Source of the DNA: a virus
DNA: 36,568 bases
Strand: one strand, 5' to 3'
Virus record (IMG/VR): IMGVR_UViG_3300021178_000028
Coordinates: 1 to 36,568 of that record
Below the pieces are notes generated by a model. The model searched no databases. It had not been told where the DNA came from and was given only the letters and a program-made list of their open reading frames with translations. The position numbers and the translations under genes are program-made. Positions 1 to 36,568 of the stretch are shown here, piece by piece; the stretch's first letter is position 1; each line of letters opens with the position of its first letter.

Positions 1-51
1 GTAGCCGTAGCCGGAGCGTTTAATCCATGCGGGCTCTTGTCCCGCAATCAC
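1..51 (-). CDS. YG-repeat protein, N-terminal part (continues at right end of window)
   Basis: A frame opens at a GTG (51-49) that overlaps the TGA of the upstream gene as GTGA and runs off the left edge with no stop. It encodes about 17 residues ending in Ser-Gly-Tyr-Gly-Tyr. The right edge of the window carries the same Tyr-Gly/Ser-Gly repeat in the same strand and frame, so this is the start of the gene at 36164-36568, split by linearising a circular sequence. The repeat number at the junction cannot be fixed. Function is unknown. Confidence 0.75.
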   Translation of the reverse strand, partial: MIAGQEPAWIKRSGYGY

Positions 52-338
52 GCCCACGGCGATTTCTCCCACGCTTCGATAGCTTCCGGCGTCAAAGTTG
101 AAACCGACTCGACACCATGCAGAGTGAGCGAAGGGGCGGCAGGGCCAACCTTGCAATTCTTCGTCGGCCCAGTTACGGTCAATCCCAAAAACCCGCGCAC
201 ATCACTTGACCACGAAATGCAATTCCTCGCCCTCTTGAGTGTGATGATCTTGTTCTCGCCGGATTCATCGGTATACCCAAAAAACACACCGCGCTTGTCC
301 GTTGTCACCATCACCGCTATTTCTTTTGACTTTGCCAC
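48..338 (-). CDS. DUF6948-like small phage protein
   Basis: This 96-residue protein starts at GTG 338, preceded by a good AGGAG motif. Its core contains GVFFGY, a TLKRARN segment, WSSDVRGFLGLTVTGP and a C-terminal PEAIEAWEKSPW. From memory this pattern matches the DUF6948 family of short phage proteins with no known reaction; no search was possible. It has no signal peptide or membrane segment. It overlaps the YG-repeat gene by four bases (GTGA), so the two are probably translationally coupled. It lies downstream of the ERF/SSB recombination genes. Confidence 0.7.
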   Translation of the reverse strand: MAKSKEIAVMVTTDKRGVFFGYTDESGENKIITLKRARNCISWSSDVRGFLGLTVTGPTKNCKVGPAAPSLTLHGVESVSTLTPEAIEAWEKSPWA

Positions 339-375
339 TTGTTACTCCTAATTGTGAGCCGAAGCTCGGGTTAAA

Positions 376-504
376 TTACCTAATCCATCCGCAGAAACCT
401 TGGAACCACCATTGGCCTTTATGCCAGCCCAAAGCCTTATAAGGGAAGCTAGGCAAAGCTATAAGCCTCTCGTTATGGGCCTGCCTATGAAAATTTAATT
501 TCAT
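376..504 (-). CDS. Trp-rich 42-residue hypothetical protein
   Basis: A short frame fills most of the gap between the SSB-like gene and the DUF6948-like gene. It starts at ATG 504 inside the last codons of the SSB-like gene (20-base overlap), with a GGA about seven bases upstream, and stops at TAA 376-378. The peptide is basic and aromatic, ending in a stretch with WHKGQWWFQGFCGW. The overlap and otherwise tight packing favour a real gene. I recognise no family, and chance opening of a short frame cannot be excluded. Confidence 0.45.
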   Translation of the reverse strand: MKLNFHRQAHNERLIALPSFPYKALGWHKGQWWFQGFCGWIR

Positions 505-811
505 CGTCTGATCCAGCCTTGATGAAAACCGCCCTTACTTCGCTATATTGCTTTCCGTTCCACTCGCGGCCTTTCACTTCAAACTGAATCTCGACAAGCT
601 GATTGAACCTTAGCTCAAGTGCTTGCTTAGCTGTAGCGCCAATAACCGTGAAAGGAACCACGCTGAAATTTTCCACCTTTGGCTTGCCTTTGGGTGTGTA
701 GCTGTTATCCACCTTGATTAGAATGTTGCCCACTAAGAAGGGGCCTTGCTTGCCTTGTTTTTCTTCTATCGTGTGGCCTTCAAAGTTGCCTGAGATTGGG
801 TAAAGCATCAC
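485..811 (-). CDS. OB-fold single-stranded-DNA-binding-like protein
   Basis: This 108-residue protein has the beta-rich pattern of small SSB/DUF3127-like OB folds: an N-terminal strand with a Gly-Asn-Phe turn, a central segment VVPFTVIGATAKQ, and a C-terminal VKGREWNGKQYSEVRAV resembling the last OB strands. It ends in an acidic segment with a terminal Phe-Ser rather than the canonical acidic-Phe tail. It overlaps the ERF gene by four bases. That pairing is typical of phage single-strand annealing modules, so it probably coats ssDNA during recombination or replication. Family assignment is by pattern only. Confidence 0.7.
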   Translation of the reverse strand: MMLYPISGNFEGHTIEEKQGKQGPFLVGNILIKVDNSYTPKGKPKVENFSVVPFTVIGATAKQALELRFNQLVEIQFEVKGREWNGKQYSEVRAVFIKAGSDDEIKFS

Positions 812-1461
812 GCTCCCCCTTCGGCTGAAATCTTACGGTCAAGGGCTGAGTTAATAAGGCTCTCGGCTACGTTTTTTGGAAGCTCTAAAACTGAGGCTGC
901 TTTGGAAGCCTTGAGCGCGTCTTTTACTTCCTGCTTACCTAACAAGCTATCTTTTAGGAAGCCTTCAATCTGCTTTGCGCGCTCTACTCCGGCTTTCTGG
1001 GTGCTGTTGGCGTCTGGCTTCATGCCGTTTAGGTGCGCTTCGTCTTTGGCGTCTTGCATCCAGGTCTTAGGCTGGCTAGCAGCGTTTCCGTCATCGTCCT
1101 CTTGAATTATCCCGATGGCGGCTGCCAGGGAATACCTACGCGCATAGGTGATAGCTGACCCCATGCCTTGTGCGTCCTGCTTAGTAAGCATTAAGTGAAG
1201 TTCGCTTTTGATCCATTGCCCGGAAGTGTGCATTAGCGTAGTGGTCAAATAGTCCACGCCTTCCCGACTCTCGCAGCCCTGGAAAACCGCCAAGCCGTTT
1301 TCGTGCAAGGCCCCACGGCAAGCATCCCATACGCTAGTCAAATCAGCGTAGGAGCTTTTGAAGAAGGGATTTTTGCTGTCCTTAATGGCTGGTTTGATGC
1401 TCCCCTGTGTTTTGCACAAGGCCGCTGCCAGCATTTCTATTTTCTCACTCTGCATTTTCAT
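808..1461 (-). CDS. erf: ERF-family single-strand annealing recombinase
   Basis: This 217-residue protein carries the ERF hallmarks: an N-terminal helix, then NPFFKSSYADLTSVWDACRGAL, a beta segment GLAVFQG, TTLMHTSGQWIKSEL, and the signature GSAITYARRYSLAAAIGI followed by acidic EDDDGN. ERF proteins anneal complementary single strands and help phage genomes recombine or circularise. The C-terminal third is Lys/Ala-rich and helical. The gene overlaps the SSB-like gene downstream (808-811) and the small gene upstream (1445-1461), so the set is one leftward early operon. Confidence 0.92.
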   Translation of the reverse strand: MKMQSEKIEMLAAALCKTQGSIKPAIKDSKNPFFKSSYADLTSVWDACRGALHENGLAVFQGCESREGVDYLTTTLMHTSGQWIKSELHLMLTKQDAQGMGSAITYARRYSLAAAIGIIQEDDDGNAASQPKTWMQDAKDEAHLNGMKPDANSTQKAGVERAKQIEGFLKDSLLGKQEVKDALKASKAASVLELPKNVAESLINSALDRKISAEGGA

Positions 1462-1660
1462 TCTCCTTTTTTATGTCCGTCCATTTTACGCCCTTTGGGT
1501 TTTCCAACTGCCGAAGGTATTGAAGTGTGAATGTAGCCTCTTGCCGGATGTGGTCGAGCAGCGCCTTATCTTCTGGCCTGACAGGATGCCCAATGGTCAT
1601 GGCGCGGTGCATATCTATAAGCATGAGGATGTTTGAGGGGCCGTTGACTTCGATGCTCAT
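1445..1660 (-). CDS. 71-residue helical hypothetical protein
   Basis: A small protein starting at ATG 1660, in a one-base TGATG-like overlap with the preceding zinc-finger gene, and overlapping ERF by 17 bases. It is mostly helical with no Cys cluster and no membrane segment; the middle has HIRQEATFTLQYLRQLENP and the C-terminus is charged. The family is not recognised. Its place between the HNH/zinc-finger genes and ERF suggests a leftward early function, possibly accessory to recombination, but that is inference from position. Confidence 0.7.
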   Translation of the reverse strand: MSIEVNGPSNILMLIDMHRAMTIGHPVRPEDKALLDHIRQEATFTLQYLRQLENPKGVKWTDIKKENENAE

Positions 1661-1854
1661 TACTTCCCCTCAAAGCTAGAGATGTTGTCGCTCTGGGTGT
1701 GCATGGAGTTTTCGTAATCATCGTAGACATTCGGACGGATTTCAGCATCGTCCAAAGCACACTTCCAACAAATGAAAGGCTGATACTCATGGGCTTCGGT
1801 CGAGTCCACTTCTAGCTCGTTTCCGCAGGAGCAGCTTAAGGTGATGAGAGTCAT
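1660..1854 (-). CDS. Small zinc-ribbon-like protein
   Basis: A 64-residue protein with Cys pairs CSCGN near the N-terminus and CWKC about 20 residues later, the spacing of a small treble-clef or zinc-ribbon fold. The C-terminal half is acidic and polar. The start ATG overlaps the stop of the HNH gene by four bases. Such short Cys-rich phage proteins often bind nucleic acid or host proteins, but nothing here specifies a partner. Confidence 0.7.
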   Translation of the reverse strand: MTLITLSCSCGNELEVDSTEAHEYQPFICWKCALDDAEIRPNVYDDYENSMHTQSDNISSFEGK

Positions 1855-2375
1855 ACTGTTCCACCATTCATTCTTTTGGTATATTGGCGGCTTCTTTCTC
1901 TAGAACAAGGAACACATTCCCTCCTGCCGTTGGAGCGAATTCTAATCGTTCCGTCTTTGAACAAATGCCCTCTTTTGCATTTTCCAGAAAGAAGATATTT
2001 GCCTTTTGAAGCCCTTCCTTTTTCAACCATGTCTTTCATATTTTCGGAATGAGTTCCAGCCCACAGATGATCTGGGTTTACACAAATAGGCTTATCGCAG
2101 GAATGGCAGACAAATAGCCCTTTCGGAATATCGCCTTTATGAATCATGTAGGAAAGACGAGAGGCTGTGAACACTTTACCCCCAACATACATCCCTCCAT
2201 ACCCATAATCCCTAATAAACCCAGTCCATTCCCAACATCCACTCTTATCTTCGATGCGAATATTCTTGGTAAATCTATCCTCTAAAATGGAAATTTTTTC
2301 ATTTATTGTTTTTTTAGAACCGATGTTTGAACTTTTCCATTCGGCAAGAAACTTTACCAAAACTTTCGATTTCAT
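1851..2375 (-). CDS. HNH endonuclease (HNH_3 type, homing-like)
   Basis: This 174-residue protein has the free-standing HNH signature: SGCWEWTGF at about residues 44-52, a tyrosine/glycine stretch, KGLFVCHSCD, then CVNPDHLWAGTHSENMKDM. The CHxCD, NPxHL and tryptophan elements form the His-Asn-His metal site. A C-terminal zinc knuckle (CKRGH ... CVPC) and a basic tail follow. Such nucleases cut double-stranded DNA and often spread as homing genes. It is the first gene of the leftward unit, next to the control region, and is a paralogue of the HNH gene at 9841-10212. Confidence 0.88.
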   Translation of the reverse strand: MKSKVLVKFLAEWKSSNIGSKKTINEKISILEDRFTKNIRIEDKSGCWEWTGFIRDYGYGGMYVGGKVFTASRLSYMIHKGDIPKGLFVCHSCDKPICVNPDHLWAGTHSENMKDMVEKGRASKGKYLLSGKCKRGHLFKDGTIRIRSNGRRECVPCSRERSRQYTKRMNGGTV

Positions 2376-2418
2376 ATGATCCTCTATTGGGCCGTGGCGA
2401 TTGCTGATCTATATGTAG

Positions 2419-2446
2419 ATTAACATACAAGCGTATTTAATGTCAA
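2419..2446 (-). promoter_or_regulatory. Leftward early promoter
   Basis: On the minus strand a perfect -35 TTGACA (2446-2441) is followed by a 16-bp spacer and GTTAAT (2424-2419), matching the last four bases of TATAAT. Transcription would start near 2412 and read the HNH gene beginning at 2375. The spacer contains the operator-like sequence at 2425-2438, so this promoter is probably repressible. The -10 element is the weak part of the call. Confidence 0.5.
2425..2438. promoter_or_regulatory. Operator-like site, copy 1
   Basis: ATACAAGCGTATTT is a near-palindrome (ATAC-N4-GTAT) lying in the spacer of the leftward promoter. A perfect inverted copy lies at 2555-2568, exactly 130 bases away. 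A protein bound here would block the promoter directly. The binding protein is unknown. Confidence 0.5.
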
Positions 2447-2554
2447 AATAAATCTGTATAATACTGATATATTTTTAGTGTAGATAAATGCTTATATTAT
2501 AGTCGTTTTGTGGCGTTTGAGATATGCGCTAGAATCGGTTTTAAGGCGTCTAAA

Positions 2555-2568
2555 AAATACGCTTGTAT
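2555..2568. promoter_or_regulatory. Operator-like site, copy 2 (inverted)
   Basis: AAATACGCTTGTAT is the exact reverse complement of the site at 2425-2438, again with ATAC-N4-GTAT symmetry. The start-to-start separation of 130 bp is close to a whole number of helical turns, which would permit looping between the two sites. No strong promoter is evident directly over this copy. Confidence 0.5.
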
Positions 2569-2694
2569 CAATTCTCAATCTGCCTTTCGAGAGGCTTAAA
2601 ATGGCAGCTAGGGGCCTTAAACGTGAAATCGGTTTTAAAACCATTCGTAATTATGGTGGTTTTTCTCTTTATTTGTTTTTTCAATACAAAGCTA

Positions 2695-2723
2695 TTGACA
2701 CGCATAAACACCAATGTTTTACT
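2695..2723 (+). promoter_or_regulatory. Rightward early promoter
   Basis: A perfect TTGACA (2695-2700), a 17-bp spacer and TTTACT (2718-2723, four of six matches to TATAAT) lie at the border between the AT-rich and GC-rich parts of the control region. Transcription would begin near 2730 and produce a leader of about 200 bases before the first gene at 2936. No other promoter upstream of 2936 has a better -35 element. Confidence 0.55.
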
Positions 2724-2729
2724 GCATGA

Positions 2730-2935
2730 AGTCGATGCAGCGTGGAAGCGTGTTAATTCACGCAGGGGAAAACTAGCCCATGTATACCCGAGGGAAGGCC
2801 CTCAAAAGCCGCGAGTCATCGTCAAAGCTGGTTTTGAGTACGGCGCGGAGCTGGTTGTAAAGCCGCTATCCCGAGGGACGGGTATTCAAACGTAAGTCTG
2901 CCAGGGGGCCAGCTACTATTATAGAGGGAAGGCCA
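2730..2935 (+). ncRNA. Structured 5' leader of the rightward operon
   Basis: The GC-rich leader can fold. ATACCCG (2784-2790) pairs with CGGGTAT (2879-2885) to close a domain. Inside, GAGGG-AAGG-CCCTC (2790-2803) is a hairpin, CCGCG (2809-2813) pairs with CGCGG (2844-2848), and TCAAA/TTTGA (2822-2837) caps it. CCAGCT (2909-2914), just before the ribosome site, can pair with either of two AGCTGG copies (2826-2831, 2849-2854), giving alternative folds. GAGGGAAGG-like motifs occur at 2790, 2873 and 2924. A 26-codon frame (2780-2860) in frame with the next gene lies inside. Role is inferred: attenuation, antitermination or translational control. Confidence 0.4.
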
Positions 2936-3121
2936 ATGAAGCAACCAAAAAGAAAAGGTGCCACTAAAATGAAAATGGCGACAATTGAATGCGGCCCGAT
3001 TGTTACTATATTAGATTTTGGAGGGATTCTTCATTGCTGCACTAAAACTGGCATCTATGCCTTTCATAAAAAATACTCAGAATGGATTCAAGTTTTGAAA
3101 GCAACCGAGGGAAATTCGTGA
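2936..3121 (+). CDS. 61-residue hypothetical protein, first gene of rightward operon
   Basis: Starts at ATG 2936 with a strong GAGGGAAGG ribosome site (2924-2932). The N-terminus is very basic (KQPKRKGATK), then comes a compact beta-like segment ECGPIVTILDFGG, a CC pair and an aromatic C-terminal part. An in-frame methionine at residue 12 is an alternative start. The frame stays open upstream to a TAA at 2858-2860, so the ancestral gene may have been longer. No family is recognised. It overlaps the next gene by four bases if that gene uses GTG 3118. Confidence 0.65.
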   Translation: MKQPKRKGATKMKMATIECGPIVTILDFGGILHCCTKTGIYAFHKKYSEWIQVLKATEGNS

Positions 3122-3276
3122 GTCTCGATGGTGGATGGTGCCGTGTCTGCGGCAAGTGGGAAATGGAAGCTGATGAAGGCTACTGTGAAGAACATACGCC
3201 TCTTTGCGATTGTGGCGGCTATGATGTCCACGGAATGTTAGTCCATGAAGAAGGATGCGCAGCGGTGGCACCATGA
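3118..3276 (+). CDS. Small Cys/His-rich zinc-binding-like protein
   Basis: A 52-residue protein read from GTG 3118, which overlaps the previous stop as GTGA and has GAGGGA five bases upstream. An in-frame ATG at 3082 would add 12 residues but lacks a ribosome site. The sequence has CRVC, then CEEH, CDC and a later His-Cys pair, enough ligands for one or two zinc sites. Most likely a small early protein that binds nucleic acid or a host factor, but the family is not recognised. It is coupled to the next gene by an ATGA overlap. Confidence 0.65.
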   Translation: MSLDGGWCRVCGKWEMEADEGYCEEHTPLCDCGGYDVHGMLVHEEGCAAVAP

Positions 3277-3449
3277 GTCAAGCGCTTCAACGTAGGCGTA
3301 GGCGTGTCAGGCAAGCCAAGAGGTTTCGTAAATCAATGATCGGCTTTGCTATGGCCTTTAATGAAATCCTAGTGGACGGAATAGACGCTATGTTTGAAGT
3401 CGAGCGCCAGTTTTCTAAAGACATCCAAAAAGCTATTATTCGCTCTTGA
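3273..3449 (+). CDS. 58-residue basic helical protein
   Basis: Read from ATG 3273, overlapping the previous stop as ATGA; an upstream in-frame start at 3255 would sit inside the preceding gene and is less likely. The N-terminus is Arg-rich (LQRRRRRVRQAKRFRK) and the rest is an amphipathic helix ending IQKAIIRS. The charge suggests nucleic-acid binding, but no named domain is visible. It is the last gene before the inverted-repeat segment upstream of the replication gene. Confidence 0.55.
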   Translation: MSQALQRRRRRVRQAKRFRKSMIGFAMAFNEILVDGIDAMFEVERQFSKDIQKAIIRS

Positions 3450-3516
3450 CGTTCCCTAGGGGATTGAGTATATATGAGAGACAAATTAAACCTGCTTGCA
3501 ACAGGTGGATTAGAGT

Positions 3517-3603
3517 AGAAGGCTTACTCATGCTTCTTGCACCTCTTTGATGGGGTGGCTGTTCTAATCAACAGTTGCAACAGGAAGCAGTAGTAAGCCT
3601 TTT
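3517..3603 (+). repeat. Long inverted repeat upstream of the replication gene
   Basis: In the 169-base gap 3450-3618, AAGGCTTACT (3519-3528) pairs perfectly with AGTAAGCCTT (3592-3601), extended inward by TGCTTC (3531-3536) with GAAGCA (3584-3589). A nested hairpin CTGTT/AACAG (3559-3574) lies in the loop, and a T-rich tract follows (3600-3609). TTGCAACAGG is directly repeated at 3496-3505 and 3575-3584. It may be a leaky terminator, an attenuator or an RNA element controlling the gene at 3619. No small protein is convincing here. Confidence 0.55.
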
Positions 3604-3618
3604 GTTTTTGGAGTCTGG

Positions 3619-4398
3619 ATGAAGTGGTACAAAGCCATAGTTGATCTGAAAGACCACCGTAAGCGCTTTGAGCTTGAAGCCGAACTAAATACAATCCACG
3701 GTCTACATTATATTCATTGCTGGTTTTCCCACGTTGCCAAGTTTTACGAAAACGGGGACGTTTCAAAAGTGACAGCTAACGAGCTTGCCAGGGTTTGTGA
3801 ATGGAAGGGCGAAGAACAGACAATATTCGATGCCTTCTTGAAAACAGGTTTCATTGACAAAATCGGAAAAAAATTAGTAGCTCACGATTGGTTTCAAGAA
3901 AACTCTAGGTTTTTAAAAGAGAATTCTAAACCAAAATACCAAGGGAAACCCAAGGGGAAACCACGGGAACCCCTTGGTAAACCCGTGCTACAGTACAGTA
4001 CAGTACAAGACAGTACAGGACAGGACAAAAAACAATTACCGCCTTCGGCTTGGGATAGATTTTGGGCTATTTGCGATAGAAAGAAAGCCGTTACCGAAGC
4101 CAAGAAAGCCTTCCTCAAACTAAACCCTACAGAGCAAGAGCAAGCTATAAAGGCTTGGCCTAATCACTCAGCATTGTGGAAAAAAGAAAACCGTGATGAA
4201 TCTAAAAAGCCATATCCAGCTACTTGGATAAATAAAGGTCAATGGCAAGACGACTTAGGCGATCAAGTGCCTAAAGAGCTAAGAGGCCGTGAAGCCTGCC
4301 ACGCCTATGGGCATACAATGAAGGGCGAATATAATGACCCAAACGACCCGAATAAAAAGACGGGCCTTTATTGCTCACGCTGCGGTATTAAAGCATGA
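3619..4398 (+). CDS. Replisome organizer / replication initiator-like protein
   Basis: This 259-residue protein looks like a phage O/DnaD-type initiator. Residues 1-100 resemble a winged-helix domain (WYKAIVDLKDHRKRFEL, GLHYIHCWFSHVAKFYENGDV, TANELARVCEWKGEEQTIFDAFLKTGFID). Residues 105-140 are a Lys/Pro/Gln linker, and residues 143-210 have the pattern AWDRFWAICDRKKAVTEAKKAF...LNP common to phage replication proteins. A C-terminal CxxC-type pair (YCSRCG) could bind zinc. The role would be to bind the origin and load a helicase. The linker-coding DNA holds iteron-like repeats. The assignment rests on domain pattern and on the neighbouring helicase. Confidence 0.7.
   Translation: MKWYKAIVDLKDHRKRFELEAELNTIHGLHYIHCWFSHVAKFYENGDVSKVTANELARVCEWKGEEQTIFDAFLKTGFIDKIGKKLVAHDWFQENSRFLKENSKPKYQGKPKGKPREPLGKPVLQYSTVQDSTGQDKKQLPPSAWDRFWAICDRKKAVTEAKKAFLKLNPTEQEQAIKAWPNHSALWKKENRDESKKPYPATWINKGQWQDDLGDQVPKELRGREACHAYGHTMKGEYNDPNDPNKKTGLYCSRCGIKA
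3940..4029. other. Candidate replication origin: iteron-like and pentamer repeats
   Basis: Within the linker-coding part of the replication gene, related units CAAGGGAAACC (3940-3950), CAAGGGGAAACC (3951-3962), ACGGGAACCCC (3963-3973) and TTGGTAAACCC (3974-3984) repeat at 11-12 bp. They are followed by eight phased 5-bp units from 3990 (ACAGT three times, ACAAG, ACAGT, ACAGG twice, ACAAA). CAAGGGG/CCCCTTG and CACGGG/CCCGTG are inverted repeats. An AT-rich tract lies just upstream (3905-3938). This arrangement recalls the lambda origin inside gene O. Origin function is inferred. Confidence 0.5.
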
Positions 4399-4562
4399 AT
4401 GATGAATCTTTAAGGCTTTACCAAAAGCTCTATATGCGTGAATGGCGCAAGCTGAACCCTGAGAAGATTAGGGAGCAATCTAGGATACGCAGGGAACGAT
4501 TTAGGGAAAGGGTGAATGAGTATATGAAACACTACATGAGAAAAAGAAGGGCTTTAAAATGA
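4395..4562 (+). CDS. 55-residue basic protein
   Basis: A short frame exactly fills the gap between the replication gene and the helicase. Its ATG overlaps the previous stop (4395-4398) and its TGA overlaps the helicase ATG (4559-4562). The product is rich in Arg, Glu and Tyr, with YMREWRKLNPEKIREQSR and later NEYMKHYMRKRRA. This resembles the repetitive basic helix seen in many short phage proteins and as tails on HNH nucleases. It probably binds nucleic acid; the function is unknown. Confidence 0.7.
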   Translation: MNDESLRLYQKLYMREWRKLNPEKIREQSRIRRERFRERVNEYMKHYMRKRRALK

Positions 4563-5926
4563 AATACGAAAGCTACATTTCAAACAAAATGAAATCATCC
4601 GACATGGTAGGAATGGAGCCGCCAGAGCTTAATAAAAAGCTATTTCCTTATCAGGCCGATCTTGTACGTTGGGCTTTGAGACGTGGGCGCGCTGCGCTGT
4701 TTGCCGATACTGGCCTAGGGAAAACCTTTATGCAAGTAGAATGGGCAAGGTGCATTGAGGGCCGAGTTTTGATTCTTGCGCCTTTGGCAGTAGCCGAGCA
4801 AACGGTTAGAGAGGCTAAAAAGTTAGGTATTGAAATTGCCTACCGCCGTAAAGATGAGGGCGACAGGATCACTATAACGAATTATGAAATGATGGATTAT
4901 TTTGATCCGGCTAATTTTAATGGAATCTGCCTAGATGAGAGCTCTATCATCAAAGCCTATACCGGGAAGATTAGGGAGCAGATTATCACGCAGTTTAATA
5001 AGGTGCCTTTCAAGTTAGCCTGCACAGCTACGCCTAGCCCTAACGATTATACGGAGCTTGGAAATCATTCTGAGTTTTTAGGGATTAAGACACGCCCTGA
5101 AATGTTGGCTGAGTATTTCGTTCACGATATGGAAAACACACAAGAATGGAGACTCAAGGGCCATGCGATAGATGCGTTTTGGCGTTGGGTGTCAACCTGG
5201 GGGGCTTTGATACGCAAGCCTTCCGACCTTGGATATTCCGATAAGGGCTTTGAGCTTCCACCTTTGATTATGAAAGAGGAAGTGGTTGAAATTAGCAATG
5301 TGGACGCATGGAAGGAAGGCGAATTATTTGCGCTAGAAGTTAAGACGCTATCAGATCAGAGAACCACCCGCCGAGCCACTATGGAAACTCGCGTTCAAGT
5401 TGCAGAGCTTCTAAGCCGTGGAAAAGAGCCTGTCATTATTTGGTGTGAATTGAACGATGAGGCCGACATGGTAACGGAAGCGGTCAAGGGAGCTGTCCAG
5501 GTGCAGGGAAGTGATACGCCAGAACAAAAAGCAAAGGCCATGCTAGATTTTTCGAATGGCGATATCCGCGTTCTGGTTTCTAAAACCAAAATTTGTGGAT
5601 TCGGTATGAATTGGCAGCATTGCCATAAAATGATTTTTATGGGTGCATCCCACAGCTACGAAGGTACCTATCAAGCTATCCGGCGTTGTTGGCGATTCGG
5701 TCAAAAGCAAGCTGTCGAGGTTACGGTAATTCGGGCCTCTACAGAAGGCGCTATTATTGAGAATTTCAAACGCAAAGAAGCTGATGCAATTTCAATGGGC
5801 GAGGAAATGGCGTTAAGGGTTAAGGATGTTTTACTCGCTGAAATCAAAGGCACGAAAAAGGAATGGAATCCTTATGACCCGCAAGTTAAAATGATTGTCC
5901 CTTCTTGGATTGGAGAGGAAGCATGA
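4559..5926 (+). CDS. SNF2-family DEAD-like helicase
   Basis: This 455-residue protein has an ordered superfamily-2 motif set: a Q-like FPYQADLVRWAL at 29-40, Walker A DTGLGKT (50-56), motif Ia LILAPLAVAEQ, a motif II variant LDES (125-128), motif III CTATPSPND (155-163), and C-terminal motifs SKTKICGFGMNWQ (341-353) and YQAIRRCWRFGQ (371-382). The last is the SNF2-type arginine-finger motif. It is an ATP-driven DNA translocase or helicase. In phages this type is commonly encoded beside a DNA methyltransferase, as here (four-base overlap), and probably helps unwind or remodel DNA during replication. Confidence 0.92.
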   Translation: MKYESYISNKMKSSDMVGMEPPELNKKLFPYQADLVRWALRRGRAALFADTGLGKTFMQVEWARCIEGRVLILAPLAVAEQTVREAKKLGIEIAYRRKDEGDRITITNYEMMDYFDPANFNGICLDESSIIKAYTGKIREQIITQFNKVPFKLACTATPSPNDYTELGNHSEFLGIKTRPEMLAEYFVHDMENTQEWRLKGHAIDAFWRWVSTWGALIRKPSDLGYSDKGFELPPLIMKEEVVEISNVDAWKEGELFALEVKTLSDQRTTRRATMETRVQVAELLSRGKEPVIIWCELNDEADMVTEAVKGAVQVQGSDTPEQKAKAMLDFSNGDIRVLVSKTKICGFGMNWQHCHKMIFMGASHSYEGTYQAIRRCWRFGQKQAVEVTVIRASTEGAIIENFKRKEADAISMGEEMALRVKDVLLAEIKGTKKEWNPYDPQVKMIVPSWIGEEA

Positions 5927-6801
5927 AAGTCCTGAATCAGAACGTGAAGGAAAAATATGCAATCTATAATTCAGATTGCATCGACGTATTGAAAGGGCTA
6001 CCCGATGATAAAATTCACTACTCGATATTTTCCCCACCTTTTGCAAGCCTCTACACATATAGCGCAAGCCCAAGGGATATGGGAAATTGTGCCGGACAAA
6101 AAGACTTCTTGGATCACTTTGAATTCCTTGCGCCAGAGCTTTTCAGAGTTACCAAACCAGGAAGGCTACTTAGCTTCCATTGTATGCTTTTACCGACCAG
6201 CAAGACGAATGACGGATTCATCGGCATCCGAGACTTTCGGGGAGAATTGATCCGCAAGTTTTCGGAAGCTGGATTTTATTTCCATAGTGAAGTCGTTATC
6301 TGGAAAGACCCTGTAACCGCTATGCAGCGCACAAAGGCTCTAGGCTTGCTCCACAAAACTATACGCAAGGATAGCTCGATGAGTCGCCAGGGCATCCCTG
6401 ATTATTTAGTGACCATGCGTAAGCCTGGGCAGAACGATGAGCCTATAGCGCACACGCATGAAAACTTTCCCGTTAGCCTTTGGCAGCAATACGCTAGCCC
6501 AGTTTGGGGTGACATTAATCCTAGCGATACCTTGCAGTATCGAAGCGCAAGGGAAGATAAGGACGAAAAGCATATCTGCCCTTTACAGCTTGAAGTCATT
6601 AGGCGCGCATTGAAGCTCTGGACTAATCCAGGTGATACCGTCTTGAGCCCCTTCGCTGGAATTGGATCTGAGGGCTATGTGGCTCTGCAGGAAGGCCGTA
6701 AGTTTATCGGTGCCGAACTCAAGAAAAGCTATTTTGAGCAAGCAAGTCGGAATCTTGAGAGTGTGGCGAATCCGGCCCAGAAAGAGTTACTAGCAGTTTA
6801 A
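5923..6801 (+). CDS. Site-specific DNA methyltransferase (N4-cytosine/N6-adenine, beta class)
   Basis: Read from ATG 5923 (ATGA overlap with the helicase, AGAGGAAG ribosome site) this is 292 residues. Motif IV SPPF lies at 37-40 and the SAM-binding motif I SPFAGIGSEGYVAL starts near 242, followed by the FIGAEL acidic strand. This permuted order, catalytic motif first and cofactor motif last, is that of beta-class amino-methyltransferases. A middle segment may be the target-recognition region. It would methylate an exocyclic amino group, probably to protect phage DNA from restriction. No cognate nuclease is adjacent. The target base cannot be decided from SPPF alone. Confidence 0.9.
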   Translation: MKVLNQNVKEKYAIYNSDCIDVLKGLPDDKIHYSIFSPPFASLYTYSASPRDMGNCAGQKDFLDHFEFLAPELFRVTKPGRLLSFHCMLLPTSKTNDGFIGIRDFRGELIRKFSEAGFYFHSEVVIWKDPVTAMQRTKALGLLHKTIRKDSSMSRQGIPDYLVTMRKPGQNDEPIAHTHENFPVSLWQQYASPVWGDINPSDTLQYRSAREDKDEKHICPLQLEVIRRALKLWTNPGDTVLSPFAGIGSEGYVALQEGRKFIGAELKKSYFEQASRNLESVANPAQKELLAV

Positions 6802-6803
6802 GC

Positions 6804-6900
6804 GGGGTGTTCCCGTTTAAAACCCACGGCGGGAGATAGGCGCTTTTGCGTTCTGTATCGTGGAGTGCTCCATAGAGGCAGCGCCGTGGGGATAATTTTT
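6804..6900 (+). terminator. Branched hairpin with T-run after the methyltransferase gene
   Basis: CCCACGGCG (6823-6831) pairs perfectly with CGCCGTGGG (6882-6890), followed by GATAATTTTT, as in an intrinsic terminator. The 50-base loop can form internal hairpins (GCGC/TGCG type near 6839-6850 and TGGA/TCCA near 6871-6882). A small CGGG/CCCG hairpin precedes it (6802-6815). On the other strand the stem is followed by TTTTAAA, so it could act both ways. A regulatory RNA is an alternative reading. Confidence 0.5.
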
Positions 6901-6911
6901 AAAGGCACGTT

Positions 6912-7022
6912 ATGATTTACAAGTGCTGCGATTGCGCTCACGAACAATCACTAAGCTGCTGGTGTGAAATATGCGGCTCACTAAATATAGAGGTGAAGGG
7001 TGAAAGCACGAAAAGCAATTAA
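6912..7022 (+). CDS. 36-residue zinc-ribbon-like peptide
   Basis: A short frame starting at ATG 6912 with AAAGG upstream encodes a peptide with five cysteines in its first 21 residues (YKCCDCAHE, then SCWCEICGS), the pattern of a minimal zinc ribbon. It overlaps the GTG start of the HNH gene by 23 bases. It sits directly after the terminator-like hairpin. Such mini zinc ribbons are common in phage early regions, but function is unknown and the frame is short. Confidence 0.5.
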   Translation: MIYKCCDCAHEQSLSCWCEICGSLNIEVKGESTKSN

Positions 7023-7347
7023 GCGAAGCACCAAGCCTATCAAGCGTAGCCCTATTAAAAAGCTAGGGAAGCGAGGAAAAGAAAACGCGGCAATGTTGGC
7101 AGAGCTTAAGCGAGAATATTTAAGCAAGTTTTCACGGTGTCAATATTGCCACGCTATTCTCGAAGAAGGCCACATCTGGGAGTTGCATCACAAGCTAAAG
7201 CGCAGCCTGGGTGGAAAGCACGTTCCTGAGAATCTAGTGGCGGTGCATCGAGTGTGTCATAATCGCATTCACCAAATCCACTACGCGGTTGTAAGAGATT
7301 GCCAAGCTAACCTTTTGAATGGATGGACTTGTGACCTTTTTGGATGA
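7000..7347 (+). CDS. HNH endonuclease (NinG-like size)
   Basis: This 115-residue protein starts at GTG 7000 with AGAGG upstream. The N-terminus is extremely basic with Lys-Arg-Ser repeats. It is followed by the HNH core: CQYC (residues 47-50), WELHHKLKRSLGG, PENLVAVHRVCHNRIH. The HH pair, Asn and final His form the metal site, and the two Cys pairs brace it. The length and basic head recall NinG-type recombination nucleases, though the match is generic. It lies in the rightward replication/accessory operon. Confidence 0.85.
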   Translation: MKARKAIKRSTKPIKRSPIKKLGKRGKENAAMLAELKREYLSKFSRCQYCHAILEEGHIWELHHKLKRSLGGKHVPENLVAVHRVCHNRIHQIHYAVVRDCQANLLNGWTCDLFG

Positions 7348-7678
7348 ACTAGAAAGATTCAAGGCGTTTCGTTTGAAGTATCTCACTACGCTTTTAAGCC
7401 CATTGCCTACTGACATGGCAAAGGTGCATTTTGAAAAGCAGAGCAATTCCGCACTACGCTTTGAAGCTGAGGAATGGGCCGCCGATCTCGAAGCCTTTTA
7501 TCAAACCCGCGCAGCTAGAGAATATGAAAAGCCAGATTGTAAATCTTGGGAATACGCTCAGGCTCTAGCGGCTGAGGAAAAGCGGTGGTTTAAAAAAGCA
7601 CAAGCTGCCGTGAATTCTTTAGAGCAACGGGCTATCTCGCTGGGCCAAACAATCAAAGTATCAGAAGGCCGCGCATGA
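7319..7678 (+). CDS. 119-residue helical hypothetical protein
   Basis: A charged, Ala/Glu-rich, mostly helical protein with repeated amphipathic stretches (ALRFEAEEWAADLEAFYQTRAAREYE, AAEEKRWFKKAQAAVNSLEQR), possibly coiled-coil. It overlaps the HNH gene by 29 bases and the next gene by four (ATGA). No clear ribosome site precedes ATG 7319, and GTG 7331 is an alternative start. No catalytic motif or membrane segment is visible, and no family is recognised. Confidence 0.65.
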   Translation: MDGLVTFLDELERFKAFRLKYLTTLLSPLPTDMAKVHFEKQSNSALRFEAEEWAADLEAFYQTRAAREYEKPDCKSWEYAQALAAEEKRWFKKAQAAVNSLEQRAISLGQTIKVSEGRA

Positions 7679-7935
7679 AACTAAGCCTCAAGATATTCCG
7701 CAAACGCCTGAATCATCTAGGCTACTCCTTAGACATAACCCCAAGCGGAGTCTACCAAGTAACAACGCTAGGAGATTTCGGGCCAGCTTATTCGGGAAGC
7801 TATGAACAAGTAGTTGGCTTTTTAGCAGGGGTTGATTTTGAGCGCCAGCATACTGATTTTCACTATCACAAGCTGCCACGCGAAAAACGAGCTTCTAGGC
7901 ATGGGTGCCAGAAAAGCTCCAATGGCCCTGGTTAG
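7675..7935 (+). CDS. 86-residue hypothetical protein
   Basis: Starts in an ATGA overlap with the previous gene. The N-terminus is basic (MKLSLKIFRKRLNHLGYSLD), followed by a beta-like region with TPSGVYQVTTLGDFGPAYSGSYEQVVGFL and a basic tail. The first 60 residues look like a small folded alpha/beta domain. No family is recognised. A possible membrane peptide (7905-8009) overlaps its 3' end in another frame. Confidence 0.6.
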   Translation: MKLSLKIFRKRLNHLGYSLDITPSGVYQVTTLGDFGPAYSGSYEQVVGFLAGVDFERQHTDFHYHKLPREKRASRHGCQKSSNGPG

Positions 7936-8009
7936 CGATATACGCCCTACTAGGCGGCTGGATATATGAAAGAAAGAATATATACCTTGGAGGCTTGACA
8001 TTATTGTAA
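7905..8009 (+). CDS. Possible 34-residue single-pass membrane peptide
   Basis: A frame from GTG 7905 to TAA 8007-8009 encodes a peptide with one likely membrane helix bordered by tryptophans and tyrosines (WPWLAIYALLGGWIY) followed by a positive ERK. That is the aromatic-belt and positive-inside pattern of a real membrane peptide. The ribosome site (TAGG) is weak, and the frame overlaps the end of the previous gene and the promoter at 7995. It fills an otherwise gene-free gap. Chance cannot be excluded. Confidence 0.35.
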   Translation: MPEKLQWPWLAIYALLGGWIYERKNIYLGGLTLL

Positions 8010-8023
8010 AAATACAGTAGTGT
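7995..8023 (+). promoter_or_regulatory. Internal rightward promoter
   Basis: A perfect TTGACA (7995-8000) is followed at 17 bp by TAGTGT (8018-8023, three of six matches). The region holds a direct repeat ATTGTAAA/AGTGTAAA. The predicted start falls at about 8030, the A of the HNH ATG, which has no ribosome site, so a leaderless message is possible. The weak -10 limits confidence. Confidence 0.4.
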
Positions 8024-8029
8024 AAAGCT

Positions 8030-8674
8030 ATGTTAAGTGAAACCTACAAAAAATTGATTGGGTGGAAGTGTTTAAATCCTGAATGCAGGAACACTATCTC
8101 CCACATTGAAGTTCACCACATCCTTCCAGTGTCGGAAGGCGGGCCTGACCAAGCTTGGAATTATATAACGCTGTGCCGAGAATGCCATATGCTTTTTCAC
8201 AGGTTAGTTAATAGCGATTGCAGGGTTGATCTTTTTACTTATAAGGCTCTAGCCGAAATTAAGGCGTTTGGATTCACTTTCGATGAGGAAAATAAATATG
8301 ACCTTGAAAAGCTCAATAAATTACTCCACGAAAGAGCTTTGCCAAAAGTTGGGCCTCTCCCGGCCTACACTTCTTTCGTATGCGAAGAAAATGAAGCTGG
8401 AATTCAAAATGGAACAATTGAAGATAGAGAGCAAAAGGGCATTGTGGCCCCATTCAGAAATTCTAAGGCTTCTAAACAATTTACCAGATGGGAAATTAAG
8501 AAAGCGCGTTCTGAAAAACGCAGAAAGCCAAGGATTGATATAGTCTGCTCAAGTTGCAGTAAATCAATAAAGGGAAAAACAAATCAAAAATACTGCTCGG
8601 CTATTTGCCGTTTTAAGGCTTGGAGTTTGAAACATCCTAGACTCAGGCCACAACTCCACAAAGGGGATGCGTGA
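8030..8674 (+). CDS. HNH endonuclease with C-terminal zinc ribbon
   Basis: A 214-residue frame. The N-terminal 70 residues are a clear HNH domain: CLNPECRN, IEVHHILPVSEGG, WNYITLCRECHMLFH. Residues about 170-195 form a treble-clef-like zinc ribbon (CSSCSKSIKG, QKYCSAICRFKAW). The stretch between (about residues 90-165) is less protein-like. It is overlapped in the +1 frame by a helix-turn-helix gene (8298-8543) that looks more natural. The long frame may thus be a true dual-coding gene or the result of gene fusion. No ribosome site precedes ATG 8030. Confidence 0.75.
   Translation: MLSETYKKLIGWKCLNPECRNTISHIEVHHILPVSEGGPDQAWNYITLCRECHMLFHRLVNSDCRVDLFTYKALAEIKAFGFTFDEENKYDLEKLNKLLHERALPKVGPLPAYTSFVCEENEAGIQNGTIEDREQKGIVAPFRNSKASKQFTRWEIKKARSEKRRKPRIDIVCSSCSKSIKGKTNQKYCSAICRFKAWSLKHPRLRPQLHKGDA
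8298..8543 (+). CDS. Nested helix-turn-helix protein (+1 frame inside the HNH gene)
   Basis: ATG 8298 has GAGG nine bases upstream and opens an 81-residue frame. It contains a convincing helix-turn-helix, STKELCQKLGLSRPTLLSY (about residues 10-28), then basic and helical segments (HSEILRLLNNLPDGKLRKRVL). Codon choice looks like that of neighbouring genes. The whole frame lies inside the HNH gene in another frame. It probably binds DNA as a small regulator or replication accessory. Alternatively it is part of a longer protein broken by frame changes. Confidence 0.55.
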   Translation: MTLKSSINYSTKELCQKLGLSRPTLLSYAKKMKLEFKMEQLKIESKRALWPHSEILRLLNNLPDGKLRKRVLKNAESQGLI

Positions 8675-8760
8675 TGAAGAATGCTTTTGAGGCGACACTT
8701 GGTGTTTGTCTTGCGCTATTGGCGATTGTAACGCTGATGGAATGGGTGGTGATGCCATGA
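8674..8760 (+). CDS. 28-residue single-pass membrane peptide
   Basis: A short frame from ATG 8674 (or GTG 8671), with AGGGG upstream, to TGA 8758-8760. It overlaps the HNH stop at one end and the lipoprotein ATG (8757) at the other. The peptide is almost entirely one hydrophobic helix (ATLGVCLALLAIVTLMEWVV). Its perfect fit between two genes supports it. It could be an inner-membrane effector or a lysis/exclusion factor. It is too short for a standard inner-membrane spanin. Confidence 0.55.
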   Translation: MKNAFEATLGVCLALLAIVTLMEWVVMP

Positions 8761-9161
8761 CCCGCCTATACCTCCTAACCCTGCTGGCCTTGTGTGGGTG
8801 CGCGCCAGAAACCGAGTCTGTGCCTCCAAAGGCTCCAATTCAAACGGTTCCAGTAGGGCAATTGAAGTCGCTTTATCAAGCCTCTAAAAAGGCTATTGAA
8901 GAAGATGCGAAAGCGAAGGCTATTAGGGCGCTGCCAAGCTGCATATGCCAGATCGACAAGGAAATACAGGAATCAGTTCAAAATGGAAGCGAAGAAGTTT
9001 TGGTGACGCTGGGGCACGGATTCAGCGGAGAGGAGTCCTGCTATTATCTTCCCACAGACATAGATATCGTAAACCACTACAAAGCTATGGGCTATACCGT
9101 TGTCGATGATTTAGCTTTTGACGGATACCACAGAATACTTATCTCTGGATGGGCCAAATGA
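8757..9161 (+). CDS. Small lipoprotein
   Basis: Read from ATG 8757 (ATGA overlap, GGTGGTG upstream), 134 residues. The N-terminus is a lipoprotein signal: basic MTR, hydrophobic LYLLTLLAL, then lipobox-like LCGC with the acylated Cys near residue 17. The mature part has a helical SLYQASKKAIEEDAKAK segment and a C-terminal alpha/beta domain with two further cysteines. It should be anchored in the host envelope. Paired with the preceding membrane peptide it could be an exclusion system or a late membrane factor. It lies far from the lysis cassette, so an outer-membrane spanin is not favoured. Confidence 0.65.
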   Translation: MTRLYLLTLLALCGCAPETESVPPKAPIQTVPVGQLKSLYQASKKAIEEDAKAKAIRALPSCICQIDKEIQESVQNGSEEVLVTLGHGFSGEESCYYLPTDIDIVNHYKAMGYTVVDDLAFDGYHRILISGWAK

Positions 9162-9188
9162 ACCCCACCCGCAAGAAAGAGGTGCCCC

Positions 9189-9569
9189 ATGCCTGACGAG
9201 ATTAAGGCTCCCTGCCCAGTTTGCAAGGCGCTTAATACTGAGGTTGTCAGGACGCACGATTCAGGCACCGGGACGGACAGTCTTCTTTGGTTTTGTCGAG
9301 CCTGTGATGCTGCGATGCCTCCGGCGACTTGGGCAAAATATTCACGCCCAACCCCCGCGCCAGTAGAGGGGTGGAGGGAAATTTCCACAGCGCCAGAAGG
9401 TCAGGGCGTCCTTCACATGATTGACCTTTGGCACCGTTCAGGAATAAGGATTGCGGACGCCTATAGGCAAGGAAATCAGTGGCGCAAAAACATGGCCTAT
9501 TACGATGCTGATGAGATAACTCATTGGATGAAACCGTTGCCGCCTCCCCCTAAAGGAGCTGAGAAGTGA
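9189..9569 (+). CDS. Zinc-ribbon plus DUF551-like protein
   Basis: This 126-residue protein fuses two recognisable phage modules. The N-terminal part (residues 1-45) is a Lar-like zinc ribbon with CPVCKAL and CRACDAA. The C-terminal part (about 59-120) matches the DUF551 pattern: GWREISTAPEGQGVL, then ADAYRQGNQW, and ITHWMKPLPPPP at the end. DUF551 proteins are frequent in phage accessory regions and have no known activity. A Lar-like role in relieving restriction is only suggested by the zinc ribbon. It is coupled to the next gene by a GTGA overlap. Confidence 0.75.
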   Translation: MPDEIKAPCPVCKALNTEVVRTHDSGTGTDSLLWFCRACDAAMPPATWAKYSRPTPAPVEGWREISTAPEGQGVLHMIDLWHRSGIRIADAYRQGNQWRKNMAYYDADEITHWMKPLPPPPKGAEK

Positions 9570-9799
9570 ACCAACTAGACAGAAAATCAATTTACGATAG
9601 CGGCTGGGAGATTCACCGCTTGTCCGAGGACGTGGTGCACAAGGCCGAGCCTTCCAAAAAAATCTTGGCATATATCAGGAACCACGCCCAATACATCGTT
9701 GACGTTATCGACTGTCACATCCGCGCCTCAGCCAAGAGGAAGGCCAAAGAGGTGAAGAAGGGCGTTGACAAACCAAAGGGGGTTAGGTATCATGTCTAA
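9566..9799 (+). CDS. 77-residue hypothetical protein
   Basis: Starts at GTG 9566 with AAGGAG seven bases upstream, overlapping the DUF551-like gene. Predicted helices centre on LAYIRNHAQYIVDVIDCHIRAS, and the C-terminus is strongly basic (KRKAKEVKKGVDKPKG). No motif points to an enzyme. It could bind nucleic acid through the basic tail. The family is not recognised. Confidence 0.65.
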   Translation: MNQLDRKSIYDSGWEIHRLSEDVVHKAEPSKKILAYIRNHAQYIVDVIDCHIRASAKRKAKEVKKGVDKPKGVRYHV

Positions 9800-9941
9800 A
9801 ATGTTCACACTAGAGCAATTCAAGACATGGGGGGGCAAGGGTGGAAAAGCAAGAACAAAAAAGAAAACCGAGGCTGTCCGTGAAAACGGAAGAAAAGGCG
9901 GACGCCCTAAAAAGGTTCCTGCGAAAAATAAGGAAAAGTAG
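9792..9941 (+). CDS. 49-residue basic AT-hook-like protein
   Basis: A frame from ATG 9792, overlapping the end of the previous gene, to TAG 9939-9941. The peptide is Lys/Gly-rich ([14 protein letters not shown] and [11 protein letters not shown]) with an AT-hook-like GRP core, a pattern seen in many tiny phage proteins. It is likely to contact DNA. Its last 101 bases also encode the N-terminus of the following HNH protein in another frame. Confidence 0.55.
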
Positions 9942-10212
9942 AAGTGGTTGCTGGGAGTGGACTGGCGTTAGAGATTGGGGCGGATATGGAAAATTTAAAC
10001 ACAAGAAGAAATACAAAACGGCATCTAGATGGGCCTGGCTGTTAATGGTCGGCGACATCCCATCTGAAAAATTAGTGGTATGTCACGCCTGCGACAATAG
10101 AGGGTGTGTAAATCCGAACCACTTATGGCTAGGCACGCAAGCTGATAATATAAGGGACGCCCAAAACAAAGGAAGGCTTAAAAAATGCAAAACACCCCCC
10201 AGGAAGGTATGA
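9841..10212 (+). CDS. HNH endonuclease (HNH_3 type), paralogue of 1851-2375
   Basis: A 123-residue protein from GTG 9841 preceded by a G-rich ribosome-site-like tract. It has SGCWEWTGV, a Gly/Tyr stretch, [43 protein letters not shown], the same order as the HNH protein at 1851-2375 but shorter at both ends. The His-Asn-His site is intact. The basic N-terminus is encoded by DNA shared with the 49-residue gene, so a start further in (GTG 9880) is possible. Probably a mobile free-standing nuclease. Confidence 0.85.
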
Positions 10213-10403
10213 GCGCCGTGGACTTGAGCGTGGAGCGCCAGCTTATAAATAAAATGGCTGACGTTTTGATTCGCGTGCCGATTTTCCACAGGTGCGGTTT
10301 TCCGAATGCCGCCAATTTCGACAAGTGCCTCTCTTGCGCGACCGATGCTGTTCTAATGGAATTCAACGCCCTTAATTCGCCAGACAGGGAGGAAAACGTA
10401 TGA
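10185..10403 (+). CDS. 72-residue Cys-containing hypothetical protein
   Basis: Starts at ATG 10185 with GGAAGG eight bases upstream; ATG 10209, overlapping the HNH stop, is an alternative start. The sequence has helical [16 protein letters not shown] and a Cys-rich middle (HRCGF ... KCLSC). No family is recognised. It overlaps the next gene by four bases. The position at the end of the rightward unit marks it as accessory. Confidence 0.6.
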
Positions 10404-10924
10404 CGCCAGAACGCATTGCGGAGCTGAGGGAGCTATACGACCCAAAGCATGCGCCTTGGGGAAGTGGGCGCGGTTTTGAAGCCATAAACGAATGTCTCGA
10501 TGCCATCCTCACCGCCGAATCAAAGCCCAAGGCCACGGAGAGCGAGAGGCCGAAGCGCTGGAATTGGGTATGGACTGGCTATGAAGACGGCGAAATGGAA
10601 GAAGATGAAAAAGGCGAATACGTCCGCTTCGAGGATTACCACACCCTCACCACCCAGTTCCGCGCCGAGCAGGACAAGAACAAGGCGCTTGAGGGGGCGC
10701 TGGAAAAGGTATGCAAGGCAATTCGCGTTGCTGAAATTGAAATGTCCCATGCGATCTTGAAATTAGACAACGGATTAGTTTTCGATCAAGAAATGCAGGG
10801 AATGATCGATATCAAAGAGGCCCGTAACGAATTAAGGAAATACCAGTGGCCTAAAAATATTTTGGCCCTCGCCCCAAAGGACAACGCCACGGAGACAGGG
10901 GGGAAGGCTAAAACCCAATCGTAA
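10400..10924 (+). CDS. Accessory phage protein (Ea22-like pattern)
   Basis: A 174-residue acidic, helical protein starting [13 protein letters not shown] and continuing AINECLDAILTAE, the opening common to variable phage accessory proteins of the Ea22/DUF type. The middle has WNWVWTGYEDGE and coiled-coil-like segments follow. Such proteins are dispensable and of unknown function. It is the last gene of the rightward unit and its 3' end overlaps the convergent spanin-like gene by 17 bases; no terminator hairpin is seen there. Confidence 0.65.
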   Translation: MTPERIAELRELYDPKHAPWGSGRGFEAINECLDAILTAESKPKATESERPKRWNWVWTGYEDGEMEEDEKGEYVRFEDYHTLTTQFRAEQDKNKALEGALEKVCKAIRVAEIEMSHAILKLDNGLVFDQEMQGMIDIKEARNELRKYQWPKNILALAPKDNATETGGKAKTQS

Positions 10925-11453
10925 CAGCCGCCGAGTAACTAGAAAGCTCTGGAACATTTACAATCCCATAAATTCCAAGCTCTAAGATGCTGAAATCCAT
11001 CTTAAATCCTGGGCCAGCTTGCCAGCCTGGAAAATTGTAAAGCGCGATAGCTTGCCATTTCTTTACGCTAGGCTTGCTTGATTCGAGCTTCTTTAAAATA
11101 AGCAGCTTGTCGTTAAGCGTGTTATTGTCGTTTTCTAGCTGTGAGATATATTGGCTGCGTTCAATCTCAACCTTTTCGTCAATCTGGCTTGATTCCGTGG
11201 TTTTGATATAGGCGAGTTTTCCAGCGAGTAGGATAGGCGTTGAAGTGGTTTTTCTATCCCTTGAACGTTTTAGCTCGGATTCTTTGGTAACTAACATGGC
11301 TTGAGTTTCGATAAGTTTCTGGTTAGTTTCTTCAATAATTTTAGACTCGCTAATGGTTTGAAGTTTATACGTCCTTGCAAAGTAAGCCCCTATCCCGGCT
11401 AGAATAGCTAAGACTAGGATTATAATGGCGTATTGTTTAGGGCTTAATTGCAT
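10908..11453 (-). CDS. Membrane-anchored coiled-coil protein, spanin-like
   Basis: A 181-residue protein with one N-terminal membrane helix (YAIIILVLAILAGIGAYFA), a long coiled-coil (about residues 35-125), and a C-terminal beta-like domain ending YSAAVTIGF. As the last gene of the lysis cassette, with inner-membrane topology and a periplasmic coiled-coil, it fits an inner-membrane spanin or a one-piece spanin, which fuses the two membranes after the wall is cut. No lipobox partner overlaps it. The assignment is from architecture and position, not from sequence family. Confidence 0.5.
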   Translation of the reverse strand: MQLSPKQYAIIILVLAILAGIGAYFARTYKLQTISESKIIEETNQKLIETQAMLVTKESELKRSRDRKTTSTPILLAGKLAYIKTTESSQIDEKVEIERSQYISQLENDNNTLNDKLLILKKLESSKPSVKKWQAIALYNFPGWQAGPGFKMDFSILELGIYGIVNVPELSSYSAAVTIGF

Positions 11454-11958
11454 AACTGCCTCTTAATGCGCGTGAATACTCTTTGATAGCTGCTTTACCT
11501 TGGCCCGTGTATTGCTTCGCTATGTAGTCACAGGCTGATTTTCGGTTCTCCGGCTTCATGGCCCATTCCCAAACAAAGTCAGTGTATCGCCTGGACATTT
11601 CGCAATAATTCCAATCCTTGCTCAATATAAGGTTAGCTCGATATAGGTCAATTACTGCTTTGTGCTTTCCGTGGTATCCAGCTTCATTGGCAAAACCGCC
11701 ATTTTCTATATGCCTGCCAGCTATGATAACTTCCATAGGTGCGCCGAAATATAGATTAGCCTTAGTTACTGCGTCTGGGTCTAGACCTTGAAAGCTATAT
11801 GGACTTTTTGCGCGCTCTAACGCTGCGTTTCGATAACTCAAATCGAGTTTATCTAAGGCTAGAGTTTCGGCCTTGGCCCGTTCACTTGCATATAAATAAG
11901 CAAGCACACCACAAGCGCCAAGCAACGCAAAACAAAGTCCATAAAGATAAGTCCTCAC
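11437..11958 (-). CDS. Membrane-anchored lysis-region protein
   Basis: Read from GTG 11958, which overlaps the stop of the 31-residue membrane peptide as GTGA; this gives 173 residues. A longer in-frame extension to 12144 would overlap two genes and is rejected. One N-terminal membrane helix (TYLYGLCFALLGACGVLAYLY) is followed by a soluble domain of about 140 residues with SFQGLDPDAVTKANLYFGAP, GGFANEAGYHGKHKAVIDLYR and a helical C-terminus. The soluble part probably faces the periplasm. No catalytic motif is certain. The position suggests a lysis accessory role. Confidence 0.65.
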   Translation of the reverse strand: MRTYLYGLCFALLGACGVLAYLYASERAKAETLALDKLDLSYRNAALERAKSPYSFQGLDPDAVTKANLYFGAPMEVIIAGRHIENGGFANEAGYHGKHKAVIDLYRANLILSKDWNYCEMSRRYTDFVWEWAMKPENRKSACDYIAKQYTGQGKAAIKEYSRALRGSYAIKP

Positions 11959-12050
11959 TTCGAGAAAACCACTACAAAAAAAGAAATGAAGAAGCCAAGT
12001 AAAATAATTATTGCGCTTCCTTCTAAGATTTCCCAGAAGTGAGGCTTCAT
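11955..12050 (-). CDS. 31-residue membrane peptide in lysis cassette
   Basis: ATG 12050 shares one base with the stop of the holin-like gene (TAATG), and its TGA overlaps the next GTG as GTGA, so it is locked into the cassette. The peptide is one hydrophobic helix with phenylalanines (SAIIILLGFFISFFVVVF) and a C-terminal Lys. It could be a second holin, an antiholin or a pinholin-like helper. The perfect junctions are the main evidence. Confidence 0.6.
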   Translation of the reverse strand: MKPHFWEILEGSAIIILLGFFISFFVVVFSK

Positions 12051-12349
12051 TAGGCTTTAGGAGCGACAGGAACAGGAGCCGCGCCAGTAACCGGGTCAAT
12101 CGTCTGTCCAGGGGCCGCAATATCACGCTTGGACAAAGCCGCAATCAGGGTAACGACAAGGCCAGCAATTCCCTTGTTAATCAGGTCAACCACTTCAGGC
12201 GTGAGAATCGTTTGGCAAAACGAGCAGCCTTTGGTAAGGTTAACGATAAGTCCCGTCACAAATCCAGCCACAGCAATCTTGATGCGGTCTGAATTGGCGA
12301 TAGCTTCCCCAAACAAGAAGCCCATAATTTTCGTATAAATAGCGTTCAC
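12050..12349 (-). CDS. Holin-like membrane protein
   Basis: Read from GTG 12349 with AGGAGG five bases upstream (99 residues); a longer frame to 12412 would run into the endolysin gene. It has two likely membrane segments, KIAVAGFVTGLIVNL and LINKGIAGLVVTLIAAL, linked by a Cys-containing loop, and an Ala/Pro-rich soluble tail. Immediately downstream of the endolysin this is the size and topology of a class II holin, which would release the endolysin by forming membrane holes. The family is not identified. Confidence 0.6.
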   Translation of the reverse strand: MNAIYTKIMGFLFGEAIANSDRIKIAVAGFVTGLIVNLTKGCSFCQTILTPEVVDLINKGIAGLVVTLIAALSKRDIAAPGQTIDPVTGAAPVPVAPKA

Positions 12350-12357
12350 GTTGCCTC

Positions 12358-12738
12358 CTAGCAAGTCTTGAAGTCTAACTGGAAGTGGTCTGTGTCGGGA
12401 AATCCGACCCAATCACCGCCCCAGGTTATATCGACTCCAAGTCTTTGAGCCGTAGCCTTGATATGCTCGGCAAGTAATTTGATAGGCGGTTGATCCGTAG
12501 ACCAATCGTAAGGAAAAGGGCAAGCGTCTACCGCTAGGCTAGGCATCTGATTATGCTTCCCATGTGGGAATTGCAACTTACTACGCCCATCGGCAAAGGC
12601 CTGATCCTGCTCGACTTGACCCCTATAACCCGTAACTATGGTCATATCCATAGTTTGGATAGCTTCATGGAATAACTGTTGCAGTTTCGGATGACAGGTA
12701 GCTAGTTTGTCTTTTGAACTTTGGCTGAATTCAGGCAT
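12358..12738 (-). CDS. M15-family (VanY/L-Ala-D-Glu peptidase-like) endolysin
   Basis: This 126-residue protein carries the M15 metallopeptidase signature: TIVTGYRGQVEQDQAF near residues 33-48, HGKHNQMPSLAVD with zinc ligands His62 and Asp71, and WGGDWVGFPDTDHFQL with His118. Phage members cut the peptide part of peptidoglycan between L-Ala and D-Glu or at similar bonds. There is no signal peptide or wall-binding domain, so release depends on a holin. It leads the lysis cassette. Confidence 0.9.
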   Translation of the reverse strand: MPEFSQSSKDKLATCHPKLQQLFHEAIQTMDMTIVTGYRGQVEQDQAFADGRSKLQFPHGKHNQMPSLAVDACPFPYDWSTDQPPIKLLAEHIKATAQRLGVDITWGGDWVGFPDTDHFQLDFKTC

Positions 12739-12753
12739 TTTTCATCCCTTAAT

Positions 12754-12891
12754 TTAAGCCGCTTTAGCCGTATCTGGGTTAATCGTTTCCATAGGCGCAA
12801 GGCTATGCTCATAGGCTTCTAAGGCCCTCCTAACTTTGTATGGTAGGAATTCCTTATCCTCGTTGAGTAGTCTAAGCAAATCTTCTAGCAT
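12754..12891 (-). CDS. 45-residue acidic hypothetical protein
   Basis: A short frame from ATG 12891 with AGGA about ten bases upstream to TAA 12754-12756. The peptide begins with a leucine/acid-rich amphipathic helix (LEDLLRLLNEDKEFLPYKVRRALEAYE). It lies between the endolysin and the promoter of the plus-strand gene at 12945. No family is recognised. Good ribosome site and helix periodicity favour a real gene. Confidence 0.5.
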   Translation of the reverse strand: MLEDLLRLLNEDKEFLPYKVRRALEAYEHSLAPMETINPDTAKAA

Positions 12892-12919
12892 TGAAATATT
12901 ATCCTAAAAACGTTAAGAT
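12891..12919 (+). promoter_or_regulatory. Plus-strand promoter inside the late region
   Basis: TTGAAA (12891-12896), a 17-bp spacer and TAAGAT (12914-12919) form a good sigma70-type promoter on the plus strand, followed by the ribosome site TGGAGG (12934-12939) and the ATG at 12945. It points against the surrounding late operon, so it would drive only the small gene at 12945. Confidence 0.5.
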
Positions 12920-12944
12920 AAATCAATCCCTTTTGGAGGTCGCC

Positions 12945-13046
12945 ATGTTCGCCATTTACTTCCTTTTGGTCATAGCCGCTATTTACGCCGTTGCCGCTTT
13001 GGGCAGAGTTGAACGTGAAGATCGTTACCGGGATGCGTCCAAGTAA
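12945..13046 (+). CDS. Plus-strand 33-residue membrane peptide (moron-like)
   Basis: ATG 12945 follows a perfect TGGAGG ribosome site and its own promoter. The peptide has a single N-terminal membrane helix (FAIYFLLVIAAIYAVAAL) and a charged C-terminal tail with arginines. It is transcribed opposite to all neighbours and its 3' end overlaps the end of the minus-strand gene at 13025 by 22 bases. An independently expressed small membrane gene in a late operon resembles a moron, for instance a superinfection-exclusion or lysis-timing factor; the function is inferred only. Confidence 0.55.
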   Translation: MFAIYFLLVIAAIYAVAALGRVEREDRYRDASK

Positions 13047-13396
13047 TTCTGTGCCATTTGGTTTTGCATCCCTGAATTTCGCCTAAGACTGTCCCTCAAA
13101 GAGTTTATTTTAGCTTGTTGTGCCATTCTGCTTTGAATAGCTTCCTGTTTCTGTGCGTCCAAATTAGAAGCAATCGACTGACTCTGTATGCCTAATGATT
13201 CGGCTGGACTAGGATTAAACATGTCACTTAATGCTTTTCCGTAGCCGCCAGAGCTTTGGATAGATTGATTTGCGTTTAGAGCATCGGTGCCTAAACCTTT
13301 GGCAATCTTCCCCATCCCGTAAATACTTTCTCCAAGCGCCCGGTCAAGTGGCGAAGGTTCAAATAAAGCTGCGAGAAATCCTTTTGAATTAGGCAT
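13025..13396 (-). CDS. Virion-associated hypothetical protein
   Basis: A 123-residue protein rich in Ser, Gln and Asn, with an N-terminal segment SKGFLAALFEPSPLDRALGE and a C-terminal helical region with repeated Gln/Met (QSRMAQQAKINSLRDSL, GMQNQMAQNY). The composition resembles the probable ejection proteins upstream (16720-19029). No catalytic motif is visible. It overlaps the preceding gene by eight bases. Confidence 0.6.
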   Translation of the reverse strand: MPNSKGFLAALFEPSPLDRALGESIYGMGKIAKGLGTDALNANQSIQSSGGYGKALSDMFNPSPAESLGIQSQSIASNLDAQKQEAIQSRMAQQAKINSLRDSLRRNSGMQNQMAQNYLDASR

Positions 13397-13769
13397 TTTT
13401 TTTAACCTCTAAATAAGTATCTTGAACCACTTTAACAAGCTCCTCGTTTATTTCCATGAGATTATTCACATTCTCATGCGTTCGTCTTAGCTGTTCGTGG
13501 TCGCTCCATACTTTTGGATAGTTATTTTGATCCACTGCCGTAATTAGTGGATCGTATTTAGCTAAGTGTGAATTAACCGTTCTTATTTCTTCGGTATGAG
13601 CGCGCATCATGTCGCCAAGCTCATCAAAAAACTTATTTTTGTAAGCTGGCAATGATTCACCACGTCCTTGTTTCTTTTCCCAAGCCGCAAATGCTTTGAG
13701 AGAAGCTAAAATTATAGCCGCCCCAGCGGTTCCACTAAGCAAATGAGAAAGTGCTTCTAATAAACTCAT
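13389..13769 (-). CDS. 126-residue membrane/coiled-coil protein
   Basis: The N-terminus has a weak membrane segment (GTAGAAIILASLKAFAAW), followed by a helical region with heptad-like spacing (AHTEEIRTVNSHLAKYD, LRRTHENVNNLMEINEELVKVV). The layout resembles small phage proteins annotated as putative holin-like or tail-chaperone-like, but nothing decides between them. It abuts the phosphatase gene, sharing one base (TAATG-type). Confidence 0.6.
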   Translation of the reverse strand: MSLLEALSHLLSGTAGAAIILASLKAFAAWEKKQGRGESLPAYKNKFFDELGDMMRAHTEEIRTVNSHLAKYDPLITAVDQNNYPKVWSDHEQLRRTHENVNNLMEINEELVKVVQDTYLEVKKNA

Positions 13770-14578
13770 TACTTCCTCGAAAGTGCTTGTGAAAATGAAG
13801 AAGTAGATTTCTTTTCTTCCTTCTTTCCATCCCTTTTACCTAAAGCTGATCCATTTTCATCTTCCTCTTTTGAATTTTCTTCCTCTCCGTCTTGAGTAGA
13901 AAGAATATTCATAAATTGAAACTGACTATCATCTGTCTTAGGATCATATTTCACTTTAGAAATAGACCCTTCTTCTTGCGTTACGTTTCCTAGCTTGTCC
14001 AAATCATCACCTTCTAAAGGTTTCCGATTATTTAAGATATAACAAGCCAAGAAATTAAATACGCTAAGGTGACAAGTCAAGACTACGCTATCCTGAGCAT
14101 CTAGCGATTTGATAACTGTCTCATAAAAGTTAATAAGCCGTTTCTGAAATTTAGTGAAACTTTCTCCATTGGGCGGTGAAGCGTCCGGGTTGGTTTTCCA
14201 CTTCTCTTGAAGTTTATCCATTAAAGGCCCAACGACAGTTAATAGCTGTCCGTTCCAGTCGCCGTAATTCATAGGACGTAAAGCGATCATCTGTTCAACA
14301 GGTGCGCCAGTGGTTTCAGATATACTTTTGGCTGTTTGCATTGACCGTTTCAAATCGCTTGAATAAATACGGTCAACCTTGATGTCTTCAAAGAATTCCC
14401 CGGCTTCCCTGGCCTGGGCCATGCCTGTGCTATTCAAAGGCGGGTCAGCCCATCCCCTGAGTTTCCCATCTTTGTTTAAAGCAGTCTCACCATGCCTAGT
14501 AATGAAGATACTCGCGCTATCTTCACCGTCGAATTCATGCTTAGGAGGCCGTTTAGAAGGCGCTGTGGATTGCGTCAC
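13769..14578 (-). CDS. Histidine phosphatase (phosphoglycerate-mutase-like)
   Basis: This 269-residue protein has the branch-2-type phosphatase core: ITRHGETALN with nucleophile His29 and Arg28, RGWADPPLNSTGMAQARE, a substrate arginine in YSSDLKRSMQTAK, and the second His170 in VVLTCHLSVFNF. The usual LRE acid segment is LRPMNYGDWNG, so the canonical Glu is replaced by Pro. It would remove phosphate through a phosphohistidine intermediate; the substrate is unknown. The C-terminal 45 residues are a highly charged Glu/Lys tail. It lies in the virion operon, which is unusual. Confidence 0.88.
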   Translation of the reverse strand: MTQSTAPSKRPPKHEFDGEDSASIFITRHGETALNKDGKLRGWADPPLNSTGMAQAREAGEFFEDIKVDRIYSSDLKRSMQTAKSISETTGAPVEQMIALRPMNYGDWNGQLLTVVGPLMDKLQEKWKTNPDASPPNGESFTKFQKRLINFYETVIKSLDAQDSVVLTCHLSVFNFLACYILNNRKPLEGDDLDKLGNVTQEEGSISKVKYDPKTDDSQFQFMNILSTQDGEEENSKEEDENGSALGKRDGKKEEKKSTSSFSQALSRK

Positions 14579-14760
14579 TTGACACCCATCTTAGGCTTAT
14601 TCATGTAAGGCTGATACGGCTTGGCATATACTCCAAGTTTTTGAGCATCATCAAACTTCATGCTCTGGGTAGTCCCGCCCTGCATGGGTTGAACGCCAAT
14701 GCTTTTAGGGGGAAATTCGGTTTGACCTGGCTTGCGTGTAAGAGCTTCTATAAGTTTCAT
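14575..14760 (-). CDS. 61-residue hypothetical protein
   Basis: A short Lys/Gln/Pro-rich protein with the segment PKSIGVQPMQGGTTQSM and a C-terminal YQPYMNKPKMGVK. It overlaps the phosphatase start by four bases (ATGA) and follows the 650-residue protein by seven bases, so it is co-translated with both. No domain is recognised. Low complexity suggests a small virion or assembly factor, but that is only inference. Confidence 0.6.
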   Translation of the reverse strand: MKLIEALTRKPGQTEFPPKSIGVQPMQGGTTQSMKFDDAQKLGVYAKPYQPYMNKPKMGVK

Positions 14761-14767
14761 TTCATCC

Positions 14768-16720
14768 TCACGGAGTTGCAGGGGCGGTCATTCCACGCCC
14801 TGCGCCTATGCCAATTCCAGCAAGCCAAGGCGGTAAGCCCATGACTTTTGGATTTATCGTTCTTTGTCCTTGCAAATAGTTATTCATAGCTGCGTCATTA
14901 GCTACAGAGCCGCCTTTTCTAATGGCACTTCCTAAGACGCCGCCTATAGCATTTCCGACAACTGGAATATGCGAAGATAAGCCCTCTACTCCGTTCGCCA
15001 GCCAATTGAGGCCATGTGAAGCGCCTAAAACCGCTGTCTGTGAATTCTGGGGTAATTTATTAGCCCATTCACGTATCGTTCCCCCGTCAGATATCATCTG
15101 TTGAATCTGTGGGTAGGCATCCCCCAATAAAGGCCCTCTAGCATTAGCCGGAATACGGTTGACCTCTTTTTCAAGTGAATTTATGCCTTGGGTAAGCCTG
15201 CCAATATCATCTTTGGCGGGATTATTCAAAGCGGTTTTAACTTTATCCATGATATTTGAAACAGCGACAGATTTTAAATCACCTGTTCCCATACCCGTTT
15301 TTTTCATAAAGTCTTGAACGTTTCCCATGAATTCTTTATCACTGTTCCCTGCCCCTATCATGCTGTCCCAGAATTTATTAGGGTCTTTGGTCAAAGGAAC
15401 AGCTAAAGCGTCCGAAGAATCTTTTAGACCTGAATAAATCGAATTCTGCTTTTTAAGCATATCACCTATAGCCGGGGGTAAAGCGGCCTGTTCGTTTTTG
15501 CTCAAAGCTGCATAGACAGCGTTCTTAACCCCAGAAGAAGGCACCCCGCTTTTCTGCGAAGCCGCATAAAGCTCTTGACCTAGATTTTGGCGAAGGTTTC
15601 TTAGTCCGGTTACATTTCCAATGTTATTTATATCGTCAATATAACCTTGTAGAACATCAGCGACAGGTTGCGAGAATCCTTTTGCGCTCTTACTTGCGGC
15701 TATGTTTCCAGCGTCATCAATATTCCAGCCCGCTTGCCTGACTGCTTGAATAACATCCCGGCGAACTGCTAGAGGATTGATATTAGTGGCTCCCATCTTG
15801 TCCGCTAGGTCTATATTCTTATCTAATACCGACATAGCCCCGCCAGCCGCGTCCTGAGCGTTTCCAAATTTAGTCTGGAAATTAGCCGCTGCGGTAGTTG
15901 GTTCTTGGACAGGGGCGACTTTGGAAAGAGTGTTTTGAAGATTACCCTGCATTGAATCGGCTTGGTTTCTAGCCATTGCCTGAATAGGATTTGAATTCCT
16001 ATTCATAGCTTCGCGTTCAATTTCAGGCGTCAGACCTTTAACACCGCTTTTAATCTGCATCTGGGCAGGGGTAAGTTGCCCGTAAGCGGTATCTGGTAGC
16101 TGTTCTACCGGGATTGAAGGCGCTCCCATCTTTGCACCTGCGAGGCCTCCTGCCATTGTGGAGGCGAGCTGAACGATGGGGTTATCAATGGCCTTGGCAA
16201 CGCCTGGAAATCCTGCGGACTTTGCGCCACTGGATGCAAGGCCAGGTAAAGCTGCGCCAGCGCCCGCGCCGAGACTAGCGCCAGCAAGACCTTTGAGAGC
16301 TGCATCAGATGTTCCTCCTAATAGCCCTGTAGCGGGCAAAGCTGATAATCCTAAGCTGGCTACGTTTAAACCAGTTTGAACCGTAGGGCCTAACCTATTA
16401 CCAGGAACGCCAAAAGGCTTGTCATTGGTCACAAGGCTGTCAATTGCGCCTGCGGGCGTAGCCACGCCAACGAACTTTTCAGCGGCGTTGATAACAGGAT
16501 TATTTAACCTTCCAGACCCGCTAATCTGTGCGGTCTGACTATCTGTGCCTTGAGGTGAAGTATTGGGCATAGTAGGAGGCTGCTTGGCTGGGCCAAATTC
16601 GTTTTGTAATTTGGCAAATTCAAGCATTTCAGAGGTAGACAAACCTTTTTGGGTCTGTTGGCCTCCGAATTCACCTTGTAGGCCTTGAAATTCGGCCTGT
16701 TCTTCTGGAGAAAGAGGCAT
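14768..16720 (-). CDS. Large probable internal virion / DNA-ejection protein
   Basis: A 650-residue protein in the place where podoviruses encode ejection proteins, downstream of the tail genes. It is rich in Gly, Ala, Gln and Asn, starts with two related Glu-Phe-Gln repeats (EEQAEFQGLQGEFG and EMLEFAKLQNEFG), and has Gly/Ala-rich hydrophobic stretches at about residues 110-165 (GLLGG, GASLGAGAGAALPGLA) and near the C-terminus. The middle is helical. Such features suit a protein ejected into the host envelope to form a channel. No enzymatic motif is visible. Confidence 0.6.
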   Translation of the reverse strand: MPLSPEEQAEFQGLQGEFGGQQTQKGLSTSEMLEFAKLQNEFGPAKQPPTMPNTSPQGTDSQTAQISGSGRLNNPVINAAEKFVGVATPAGAIDSLVTNDKPFGVPGNRLGPTVQTGLNVASLGLSALPATGLLGGTSDAALKGLAGASLGAGAGAALPGLASSGAKSAGFPGVAKAIDNPIVQLASTMAGGLAGAKMGAPSIPVEQLPDTAYGQLTPAQMQIKSGVKGLTPEIEREAMNRNSNPIQAMARNQADSMQGNLQNTLSKVAPVQEPTTAAANFQTKFGNAQDAAGGAMSVLDKNIDLADKMGATNINPLAVRRDVIQAVRQAGWNIDDAGNIAASKSAKGFSQPVADVLQGYIDDINNIGNVTGLRNLRQNLGQELYAASQKSGVPSSGVKNAVYAALSKNEQAALPPAIGDMLKKQNSIYSGLKDSSDALAVPLTKDPNKFWDSMIGAGNSDKEFMGNVQDFMKKTGMGTGDLKSVAVSNIMDKVKTALNNPAKDDIGRLTQGINSLEKEVNRIPANARGPLLGDAYPQIQQMISDGGTIREWANKLPQNSQTAVLGASHGLNWLANGVEGLSSHIPVVGNAIGGVLGSAIRKGGSVANDAAMNNYLQGQRTINPKVMGLPPWLAGIGIGAGRGMTAPATP

Positions 16721-17790
16721 TACATTCCCGCCTTAGCTTTAAGCTGTTGATACCGAATCATCCTAGCTGCTTTTCCTGGGTCATCCTGATTAGTGGGAGC
16801 TTGCATTATATTACTGCCACTGTAAGGATTCGCTGGAGCATTCCCGGTTAAAGCCGAAGGAATACCACCCGGCCCAGGTGCAAAGGCCGCCGGAACTCCA
16901 CCGCCTGACATTTCGTTAATGGCTCCCTTCATTTCTGGAACCGCTGTTCCTTTAGCTCCAAATCCTGGCATTTGATAGAGACTGCCCATAGCAGAATCAT
17001 AATCGCCTTTAACCCTTGCGTAAGTCCTGCCTAGGTAAGGATTGCTAAAATTTCCTTTACCGTCAGAAGCCTCTGAAAGCCTTTGAAGTCCGGCATCATA
17101 GGCAGGCTTGATATAGGCGTCTGTGAAGTGTTTGAATTTTCCGTAAGCTACGTCCGGCGTTTCTTCAAGACCTGGATAGAAAGACTTCTTAAAGCCTTCC
17201 AATTCTTCACCGCCAGGAACATAAACCGACCCTGTAGCTAACTTAGGCTGTTCCATTGAGCCTTGAGTAATCACTGAGTCATATAGGGCCGGAATATTAG
17301 CTGGGTTGTTTCCTACCTGTTCTGCAAAACCCCTAGTATATTGATTCCCTGCCAATTTCTTTTGAAGGATGCTCATGGCTGTGCCTGAAACGCTTGGGTC
17401 AGGCGATTTCGTGTCTTGGTAGGCTTGGTAAAGAGCCATAGCGGCATTATGCACCGGGACAGCGCTTTGAGTAGCGTCAAGCCTATTCTGCTCTTGGGGA
17501 GTTAATTTCCCTGAATTAAAGTCTTGCTGTGCCCCTATTTTATTCATCATCATTTGGCCCATCAATACCCTAGAAGCTCTTTCATTGGCATACTTAGCTG
17601 CATCATCCTGGTTAAGCTGGAACGTCTGCCCGCCAATTTCGGTAGGCGTTGTATTCATCATACGCATATTCTGAAAATTTTCACGCTGCAACTGAGCTTG
17701 TTGCATTTTTTGCTGTTGAAGCGCACCCATCAAGCCTACGCCTGATTGCAAGCCTTCACTCAATCCATTTATTGCCGATCCAAAAGGCAT
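16720..17790 (-). CDS. Probable internal virion protein
   Basis: A 356-residue protein with a Gly-rich start, then a strongly Gln/Met-rich helix (ALQQQKMQQAQLQRENFQNM), a helical middle, and a Pro/Gly-rich C-terminal quarter (GGGVPAAFAPGPGGIPSAL). It overlaps the 650-residue gene by one base. Gln-rich helices of this kind are typical of podovirus ejection proteins that sit in the capsid and enter the host with DNA. The call rests on composition and position. Confidence 0.55.
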   Translation of the reverse strand: MPFGSAINGLSEGLQSGVGLMGALQQQKMQQAQLQRENFQNMRMMNTTPTEIGGQTFQLNQDDAAKYANERASRVLMGQMMMNKIGAQQDFNSGKLTPQEQNRLDATQSAVPVHNAAMALYQAYQDTKSPDPSVSGTAMSILQKKLAGNQYTRGFAEQVGNNPANIPALYDSVITQGSMEQPKLATGSVYVPGGEELEGFKKSFYPGLEETPDVAYGKFKHFTDAYIKPAYDAGLQRLSEASDGKGNFSNPYLGRTYARVKGDYDSAMGSLYQMPGFGAKGTAVPEMKGAINEMSGGGVPAAFAPGPGGIPSALTGNAPANPYSGSNIMQAPTNQDDPGKAARMIRYQQLKAKAGM

Positions 17791-17799
17791 AACGACTCC

Positions 17800-18459
17800 T
17801 TAAAGCATTCTGCCAGCGACAGAACCAACAAGACCAAGAGCTTGCCCAAAAGCATTTTTATCATTTTGGTTCAAGGCCACTTGGTTATTATACTTGTCCA
17901 TAGAATACTTATTCTGTTGGTCAATTGTATTCCTGTAATTCTGGTATTGATTCATTTTATCACCATATTGCATCTGCCCAACCTGTCCGGCTAGTCCTTG
18001 TCCCTGATTAGCTGCGCCTTGCTGAATATTGGCTAGTCCAGCTCCAAAGGATGCGCTATTTATACCTCCACCTTGAGCCAAGGCCGCTTGCAAGCTCATT
18101 TTGTTCTGAGCTGCGTTGGTATTGATTTGATCCTGTCCGGCTCTAGTGAAATCTCCATAATCTGAAGCGGCATAATCATTAGGATTAAACGCTTTAGGCG
18201 TAGCCATGTCAGGCTTTGCAGGATCAGGTATCATACCAGCAGAACCTAAAGCGCCCCTTCCTAAAGCCTGAGCGCCATATTGCCCGTCTTGAGGGGTAAT
18301 GGCCCTAGAAACCGGGTCTTGAAGGGCTCCAAATCCTTTTTGATCTGGGGCACCCCAAGGCGTTCCTTTGCCAGTAAATAAAGGGCTCCCCATAATACCG
18401 CCAGGCCCAAAGGGCGTATTCTGTGCCGAACTATTTAAAACATCTCCAAGCCAACTCAT
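17800..18459 (-). CDS. Gln/Asn-rich probable ejection protein
   Basis: A 219-residue protein with an N-terminal Gly/Pro-rich region and a Gln/Asn-rich helical second half (NTNAAQNKMSLQAALAQGG, NIQQGAANQGQGLAGQVGQM). The C-terminus has Gly/Ala hydrophobic GQALGLVGSVAG. It directly abuts the gene upstream (TAA followed by ATG). Its composition is like that of the neighbouring proteins at 16720-17790 and 18460-19029, so the three are probably one functional group. No named family is recognised. Confidence 0.55.
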   Translation of the reverse strand: MSWLGDVLNSSAQNTPFGPGGIMGSPLFTGKGTPWGAPDQKGFGALQDPVSRAITPQDGQYGAQALGRGALGSAGMIPDPAKPDMATPKAFNPNDYAASDYGDFTRAGQDQINTNAAQNKMSLQAALAQGGGINSASFGAGLANIQQGAANQGQGLAGQVGQMQYGDKMNQYQNYRNTIDQQNKYSMDKYNNQVALNQNDKNAFGQALGLVGSVAGRML

Positions 18460-19029
18460 TTAGAACCCCTGAGATTGTGAATTGTTAATAGGCCCGTATG
18501 GATTTACCCTACGTTGCCAAGGCGCTGTTTGGGCGTTACCTTGCATCCCGTATTGGCCCATCATGTTAGCGTAATTATTCTGACCTTTGCGCTGACTATA
18601 AGCTCCAAGAGCTGCCCCGCCAAGCACCCCAGCCATATCGCCCATTCTTTGCTGATTCTGCATAGCCTGTTGAAGCTGAATTCCATACATCTGCCTATTC
18701 CAATCATCCTGTTTAGATTGATCCTGTAACGAATCAGCGTAGAGCCCTTGTTTAGCCCTCTCATCGTAAGGCTGTAACTGAGCAGAGCCATTCCTAGCCG
18801 CCTGCTCTGTCTGGAAGGCCATATTAGAAGCCATGCCTTGCTGATTAGCATTAGGCCCCGCTGCTTGCTGGAAATTACCTGCCTGTTGTCCAGAATTGGC
18901 CTGGGCACCTTGGGACAGGGCGTTATAAAACCCACCTGTCCGCATAGACGGGTAATCAGCCGGATTGTATGGCTTTCGTTTCACCATATCCGGGTAACTA
19001 GGGTCTTGAAGTGAGTCAAATAGTCCCAT
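18460..19029 (-). CDS. Gln/Asn-rich virion-associated protein
   Basis: A 189-residue protein beginning GLFDSLQDPSYPDMVKRKPYNP and continuing with Gln/Asn/Ala-rich sequence (AQANSGQQAGNFQQAAG, QQAMQNQQRMGDM) and a Gly-rich GVLGGAALGAYSQ patch. Shares motifs with 17800-18459 (NPADY-like and Gly/Ala patch), suggesting distant relatedness. Position after the tail genes suggests a particle component or ejection protein. Confidence 0.55.
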   Translation of the reverse strand: MGLFDSLQDPSYPDMVKRKPYNPADYPSMRTGGFYNALSQGAQANSGQQAGNFQQAAGPNANQQGMASNMAFQTEQAARNGSAQLQPYDERAKQGLYADSLQDQSKQDDWNRQMYGIQLQQAMQNQQRMGDMAGVLGGAALGAYSQRKGQNNYANMMGQYGMQGNAQTAPWQRRVNPYGPINNSQSQGF

Positions 19030-19032
19030 GAT

Positions 19033-19521
19033 TCATCCTTTAGCGAATTCTATCACATAGTAATAGCTTTGTTCGCCATTCTGGTTAGTTATAGCCGTTC
19101 CGCCCGTTACAACCTTGAATTGGAAATCAATCGAATGCGATCCAGCATTTAGATTCCCTGCCCAAAAATGAGGTTCAGGGCAAACTAGATTAGCTGAATT
19201 GGAATAGCTGCTTGAGACAGATTTAATGCCTCCGTCTACAAGCAATTGCGTAGTTACTCCTGCTACAGCGGTTCCGTTAAAACATCCTACCACACCAAAA
19301 ACGATCACTAGACCGCCACTGCTTTGGAACTGGCCTAGAAAGTTAGGTATGCTGACAAAGGAACCGCTGGCAGTCGAGTTAGCCGCGCTAGTAGAATAAC
19401 TAAGAAGCAAAGACATATTAGTAAACTGCCCAAATTTATTGAGCGTTGAAAAGTTATCCCTAAGAACTTGGTTCTTCTGTTCTTCGGTTAACTGAGTTGA
19501 CCATACGTCAAGCTGTCTCAT
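19033..19521 (-). CDS. Beta-rich tail or fibre accessory protein
   Basis: A 162-residue protein with an N-terminal helix (TEEQKNQVLRDNF) and then alternating Ser/Val/Gly strands (LVIVFGVVGCFNGTAVAGV, SHSIDFQFKVVTGG), ending in YYYVIEFAKG. The second part looks like a jelly-roll domain. It shares one base with the nozzle gene upstream. A small capsid-decorating or tail-tip protein is plausible; no family is recognised. Confidence 0.55.
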   Translation of the reverse strand: MRQLDVWSTQLTEEQKNQVLRDNFSTLNKFGQFTNMSLLLSYSTSAANSTASGSFVSIPNFLGQFQSSGGLVIVFGVVGCFNGTAVAGVTTQLLVDGGIKSVSSSYSNSANLVCPEPHFWAGNLNAGSHSIDFQFKVVTGGTAITNQNGEQSYYYVIEFAKG

Positions 19522-22124
19522 TAGTATTCTGCTCCTTGTTCCACATATCCTAAGCCTATATTGTCAATCTGAACCGGAACGTCTAAATCAGCATTGCGAA
19601 GCCTTAATCTAAAAAGACGCGCTTTAATGCCAACGGATTGAAGCTGTCCGGCTTTAAAATCGGCCCTTGTCATATCAAAAGTTACCGTTCTGTTTACAGT
19701 GTTTGAAAAATCCGTATAGATATCGACGTAGAGAGTCCCGCTATTTTGAACCGTTCCAGCTATGTAAATACGGCTAAGGAGCTTCCAGAAGAAAGGCTTC
19801 CCTAACCATATATCGGGCGTTTCAAAATAGAAGTTAATTGTAGTGCCGTTATCGCTCTGGCCCCAAGTCGCTAGTGTGCTTCCCGCTGGAGGTGCCGAAG
19901 CAAAGGTAATGCTCGTATTCGCTACGAAACTTTGCACCTGTAAAGCCGACGTAGTTAAACCACCTGAAAGCGTGATCCACTGGTTGTTATAAACCAAGTT
20001 AGTGCTGGCTACGTTAATAGTATTGCTTGAAATTGAAGTAATCGCAGCGGATTGATAGCCAGAGTCTAATTGATAGACGTTCCCTGAATAATCCCCTGCC
20101 CAAATTGACGTAAAGAAGTTGGCGTCAGTTACTTCGGTATAGAAGTTAGCCGCATTATCATTTTCCCAGAACTTTTCAGAGCTATATTCATAGACTAAGG
20201 TCAAATCCCTAGTCGTTGCGTTGGTGCTAGACATTCCCCAGAAAATTTGATTCTTAGAGGAATTAACACCGCCTGTAATATAAGGCATCGACGTAGGATT
20301 ATATTTATTCGCGTCGTTTTGGTCGAAACGGTTTAGAATAGCTGCCGCCGAAGGCACAAGGCTAACAAAACTGCCTATGCACATAGCGGGGCCTTGCTCT
20401 GAAATGAAGATTAGGCCCTTCGCCGGAACTTCTTTAATGCTCCAATGGCTAAACGTGCCTAAATTACCTACCAAACGCCGATATATGAAAGGATTTGAAA
20501 CGTTGCCAGTATATTCAAGCAAGAAAACGCTATGGCGTTTAAATACAAAGAGAACACCATTCCACACTTTTAAGCCTGTGATAATATCTCCATCGTTGGG
20601 CTCAAAAAAGTCCTGGTAGAATCCCTGGGCACCTCCGAAGGTTGACCAAATATTAGGGTTATTGGCCTCTGAGAACCATACCCGGTTAGGGTTATTGGCA
20701 TCCCCAGCCATTGCCATGAAGGTTCCAAACATAGTTAAGAACTTGCAAACAGGCGTAGCGACCTGGCTAGTAAAATAGCCTTGTAGGTTGGTGTATTCAG
20801 CTACAAGCGTGTTCTCTGTGCCTGCTACAACGGATTTAATATGAAATGACGTTGTGCTATTCGCCATTGGATTGGCTGCTAGGTCTATGTTCGCCGTTGG
20901 AATTTTGTAATATGTCGCTCCACCCGCCGTGGTCATAAACCACTTAGTAGCTAGAGCGTTAATATCAAATCCAAAGGCCGTAGAAATAGCATCCATAGCG
21001 ATTGAGGAAATGTCTATTGAAGCCGTTCCACCGCCAGCCGCTACAGTTACAGTCGTTTCAATGGATGATCTATAGCCGCCGCTAATGAGTGTGGTTACAG
21101 CCATAATCTTATAAACGCCGTTGGCTATATTGCTTCCAGCAAATGCCCCTTGAGCCGCGCTAAAGGTAGGCCTCACGCCCTGATTGATCGTATAGCCTGC
21201 CGATTGATCCCAGACTTGCTGAGTATTCGTGCCATAGTCAGCGCTGAACATTAGGTTCTTGACGGAACTAAATGAAAAAAGATTATTCTGTCCGCCAGCT
21301 AATCCAGTAGTAAGCTGAGTCCAAGCGCCTGTTAATGGCGTGGCGTTTCTGGCATGGTAATAAATAGCTCCCCCCCCAACCCCTATAATTCTTTGCGTAG
21401 AAGAAGCACCTTGCCTATAGTCAAAAATTCCCTGAACAATCGTAGTGCCTGAAATCGAATAATAAATGGTAAAATTGGAAACGGTTGTCCAAGTAGGAGA
21501 CCCTACTTGATAATTAGTAGTAGTTTGAACTAGGCTTCCAGAATTCAAACCTTCCATATAAACAGACCCGCCATTTGAACCGTTTATAGCAAAGAAAAAG
21601 ACAAGCCAATATTTAGTCGCTCCACTTAGTGCCGCCGAAGTCCCTGTAAAGTTAAATGTATATAGGATTGGCGTTGAGGACGGAGAAATATTATAATTTG
21701 TTACAGAACTTCCCACTATGGTTCCGGGAACTCCTGCGTTATCCGTTAATATCTGACAATAAGCAATTGTGGCGAAATCACAAGCAAGGTAAGTATTTAT
21801 GCTAGTTACGGTGACTCCTGCGCCTGTCGTTATCTGTTGAGCGAAGGCCCCTTGTGTATTTACCGTAACTGCAAAATTCTTATTGGTGGAATTGTTTAAT
21901 TGAGAGGCATATACGGAATTAACTAATGAATTCCCTTGTATAGTTTTCCCGTTACGCTTTCTAATAGCCCCCGTTGCAAAAAAGTCAACGTTCTTGAGCC
22001 TGGGCGACTGCATTATTTCGGCAGTATTCCCATCCACAAGCATTGGAGCCATGCGAGTATTAAGGCCACCGTTTAGATTGCGGAGAACCTCAAATTTCTC
22101 ATTCTGTGTTGCTTCAAATGCCAT
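19521..22124 (-). CDS. Tail nozzle / hub (stabilisation-type) protein
   Basis: This 867-residue protein starts with a typical nozzle opening (LRNLNGGLNTRMAPMLV, LKNVDFFATGAIRKRNGK), then has long beta-rich repeats, and a conserved block SEANNPNIWSTFGG ... DGDIITGLKVWNGVLFVFKRHSVFLLEYTG ... GLIFISEQGP. These are features of P22 gp10 and T7 gp12-like beta-propeller proteins that form the lower tail tube. A Thr/Ser-rich insert of about 200 residues near the N-terminus could be an added domain. It follows the adaptor gene directly. Confidence 0.8.
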   Translation of the reverse strand: MAFEATQNEKFEVLRNLNGGLNTRMAPMLVDGNTAEIMQSPRLKNVDFFATGAIRKRNGKTIQGNSLVNSVYASQLNNSTNKNFAVTVNTQGAFAQQITTGAGVTVTSINTYLACDFATIAYCQILTDNAGVPGTIVGSSVTNYNISPSSTPILYTFNFTGTSAALSGATKYWLVFFFAINGSNGGSVYMEGLNSGSLVQTTTNYQVGSPTWTTVSNFTIYYSISGTTIVQGIFDYRQGASSTQRIIGVGGGAIYYHARNATPLTGAWTQLTTGLAGGQNNLFSFSSVKNLMFSADYGTNTQQVWDQSAGYTINQGVRPTFSAAQGAFAGSNIANGVYKIMAVTTLISGGYRSSIETTVTVAAGGGTASIDISSIAMDAISTAFGFDINALATKWFMTTAGGATYYKIPTANIDLAANPMANSTTSFHIKSVVAGTENTLVAEYTNLQGYFTSQVATPVCKFLTMFGTFMAMAGDANNPNRVWFSEANNPNIWSTFGGAQGFYQDFFEPNDGDIITGLKVWNGVLFVFKRHSVFLLEYTGNVSNPFIYRRLVGNLGTFSHWSIKEVPAKGLIFISEQGPAMCIGSFVSLVPSAAAILNRFDQNDANKYNPTSMPYITGGVNSSKNQIFWGMSSTNATTRDLTLVYEYSSEKFWENDNAANFYTEVTDANFFTSIWAGDYSGNVYQLDSGYQSAAITSISSNTINVASTNLVYNNQWITLSGGLTTSALQVQSFVANTSITFASAPPAGSTLATWGQSDNGTTINFYFETPDIWLGKPFFWKLLSRIYIAGTVQNSGTLYVDIYTDFSNTVNRTVTFDMTRADFKAGQLQSVGIKARLFRLRLRNADLDVPVQIDNIGLGYVEQGAEY

Positions 22125-22838
22125 TTAATACTGTTGGTAAGGGAAGATCACAGGCTGACCGAACATAATTTCGTCGCCTCTGATCGTGTTGAGCAAGTTA
22201 GTCATCTGTTCCTGTTGCATCCAAACCCTGGACATGATCTTAGCTACCTGGGCCTCATGGTATTCATTACGAGGGTCAGCTTGGATTTGGTAGAACTCTG
22301 ATATCGGGCCGTGAACTAGAATGTCATCGAATTCAGGCGGGATAATCGAATAATCACCGTCTGCCGCTAAAGGCGTAACGTGCTGCCAAGCGTCATAGTT
22401 AATCGTGAATATGGCGTTAGGCGTAGGCCATAGGTCATACTGCTTAGCTCCATTTGCCGCAGGAATAGCCTCTACAGCCATTTGAGGGATACCATTGCCC
22501 GTAAGTGTCCAGCCAGAAGGGTAAATCTGTAGGAATTTCTGCCTAGGATAGATAAGCAAAGGCTGGCTGATATTACGGATATTCAGGTTAGCCACGTCCA
22601 TAACGGTGTCAGGCATAGTGATACGAGTAGTTCCGTTTACCGTGGCTACTGTGCCTTCATTCTTGGCCCATTCCCACCTAGCTTGTCCTGCAAAACGCTT
22701 ATACCACTTATTCACTACGTCCTTAATACTCTGGAGCGTAGGGAATGTATTAGCACTAGGCGCGGTCTGGTTAAATAGCCAGGTGCCTATTTCGTTTTGA
22801 ATCTGTAGAAAGGTTCGTTGACCGTTTAGGGCTGCCAT
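22125..22838 (-). CDS. Head-tail adaptor (tail tube A-like) protein
   Basis: This 237-residue protein has the helical N-terminus and beta middle of podovirus adaptors (P22 gp4 / T7 gp11 type): RTFLQIQNEIGTWLF, SIKDVVNKWYKRFAGQARWEW, a sheet with YDLWPTPNAIFTINYDAWQ, then IPPEFDDILVHGPISEFYQ. It would sit between portal and nozzle. The stop abuts the nozzle start. It overlaps the exported LamG-like gene by 13 bases. Confidence 0.75.
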   Translation of the reverse strand: MAALNGQRTFLQIQNEIGTWLFNQTAPSANTFPTLQSIKDVVNKWYKRFAGQARWEWAKNEGTVATVNGTTRITMPDTVMDVANLNIRNISQPLLIYPRQKFLQIYPSGWTLTGNGIPQMAVEAIPAANGAKQYDLWPTPNAIFTINYDAWQHVTPLAADGDYSIIPPEFDDILVHGPISEFYQIQADPRNEYHEAQVAKIMSRVWMQQEQMTNLLNTIRGDEIMFGQPVIFPYQQY

Positions 22839-23608
22839 TTAGAATCTCTGAGATATGCTGAACGGATTGGCGTAGGGCTCATTATAGGCAAAGCACTAGC
22901 ATGCGTTTTATCCTTGGTTTTACTAGGCCCGCCACTTGGAACAGGAGTTAAAGTAGGGGTTGAGGTTGGCGTATTTGTTGGAGTAGGCGTAGGAGTTGTA
23001 TCGTCTACGTAAGCATCGTCATATTTCATATTATCCGCAAATGTTCCAAATCCAATTTGCCCTGAGTTATAAAAACCCTCTGCTGTTGCCGTTAATACTT
23101 GAACACCATCCATAAAAATAAACGATCCAGAGGCATTTTTGTATATGCCAAGAAGAAAATTAGCTGGATTAGCAGGAGTAACATTTGTAGTTGTATCATT
23201 TAGTAATACCGAATAACCCCCACGATAAAAATAAAGATGATTTGTATTAATCCATTGAATTTGATATCCGTCTGTTGGCAATCCAGCCACAATTGTAGTG
23301 CAATAGACGCAAAGATTAGCGCGACCTGCTGAACCGTCAACACGCGCTGTAAAACTAATAGCACCAGAAGGCGTTAAATTATTGTAAAGCGCATGTGCCC
23401 AAGCACTTGCCGTTAACCCTGCCGCCTGCCCACCGTTAAAAGTAACAATGGTTGAACTACCACTACCTCCGAATCCATCACGATAATTAGCCCCAGCAGT
23501 ATAAGTAACTACTTGCCCTAGTGGGTAGGACTCAAAGTTTTCAGAGTATAAAGGCGTTGACCAAGCCTTTATACTAAAGCATAAAAAAAATGCTATTAGA
23601 TATCTCAC
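22826..23608 (-). CDS. Exported LamG-like protein with Thr-Pro repeats
   Basis: Starts at GTG 23608 (GTGA overlap). Residues 1-17 form a Sec signal (RYLIAFFLCFSIKAWS). Residues 20-200 are beta-rich with FESYPLG, WINTNHLYFYRGG and IFMDGVQV, resembling a concanavalin/LamG glycan-binding fold. Residues 206-225 are a Thr-Pro linker (TPTPTNTPTSTPTLTP), then a basic tail. Thr-Pro linkers of this type are typical of bacterial surface proteins. It may be a host-derived gene for a surface or glycan-binding protein, or a virion protein that keeps a signal. Confidence 0.65.
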   Translation of the reverse strand: MRYLIAFFLCFSIKAWSTPLYSENFESYPLGQVVTYTAGANYRDGFGGSGSSTIVTFNGGQAAGLTASAWAHALYNNLTPSGAISFTARVDGSAGRANLCVYCTTIVAGLPTDGYQIQWINTNHLYFYRGGYSVLLNDTTTNVTPANPANFLLGIYKNASGSFIFMDGVQVLTATAEGFYNSGQIGFGTFADNMKYDDAYVDDTTPTPTPTNTPTSTPTLTPVPSGGPSKTKDKTHASALPIMSPTPIRSAYLRDSKWQP

Positions 23609-23841
23609 AAGCCAACCGGAGTTGGAGTAGCAGTGCTAATTGCTTTTCCTGGTGTTACAGTCATAGTCGGAGTCATGGTCAAATAATTTTTCTTTATTTG
23701 CCACGCATTAACGTAAGTGCCGTTAATATTTTTCAAAACATCTGTAGTGACTGTTTGAAAATTAGGGTCTTTAGGAACTGCTGCCGTAAGATAGGCAACT
23801 AATCCAAGAATGCCGAAATAAGCTATGATAGCTATTCGCAT
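23605..23841 (-). CDS. Short exported protein with Thr-Pro tail
   Basis: A 78-residue protein with an N-terminal hydrophobic segment (AIIAYFGILGLVAYLTAAV) that may be a signal or anchor, a short soluble stretch (TVTTDVLKNINGTYVNAWQIKKNY), and a tail with TPTMTVTPG and TATPTP. The Thr-Pro tail resembles the linker in the next gene, which suggests joint function or a split ancestor. Start ATG 23841 follows the previous stop closely with AGG upstream. Confidence 0.6.
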   Translation of the reverse strand: MRIAIIAYFGILGLVAYLTAAVPKDPNFQTVTTDVLKNINGTYVNAWQIKKNYLTMTPTMTVTPGKAISTATPTPVGL

Positions 23842-23842
23842 A

Positions 23843-24604
23843 TCAATACCTATAAGTTGCAGTGTTGGTTACGGTTTCAGCGCTCTGGTTATACCAATGG
23901 ACTACAGAGTCTTGCACCGAAAGAGTGCCTAGTCTGACACTCCAAACCATTTTTTCCCCTGCCGAAATATCCGTTCTTTGAACATTGGTATTAGTTGGGG
24001 CTGTGGAACTATTAGTTATAATCACACTTAGAACTTTTGTTCCGTTATTTGCCACTTCCAATGAAGCCCTAGCGGAAAAAGTTAATCCTGCCATAGAGGT
24101 TCCCTGCACACTAGAAGCGTAAGTTACTGGATTCATGGCAAAACGACTTGTAACGGTAGCAGTCCCAGTCAAAGCTCCGATTCCCAATGGCAAATTATCA
24201 GTATTGGCGTCAATATCATCTAAATTACCGCCTGATTCCTGAGCAATAATCCCTGCTGCCGCTGGGGAAACCGGCATTGGATTACTATTGCTAACCACTG
24301 CGCCTCCAACAAGCGTATCGGCTCCAACAGTGATGCCTTTAGCAGCTACACTCCCAGCGACAGCTTGTAATGTAACCCCTTGAGTGGTTCCACCCGAAGC
24401 GCCCACTGTATTTATCGCCCCGTTAGAATTTCCGGTGACTTGCCGCCAAGCGTTCGTAGCGGTATCTAGATACATCATCTGCTGCGCGTCATGATGAGCG
24501 CTTTCAGATGTTACCGCCGTTTGTGAAAGCCCTAGGTTAATATCACCCGCAAAGCAGGTGTTACCTAGCAGCAACGAGATTAAGCCGAGACATACGCGCT
24601 TCAT
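23843..24604 (-). CDS. Exported beta-rich protein
   Basis: Read from ATG 24604 with AGGAG five bases upstream (253 residues). A clear Sec signal (KRVCLGLISLLLGNTCFAGD) is followed by a Gly/Ala/Thr-rich beta region (QGVTLQAVAGSVAAKGITVGADTLVGGAVV) and a C-terminal domain ending ETVTNTATYRY. Proteins of this composition with turns like DDIDANTDN occur among phage structural proteins of unknown role, but the signal peptide is unusual. It overlaps the glycosyltransferase gene by 44 bases. Its role is unknown. Confidence 0.6.
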   Translation of the reverse strand: MKRVCLGLISLLLGNTCFAGDINLGLSQTAVTSESAHHDAQQMMYLDTATNAWRQVTGNSNGAINTVGASGGTTQGVTLQAVAGSVAAKGITVGADTLVGGAVVSNSNPMPVSPAAAGIIAQESGGNLDDIDANTDNLPLGIGALTGTATVTSRFAMNPVTYASSVQGTSMAGLTFSARASLEVANNGTKVLSVIITNSSTAPTNTNVQRTDISAGEKMVWSVRLGTLSVQDSVVHWYNQSAETVTNTATYRY

Positions 24605-25877
24605 GTTCACTCCTATCCACTATTTTGAGTATTTCAGCACCTAATTTGGCGCTGATCTTCGCTTGGTCATACCTTGCCTTTACGTCAAGGTGCGCCCGGT
24701 TTGCCATAACCCGCCGCAAGTCGGCGTCCTTGATTAACCTTGTGATGCACGAATACCATTCGTCAGGATTCCCGGCTAGAAAGCCGTTGTGTCCATGCTG
24801 AACGTCATCGTTGTAGGTAATAATATCTGCGTAAACTCCGGGTATCTTCAACGCCGAGAACTCTAGGTATTTGATGTTGGATTTGCCTTCGTTGAACGCA
24901 GACTTCTTTAGCGGTGCCAAGCCTATATCAATGCTGGTTTCCGCAAGCCATTTAGGATAGTCCTGAATCTCACAAGGCTGGATAATCTCAACCTGGGGAT
25001 GATCTAGGAACCCCTTTTTCTCAAAGAAATCGGGGAACTGAGGTTTCTTGTCAAACTCATCCAAGGACTGACCTTGTTTTGACTTACCTCGCCACCAATT
25101 GTTAAAGCACAGACGGACGTTAGGATTCTCACGTAAGATCAAATCCAAGGTATCGACGATTTCAAACCAATCCTGGTAATGCGTGTTAGAGCCGAATAGA
25201 CCGATACGGATAATCCCGTCGTCTATGACGTTCTTGGCAGGCCATAGCTCGAAGTCTACGCCATTAGGGATAACTACTGTATTCCCGTTGAACTTCTGAT
25301 ATAGGCGTTTGAGCTTAGGAGTCGATACCGTGACCAAAGCCGCCATTTTCATTTGTTCAATCGCGTTCTTCCAAGGCGCTCTACGGCACTGCCAGAGATA
25401 CCACTTGTTATCCTTGGGGTTCTGTAAAATCTTCCCGCCAACGTTATTGGCGTTCTTTTTCCACTCCGCGCTTTCTTCCATGCCTTCGGGTATCTCAAGC
25501 CAAACGTCCGGCTTTTCTTCACGCCATGCTTTGAGATGTTCAGCCGGGTTACTTGCATCAATATTCAAAATATCATCGTCACAGTCGATAATGAGAGGCT
25601 TGAGCTGTGCCTGGATTTCAAGCCTAACTCCGTCCTCAAACGAGCCTCGAAAGTTACTCATAATGACATCGTGGTTATCCACAATTTCAGCATGTGAACC
25701 GATTCCAGGCACGTTGCAAGGCCCGGTCAAGCCTTCCCACTGAATACGTTCTAAGCGGTCTGGAAGCCGTTCCACGTGGAACCCTTCGATACGTCCAAGA
25801 TACTTCAAAGGCTGCCAGATACGGTAATGGCTTACCCCGTTGTTCCCAGCGTGGTATCCAAACAGTTTCACGCCCAT
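24561..25877 (-). CDS. Glycosyltransferase, GT4-like (GT-B fold)
   Basis: A 438-residue protein with N-terminal GYHAGNNGVSHYRIWQPL, an acidic IIDCDDD, the mid-protein hinge VVIPNGVDFELWPA, then IRIGLFGSNTHYQDW and the donor-binding segment FNEGKSNIKYLEFSALKIPGV typical of GT4 enzymes. The EX7E-like part is present in altered form (EGKSNIKYLE). It would transfer a sugar from a nucleotide donor. In a phage virion operon the acceptor could be a virion protein, cell-wall glycan or DNA. A second, membrane-type glycosyltransferase candidate is at 32890-34140. Confidence 0.85.
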   Translation of the reverse strand: MGVKLFGYHAGNNGVSHYRIWQPLKYLGRIEGFHVERLPDRLERIQWEGLTGPCNVPGIGSHAEIVDNHDVIMSNFRGSFEDGVRLEIQAQLKPLIIDCDDDILNIDASNPAEHLKAWREEKPDVWLEIPEGMEESAEWKKNANNVGGKILQNPKDNKWYLWQCRRAPWKNAIEQMKMAALVTVSTPKLKRLYQKFNGNTVVIPNGVDFELWPAKNVIDDGIIRIGLFGSNTHYQDWFEIVDTLDLILRENPNVRLCFNNWWRGKSKQGQSLDEFDKKPQFPDFFEKKGFLDHPQVEIIQPCEIQDYPKWLAETSIDIGLAPLKKSAFNEGKSNIKYLEFSALKIPGVYADIITYNDDVQHGHNGFLAGNPDEWYSCITRLIKDADLRRVMANRAHLDVKARYDQAKISAKLGAEILKIVDRSEHEARMSRLNLVAAR

Positions 25878-26287
25878 GAAGGCCTCACAACGGCTTGGCC
25901 TAGGTATCTGCCTGCAGCATCACTTACTCCGCTTGGAGCTTTGGTAGGTAGCTTGATAGGAGCACCTTTATACTTGTAGGCCCAGTCTGAGCCAAACGCC
26001 CTGGAGAACTGAGCTTTAGAGAACCACCCTTGGCCTTGAAGTAATCTTAGAATGTGACGCCAACCACGGTGATATTGATTCTTTTCGTCAAAGAAGTCAT
26101 ATTCCGGTATTTGTCCCAAGAACCAAGAGGGAGAGGGAAGCGGGCTATCCATAACAAGCCCATTCTCATGAGCTTCTGGATGTCCTGGCATCATCTTATA
26201 GAGCCCAGAGCTAGGGCCGGGGCCAGGAACAAACCTGACCCTTTTATCCAAGCTCTGTAGCTCTGCAATGAATATTTTTAAACGCAT
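25868..26287 (-). CDS. 139-residue hypothetical protein next to glycosyltransferase
   Basis: Read from ATG 26287 with GGAGG seven bases upstream; a TTG two codons earlier is less likely. The protein has PGPGPSSGLYKMMPGHPEAHENGLVMDSPLPSPSW, a basic helix (RGWRHILRLLQGQGWFSKAQFSRAFG) and a C-terminal Gly/Val region. It overlaps the glycosyltransferase start by ten bases. No family is recognised. The tight link suggests joint function with the transferase or a capsid-associated role. Confidence 0.55.
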   Translation of the reverse strand: MRLKIFIAELQSLDKRVRFVPGPGPSSGLYKMMPGHPEAHENGLVMDSPLPSPSWFLGQIPEYDFFDEKNQYHRGWRHILRLLQGQGWFSKAQFSRAFGSDWAYKYKGAPIKLPTKAPSGVSDAAGRYLGQAVVRPSWA

Positions 26288-26305
26288 CCCCAACCCTCCA
26301 GATTC

Positions 26306-26533
26306 TTAGGCCTGAACGTCCGACTCGCTGTAAGTCTTCTTACTGAACGAGTTGGTATTAGTCTCGATACGGTGCGGAACCTGCCAACCCGCTGCCGGAT
26401 TCAGAGGAGTCCTGCCGTTGTCACCTGGAACCCGGTTGCCCTGAGGAATATCACCGAAGATATTTCCTGAGTCGCCGGGGTTGTTATTCTTGGAGATACC
26501 AGAGTATCCCCCGTTGCCTGAAGTGCCAGCCAT
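26306..26533 (-). CDS. 75-residue Gly/Asn-rich protein after the capsid gene
   Basis: A small protein with Gly/Asn/Ser-rich N-terminal half (TSGNGGYSGISKNNNPGDSG) and a polar C-terminus. AGGAGG precedes the ATG at 26533. It sits directly downstream of the major capsid gene, where phages often encode capsid decoration or linker proteins. The assignment to a decoration role is by position only. Confidence 0.55.
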   Translation of the reverse strand: MAGTSGNGGYSGISKNNNPGDSGNIFGDIPQGNRVPGDNGRTPLNPAAGWQVPHRIETNTNSFSKKTYSESDVQA

Positions 26534-26550
26534 TTCATACCTCCTATTGG

Positions 26551-27528
26551 TTAGCCGTTATAAGAAACAGCCATAGTTGCAGCAAAGACACGTGCGTTCG
26601 TTTCACCCATATTCAAGGCAATCACACCAAAGCCGCGCAGTTTATACGCAACCGTGGCAAGCTGCCCGTATGGATCAGACGACCCGCCCGACCCTGGCTT
26701 GTTGACGATGATCTGGATAGGGCTGTCTTCCAGCGACACGCAGCCGAAAGCGTTCTCACCCAAGGCAAAGGCCTGGTAGGCGGTAACACCTGCGGTAACA
26801 GTCGTTGTGACGATGTTCTGGCTTTCCAGCAAGCGGAACTGCCAGAGATTGCCAACTTCACCGTTCCAAACTTTGCTCTGCTGCCCAAGCTGCGCCTGAG
26901 AAGCAAAACCAAGCACCGTAGTGTCGGCAAGCAAGTCATAGCGCTGGAAGGGATGCAGGACAAGGGCGAACTTCATACCGTCACGGAACGGCCTAACCTT
27001 GTTGCTGGCGAACTTGACCGCCATACGGCGAAGCACGTTCGGGCTAAAGGTATCCGTAGTCGCAATGCTGGCGGTTGACGCGTTACCATTCGCACCAATC
27101 CAGGAAGTGGCATTAGCGGCAAGCGTAGTGCGGCAGAGAAGGTCAACCGTATCAGAGGCGGCATCAGACAGCACTTTCACGCTGTCTTCAATCACGCTCT
27201 GGCGGTTCGTCAACTCTGCAAATTCGGTGATCTTGATGAACTGCCCATACTGCAACATAGTGATAGTCGCGGTATTCGCAGTCAACGAGGTCAAGCCACC
27301 TGTCACAGTATCTTCGTTCAAGGCGGCAGTCGTTCCTACGATGTTGCCGAAACGATGAACCATGAACGTATTACCGCTATTCGAAGGCACGTTAAAGCGC
27401 TGCGCCAATGGATAGAAGACAAGGTTCTGGAACAAACGATCCTGGGCAATATCGTTATACTTGATGCGCTGGAGCTGCTCGATCTTCTGAGCTGAGCCAG
27501 TAGTTGTATTAAAATCGTAAGAAGCCAT
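26551..27528 (-). CDS. Major capsid protein, N4-gp56 family
   Basis: This 325-residue protein matches the N4-gp56-type capsid pattern: a basic N-terminal start, DRLFQNLVFYPLAQRFNVP, GNTFMVHRFGNIVGTTAALNEDTVTG, ATITMLQYGQFIKITEFAELTN, KVRPFRDGMKFALVLHPFQRYDLL, and a C-terminal RGFGVIALNMGETNARVF. It would form the HK97-fold shell. It follows the scaffold-like gene, and portal lies upstream in the same operon. AAGGA precedes the ATG. Confidence 0.88.
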   Translation of the reverse strand: MASYDFNTTTGSAQKIEQLQRIKYNDIAQDRLFQNLVFYPLAQRFNVPSNSGNTFMVHRFGNIVGTTAALNEDTVTGGLTSLTANTATITMLQYGQFIKITEFAELTNRQSVIEDSVKVLSDAASDTVDLLCRTTLAANATSWIGANGNASTASIATTDTFSPNVLRRMAVKFASNKVRPFRDGMKFALVLHPFQRYDLLADTTVLGFASQAQLGQQSKVWNGEVGNLWQFRLLESQNIVTTTVTAGVTAYQAFALGENAFGCVSLEDSPIQIIVNKPGSGGSSDPYGQLATVAYKLRGFGVIALNMGETNARVFAATMAVSYNG

Positions 27529-27546
27529 TACATTTCCTTGTGAGCG

Positions 27547-28362
27547 TTACCCTTTGAGCCCACCAAGCAATTGATCGACCACTTTCATGCGTTCTGCGCG
27601 ATCTACAGGCAAGTTGTCCATAGACCATTGAGGCGAAGTTTTCTGTGAATTTCCAAGGGCCGTTGTGGCGCTTTTAACCTTAGCCGCCTGACCCTGCTGA
27701 ACCTGGGCCGCTTTAGCTTCCTGAGAATTCGCCACCTGTTTCTTGACTTCCTCACACATCCACTGAATGCCTGTGCGAGTAGTGCGAATCTCCTGGAGCA
27801 ATCCCGCTGATTCAGGATCGCCCATATCAGCCTTCTGCTTAATCGCTAAGTAGAAGTTACCAAGTGGCTCGTTGTATTTATCGAAGTCAGCACCTAAATA
27901 ATTCTTGGCGCTGTTCTCAATACGCGAGTTTTCCTGGTAAGCCTTATACTCCTGCGCCGTGGATTCCCAGCTTTCAAACTTCTCTTTATACAGATCGTCT
28001 ACTAAGTGCTTAATCAATTCCCGTGTGGCTTTTTGAGTGGGTTCGTCCAGTTGTTCCCAGCTCTTAGGGGGTTGATTCTGAGGTTGACTGGTCTGTTTCC
28101 TGAAGCTATCGAAATCGCTCCGCATCTTGCGAAGCCCTCCCAACTCGCTCAAAAGCGGGTTGAGCATAGCCTGTAGTTTTTGTTCATCGACATAGGAAGG
28201 TGCAGGGGCGACGACTTGCTCTTTAGGAGCAGGCGCTTCCATCTGTTTCGTAGGAGAATCGCTTAGAAGCTGATCGGCTGATACGCTCTCTGGGCCGTTA
28301 CCAACTTCTTGTGCGCCTTCTACCCTTGGCTCTGTCGGTTCTGCTAACATCTGCTCTGGCAT
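27547..28362 (-). CDS. Scaffold-like protein
   Basis: Read from ATG 28362 with GGAGGG four bases upstream (271 residues; a TTG four codons earlier is rejected). The N-terminus is Pro/Glu-rich and disordered. The middle is helical with EPTQKATRELIKHLVDDLYKEKF, and the C-terminus has QVQQGQAAKVKSATTALG followed by PVDRAERMKVVDQLLGGLKG. Position just before the major capsid gene, high charge and predicted helices fit a phage scaffolding protein that directs shell assembly. Confidence 0.7.
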   Translation of the reverse strand: MPEQMLAEPTEPRVEGAQEVGNGPESVSADQLLSDSPTKQMEAPAPKEQVVAPAPSYVDEQKLQAMLNPLLSELGGLRKMRSDFDSFRKQTSQPQNQPPKSWEQLDEPTQKATRELIKHLVDDLYKEKFESWESTAQEYKAYQENSRIENSAKNYLGADFDKYNEPLGNFYLAIKQKADMGDPESAGLLQEIRTTRTGIQWMCEEVKKQVANSQEAKAAQVQQGQAAKVKSATTALGNSQKTSPQWSMDNLPVDRAERMKVVDQLLGGLKG

Positions 28363-28382
28363 GTTTCCCTCCAATCGGCCTA

Positions 28383-28664
28383 TTAAGGCTCGGTGGCTTC
28401 CTGCTCAAGATCGTTTTCGTCGGCTTGAGCTTTGGCTGCGGCGAAAGCATCGTCAATGATTTGGCGAGGCCAACGCTGCAACGCAGTTAACGCCCGAATC
28501 CTATATTTCAAGTTTCGGGTTTCTGTATCATCGTCCGAAGCTATGAGCTTCAACTGTAAAGACTCGATATCGGACGAAATGAGCTTTTCTAGAATCATCC
28601 AGCCTTCGCTCCTAACTGTTGATAGAAGCATTGAAGCGTCATCTTTGGATAGGCGCGTATCCAT
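28383..28664 (-). CDS. 93-residue helical hypothetical protein
   Basis: Starts at ATG 28664 overlapping the portal stop region and ends just before the scaffold-like gene. It is helical and acidic with RSEGWMILEKLISSDIESL, a basic RNLKYRIRALTALQRWP and an Ala/Glu-rich tail. Small helical proteins between portal and scaffold are common in podoviruses. No family is recognised. Confidence 0.65.
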   Translation of the reverse strand: MDTRLSKDDASMLLSTVRSEGWMILEKLISSDIESLQLKLIASDDDTETRNLKYRIRALTALQRWPRQIIDDAFAAAKAQADENDLEQEATEP

Positions 28665-30601
28665 TAGTGAGCCCCCGCCATAGCTTTTTGAGGAATAGAC
28701 ATTTGCTGAGGCATTCCAGGAGGATTAGGGCCTCCTGGGCCAGCCATGCCAGGAGGGCCTTGCATTCCAGGCATTCCAGGAGGTGGCCCTTGCATCGTAG
28801 GAGGCATAGGCAATTGAATAAACATATCCGCGCTGTTCTTAGCGCCACGTAAAGGCAACGATATTTCCTCAATGTGTTTAGGAATGTTGTAAATTTTTCC
28901 TGGGCCGAATGCTCCCATGCTGTTAGCTTGTGTCATTTCTCCAATGAAGCTAGTATCATCCGCAATTTGCTGCTTTTTGTAGTTTTCGGTAGCTGCGGAA
29001 ACAGCGATAAATCTAAACTGGCCTTGAAGCATTTGCTTAGTAATCGGGATTGCTACGCCTTCCTCTGCGGTGTCATGGACTACCATTTGTCCATCGACCC
29101 CAAATTGTCTATAGAAAAGCCAACACTCCTTTGAAAGTGTCTCGAATAGGCCTTGGTTTAGCGTGTCTGACATATCTGCAAAACGTGATCCTGCGGCTGC
29201 TTGTAGGCCTTGAAACTCGGTTGCGGTGTCTGCGCCTTCGATTCCTTGGAACTGCTCGTTTGCTCCTGATGCCTCTCTAGCTGTGCTAACCAGGAATTCT
29301 AGATATTGCTGCACTACTTTTAGGGCGTTTGCGTCTAGGACGAATTCCTTTACTCCATTGGCGTTCTGCACAGGAACTAGCCCGTTGAGCTTCATAAACG
29401 TGGTTCTGCCAGTTAGGCCGCTTGATTCATCGTAGAAGATAAGCGGATTGGAGAAACGTTCAACCATTGCTTCCTGTTTTGAAGCGTAGGTATTGATTTG
29501 CTCTAAGAGGTTCTCAATAGGGCCTAGTAAGCCTGTGCCCATGACTGATTGTGGATCTATGATGCAAGGCGTTGAGATGTAAGGGTGCCTCTGAGGGTCT
29601 AAGGCGTTTTCCTCGAAGAATACTAGATAGTCGTTTTCACAGATGAAGAAGTGGGACTTAATTACCTGAGTCTGCCCTTCGACTTCGTAAGTGATATCAG
29701 CGAACCACTCATCTATGCGGTATTCCTTTTCATCTCCGTAGGTGAATCCCCAATTAGTATCACCGTCAGCCGTTTTAAGGCGCTGCGTCCAATCCTCTCG
29801 TTGACTCCCACCCAGGCCAGCCGGGACTACTCGCTTGAGATAGTCAACGTTCCAAATGCGCCCGTCCCGTTCCCACTTCTTGAGGTCGTTGTAGGACATC
29901 TTAGAACGTTCACGTATCCATGAGCTATCTTGAATCCTAGTCGTTACGTGAGCATCCCAAGCTATATTAACAGGGTTCTTTACTTCAAACGTCCAATACT
30001 CTTTCATATCGGTTACTGGCTGTTCACCTGTTTGGATAGTTTCGCCTGTAACTGCATGAGGCTCATAGATAGGCTGTGTAACCGTGATGGGCTCTCGTTT
30101 CCATACACTACGCACGATTACAAAGGTATCTGTCAAAGCACTCTTAATAGCTGCCTTGCCTTTTTCAACCTGGGGAAATATTTCTTTTACTTTTTGATTG
30201 ATAAAATCTTCAAGCGTTTCGGATTGTGAGTTATCAGACGTAGGCACTTCTGAAATCACTTCGACAAACTTAGGCCGCATAAGCAAATTAGCTGTGAGCT
30301 TGCAATTCACCGCTTCTAGGATTGCGAAGCCAATAGGCAAGGGAACCGACTTACTCCCTTTTTGCTGGCCTACCATGTTGTTCTTCGCTATCCGGTGATA
30401 GCGTTCAATCACTTTCAGCTTAGGCGTGAACCAAGTCTCAAACGCGCTGTTACGGGCTTTGCAGAATTTCAGGATTGCTTGGGTGTCTAAGCCTGGGGGA
30501 AGCTGGGCATTCGCTTTATTAGAGATGCCGGGGCTATCGCTAGACGGGTTGCTTGCGTCAGTCGGTTTAGGCGGCTCGTAGTTGTTTACTAATGGTTCCA
30601 T
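28664..30601 (-). CDS. Portal protein
   Basis: Read from ATG 30601, 645 residues. The in-frame ATG at 30625 lies inside the terminator hairpin and is rejected. The sequence has portal-like features: NSAFETWFTPKLKVIERYHRIAKNN, a beta wing, then TPCIIDPQSVMGTGLLGPIENLLEQINTYASKQEAMV and TAREASGANEQFQG, a conserved helical stem pattern. The C-terminal tail is Met/Pro/Gly-rich (about residues 600-640). It forms the ring through which DNA enters. It is separated from terminase by a strand-specific terminator. Confidence 0.85.
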   Translation of the reverse strand: MEPLVNNYEPPKPTDASNPSSDSPGISNKANAQLPPGLDTQAILKFCKARNSAFETWFTPKLKVIERYHRIAKNNMVGQQKGSKSVPLPIGFAILEAVNCKLTANLLMRPKFVEVISEVPTSDNSQSETLEDFINQKVKEIFPQVEKGKAAIKSALTDTFVIVRSVWKREPITVTQPIYEPHAVTGETIQTGEQPVTDMKEYWTFEVKNPVNIAWDAHVTTRIQDSSWIRERSKMSYNDLKKWERDGRIWNVDYLKRVVPAGLGGSQREDWTQRLKTADGDTNWGFTYGDEKEYRIDEWFADITYEVEGQTQVIKSHFFICENDYLVFFEENALDPQRHPYISTPCIIDPQSVMGTGLLGPIENLLEQINTYASKQEAMVERFSNPLIFYDESSGLTGRTTFMKLNGLVPVQNANGVKEFVLDANALKVVQQYLEFLVSTAREASGANEQFQGIEGADTATEFQGLQAAAGSRFADMSDTLNQGLFETLSKECWLFYRQFGVDGQMVVHDTAEEGVAIPITKQMLQGQFRFIAVSAATENYKKQQIADDTSFIGEMTQANSMGAFGPGKIYNIPKHIEEISLPLRGAKNSADMFIQLPMPPTMQGPPPGMPGMQGPPGMAGPGGPNPPGMPQQMSIPQKAMAGAH

Positions 30602-30610
30602 TTGCCTAAT

Positions 30611-30643
30611 AAAAAAAGGCGGCATCCAGTTAAGGACACCGCC
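30611..30643 (-). terminator. Strand-specific intrinsic terminator between terminase and portal units
   Basis: Read on the minus strand, GGCGGTGTCC and GGATGCCGCC form a ten-pair stem with two G-U wobbles and a six-base loop, followed by seven U residues. On the plus strand the two wobbles become A-C mismatches, so it is built for leftward transcripts. It follows the 52-residue gene and precedes the portal ATG by ten bases. Confidence 0.8.
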
Positions 30644-30665
30644 TCTGAAATGTTCAGTCAGCGAT

Positions 30666-30824
30666 CTAAAACTTAAATTTTTCCGTCAGGGCCGCGCTTG
30701 CGAGTTCGCCGTTATGAACGGTCAATGTCAGCTCGGCATACTTCTTAGCAAGCGCGGCCCGGTATAGCTCGATAAGTCGTATCTCATCACTCGATAATTT
30801 AGTCAAATCTATATCGGGTGTCAA
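30666..30824 (-). CDS. 52-residue small helical protein (TTG start)
   Basis: A frame begins at TTG 30824 with AGGA seven bases upstream, just after the TerL stop, and ends at TAG 30666. The peptide is a regular amphipathic helix (LSSDEIRLIELYRAALAKKYAELTLTV) ending in a basic Lys-Phe-Lys-Phe. Good codon pattern and position between TerL and the terminator support it. The function is unknown. Confidence 0.55.
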   Translation of the reverse strand: MTPDIDLTKLSSDEIRLIELYRAALAKKYAELTLTVHNGELASAALTEKFKF

Positions 30825-30833
30825 GAGATAATC

Positions 30834-32345
30834 CTAAGTTTCATCATCCGAATAGGCAGCTATTTCAGCCTGGGTAAAGGCGTGTTTAGCTACTCTGGCG
30901 TCAGCTTCCCGGCCTACTTGCTCATCTGTCATAGGTGGTTTAATCCATTGAGCTTTCTTTTTTCCAATATACATACAGATATAGCGAAAACTGTCACAGG
31001 CATGGTCGTTCCATTTTTTAGGCATTTCCGTTTGATTCTTTTCGGAACCTTCTTTTATGGGTTCCCACTGGTATAACTGTAGCTCATTGACTAGGTTAGG
31101 ACAACCGCCTTCGACTATAAATACCTTCGGGCTTCCTAGCTGGCCCTTCCTAGCATGCCAAGACGGGAAAGCCCTTGTAGGGTCTGGGCGTAAGTATTCC
31201 TGGCACATGATAATACCAGCATGGACGTTTTTCTCGGCGTCTAGGCCATATATCCCTTGCTCAATGTAGTTATCCCAGATGCTTTTTCCATCCCCGCCAT
31301 AGGTGCCTTTGACTGAGTAATCCATGACCACTAAAAACTTACCGTTATCAGACATTGGGAAAAAGTCATGCTCTGATAATTGCTTAAAAGCCTTGGCGTG
31401 GTCTGAAACTATTGTATCGCCTCTATAATGTTCTTTATAGAAAACCAAGTTTCCCATTTCATCGACTGCGGCAATTTCAACAGCCGTAGGGTTTACTCTG
31501 CCGTGATCCCATCCAATTATTCTAGGCCAGTGGCTAGGAATTTCAAAGTAATCTACGCTATGAATGCCAGGAAATTCAAAGTCTTTATAAATCTGCCCGC
31601 CAAAGTGATCCCATGACCCGTCAATGTAACGGCTATACATTTCGTCTGTGTATGTCCGGCGTATCTGGTCTAACCAGCCTTCGGCGTGATACCTGATATT
31701 TTCTTTAGTGGGAATATCGTAGGAGCTATTGTTATTGCCTTTGTTTTCCCTGAATTCTTTCTTTACCCAATTAGGGGCCGGGTTGCCTTCACAAATTATC
31801 TGATTGAATGGAAGTGGGACATAGCCCATATCTCGTTGAAGCGCTTCGGAGTATTTATCTTTAAAGGCTTCGATTGAATCGGGTTGCCATTGGCGAATAC
31901 GTCCTAGTAACTCTAGGAATATCTCATAGCTTACTTCCTCGGCTTGGCTAATCCCTGCGAAGGCTATATTAGGCCCGCGAACCTTTTTAACATCGTCATA
32001 GGTGACAAACCAAAGCTCTGAGCCGTTATTGTATTTTAGGGTAAGCTCTGAGGCATTCCAGCTTTTAGTCACTAATCCGGGTTTATCGTATGTCCCGCCG
32101 TTTCTTGGGGCTACGATCTTTTCCAGGAAATCCGGGATAATGCTTCGCTTCATAGCCGGGTAAGTCTTGCGGCCTATGATCGCTTTGCTTCCTGCAAATA
32201 TCTCAAGGTAGGTGTGTATCTTAGCAGCCATGACAAATGACTTGCCAGCGTTATACCCTCCAAAGGCCCCTATGCTTCTTGACCTGTCATACCAGATAGC
32301 TTCTTGAATAGGCTTTCCGGTGAAGTCAAGAATAGGCTTAATCAC
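30834..32345 (-). CDS. terL: Terminase large subunit
   Basis: A 503-residue two-domain packaging motor. The ATPase domain has GAFGGYNAGKS (residues 26-36, Walker A), SKAIIGRKTYPAMKRS, and Walker B IAFAGISQAEEV (127-138). The nuclease domain has PRIIGWDHGRVNPTAVEIAAV (Asp280) and FLVVMDYSVKGTYGGDG (Asp342), the acidic residues that bind metal. It cuts and packages DNA into the procapsid through the portal. It starts at GTG 32345, overlapping the previous stop by four bases. It follows TerS in the same operon. Confidence 0.92.
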   Translation of the reverse strand: MIKPILDFTGKPIQEAIWYDRSRSIGAFGGYNAGKSFVMAAKIHTYLEIFAGSKAIIGRKTYPAMKRSIIPDFLEKIVAPRNGGTYDKPGLVTKSWNASELTLKYNNGSELWFVTYDDVKKVRGPNIAFAGISQAEEVSYEIFLELLGRIRQWQPDSIEAFKDKYSEALQRDMGYVPLPFNQIICEGNPAPNWVKKEFRENKGNNNSSYDIPTKENIRYHAEGWLDQIRRTYTDEMYSRYIDGSWDHFGGQIYKDFEFPGIHSVDYFEIPSHWPRIIGWDHGRVNPTAVEIAAVDEMGNLVFYKEHYRGDTIVSDHAKAFKQLSEHDFFPMSDNGKFLVVMDYSVKGTYGGDGKSIWDNYIEQGIYGLDAEKNVHAGIIMCQEYLRPDPTRAFPSWHARKGQLGSPKVFIVEGGCPNLVNELQLYQWEPIKEGSEKNQTEMPKKWNDHACDSFRYICMYIGKKKAQWIKPPMTDEQVGREADARVAKHAFTQAEIAAYSDDET

Positions 32346-32893
32346 CTACTTACCTTTAATCTCCATCCGTCCGACCTATGAGCGCCTTCAATCTGTGCTA
32401 GGACTGCCCAGGGCATCAAAGCGTTATCGACAGGGGCTAGACGCCATTTGAGTTCAGCTAATAGGCCGTTGGGCTCATGGAGCATGGGAACGGGAAAATT
32501 CTCTGGCAGGGTTATCTCGCCTTTGTGTGGAGCTTCGAGCAAGCCTTTAAGCAATTCCTTAGCTTCCTCTCGCTTAGACTTTTGATCCACCTTTGGAAGC
32601 TCTACAGGCTTGTTTAAATCCGGCTCGGCAAATGGGTCATAGTCTTTAGGTAGTCCGGCTTGTTCTGGTGAGTTAAATAATTCAAACTGAGGTTCAGGTT
32701 TAATTTCTATAGTCGGTTTCTCGTTTCGTATTTGAGGCATATTGTCAATCTCGCGACCCATGATAGCCTCCACTAAAGGTTCTAGGACTACAGCTATTTC
32801 CTCATCAGTCGAGCGCTTCTTACGCGCCACTTTTACTAAAGCGTTTAGTTTAGCATGGAATGACTTTGAATCTAATAGGGCCTGGACATTCAT
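32342..32893 (-). CDS. 183-residue hypothetical protein upstream of TerL
   Basis: The N-terminal 60 residues are helical and basic (SFHAKLNALVKVARKKRSTDEEI), the middle is Pro/Glu-rich and probably disordered, and the C-terminus has KWRLAPVDNALMPWAVLAQIEGAHR. It overlaps both flanking genes by four bases. A terminase accessory role is possible from position. No family is recognised. Confidence 0.65.
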   Translation of the reverse strand: MNVQALLDSKSFHAKLNALVKVARKKRSTDEEIAVVLEPLVEAIMGREIDNMPQIRNEKPTIEIKPEPQFELFNSPEQAGLPKDYDPFAEPDLNKPVELPKVDQKSKREEAKELLKGLLEAPHKGEITLPENFPVPMLHEPNGLLAELKWRLAPVDNALMPWAVLAQIEGAHRSDGWRLKVSR

Positions 32894-34140
32894 ACTTTTT
32901 CCATGAGTGTGTATAGGCCATAGTTACTTATCTCTGCCACTTTGTAGCCTGTATATTCCATCTTCTTAAATCCTACCGCACAATGCACAATGAATTTAGG
33001 AAGGTCAGCATCCGGGAAGCCTTGAAGCTCTGGTATCTCTATCCTGACAGCTTTTCGCATGGTGGTGAAGTAAATCTGGTTCTCCATTCCGTTTACCCAA
33101 ATTCTATCCTCTGGCGTAGTGTTTTCAATAATAACTTTCTCAATTCGCTTGGCGTCAGCTAGAAGCATAGCGTAGTCAATCTGTCCCATCCCGAAAGTGA
33201 CCGTGTAGATAAGACCTGGTTTCCACCATACTAGGCCGTCCCTCCATACCCACACTCCCGCGAATCCAAGCCACATAAGAGGCGTGGGTTGACAGGCCAA
33301 GGCTATAGGTAAGGCGAGAAGTATAAAATGGTGTGGCGTTATCTGTTTCGACCACAGCATGATTAAAACAACAACTAAAGCCACTACTGCCCATCTGCTA
33401 CTCCAATCCATGCAAGCGACTACTGGCGAAATAAGCACGATACAAGGTATGAGAAGCCTTGCCATGCTCATTGTGTTTAATTTGAATGTCCGATTCTTGC
33501 CAAATGTCTTAGGAATATCCCATATCCAAGTTTTAGCAAGCTCAAGCCTTTTGGTCAAGGCCAGGTATGCCATGATAAAGAATGACGGAGCCAATATAAG
33601 CTCCACAGTCTGGAAAGTGGGCACTAGGTTGAGCCCCAACGCCCATGCCACAGGAACAATCAGTAGAACGTTCTTTTGGTTGACCCAGGGAATCAACCCC
33701 AAAACAACAGGGAGGACTAAATTGTATGGATAAGGACTTATACTGCTTACCGCACTTAGCGCAAGTAATGTCAAAGTAAGCCATTCCGTGTTCGCCATGT
33801 GAACCCATATCGTGGGGCTGCAAAGCAGTAACGACAGCACTAGGCCATGTGTGACGCCCATTGTGATCGTGACCATGTAAACACTTAGTGATAGCATCAA
33901 TGCAGGCAAAAGGCGTAACTGTCTGGTCAATGTCAACTTCAAGACGGAGGAGTAATCTAGCCATACCTTATAGCTCCAGTGAATGAGAGGGGGTTTAATA
34001 TCAGCGTGTCCGTCCTGCAAGTAGTCTGTTTTGAATACAGCCGGATAAGCATAGGGCACAAAATCCCGGTCTAGCGGCGTGTCTTTGAATCTCCACCAAA
34101 AAACTAGAGGAAGTGAAGCTGAAATAATAGCTAGTATCAT
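32890..34140 (-). CDS. Polytopic membrane protein, GT-C glycosyltransferase-like
   Basis: A 416-residue protein with about 9-11 membrane helices and a C-terminal soluble domain of about 100 residues. After the first helix it has PLDRDFVPYAYPAVF (acidic Asp24/Asp26) and HADIKPPLIHWSYKVW (residues 45-60), which match the first-loop acidic motif and the PPL motif of ArnT/PMT-type lipid-linked sugar transferases. It would act in the host inner membrane with a polyprenyl-sugar donor. It lies between TerS and TerL, an unusual place. The distant match is by pattern; an undefined membrane protein is the alternative. Confidence 0.65.
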   Translation of the reverse strand: MILAIISASLPLVFWWRFKDTPLDRDFVPYAYPAVFKTDYLQDGHADIKPPLIHWSYKVWLDYSSVLKLTLTRQLRLLPALMLSLSVYMVTITMGVTHGLVLSLLLCSPTIWVHMANTEWLTLTLLALSAVSSISPYPYNLVLPVVLGLIPWVNQKNVLLIVPVAWALGLNLVPTFQTVELILAPSFFIMAYLALTKRLELAKTWIWDIPKTFGKNRTFKLNTMSMARLLIPCIVLISPVVACMDWSSRWAVVALVVVLIMLWSKQITPHHFILLALPIALACQPTPLMWLGFAGVWVWRDGLVWWKPGLIYTVTFGMGQIDYAMLLADAKRIEKVIIENTTPEDRIWVNGMENQIYFTTMRKAVRIEIPELQGFPDADLPKFIVHCAVGFKKMEYTGYKVAEISNYGLYTLMEKV

Positions 34141-34361
34141 TCTATGACCAGTTGTATGTCTTGCCCCGGTTCAGCATAATCTTCGGCTTCTTGCCATGTA
34201 TCCGTTGTATTATCTATTTCGTATGTGCCCCAGACTTGCCAACACACCTTAGCTCCGACACATCCAGCTAAAAATGCTACTAACTTAACTCTAAAAGAAA
34301 CCTTTGGCTTTTTTAGTTTCCCATTATAGTGCGACGGAGAATACACTGAACCCGTTGTCAT
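34137..34361 (-). CDS. 74-residue single-pass membrane protein
   Basis: It has a basic N-terminus (YNGKLKKPKVSFRVK), one moderate membrane helix (LVAFLAGCVGAKVCWQVW) and an acidic C-terminus (WQEAEDYAEPGQDIQL). The stop overlaps the GT-C-like gene by four bases, which suggests they act together. The family is unrecognised. The arrangement of a small single-pass protein next to a membrane transferase is a recurring pattern in O-antigen modification loci, but the analogy is loose. Confidence 0.55.
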   Translation of the reverse strand: MTTGSVYSPSHYNGKLKKPKVSFRVKLVAFLAGCVGAKVCWQVWGTYEIDNTTDTWQEAEDYAEPGQDIQLVIE

Positions 34362-34813
34362 TACTCCCCCTCAAGCAATTTACGAAACCTGTCATCATCC
34401 TTATCTATCTGAAACATAGGCTGAACCGTTAACGAAGTCTGAGCGTTTGCCTGATTGTTATTTTGTATCTGTATTACGTTAGCTTGCGGGCTTAGTCCTA
34501 GTCGATCTGCCGTTGATTTAAAAGCCTCTGAGGATGCCCTTAGTTTAGATGCTGCGTCTACATCTTCGTCATCATCTAATTCATCTAAACCTTCGTCCAT
34601 TTTGTTAAGTGACTTAATCATCACTTTAGCCATTTTGTTTTTCGCTTTATTGCTTATCCTCTGCACTCTGATTTCTGAAAAACGGTGGCTTAAATGCGTG
34701 TAGGATATCCCTAGGCTTTTAGCATATTCCTTTTCGGTAATTTCACCTTTAGGACGAAAAACCATAACCCAATCATCAAAGGCCTTTTCCCAATCTAGTT
34801 TAGCGAGAGCCAT
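34361..34813 (-). CDS. terS: Terminase small subunit
   Basis: A 150-residue protein with an N-terminal helix-turn-helix (EKEYAKSLGISYTHLSHRFSEIR), a long helical middle, and EAFKSTADRLGLSPQANVIQI followed by an Asn/Gln-rich segment, the common end of phage TerS proteins. TerS binds the packaging site and regulates TerL. TerL is about 2 kb downstream with three genes between, which is unusual, since the two are normally adjacent. Confidence 0.75.
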   Translation of the reverse strand: MALAKLDWEKAFDDWVMVFRPKGEITEKEYAKSLGISYTHLSHRFSEIRVQRISNKAKNKMAKVMIKSLNKMDEGLDELDDDEDVDAASKLRASSEAFKSTADRLGLSPQANVIQIQNNNQANAQTSLTVQPMFQIDKDDDRFRKLLEGE

Positions 34814-35006
34814 TTAGAGGCAGTCTCCATTTAGTCACGGCTGCTTGCACAGCGCTTTCGGTTGGCCCGAAGATTTCCACATGGTCGCCGTATGATATTA
34901 CCGCCTTTACTTCATCAGGGAGCAAGCTAGGTAAGCCTTTAGGCGCTTCCTTGAGCTTTATCAGTTCGGCTGGGCCACGGTCTAAGTGCATGGAAACTCG
35001 AAACAT
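34800..35006 (-). CDS. 68-residue hypothetical protein
   Basis: Read from ATG 35006, sharing one base with the previous stop (TGATG); a TTG one codon earlier is less likely. It has an alpha/beta look with SMHLDRGPAELIKLKEAP and VKAVISYGDHVEIFGP. It overlaps TerS by 14 bases. No family is recognised. Confidence 0.6.
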   Translation of the reverse strand: MFRVSMHLDRGPAELIKLKEAPKGLPSLLPDEVKAVISYGDHVEIFGPTESAVQAAVTKWRLPLNGSR

Positions 35007-35293
35007 CAAAGGGTTCCAAAAGGATACTGTTCTTTTCTAAAACTAACTAATTCATCCTTAGTATGCCTGGTTTTAGTCAACCCAGCGACTAAATCACGCA
35101 AATATCCGTTTTCGCTTTCAAGTTGCATATATCGGGCATGATAAGCAATATGGTCTTTTAGCTCTGCTTCGCGTTTTTCAAGGCGTCCTTCTAGCTCTGC
35201 CACTCGATAGCTTTTTCTATCGTATCCATTTTCAAGCTCTTTGACCCTAGCTTTAAGCGCAATGACTTCTTTACTGTCTTTCGGTTTCTTCAT
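35006..35293 (-). CDS. 95-residue coiled-coil protein
   Basis: A strongly charged, heptad-patterned protein (VIALKARVKELENGYDRKSYRVAELEGRLEKREAELKDH) with a less regular C-terminal part. Most of residues 8-60 should form a coiled-coil, so it probably oligomerises. It lies between the VRR-NUC nuclease and TerS genes. No function can be assigned. Confidence 0.6.
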   Translation of the reverse strand: MKKPKDSKEVIALKARVKELENGYDRKSYRVAELEGRLEKREAELKDHIAYHARYMQLESENGYLRDLVAGLTKTRHTKDELVSFRKEQYPFGTL

Positions 35294-35301
35294 TTTCTCT
35301 C

Positions 35302-35685
35302 CTATTCAAAGATAGCCCGTACATCAGCCAGTGAGTAAGCTACTATTGCTATGCCGCCTGCGTCTGTTACTGATCTAAGAAACTTTTCTTGATCCTCGCT
35401 TGGCTTTAAGCCTGGGCGCTTTACTTCGATTGCTAGAAACCTTCCAAATTGACATTCGCAAATAGGGTCGTGTTCGCTTTTGATTGCGATAATATCCGCG
35501 ACTCCTTTGGTTATATTCGGGCTCGGAGTCCATCGGCCCATTCTCATAACCCCGCCAGTATTCACGCGGAAATGGAATATGCCTTTTACCTTTAGATAGT
35601 CTAGTATCTTCCTTTGGATTGCGCTCTCTAAGGGGCTCTTTGGCTTCTTAGAGGCATAAACCGTATTAGCTAGCCTAATCGGCAT
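35302..35685 (-). CDS. VRR-NUC domain nuclease
   Basis: A 127-residue stand-alone VRR-NUC: helical N-terminus with ESAIQRKILDYLKVKG, a beta segment FHFRVNTGGVMR, GVADIIAI with the metal-binding Asp, AIEVKRPGLKPSEDQEKFL giving Glu-x-Lys and Gln, and VTDAGGIAIVAYSLADV. These are the restriction-like nuclease core motifs. Such proteins are thought to resolve or cleave branched DNA during phage replication and recombination. It overlaps the LexA-like gene by 11 bases. Confidence 0.88.
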   Translation of the reverse strand: MPIRLANTVYASKKPKSPLESAIQRKILDYLKVKGIFHFRVNTGGVMRMGRWTPSPNITKGVADIIAIKSEHDPICECQFGRFLAIEVKRPGLKPSEDQEKFLRSVTDAGGIAIVAYSLADVRAIFE

Positions 35686-35896
35686 TGACTTCCTTTAGTG
35701 GAACAAACGACCTAGGGCTATTCGGTATCTGCTTTAATAGCTTCCTGCCAATCAAAGCTGTAACTGCGCCCTGAACTGCTCCTACGCTCATTCCAATACC
35801 GTCTGCGATCTCTCGAAACACAGGGCTGATGCGGTGCTTTTCGTGATACTTTGAAATGTAGTCGTAAACTAGTTGCTGGCTTTTAGGTAATTCCAT
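35675..35896 (-). CDS. LexA-type winged-helix DNA-binding protein
   Basis: A 73-residue protein matching the LexA N-terminal domain alone: SQQLVYDYISKYHEKHRISPVFREIADGIGMSVGAVQGAVTALIGRKLL with a final basic strand. The recognition helix is in GMSVGAVQGAV. There is no protease domain, so it is not a self-cleaving repressor. It may regulate leftward genes or host SOS genes. A role at the inverted operator pair (2425-2438, 2555-2568) is possible but untested. Confidence 0.8.
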   Translation of the reverse strand: MELPKSQQLVYDYISKYHEKHRISPVFREIADGIGMSVGAVQGAVTALIGRKLLKQIPNSPRSFVPLKEVNAD

Positions 35897-36163
35897 TTAA
35901 GCGGCCTTGAAAAGTGTTAGCTGGCCTGATGCGTGAAAGCCTTCATAAACATATCCCTTTTTCTTTTTGTCGAAGTCCATCCACAATCCTTGCGCTCTCA
36001 AATCGCTTAACCGTTGCCTATGAGACTGAGCCAATCCAAGTTTAGCCATTGCTTCATACCATACATTTATACCGTGAAAATGTCCAGTAGGAAATTGTTC
36101 GAGATACGCTTTTAGGCGTGTGCAGTCGGTTTCACGCTTGGATTGGCTTTCGTCTGATCTCAT
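35897..36163 (-). CDS. Winged-helix-like hypothetical protein
   Basis: An 88-residue protein with CTRLKAYLEQFPTGHFHGINVWYEAMAKLGLAQSHRQRLSDLRAQGLWMDF, the pattern of small phage winged-helix proteins in which a leading helix, a recognition-helix region and an R-x-SDLR segment recur. It abuts the YG-repeat gene (stop followed by ATG). It probably binds DNA, with target unknown. Confidence 0.6.
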   Translation of the reverse strand: MRSDESQSKRETDCTRLKAYLEQFPTGHFHGINVWYEAMAKLGLAQSHRQRLSDLRAQGLWMDFDKKKKGYVYEGFHASGQLTLFKAA

Positions 36164-36568
36164 CTATTTGCACTCCCCGATAATCTCGCGTTTTAAAGCT
36201 CCGAATTTTTCTTCATCCCCAATCACTTCGCCATGTAAGGCGACAACCCAAAGGCGCTTGCCTTTCCATTTAGGCGGGATTAAGGTAGCGTGCAAGGCTC
36301 GACTTCCACATAATTCAAGCGGGCCTTTAATCTCTTGAATATCTCCCGGCTTCACCGCTTCTCCTGTTCCTCCATTGCAAGGCTTTCCATCGGCATCTGA
36401 CCACCATAAAGCAATCTGAACGTTCTCTTTGTAGATTTGACTAAGGCGTTCTTTCTGTGCTTTAGGCCAAAAGGCGGCGAATCCAGCGACACTCGCAAGC
36501 CAGTATTCTCCTGTAACTTCGCCGTAGCCGGAGCCGTAGCCGTAGCCGTAGCCGGAGCCGTAGCCGTA
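36164..36568 (-). CDS. YG-repeat protein, C-terminal part (continues at left end of window)
   Basis: An open frame enters from the right edge. It begins with Tyr-Gly and Ser-Gly repeats encoded by hexanucleotide units (about residues 1-17 of the visible part), followed by a folded domain: EYWLASVAGFAAFWPKAQKERL, WWSDADGKPCNGG, KGPLELCGSRALHATLIPPKWKGKRLWVVALHGEVIGDEEKFG. With the 17 N-terminal residues at 1-51 it forms a protein of about 150 residues. Similar repeat-headed small proteins occur in phages, but the function is not known to me. Confidence 0.75.
   Translation of the reverse strand, partial: YGYGSGYGYGYGSGYGEVTGEYWLASVAGFAAFWPKAQKERLSQIYKENVQIALWWSDADGKPCNGGTGEAVKPGDIQEIKGPLELCGSRALHATLIPPKWKGKRLWVVALHGEVIGDEEKFGALKREIIGECK
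36521..36568. repeat. GCCGTA/GCCGGA hexanucleotide repeat at the window ends
   Basis: Tandem GCCGTA and GCCGGA units run from about 36521 to the right edge, and about two more (1-15) start the window. They encode Tyr-Gly and Ser-Gly. The repeat probably stopped or closed the assembly here, so its true copy number is uncertain. Confidence 0.85.

Follow-up and report, generated by a model that had tools for sequence, protein, structure and literature searches.

The late operon of the phage described here encodes two glycosyltransferases of different fold in fixed positions, namely a GT-C enzyme between TerS and TerL and a GT-B-fold, GT4-like enzyme after the capsid gene. The source is an uncultured SU10-portal-type phage, a virus of bacteria, represented by the IMG/VR virus record IMGVR_UViG_3300021178_000028, whose 36,568 bases constitute the window, i.e. 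the whole stretch of DNA that was analysed. The classes of both enzymes are well supported. Their substrates we infer, and at somewhat less than an even chance we favour two separate late jobs that draw on host-made donors, in which the GT-C would act on an extracytoplasmic acceptor, most likely a receptor glycan, and the GT4 on the capsid or another virion protein.

All late genes lie on the minus strand. The first half of the transcription order starts with a TerS-like HTH protein (150 aa, 34361..34813; DNA-binding PHROG 867, E 0.003), which has tblastn relatives in the contigs L002, L003 and L005. It is followed by a 74-aa single-pass membrane protein, recognized from its sequence, whose gene (34137..34361) overlaps the ends of the TerS and GT-C genes. 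Then come the 416-aa GT-C-fold membrane glycosyltransferase (32890..34140), assigned by an AF2 model with VIA-align, by hhalign and by its relatives, a 183-aa protein (32342..32893) that was defined by alignment with positional orthologues, the terminase large subunit TerL (30834..32345; PHROG 2 terminase, E 4.6e-31) and the SU10-type portal (28664..30625; Pfam SU10_portal, E 3.5e-9). The second half comprises a 93-aa protein, a scaffold-like protein, the major capsid protein MCP (26551..27528; PHROG 1357, E 3.2e-41), a 75-aa protein, a 141-aa protein (25868..26293) that directly precedes GT4 in each of the six clade phages, and the soluble GT4-like glycosyltransferase of 438 aa (24561..25877; PHROG 7162 and AF2 model). 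Three consecutive exported-looking proteins with signal-peptide-like starts (255, 78 and 260 aa; 22826..24610) and the SU10 adaptor (22125..22838) complete the order. Around GT-C, adjacent genes share a few bases at their ends or directly adjoin, and the genes from TerS over the 74-aa protein, GT-C and the 183-aa protein to TerL therefore read as one translationally coupled block.

An earlier note on this DNA had placed a soluble GT4-like enzyme after the capsid genes, a polytopic GT-C-like protein between TerS and TerL, and a small single-pass protein beside the latter. All three genes were found as described, with the 183-aa gene separating GT-C from TerL. The note had also called the presence of such enzymes among packaging genes unusual, which holds for the GT-C but not for GT4, since 16 loci have the latter downstream of MCP. 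Its observation is thus confirmed and the enzyme classes are largely as it had guessed, while its interpretation as a whole is partly supported.

Two of the three exported-looking proteins between GT4 and the adaptor end in Thr/Pro-rich tails, e.g. TTPTPTPTNTPTSTPTLTP. Similar proteins with signal peptide and Thr/Pro tail occur in L010, L011 and L004, and one of those in L010 carries a Laminin_G_3 lectin-type domain; in L009 none is present, and L008 possesses only a 46-aa ORF.

No model of Pfam, NCBIfam or PHROG recognises the GT-C ORF, a scan of the record with PF13231 (PMT_2) stays empty up to E 10 while the controls respond, and by curated family cut-off the protein falls outside GT39, PMT_2 and ArnT. 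A search of the GT-C profile against the sequences of solved structures returned nothing relevant. The class assignment is carried by the fold and by a set of loop residues. The AlphaFold2 model, built from three sequences, is of low confidence (mean pLDDT 56, pTM 0.61), and in the VIA-align comparison its best 47 PDB entries are all GT-C proteins (47/47, Z 16.3-9.2), with the first unrelated row following at Z 4.8. The GT-C fold, a polytopic core of helices with an outer loop behind TM1, is thereby recognized in the model. ALG12 is matched with Z 16.3, Pmt4 as second-best with 15.4 and ArnT with 14.8 over 366 residues, and further matches comprise OST/STT3, AftB, PglB, Emb and PIG-U. The Foldseek top ten likewise consist entirely of GT-C proteins or GT-C complexes, yet with E > 0.04, and in BFVD the best hit has E 6.5e-3, which misses the limit of 0.001. 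The fold comparison with ArnT and PMT that the earlier note had proposed thus places both among the top matches, and the lack of GT-C fold similarity that would have spoken against its claim did not occur. PMT, ALG12, OST and ArnT have such similar Z values that no particular acceptor can be read from the fold.

At the sequence level, it took a profile of nine bacterial GT39/ArnT-type proteins to obtain a match; to this profile the GT-C profile was aligned by hhalign with a score of 39.9 (P 2.9e-4, probability 41%). In 200 shuffles of the columns, block-wise or local, the score did not exceed 30.8, and reversed profiles scored 17 and 13. A single E. coli ArnT as hhalign partner was not convincing (probability 1%, P 0.05) and was rejected. 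The first extracytoplasmic loop contains the motif D24-R25-D26 ... K49-P-P-L-I-H-W55 (33976..34071), and the second outer loop contains T118-E119 (33784..33789). In the hhalign register D26 falls on the catalytic-loop Asp of the GT39 "DE" motif and Y30 on its Tyr ("DE.RYAE...KPPLxYW"), K49-P-P-L-x-x-W55 falls on the GT39 KPPLxYW with equal spacing (K49-W55 vs K61-W67), and E119 is aligned with the invariant Asp of the second GT39 loop (D134 in L067). The residues D24, R25, D26, Y30, K49-P-P-L-x-x-W55, T118 and E119 are invariant across the GT-Cs of four phages. They include the acidic residues by which the GT-C superfamily is characterized, one or more in the first outer loop (D24/D26) and a second one elsewhere (E119). 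Loop residues in register with GT39 and one-sided fold matches together make the GT-C class of this ORF well supported and indicate that the likely catalytic residues are present, and sugar transfer from a polyprenyl-phosphate donor would be expected of an enzyme of this class.

The GT4-like ORF is recognized by the glycosyltransferase family PHROG 7162 (E 4.5e-27), and the Pfam glycosyltransferase families remain below their cut-offs (Glyco_trans_1_4 with 21.4 bits vs a cut-off of 27). Its AF2 model is of low confidence as well (pLDDT 58; the two AF2 models rest on 3-4 sequences) and displays the two-Rossmann architecture of the GT-B fold, matching GT-B enzymes with Z 17.4-13.6 (VIA-align), among them BshA, HepE, PimA and WaaG with Z 17.4-13.8. 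The EX7E motif is half kept: the second Glu, E339, is invariant, but the position eight residues before it is occupied by G/A/A/S/S in the GT4-like proteins, so that the first Glu is not conserved and the activity not certain. We read the ORF as a GT4-like, GT-B-fold enzyme that is probably active, with this reservation over EX7E.

Full-length GT-C relatives with 45-48% identity to the protein of the window are found in the same slot of three other IMG/VR contigs, L002, L003 and L005, which argues against a chance ORF; among the four phages the pairwise identity is 40-48%. These three contigs are all the relatives that cover the slot; the contigs L004 and L011 start only at TerL or inside it. 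The order TerS, GT-C, a protein of about 185 aa, TerL, portal, MCP and GT4 is kept in 4/4 phages in which the slot is sequenced. The TerL of L003 is only 31-35% identical to the others, while its GT-C retains 40-46%, and this persistence of GT-C beside a diverged terminase suggests that it is kept for its own sake. The 183-aa protein has a divergent positional orthologue in every relative that covers the slot (L002, L003 and L005). The 74-aa single-pass protein is not clearly conserved, as the gap in L005 contains an unrelated-looking 40-aa ORF with one transmembrane segment and L002 has no gap. GT-C itself gave no match up to E 1 in tblastn against phage records, profile scans of genome contigs, run with the alignments of GT-C and of the portal, turned up no relative in cells or prophages, and TerL as single query found no viral relative.

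GT4 is present in 6/6 clade members, with relatives at 40-53% identity in five contigs. It lies downstream of a related MCP in 16/16 loci where such an MCP is detectable; in the ten of these outside the clade it follows MCP by about 0.5-6 kb on the same strand, with three of the ten sharing one spacing and thus possibly being one lineage. The loci were collected by GT4, so that the count makes no statement on MCP relatives without GT4, and Bacillus phages such as Page possess a related MCP and show no match to GT4. In the more distant GT4-bearing phages no GT-C-like multi-TM ORF was found, only long tape-measure-like ORFs. Both genes occur together in 4/4 phages in which both slots are sequenced. 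Since distant relatives retain both at the same positions, they probably have a lasting job, e.g. in host-surface disguise or particle coating.

With regard to such jobs, GT-C enzymes need a polyprenyl-phosphate sugar and act outside the cytoplasm (PMC11127046), and in the gtrABC system of P22 a phage GT-C modifies the O-antigen and blocks phage binding (PMC11436027). In the record, which may be incomplete, neither a GtrB-type GT2 (PF00535) nor a GtrA flippase (PF04138) gave a match at E <= 1. The classic seroconversion set is therefore incomplete, and the donors would come from the host. As for the feeding of a lipid-linked sugar pathway, which the earlier note had considered, the phage has neither its own donor synthase nor its own flippase in the record. 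Virion assembly takes place in the cytoplasm, and since the GT-C active site would face away from it, this enzyme is a poor candidate for capsid glycosylation; its natural acceptor would be a surface glycan or an exported protein, and the cytoplasmic, MCP-linked GT4 appears to be the better candidate for the capsid. Glycans on capsid and tail-tube subunits are described for mycobacteriophages in work that PMC12619734 cites, and together with the tight linkage of GT4 to the capsid gene this suggests virion glycosylation by GT4. We therefore envisage that the GT-C would span the inner membrane, expose its catalytic loop (D26, K49, E119) to the outside and transfer a sugar from a host polyprenyl-phosphate-sugar to an extracytoplasmic acceptor, most likely a receptor glycan on the cell surface. 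The late timing could keep progeny from being lost to the dying cell, to its debris or to superinfection. GT4 would use a nucleotide sugar in the cytoplasm and glycosylate the capsid or another virion protein.

Alternatively, both enzymes could serve one pathway, in which GT4 extends a lipid-linked glycan precursor by a sugar at the cytoplasmic face, the host flips it, and GT-C finishes or branches it outside. The joint occurrence of both genes in the four phages and the resemblance of the GT4 fold to GT4 enzymes that act on lipids or LPS, such as PglA, WaaG and PimA, are in line with this, but about ten more distant MCP-related loci have GT4 and no detectable GT-C, so that GT4 has a use of its own, and the two genes lie about 7 kb apart in separate sub-blocks, so that we consider a common pathway unlikely. 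Superinfection immunity of a temperate phage by lysogenic conversion, in the manner of the gtr operons, would fit with the tyrosine integrase of L003 (Pfam E 1e-28), which makes L003 probably temperate. However, terminase and capsid genes, to which the glycosyltransferase genes are coupled, are as a rule silent in lysogens, and the late-operon position of GT-C differs from that of the conversion operons. Moreover, the window proteins that were scanned include no integrase, and the gtrAB partners are absent from the record. The late expression would favour progeny protection over lysogenic immunity, to which we give little credence.

A role of the GT-C as a PMT-like O-glycosyltransferase of proteins in the periplasm, with the phage-encoded exported Thr/Pro-tailed proteins as its acceptors, is quite improbable. 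PMT4 is its second-best fold match, and the exported-looking proteins of the window, two of them tailed, have counterparts in L010, L011 and L004. However, L009 lacks them and L008 has only the 46-aa one, though both have GT-C, the close Z values leave the acceptor undefined by fold, and the Thr/Pro tails may merely mirror the secreted proteins of the host. Due to this imperfect co-occurrence, the speculative role of the tailed proteins as acceptors is kept as a long shot, and a phage-made pair of PMT-like GT-C and exported acceptors for periplasmic O-glycosylation is an equally slim prospect; if true, the infected host would carry surface proteins that the phage both encodes and glycosylates. 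We regard it as very improbable that the GT-C-like protein is a GT-C relative without activity, or that it serves as a scaffold or as a membrane protein related to lysis. The failure of all HMM families to recognise it and the non-catalytic GT-C folds such as PIG-U among its matches would be compatible with this, but D26, K49 and E119 are invariant across four distant phages and aligned with GT39 residues.

Several known systems resemble the two enzymes in part. With ArnT and the GT39-GT83-type bacterial GT-Cs (C. metallidurans ArnT, PDB 5f15/5ezm) the phage protein shares the GT-C fold over 366 residues (Z 14.8), and the loop-1 Asp, the KPPLxxW motif and the second-loop acidic residue of bacterial GT39 are in register. 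In contrast to the roughly 540-580 aa of the ArnT/GT39 type it has only 416 aa, it lacks HMM-level membership, the ArnT "E-K" pair is I-K, and no arn-type donor genes were found in the record. The gtrABC systems of the phages P22 and SfX likewise comprise a phage-encoded GT-C that uses a lipid-linked sugar outside the inner membrane, but the window lacks GtrA and GtrB, and its GT-C lies between TerS and TerL and not in a conversion operon. Phage enzymes of the GT-C class have been described chiefly in lysogenic-conversion operons that bring their own donor supply. The unusual part is the GT-C of the terminase block, which stands alone, is invisible to HMM libraries and is kept over deep divergence; with its coupling to the terminase, this suggests that host lipid-linked sugars are used late in infection. 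The GT4 of the window has the GT-B fold in common with BshA, HepE, PimA and WaaG and matches PHROG 7162, but is without the first EX7E Glu. Like mycobacteriophage virion glycosyltransferases it is encoded near capsid or terminase genes, and this is also true of sequence-related glycosyltransferases in the MW202801 cassette and in gene 6 of the Streptomyces phage KimJongPhill. These two loci differ in that they contain extra sugar genes beside the glycosyltransferase (NodB, PhyH and a methyltransferase; UDP-glucose dehydrogenase), with no GT-C seen at the terminase. The capsid-linked GT4 is a testable candidate for virion glycosylation outside the actinobacteriophages.

Signal-peptide-bearing phage proteins are encoded in runs at four loci, namely the window (22826-24610), the compared phage locus L010 (11160-12770) and two clade members whose contigs begin at or in TerL, L011 (7183-8298) and L004 (15630-16723). 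Several of these proteins possess Thr/Pro-rich tails (TPTPTPT...), and a Laminin_G_3 domain and a Gly_rich_2 domain are each found in one.

The window's late region also holds an unusual kind of cargo, a histidine phosphatase superfamily gene (13769-14578; Pfam His_Phos_1, E 5.8e-42). Upstream of the late operon, a Gly/Tyr-rich repeat coding sequence (YGYGSGYG...) is common to the window (36400-36568) and its relative L002 (525-806). Helicase and N6/N4 DNA methyltransferase genes lie side by side on the window's + strand (4559-6801), with several HNH endonuclease ORFs close by.

In another relative, L003, a tyrosine integrase (1212-2219) is encoded near a late module of the window's type, so the clade probably includes at least one temperate phage.

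In MW202801.1, which carries a glycosyltransferase related to the window's GT4, the cassette downstream of the MCP (9857-14888) is annotated as Fe-S oxidoreductase, glycosyltransferase, PhyH, methyltransferase, NodB-like protein and the related glycosyltransferase, possibly representing a virion or surface glycan cassette.
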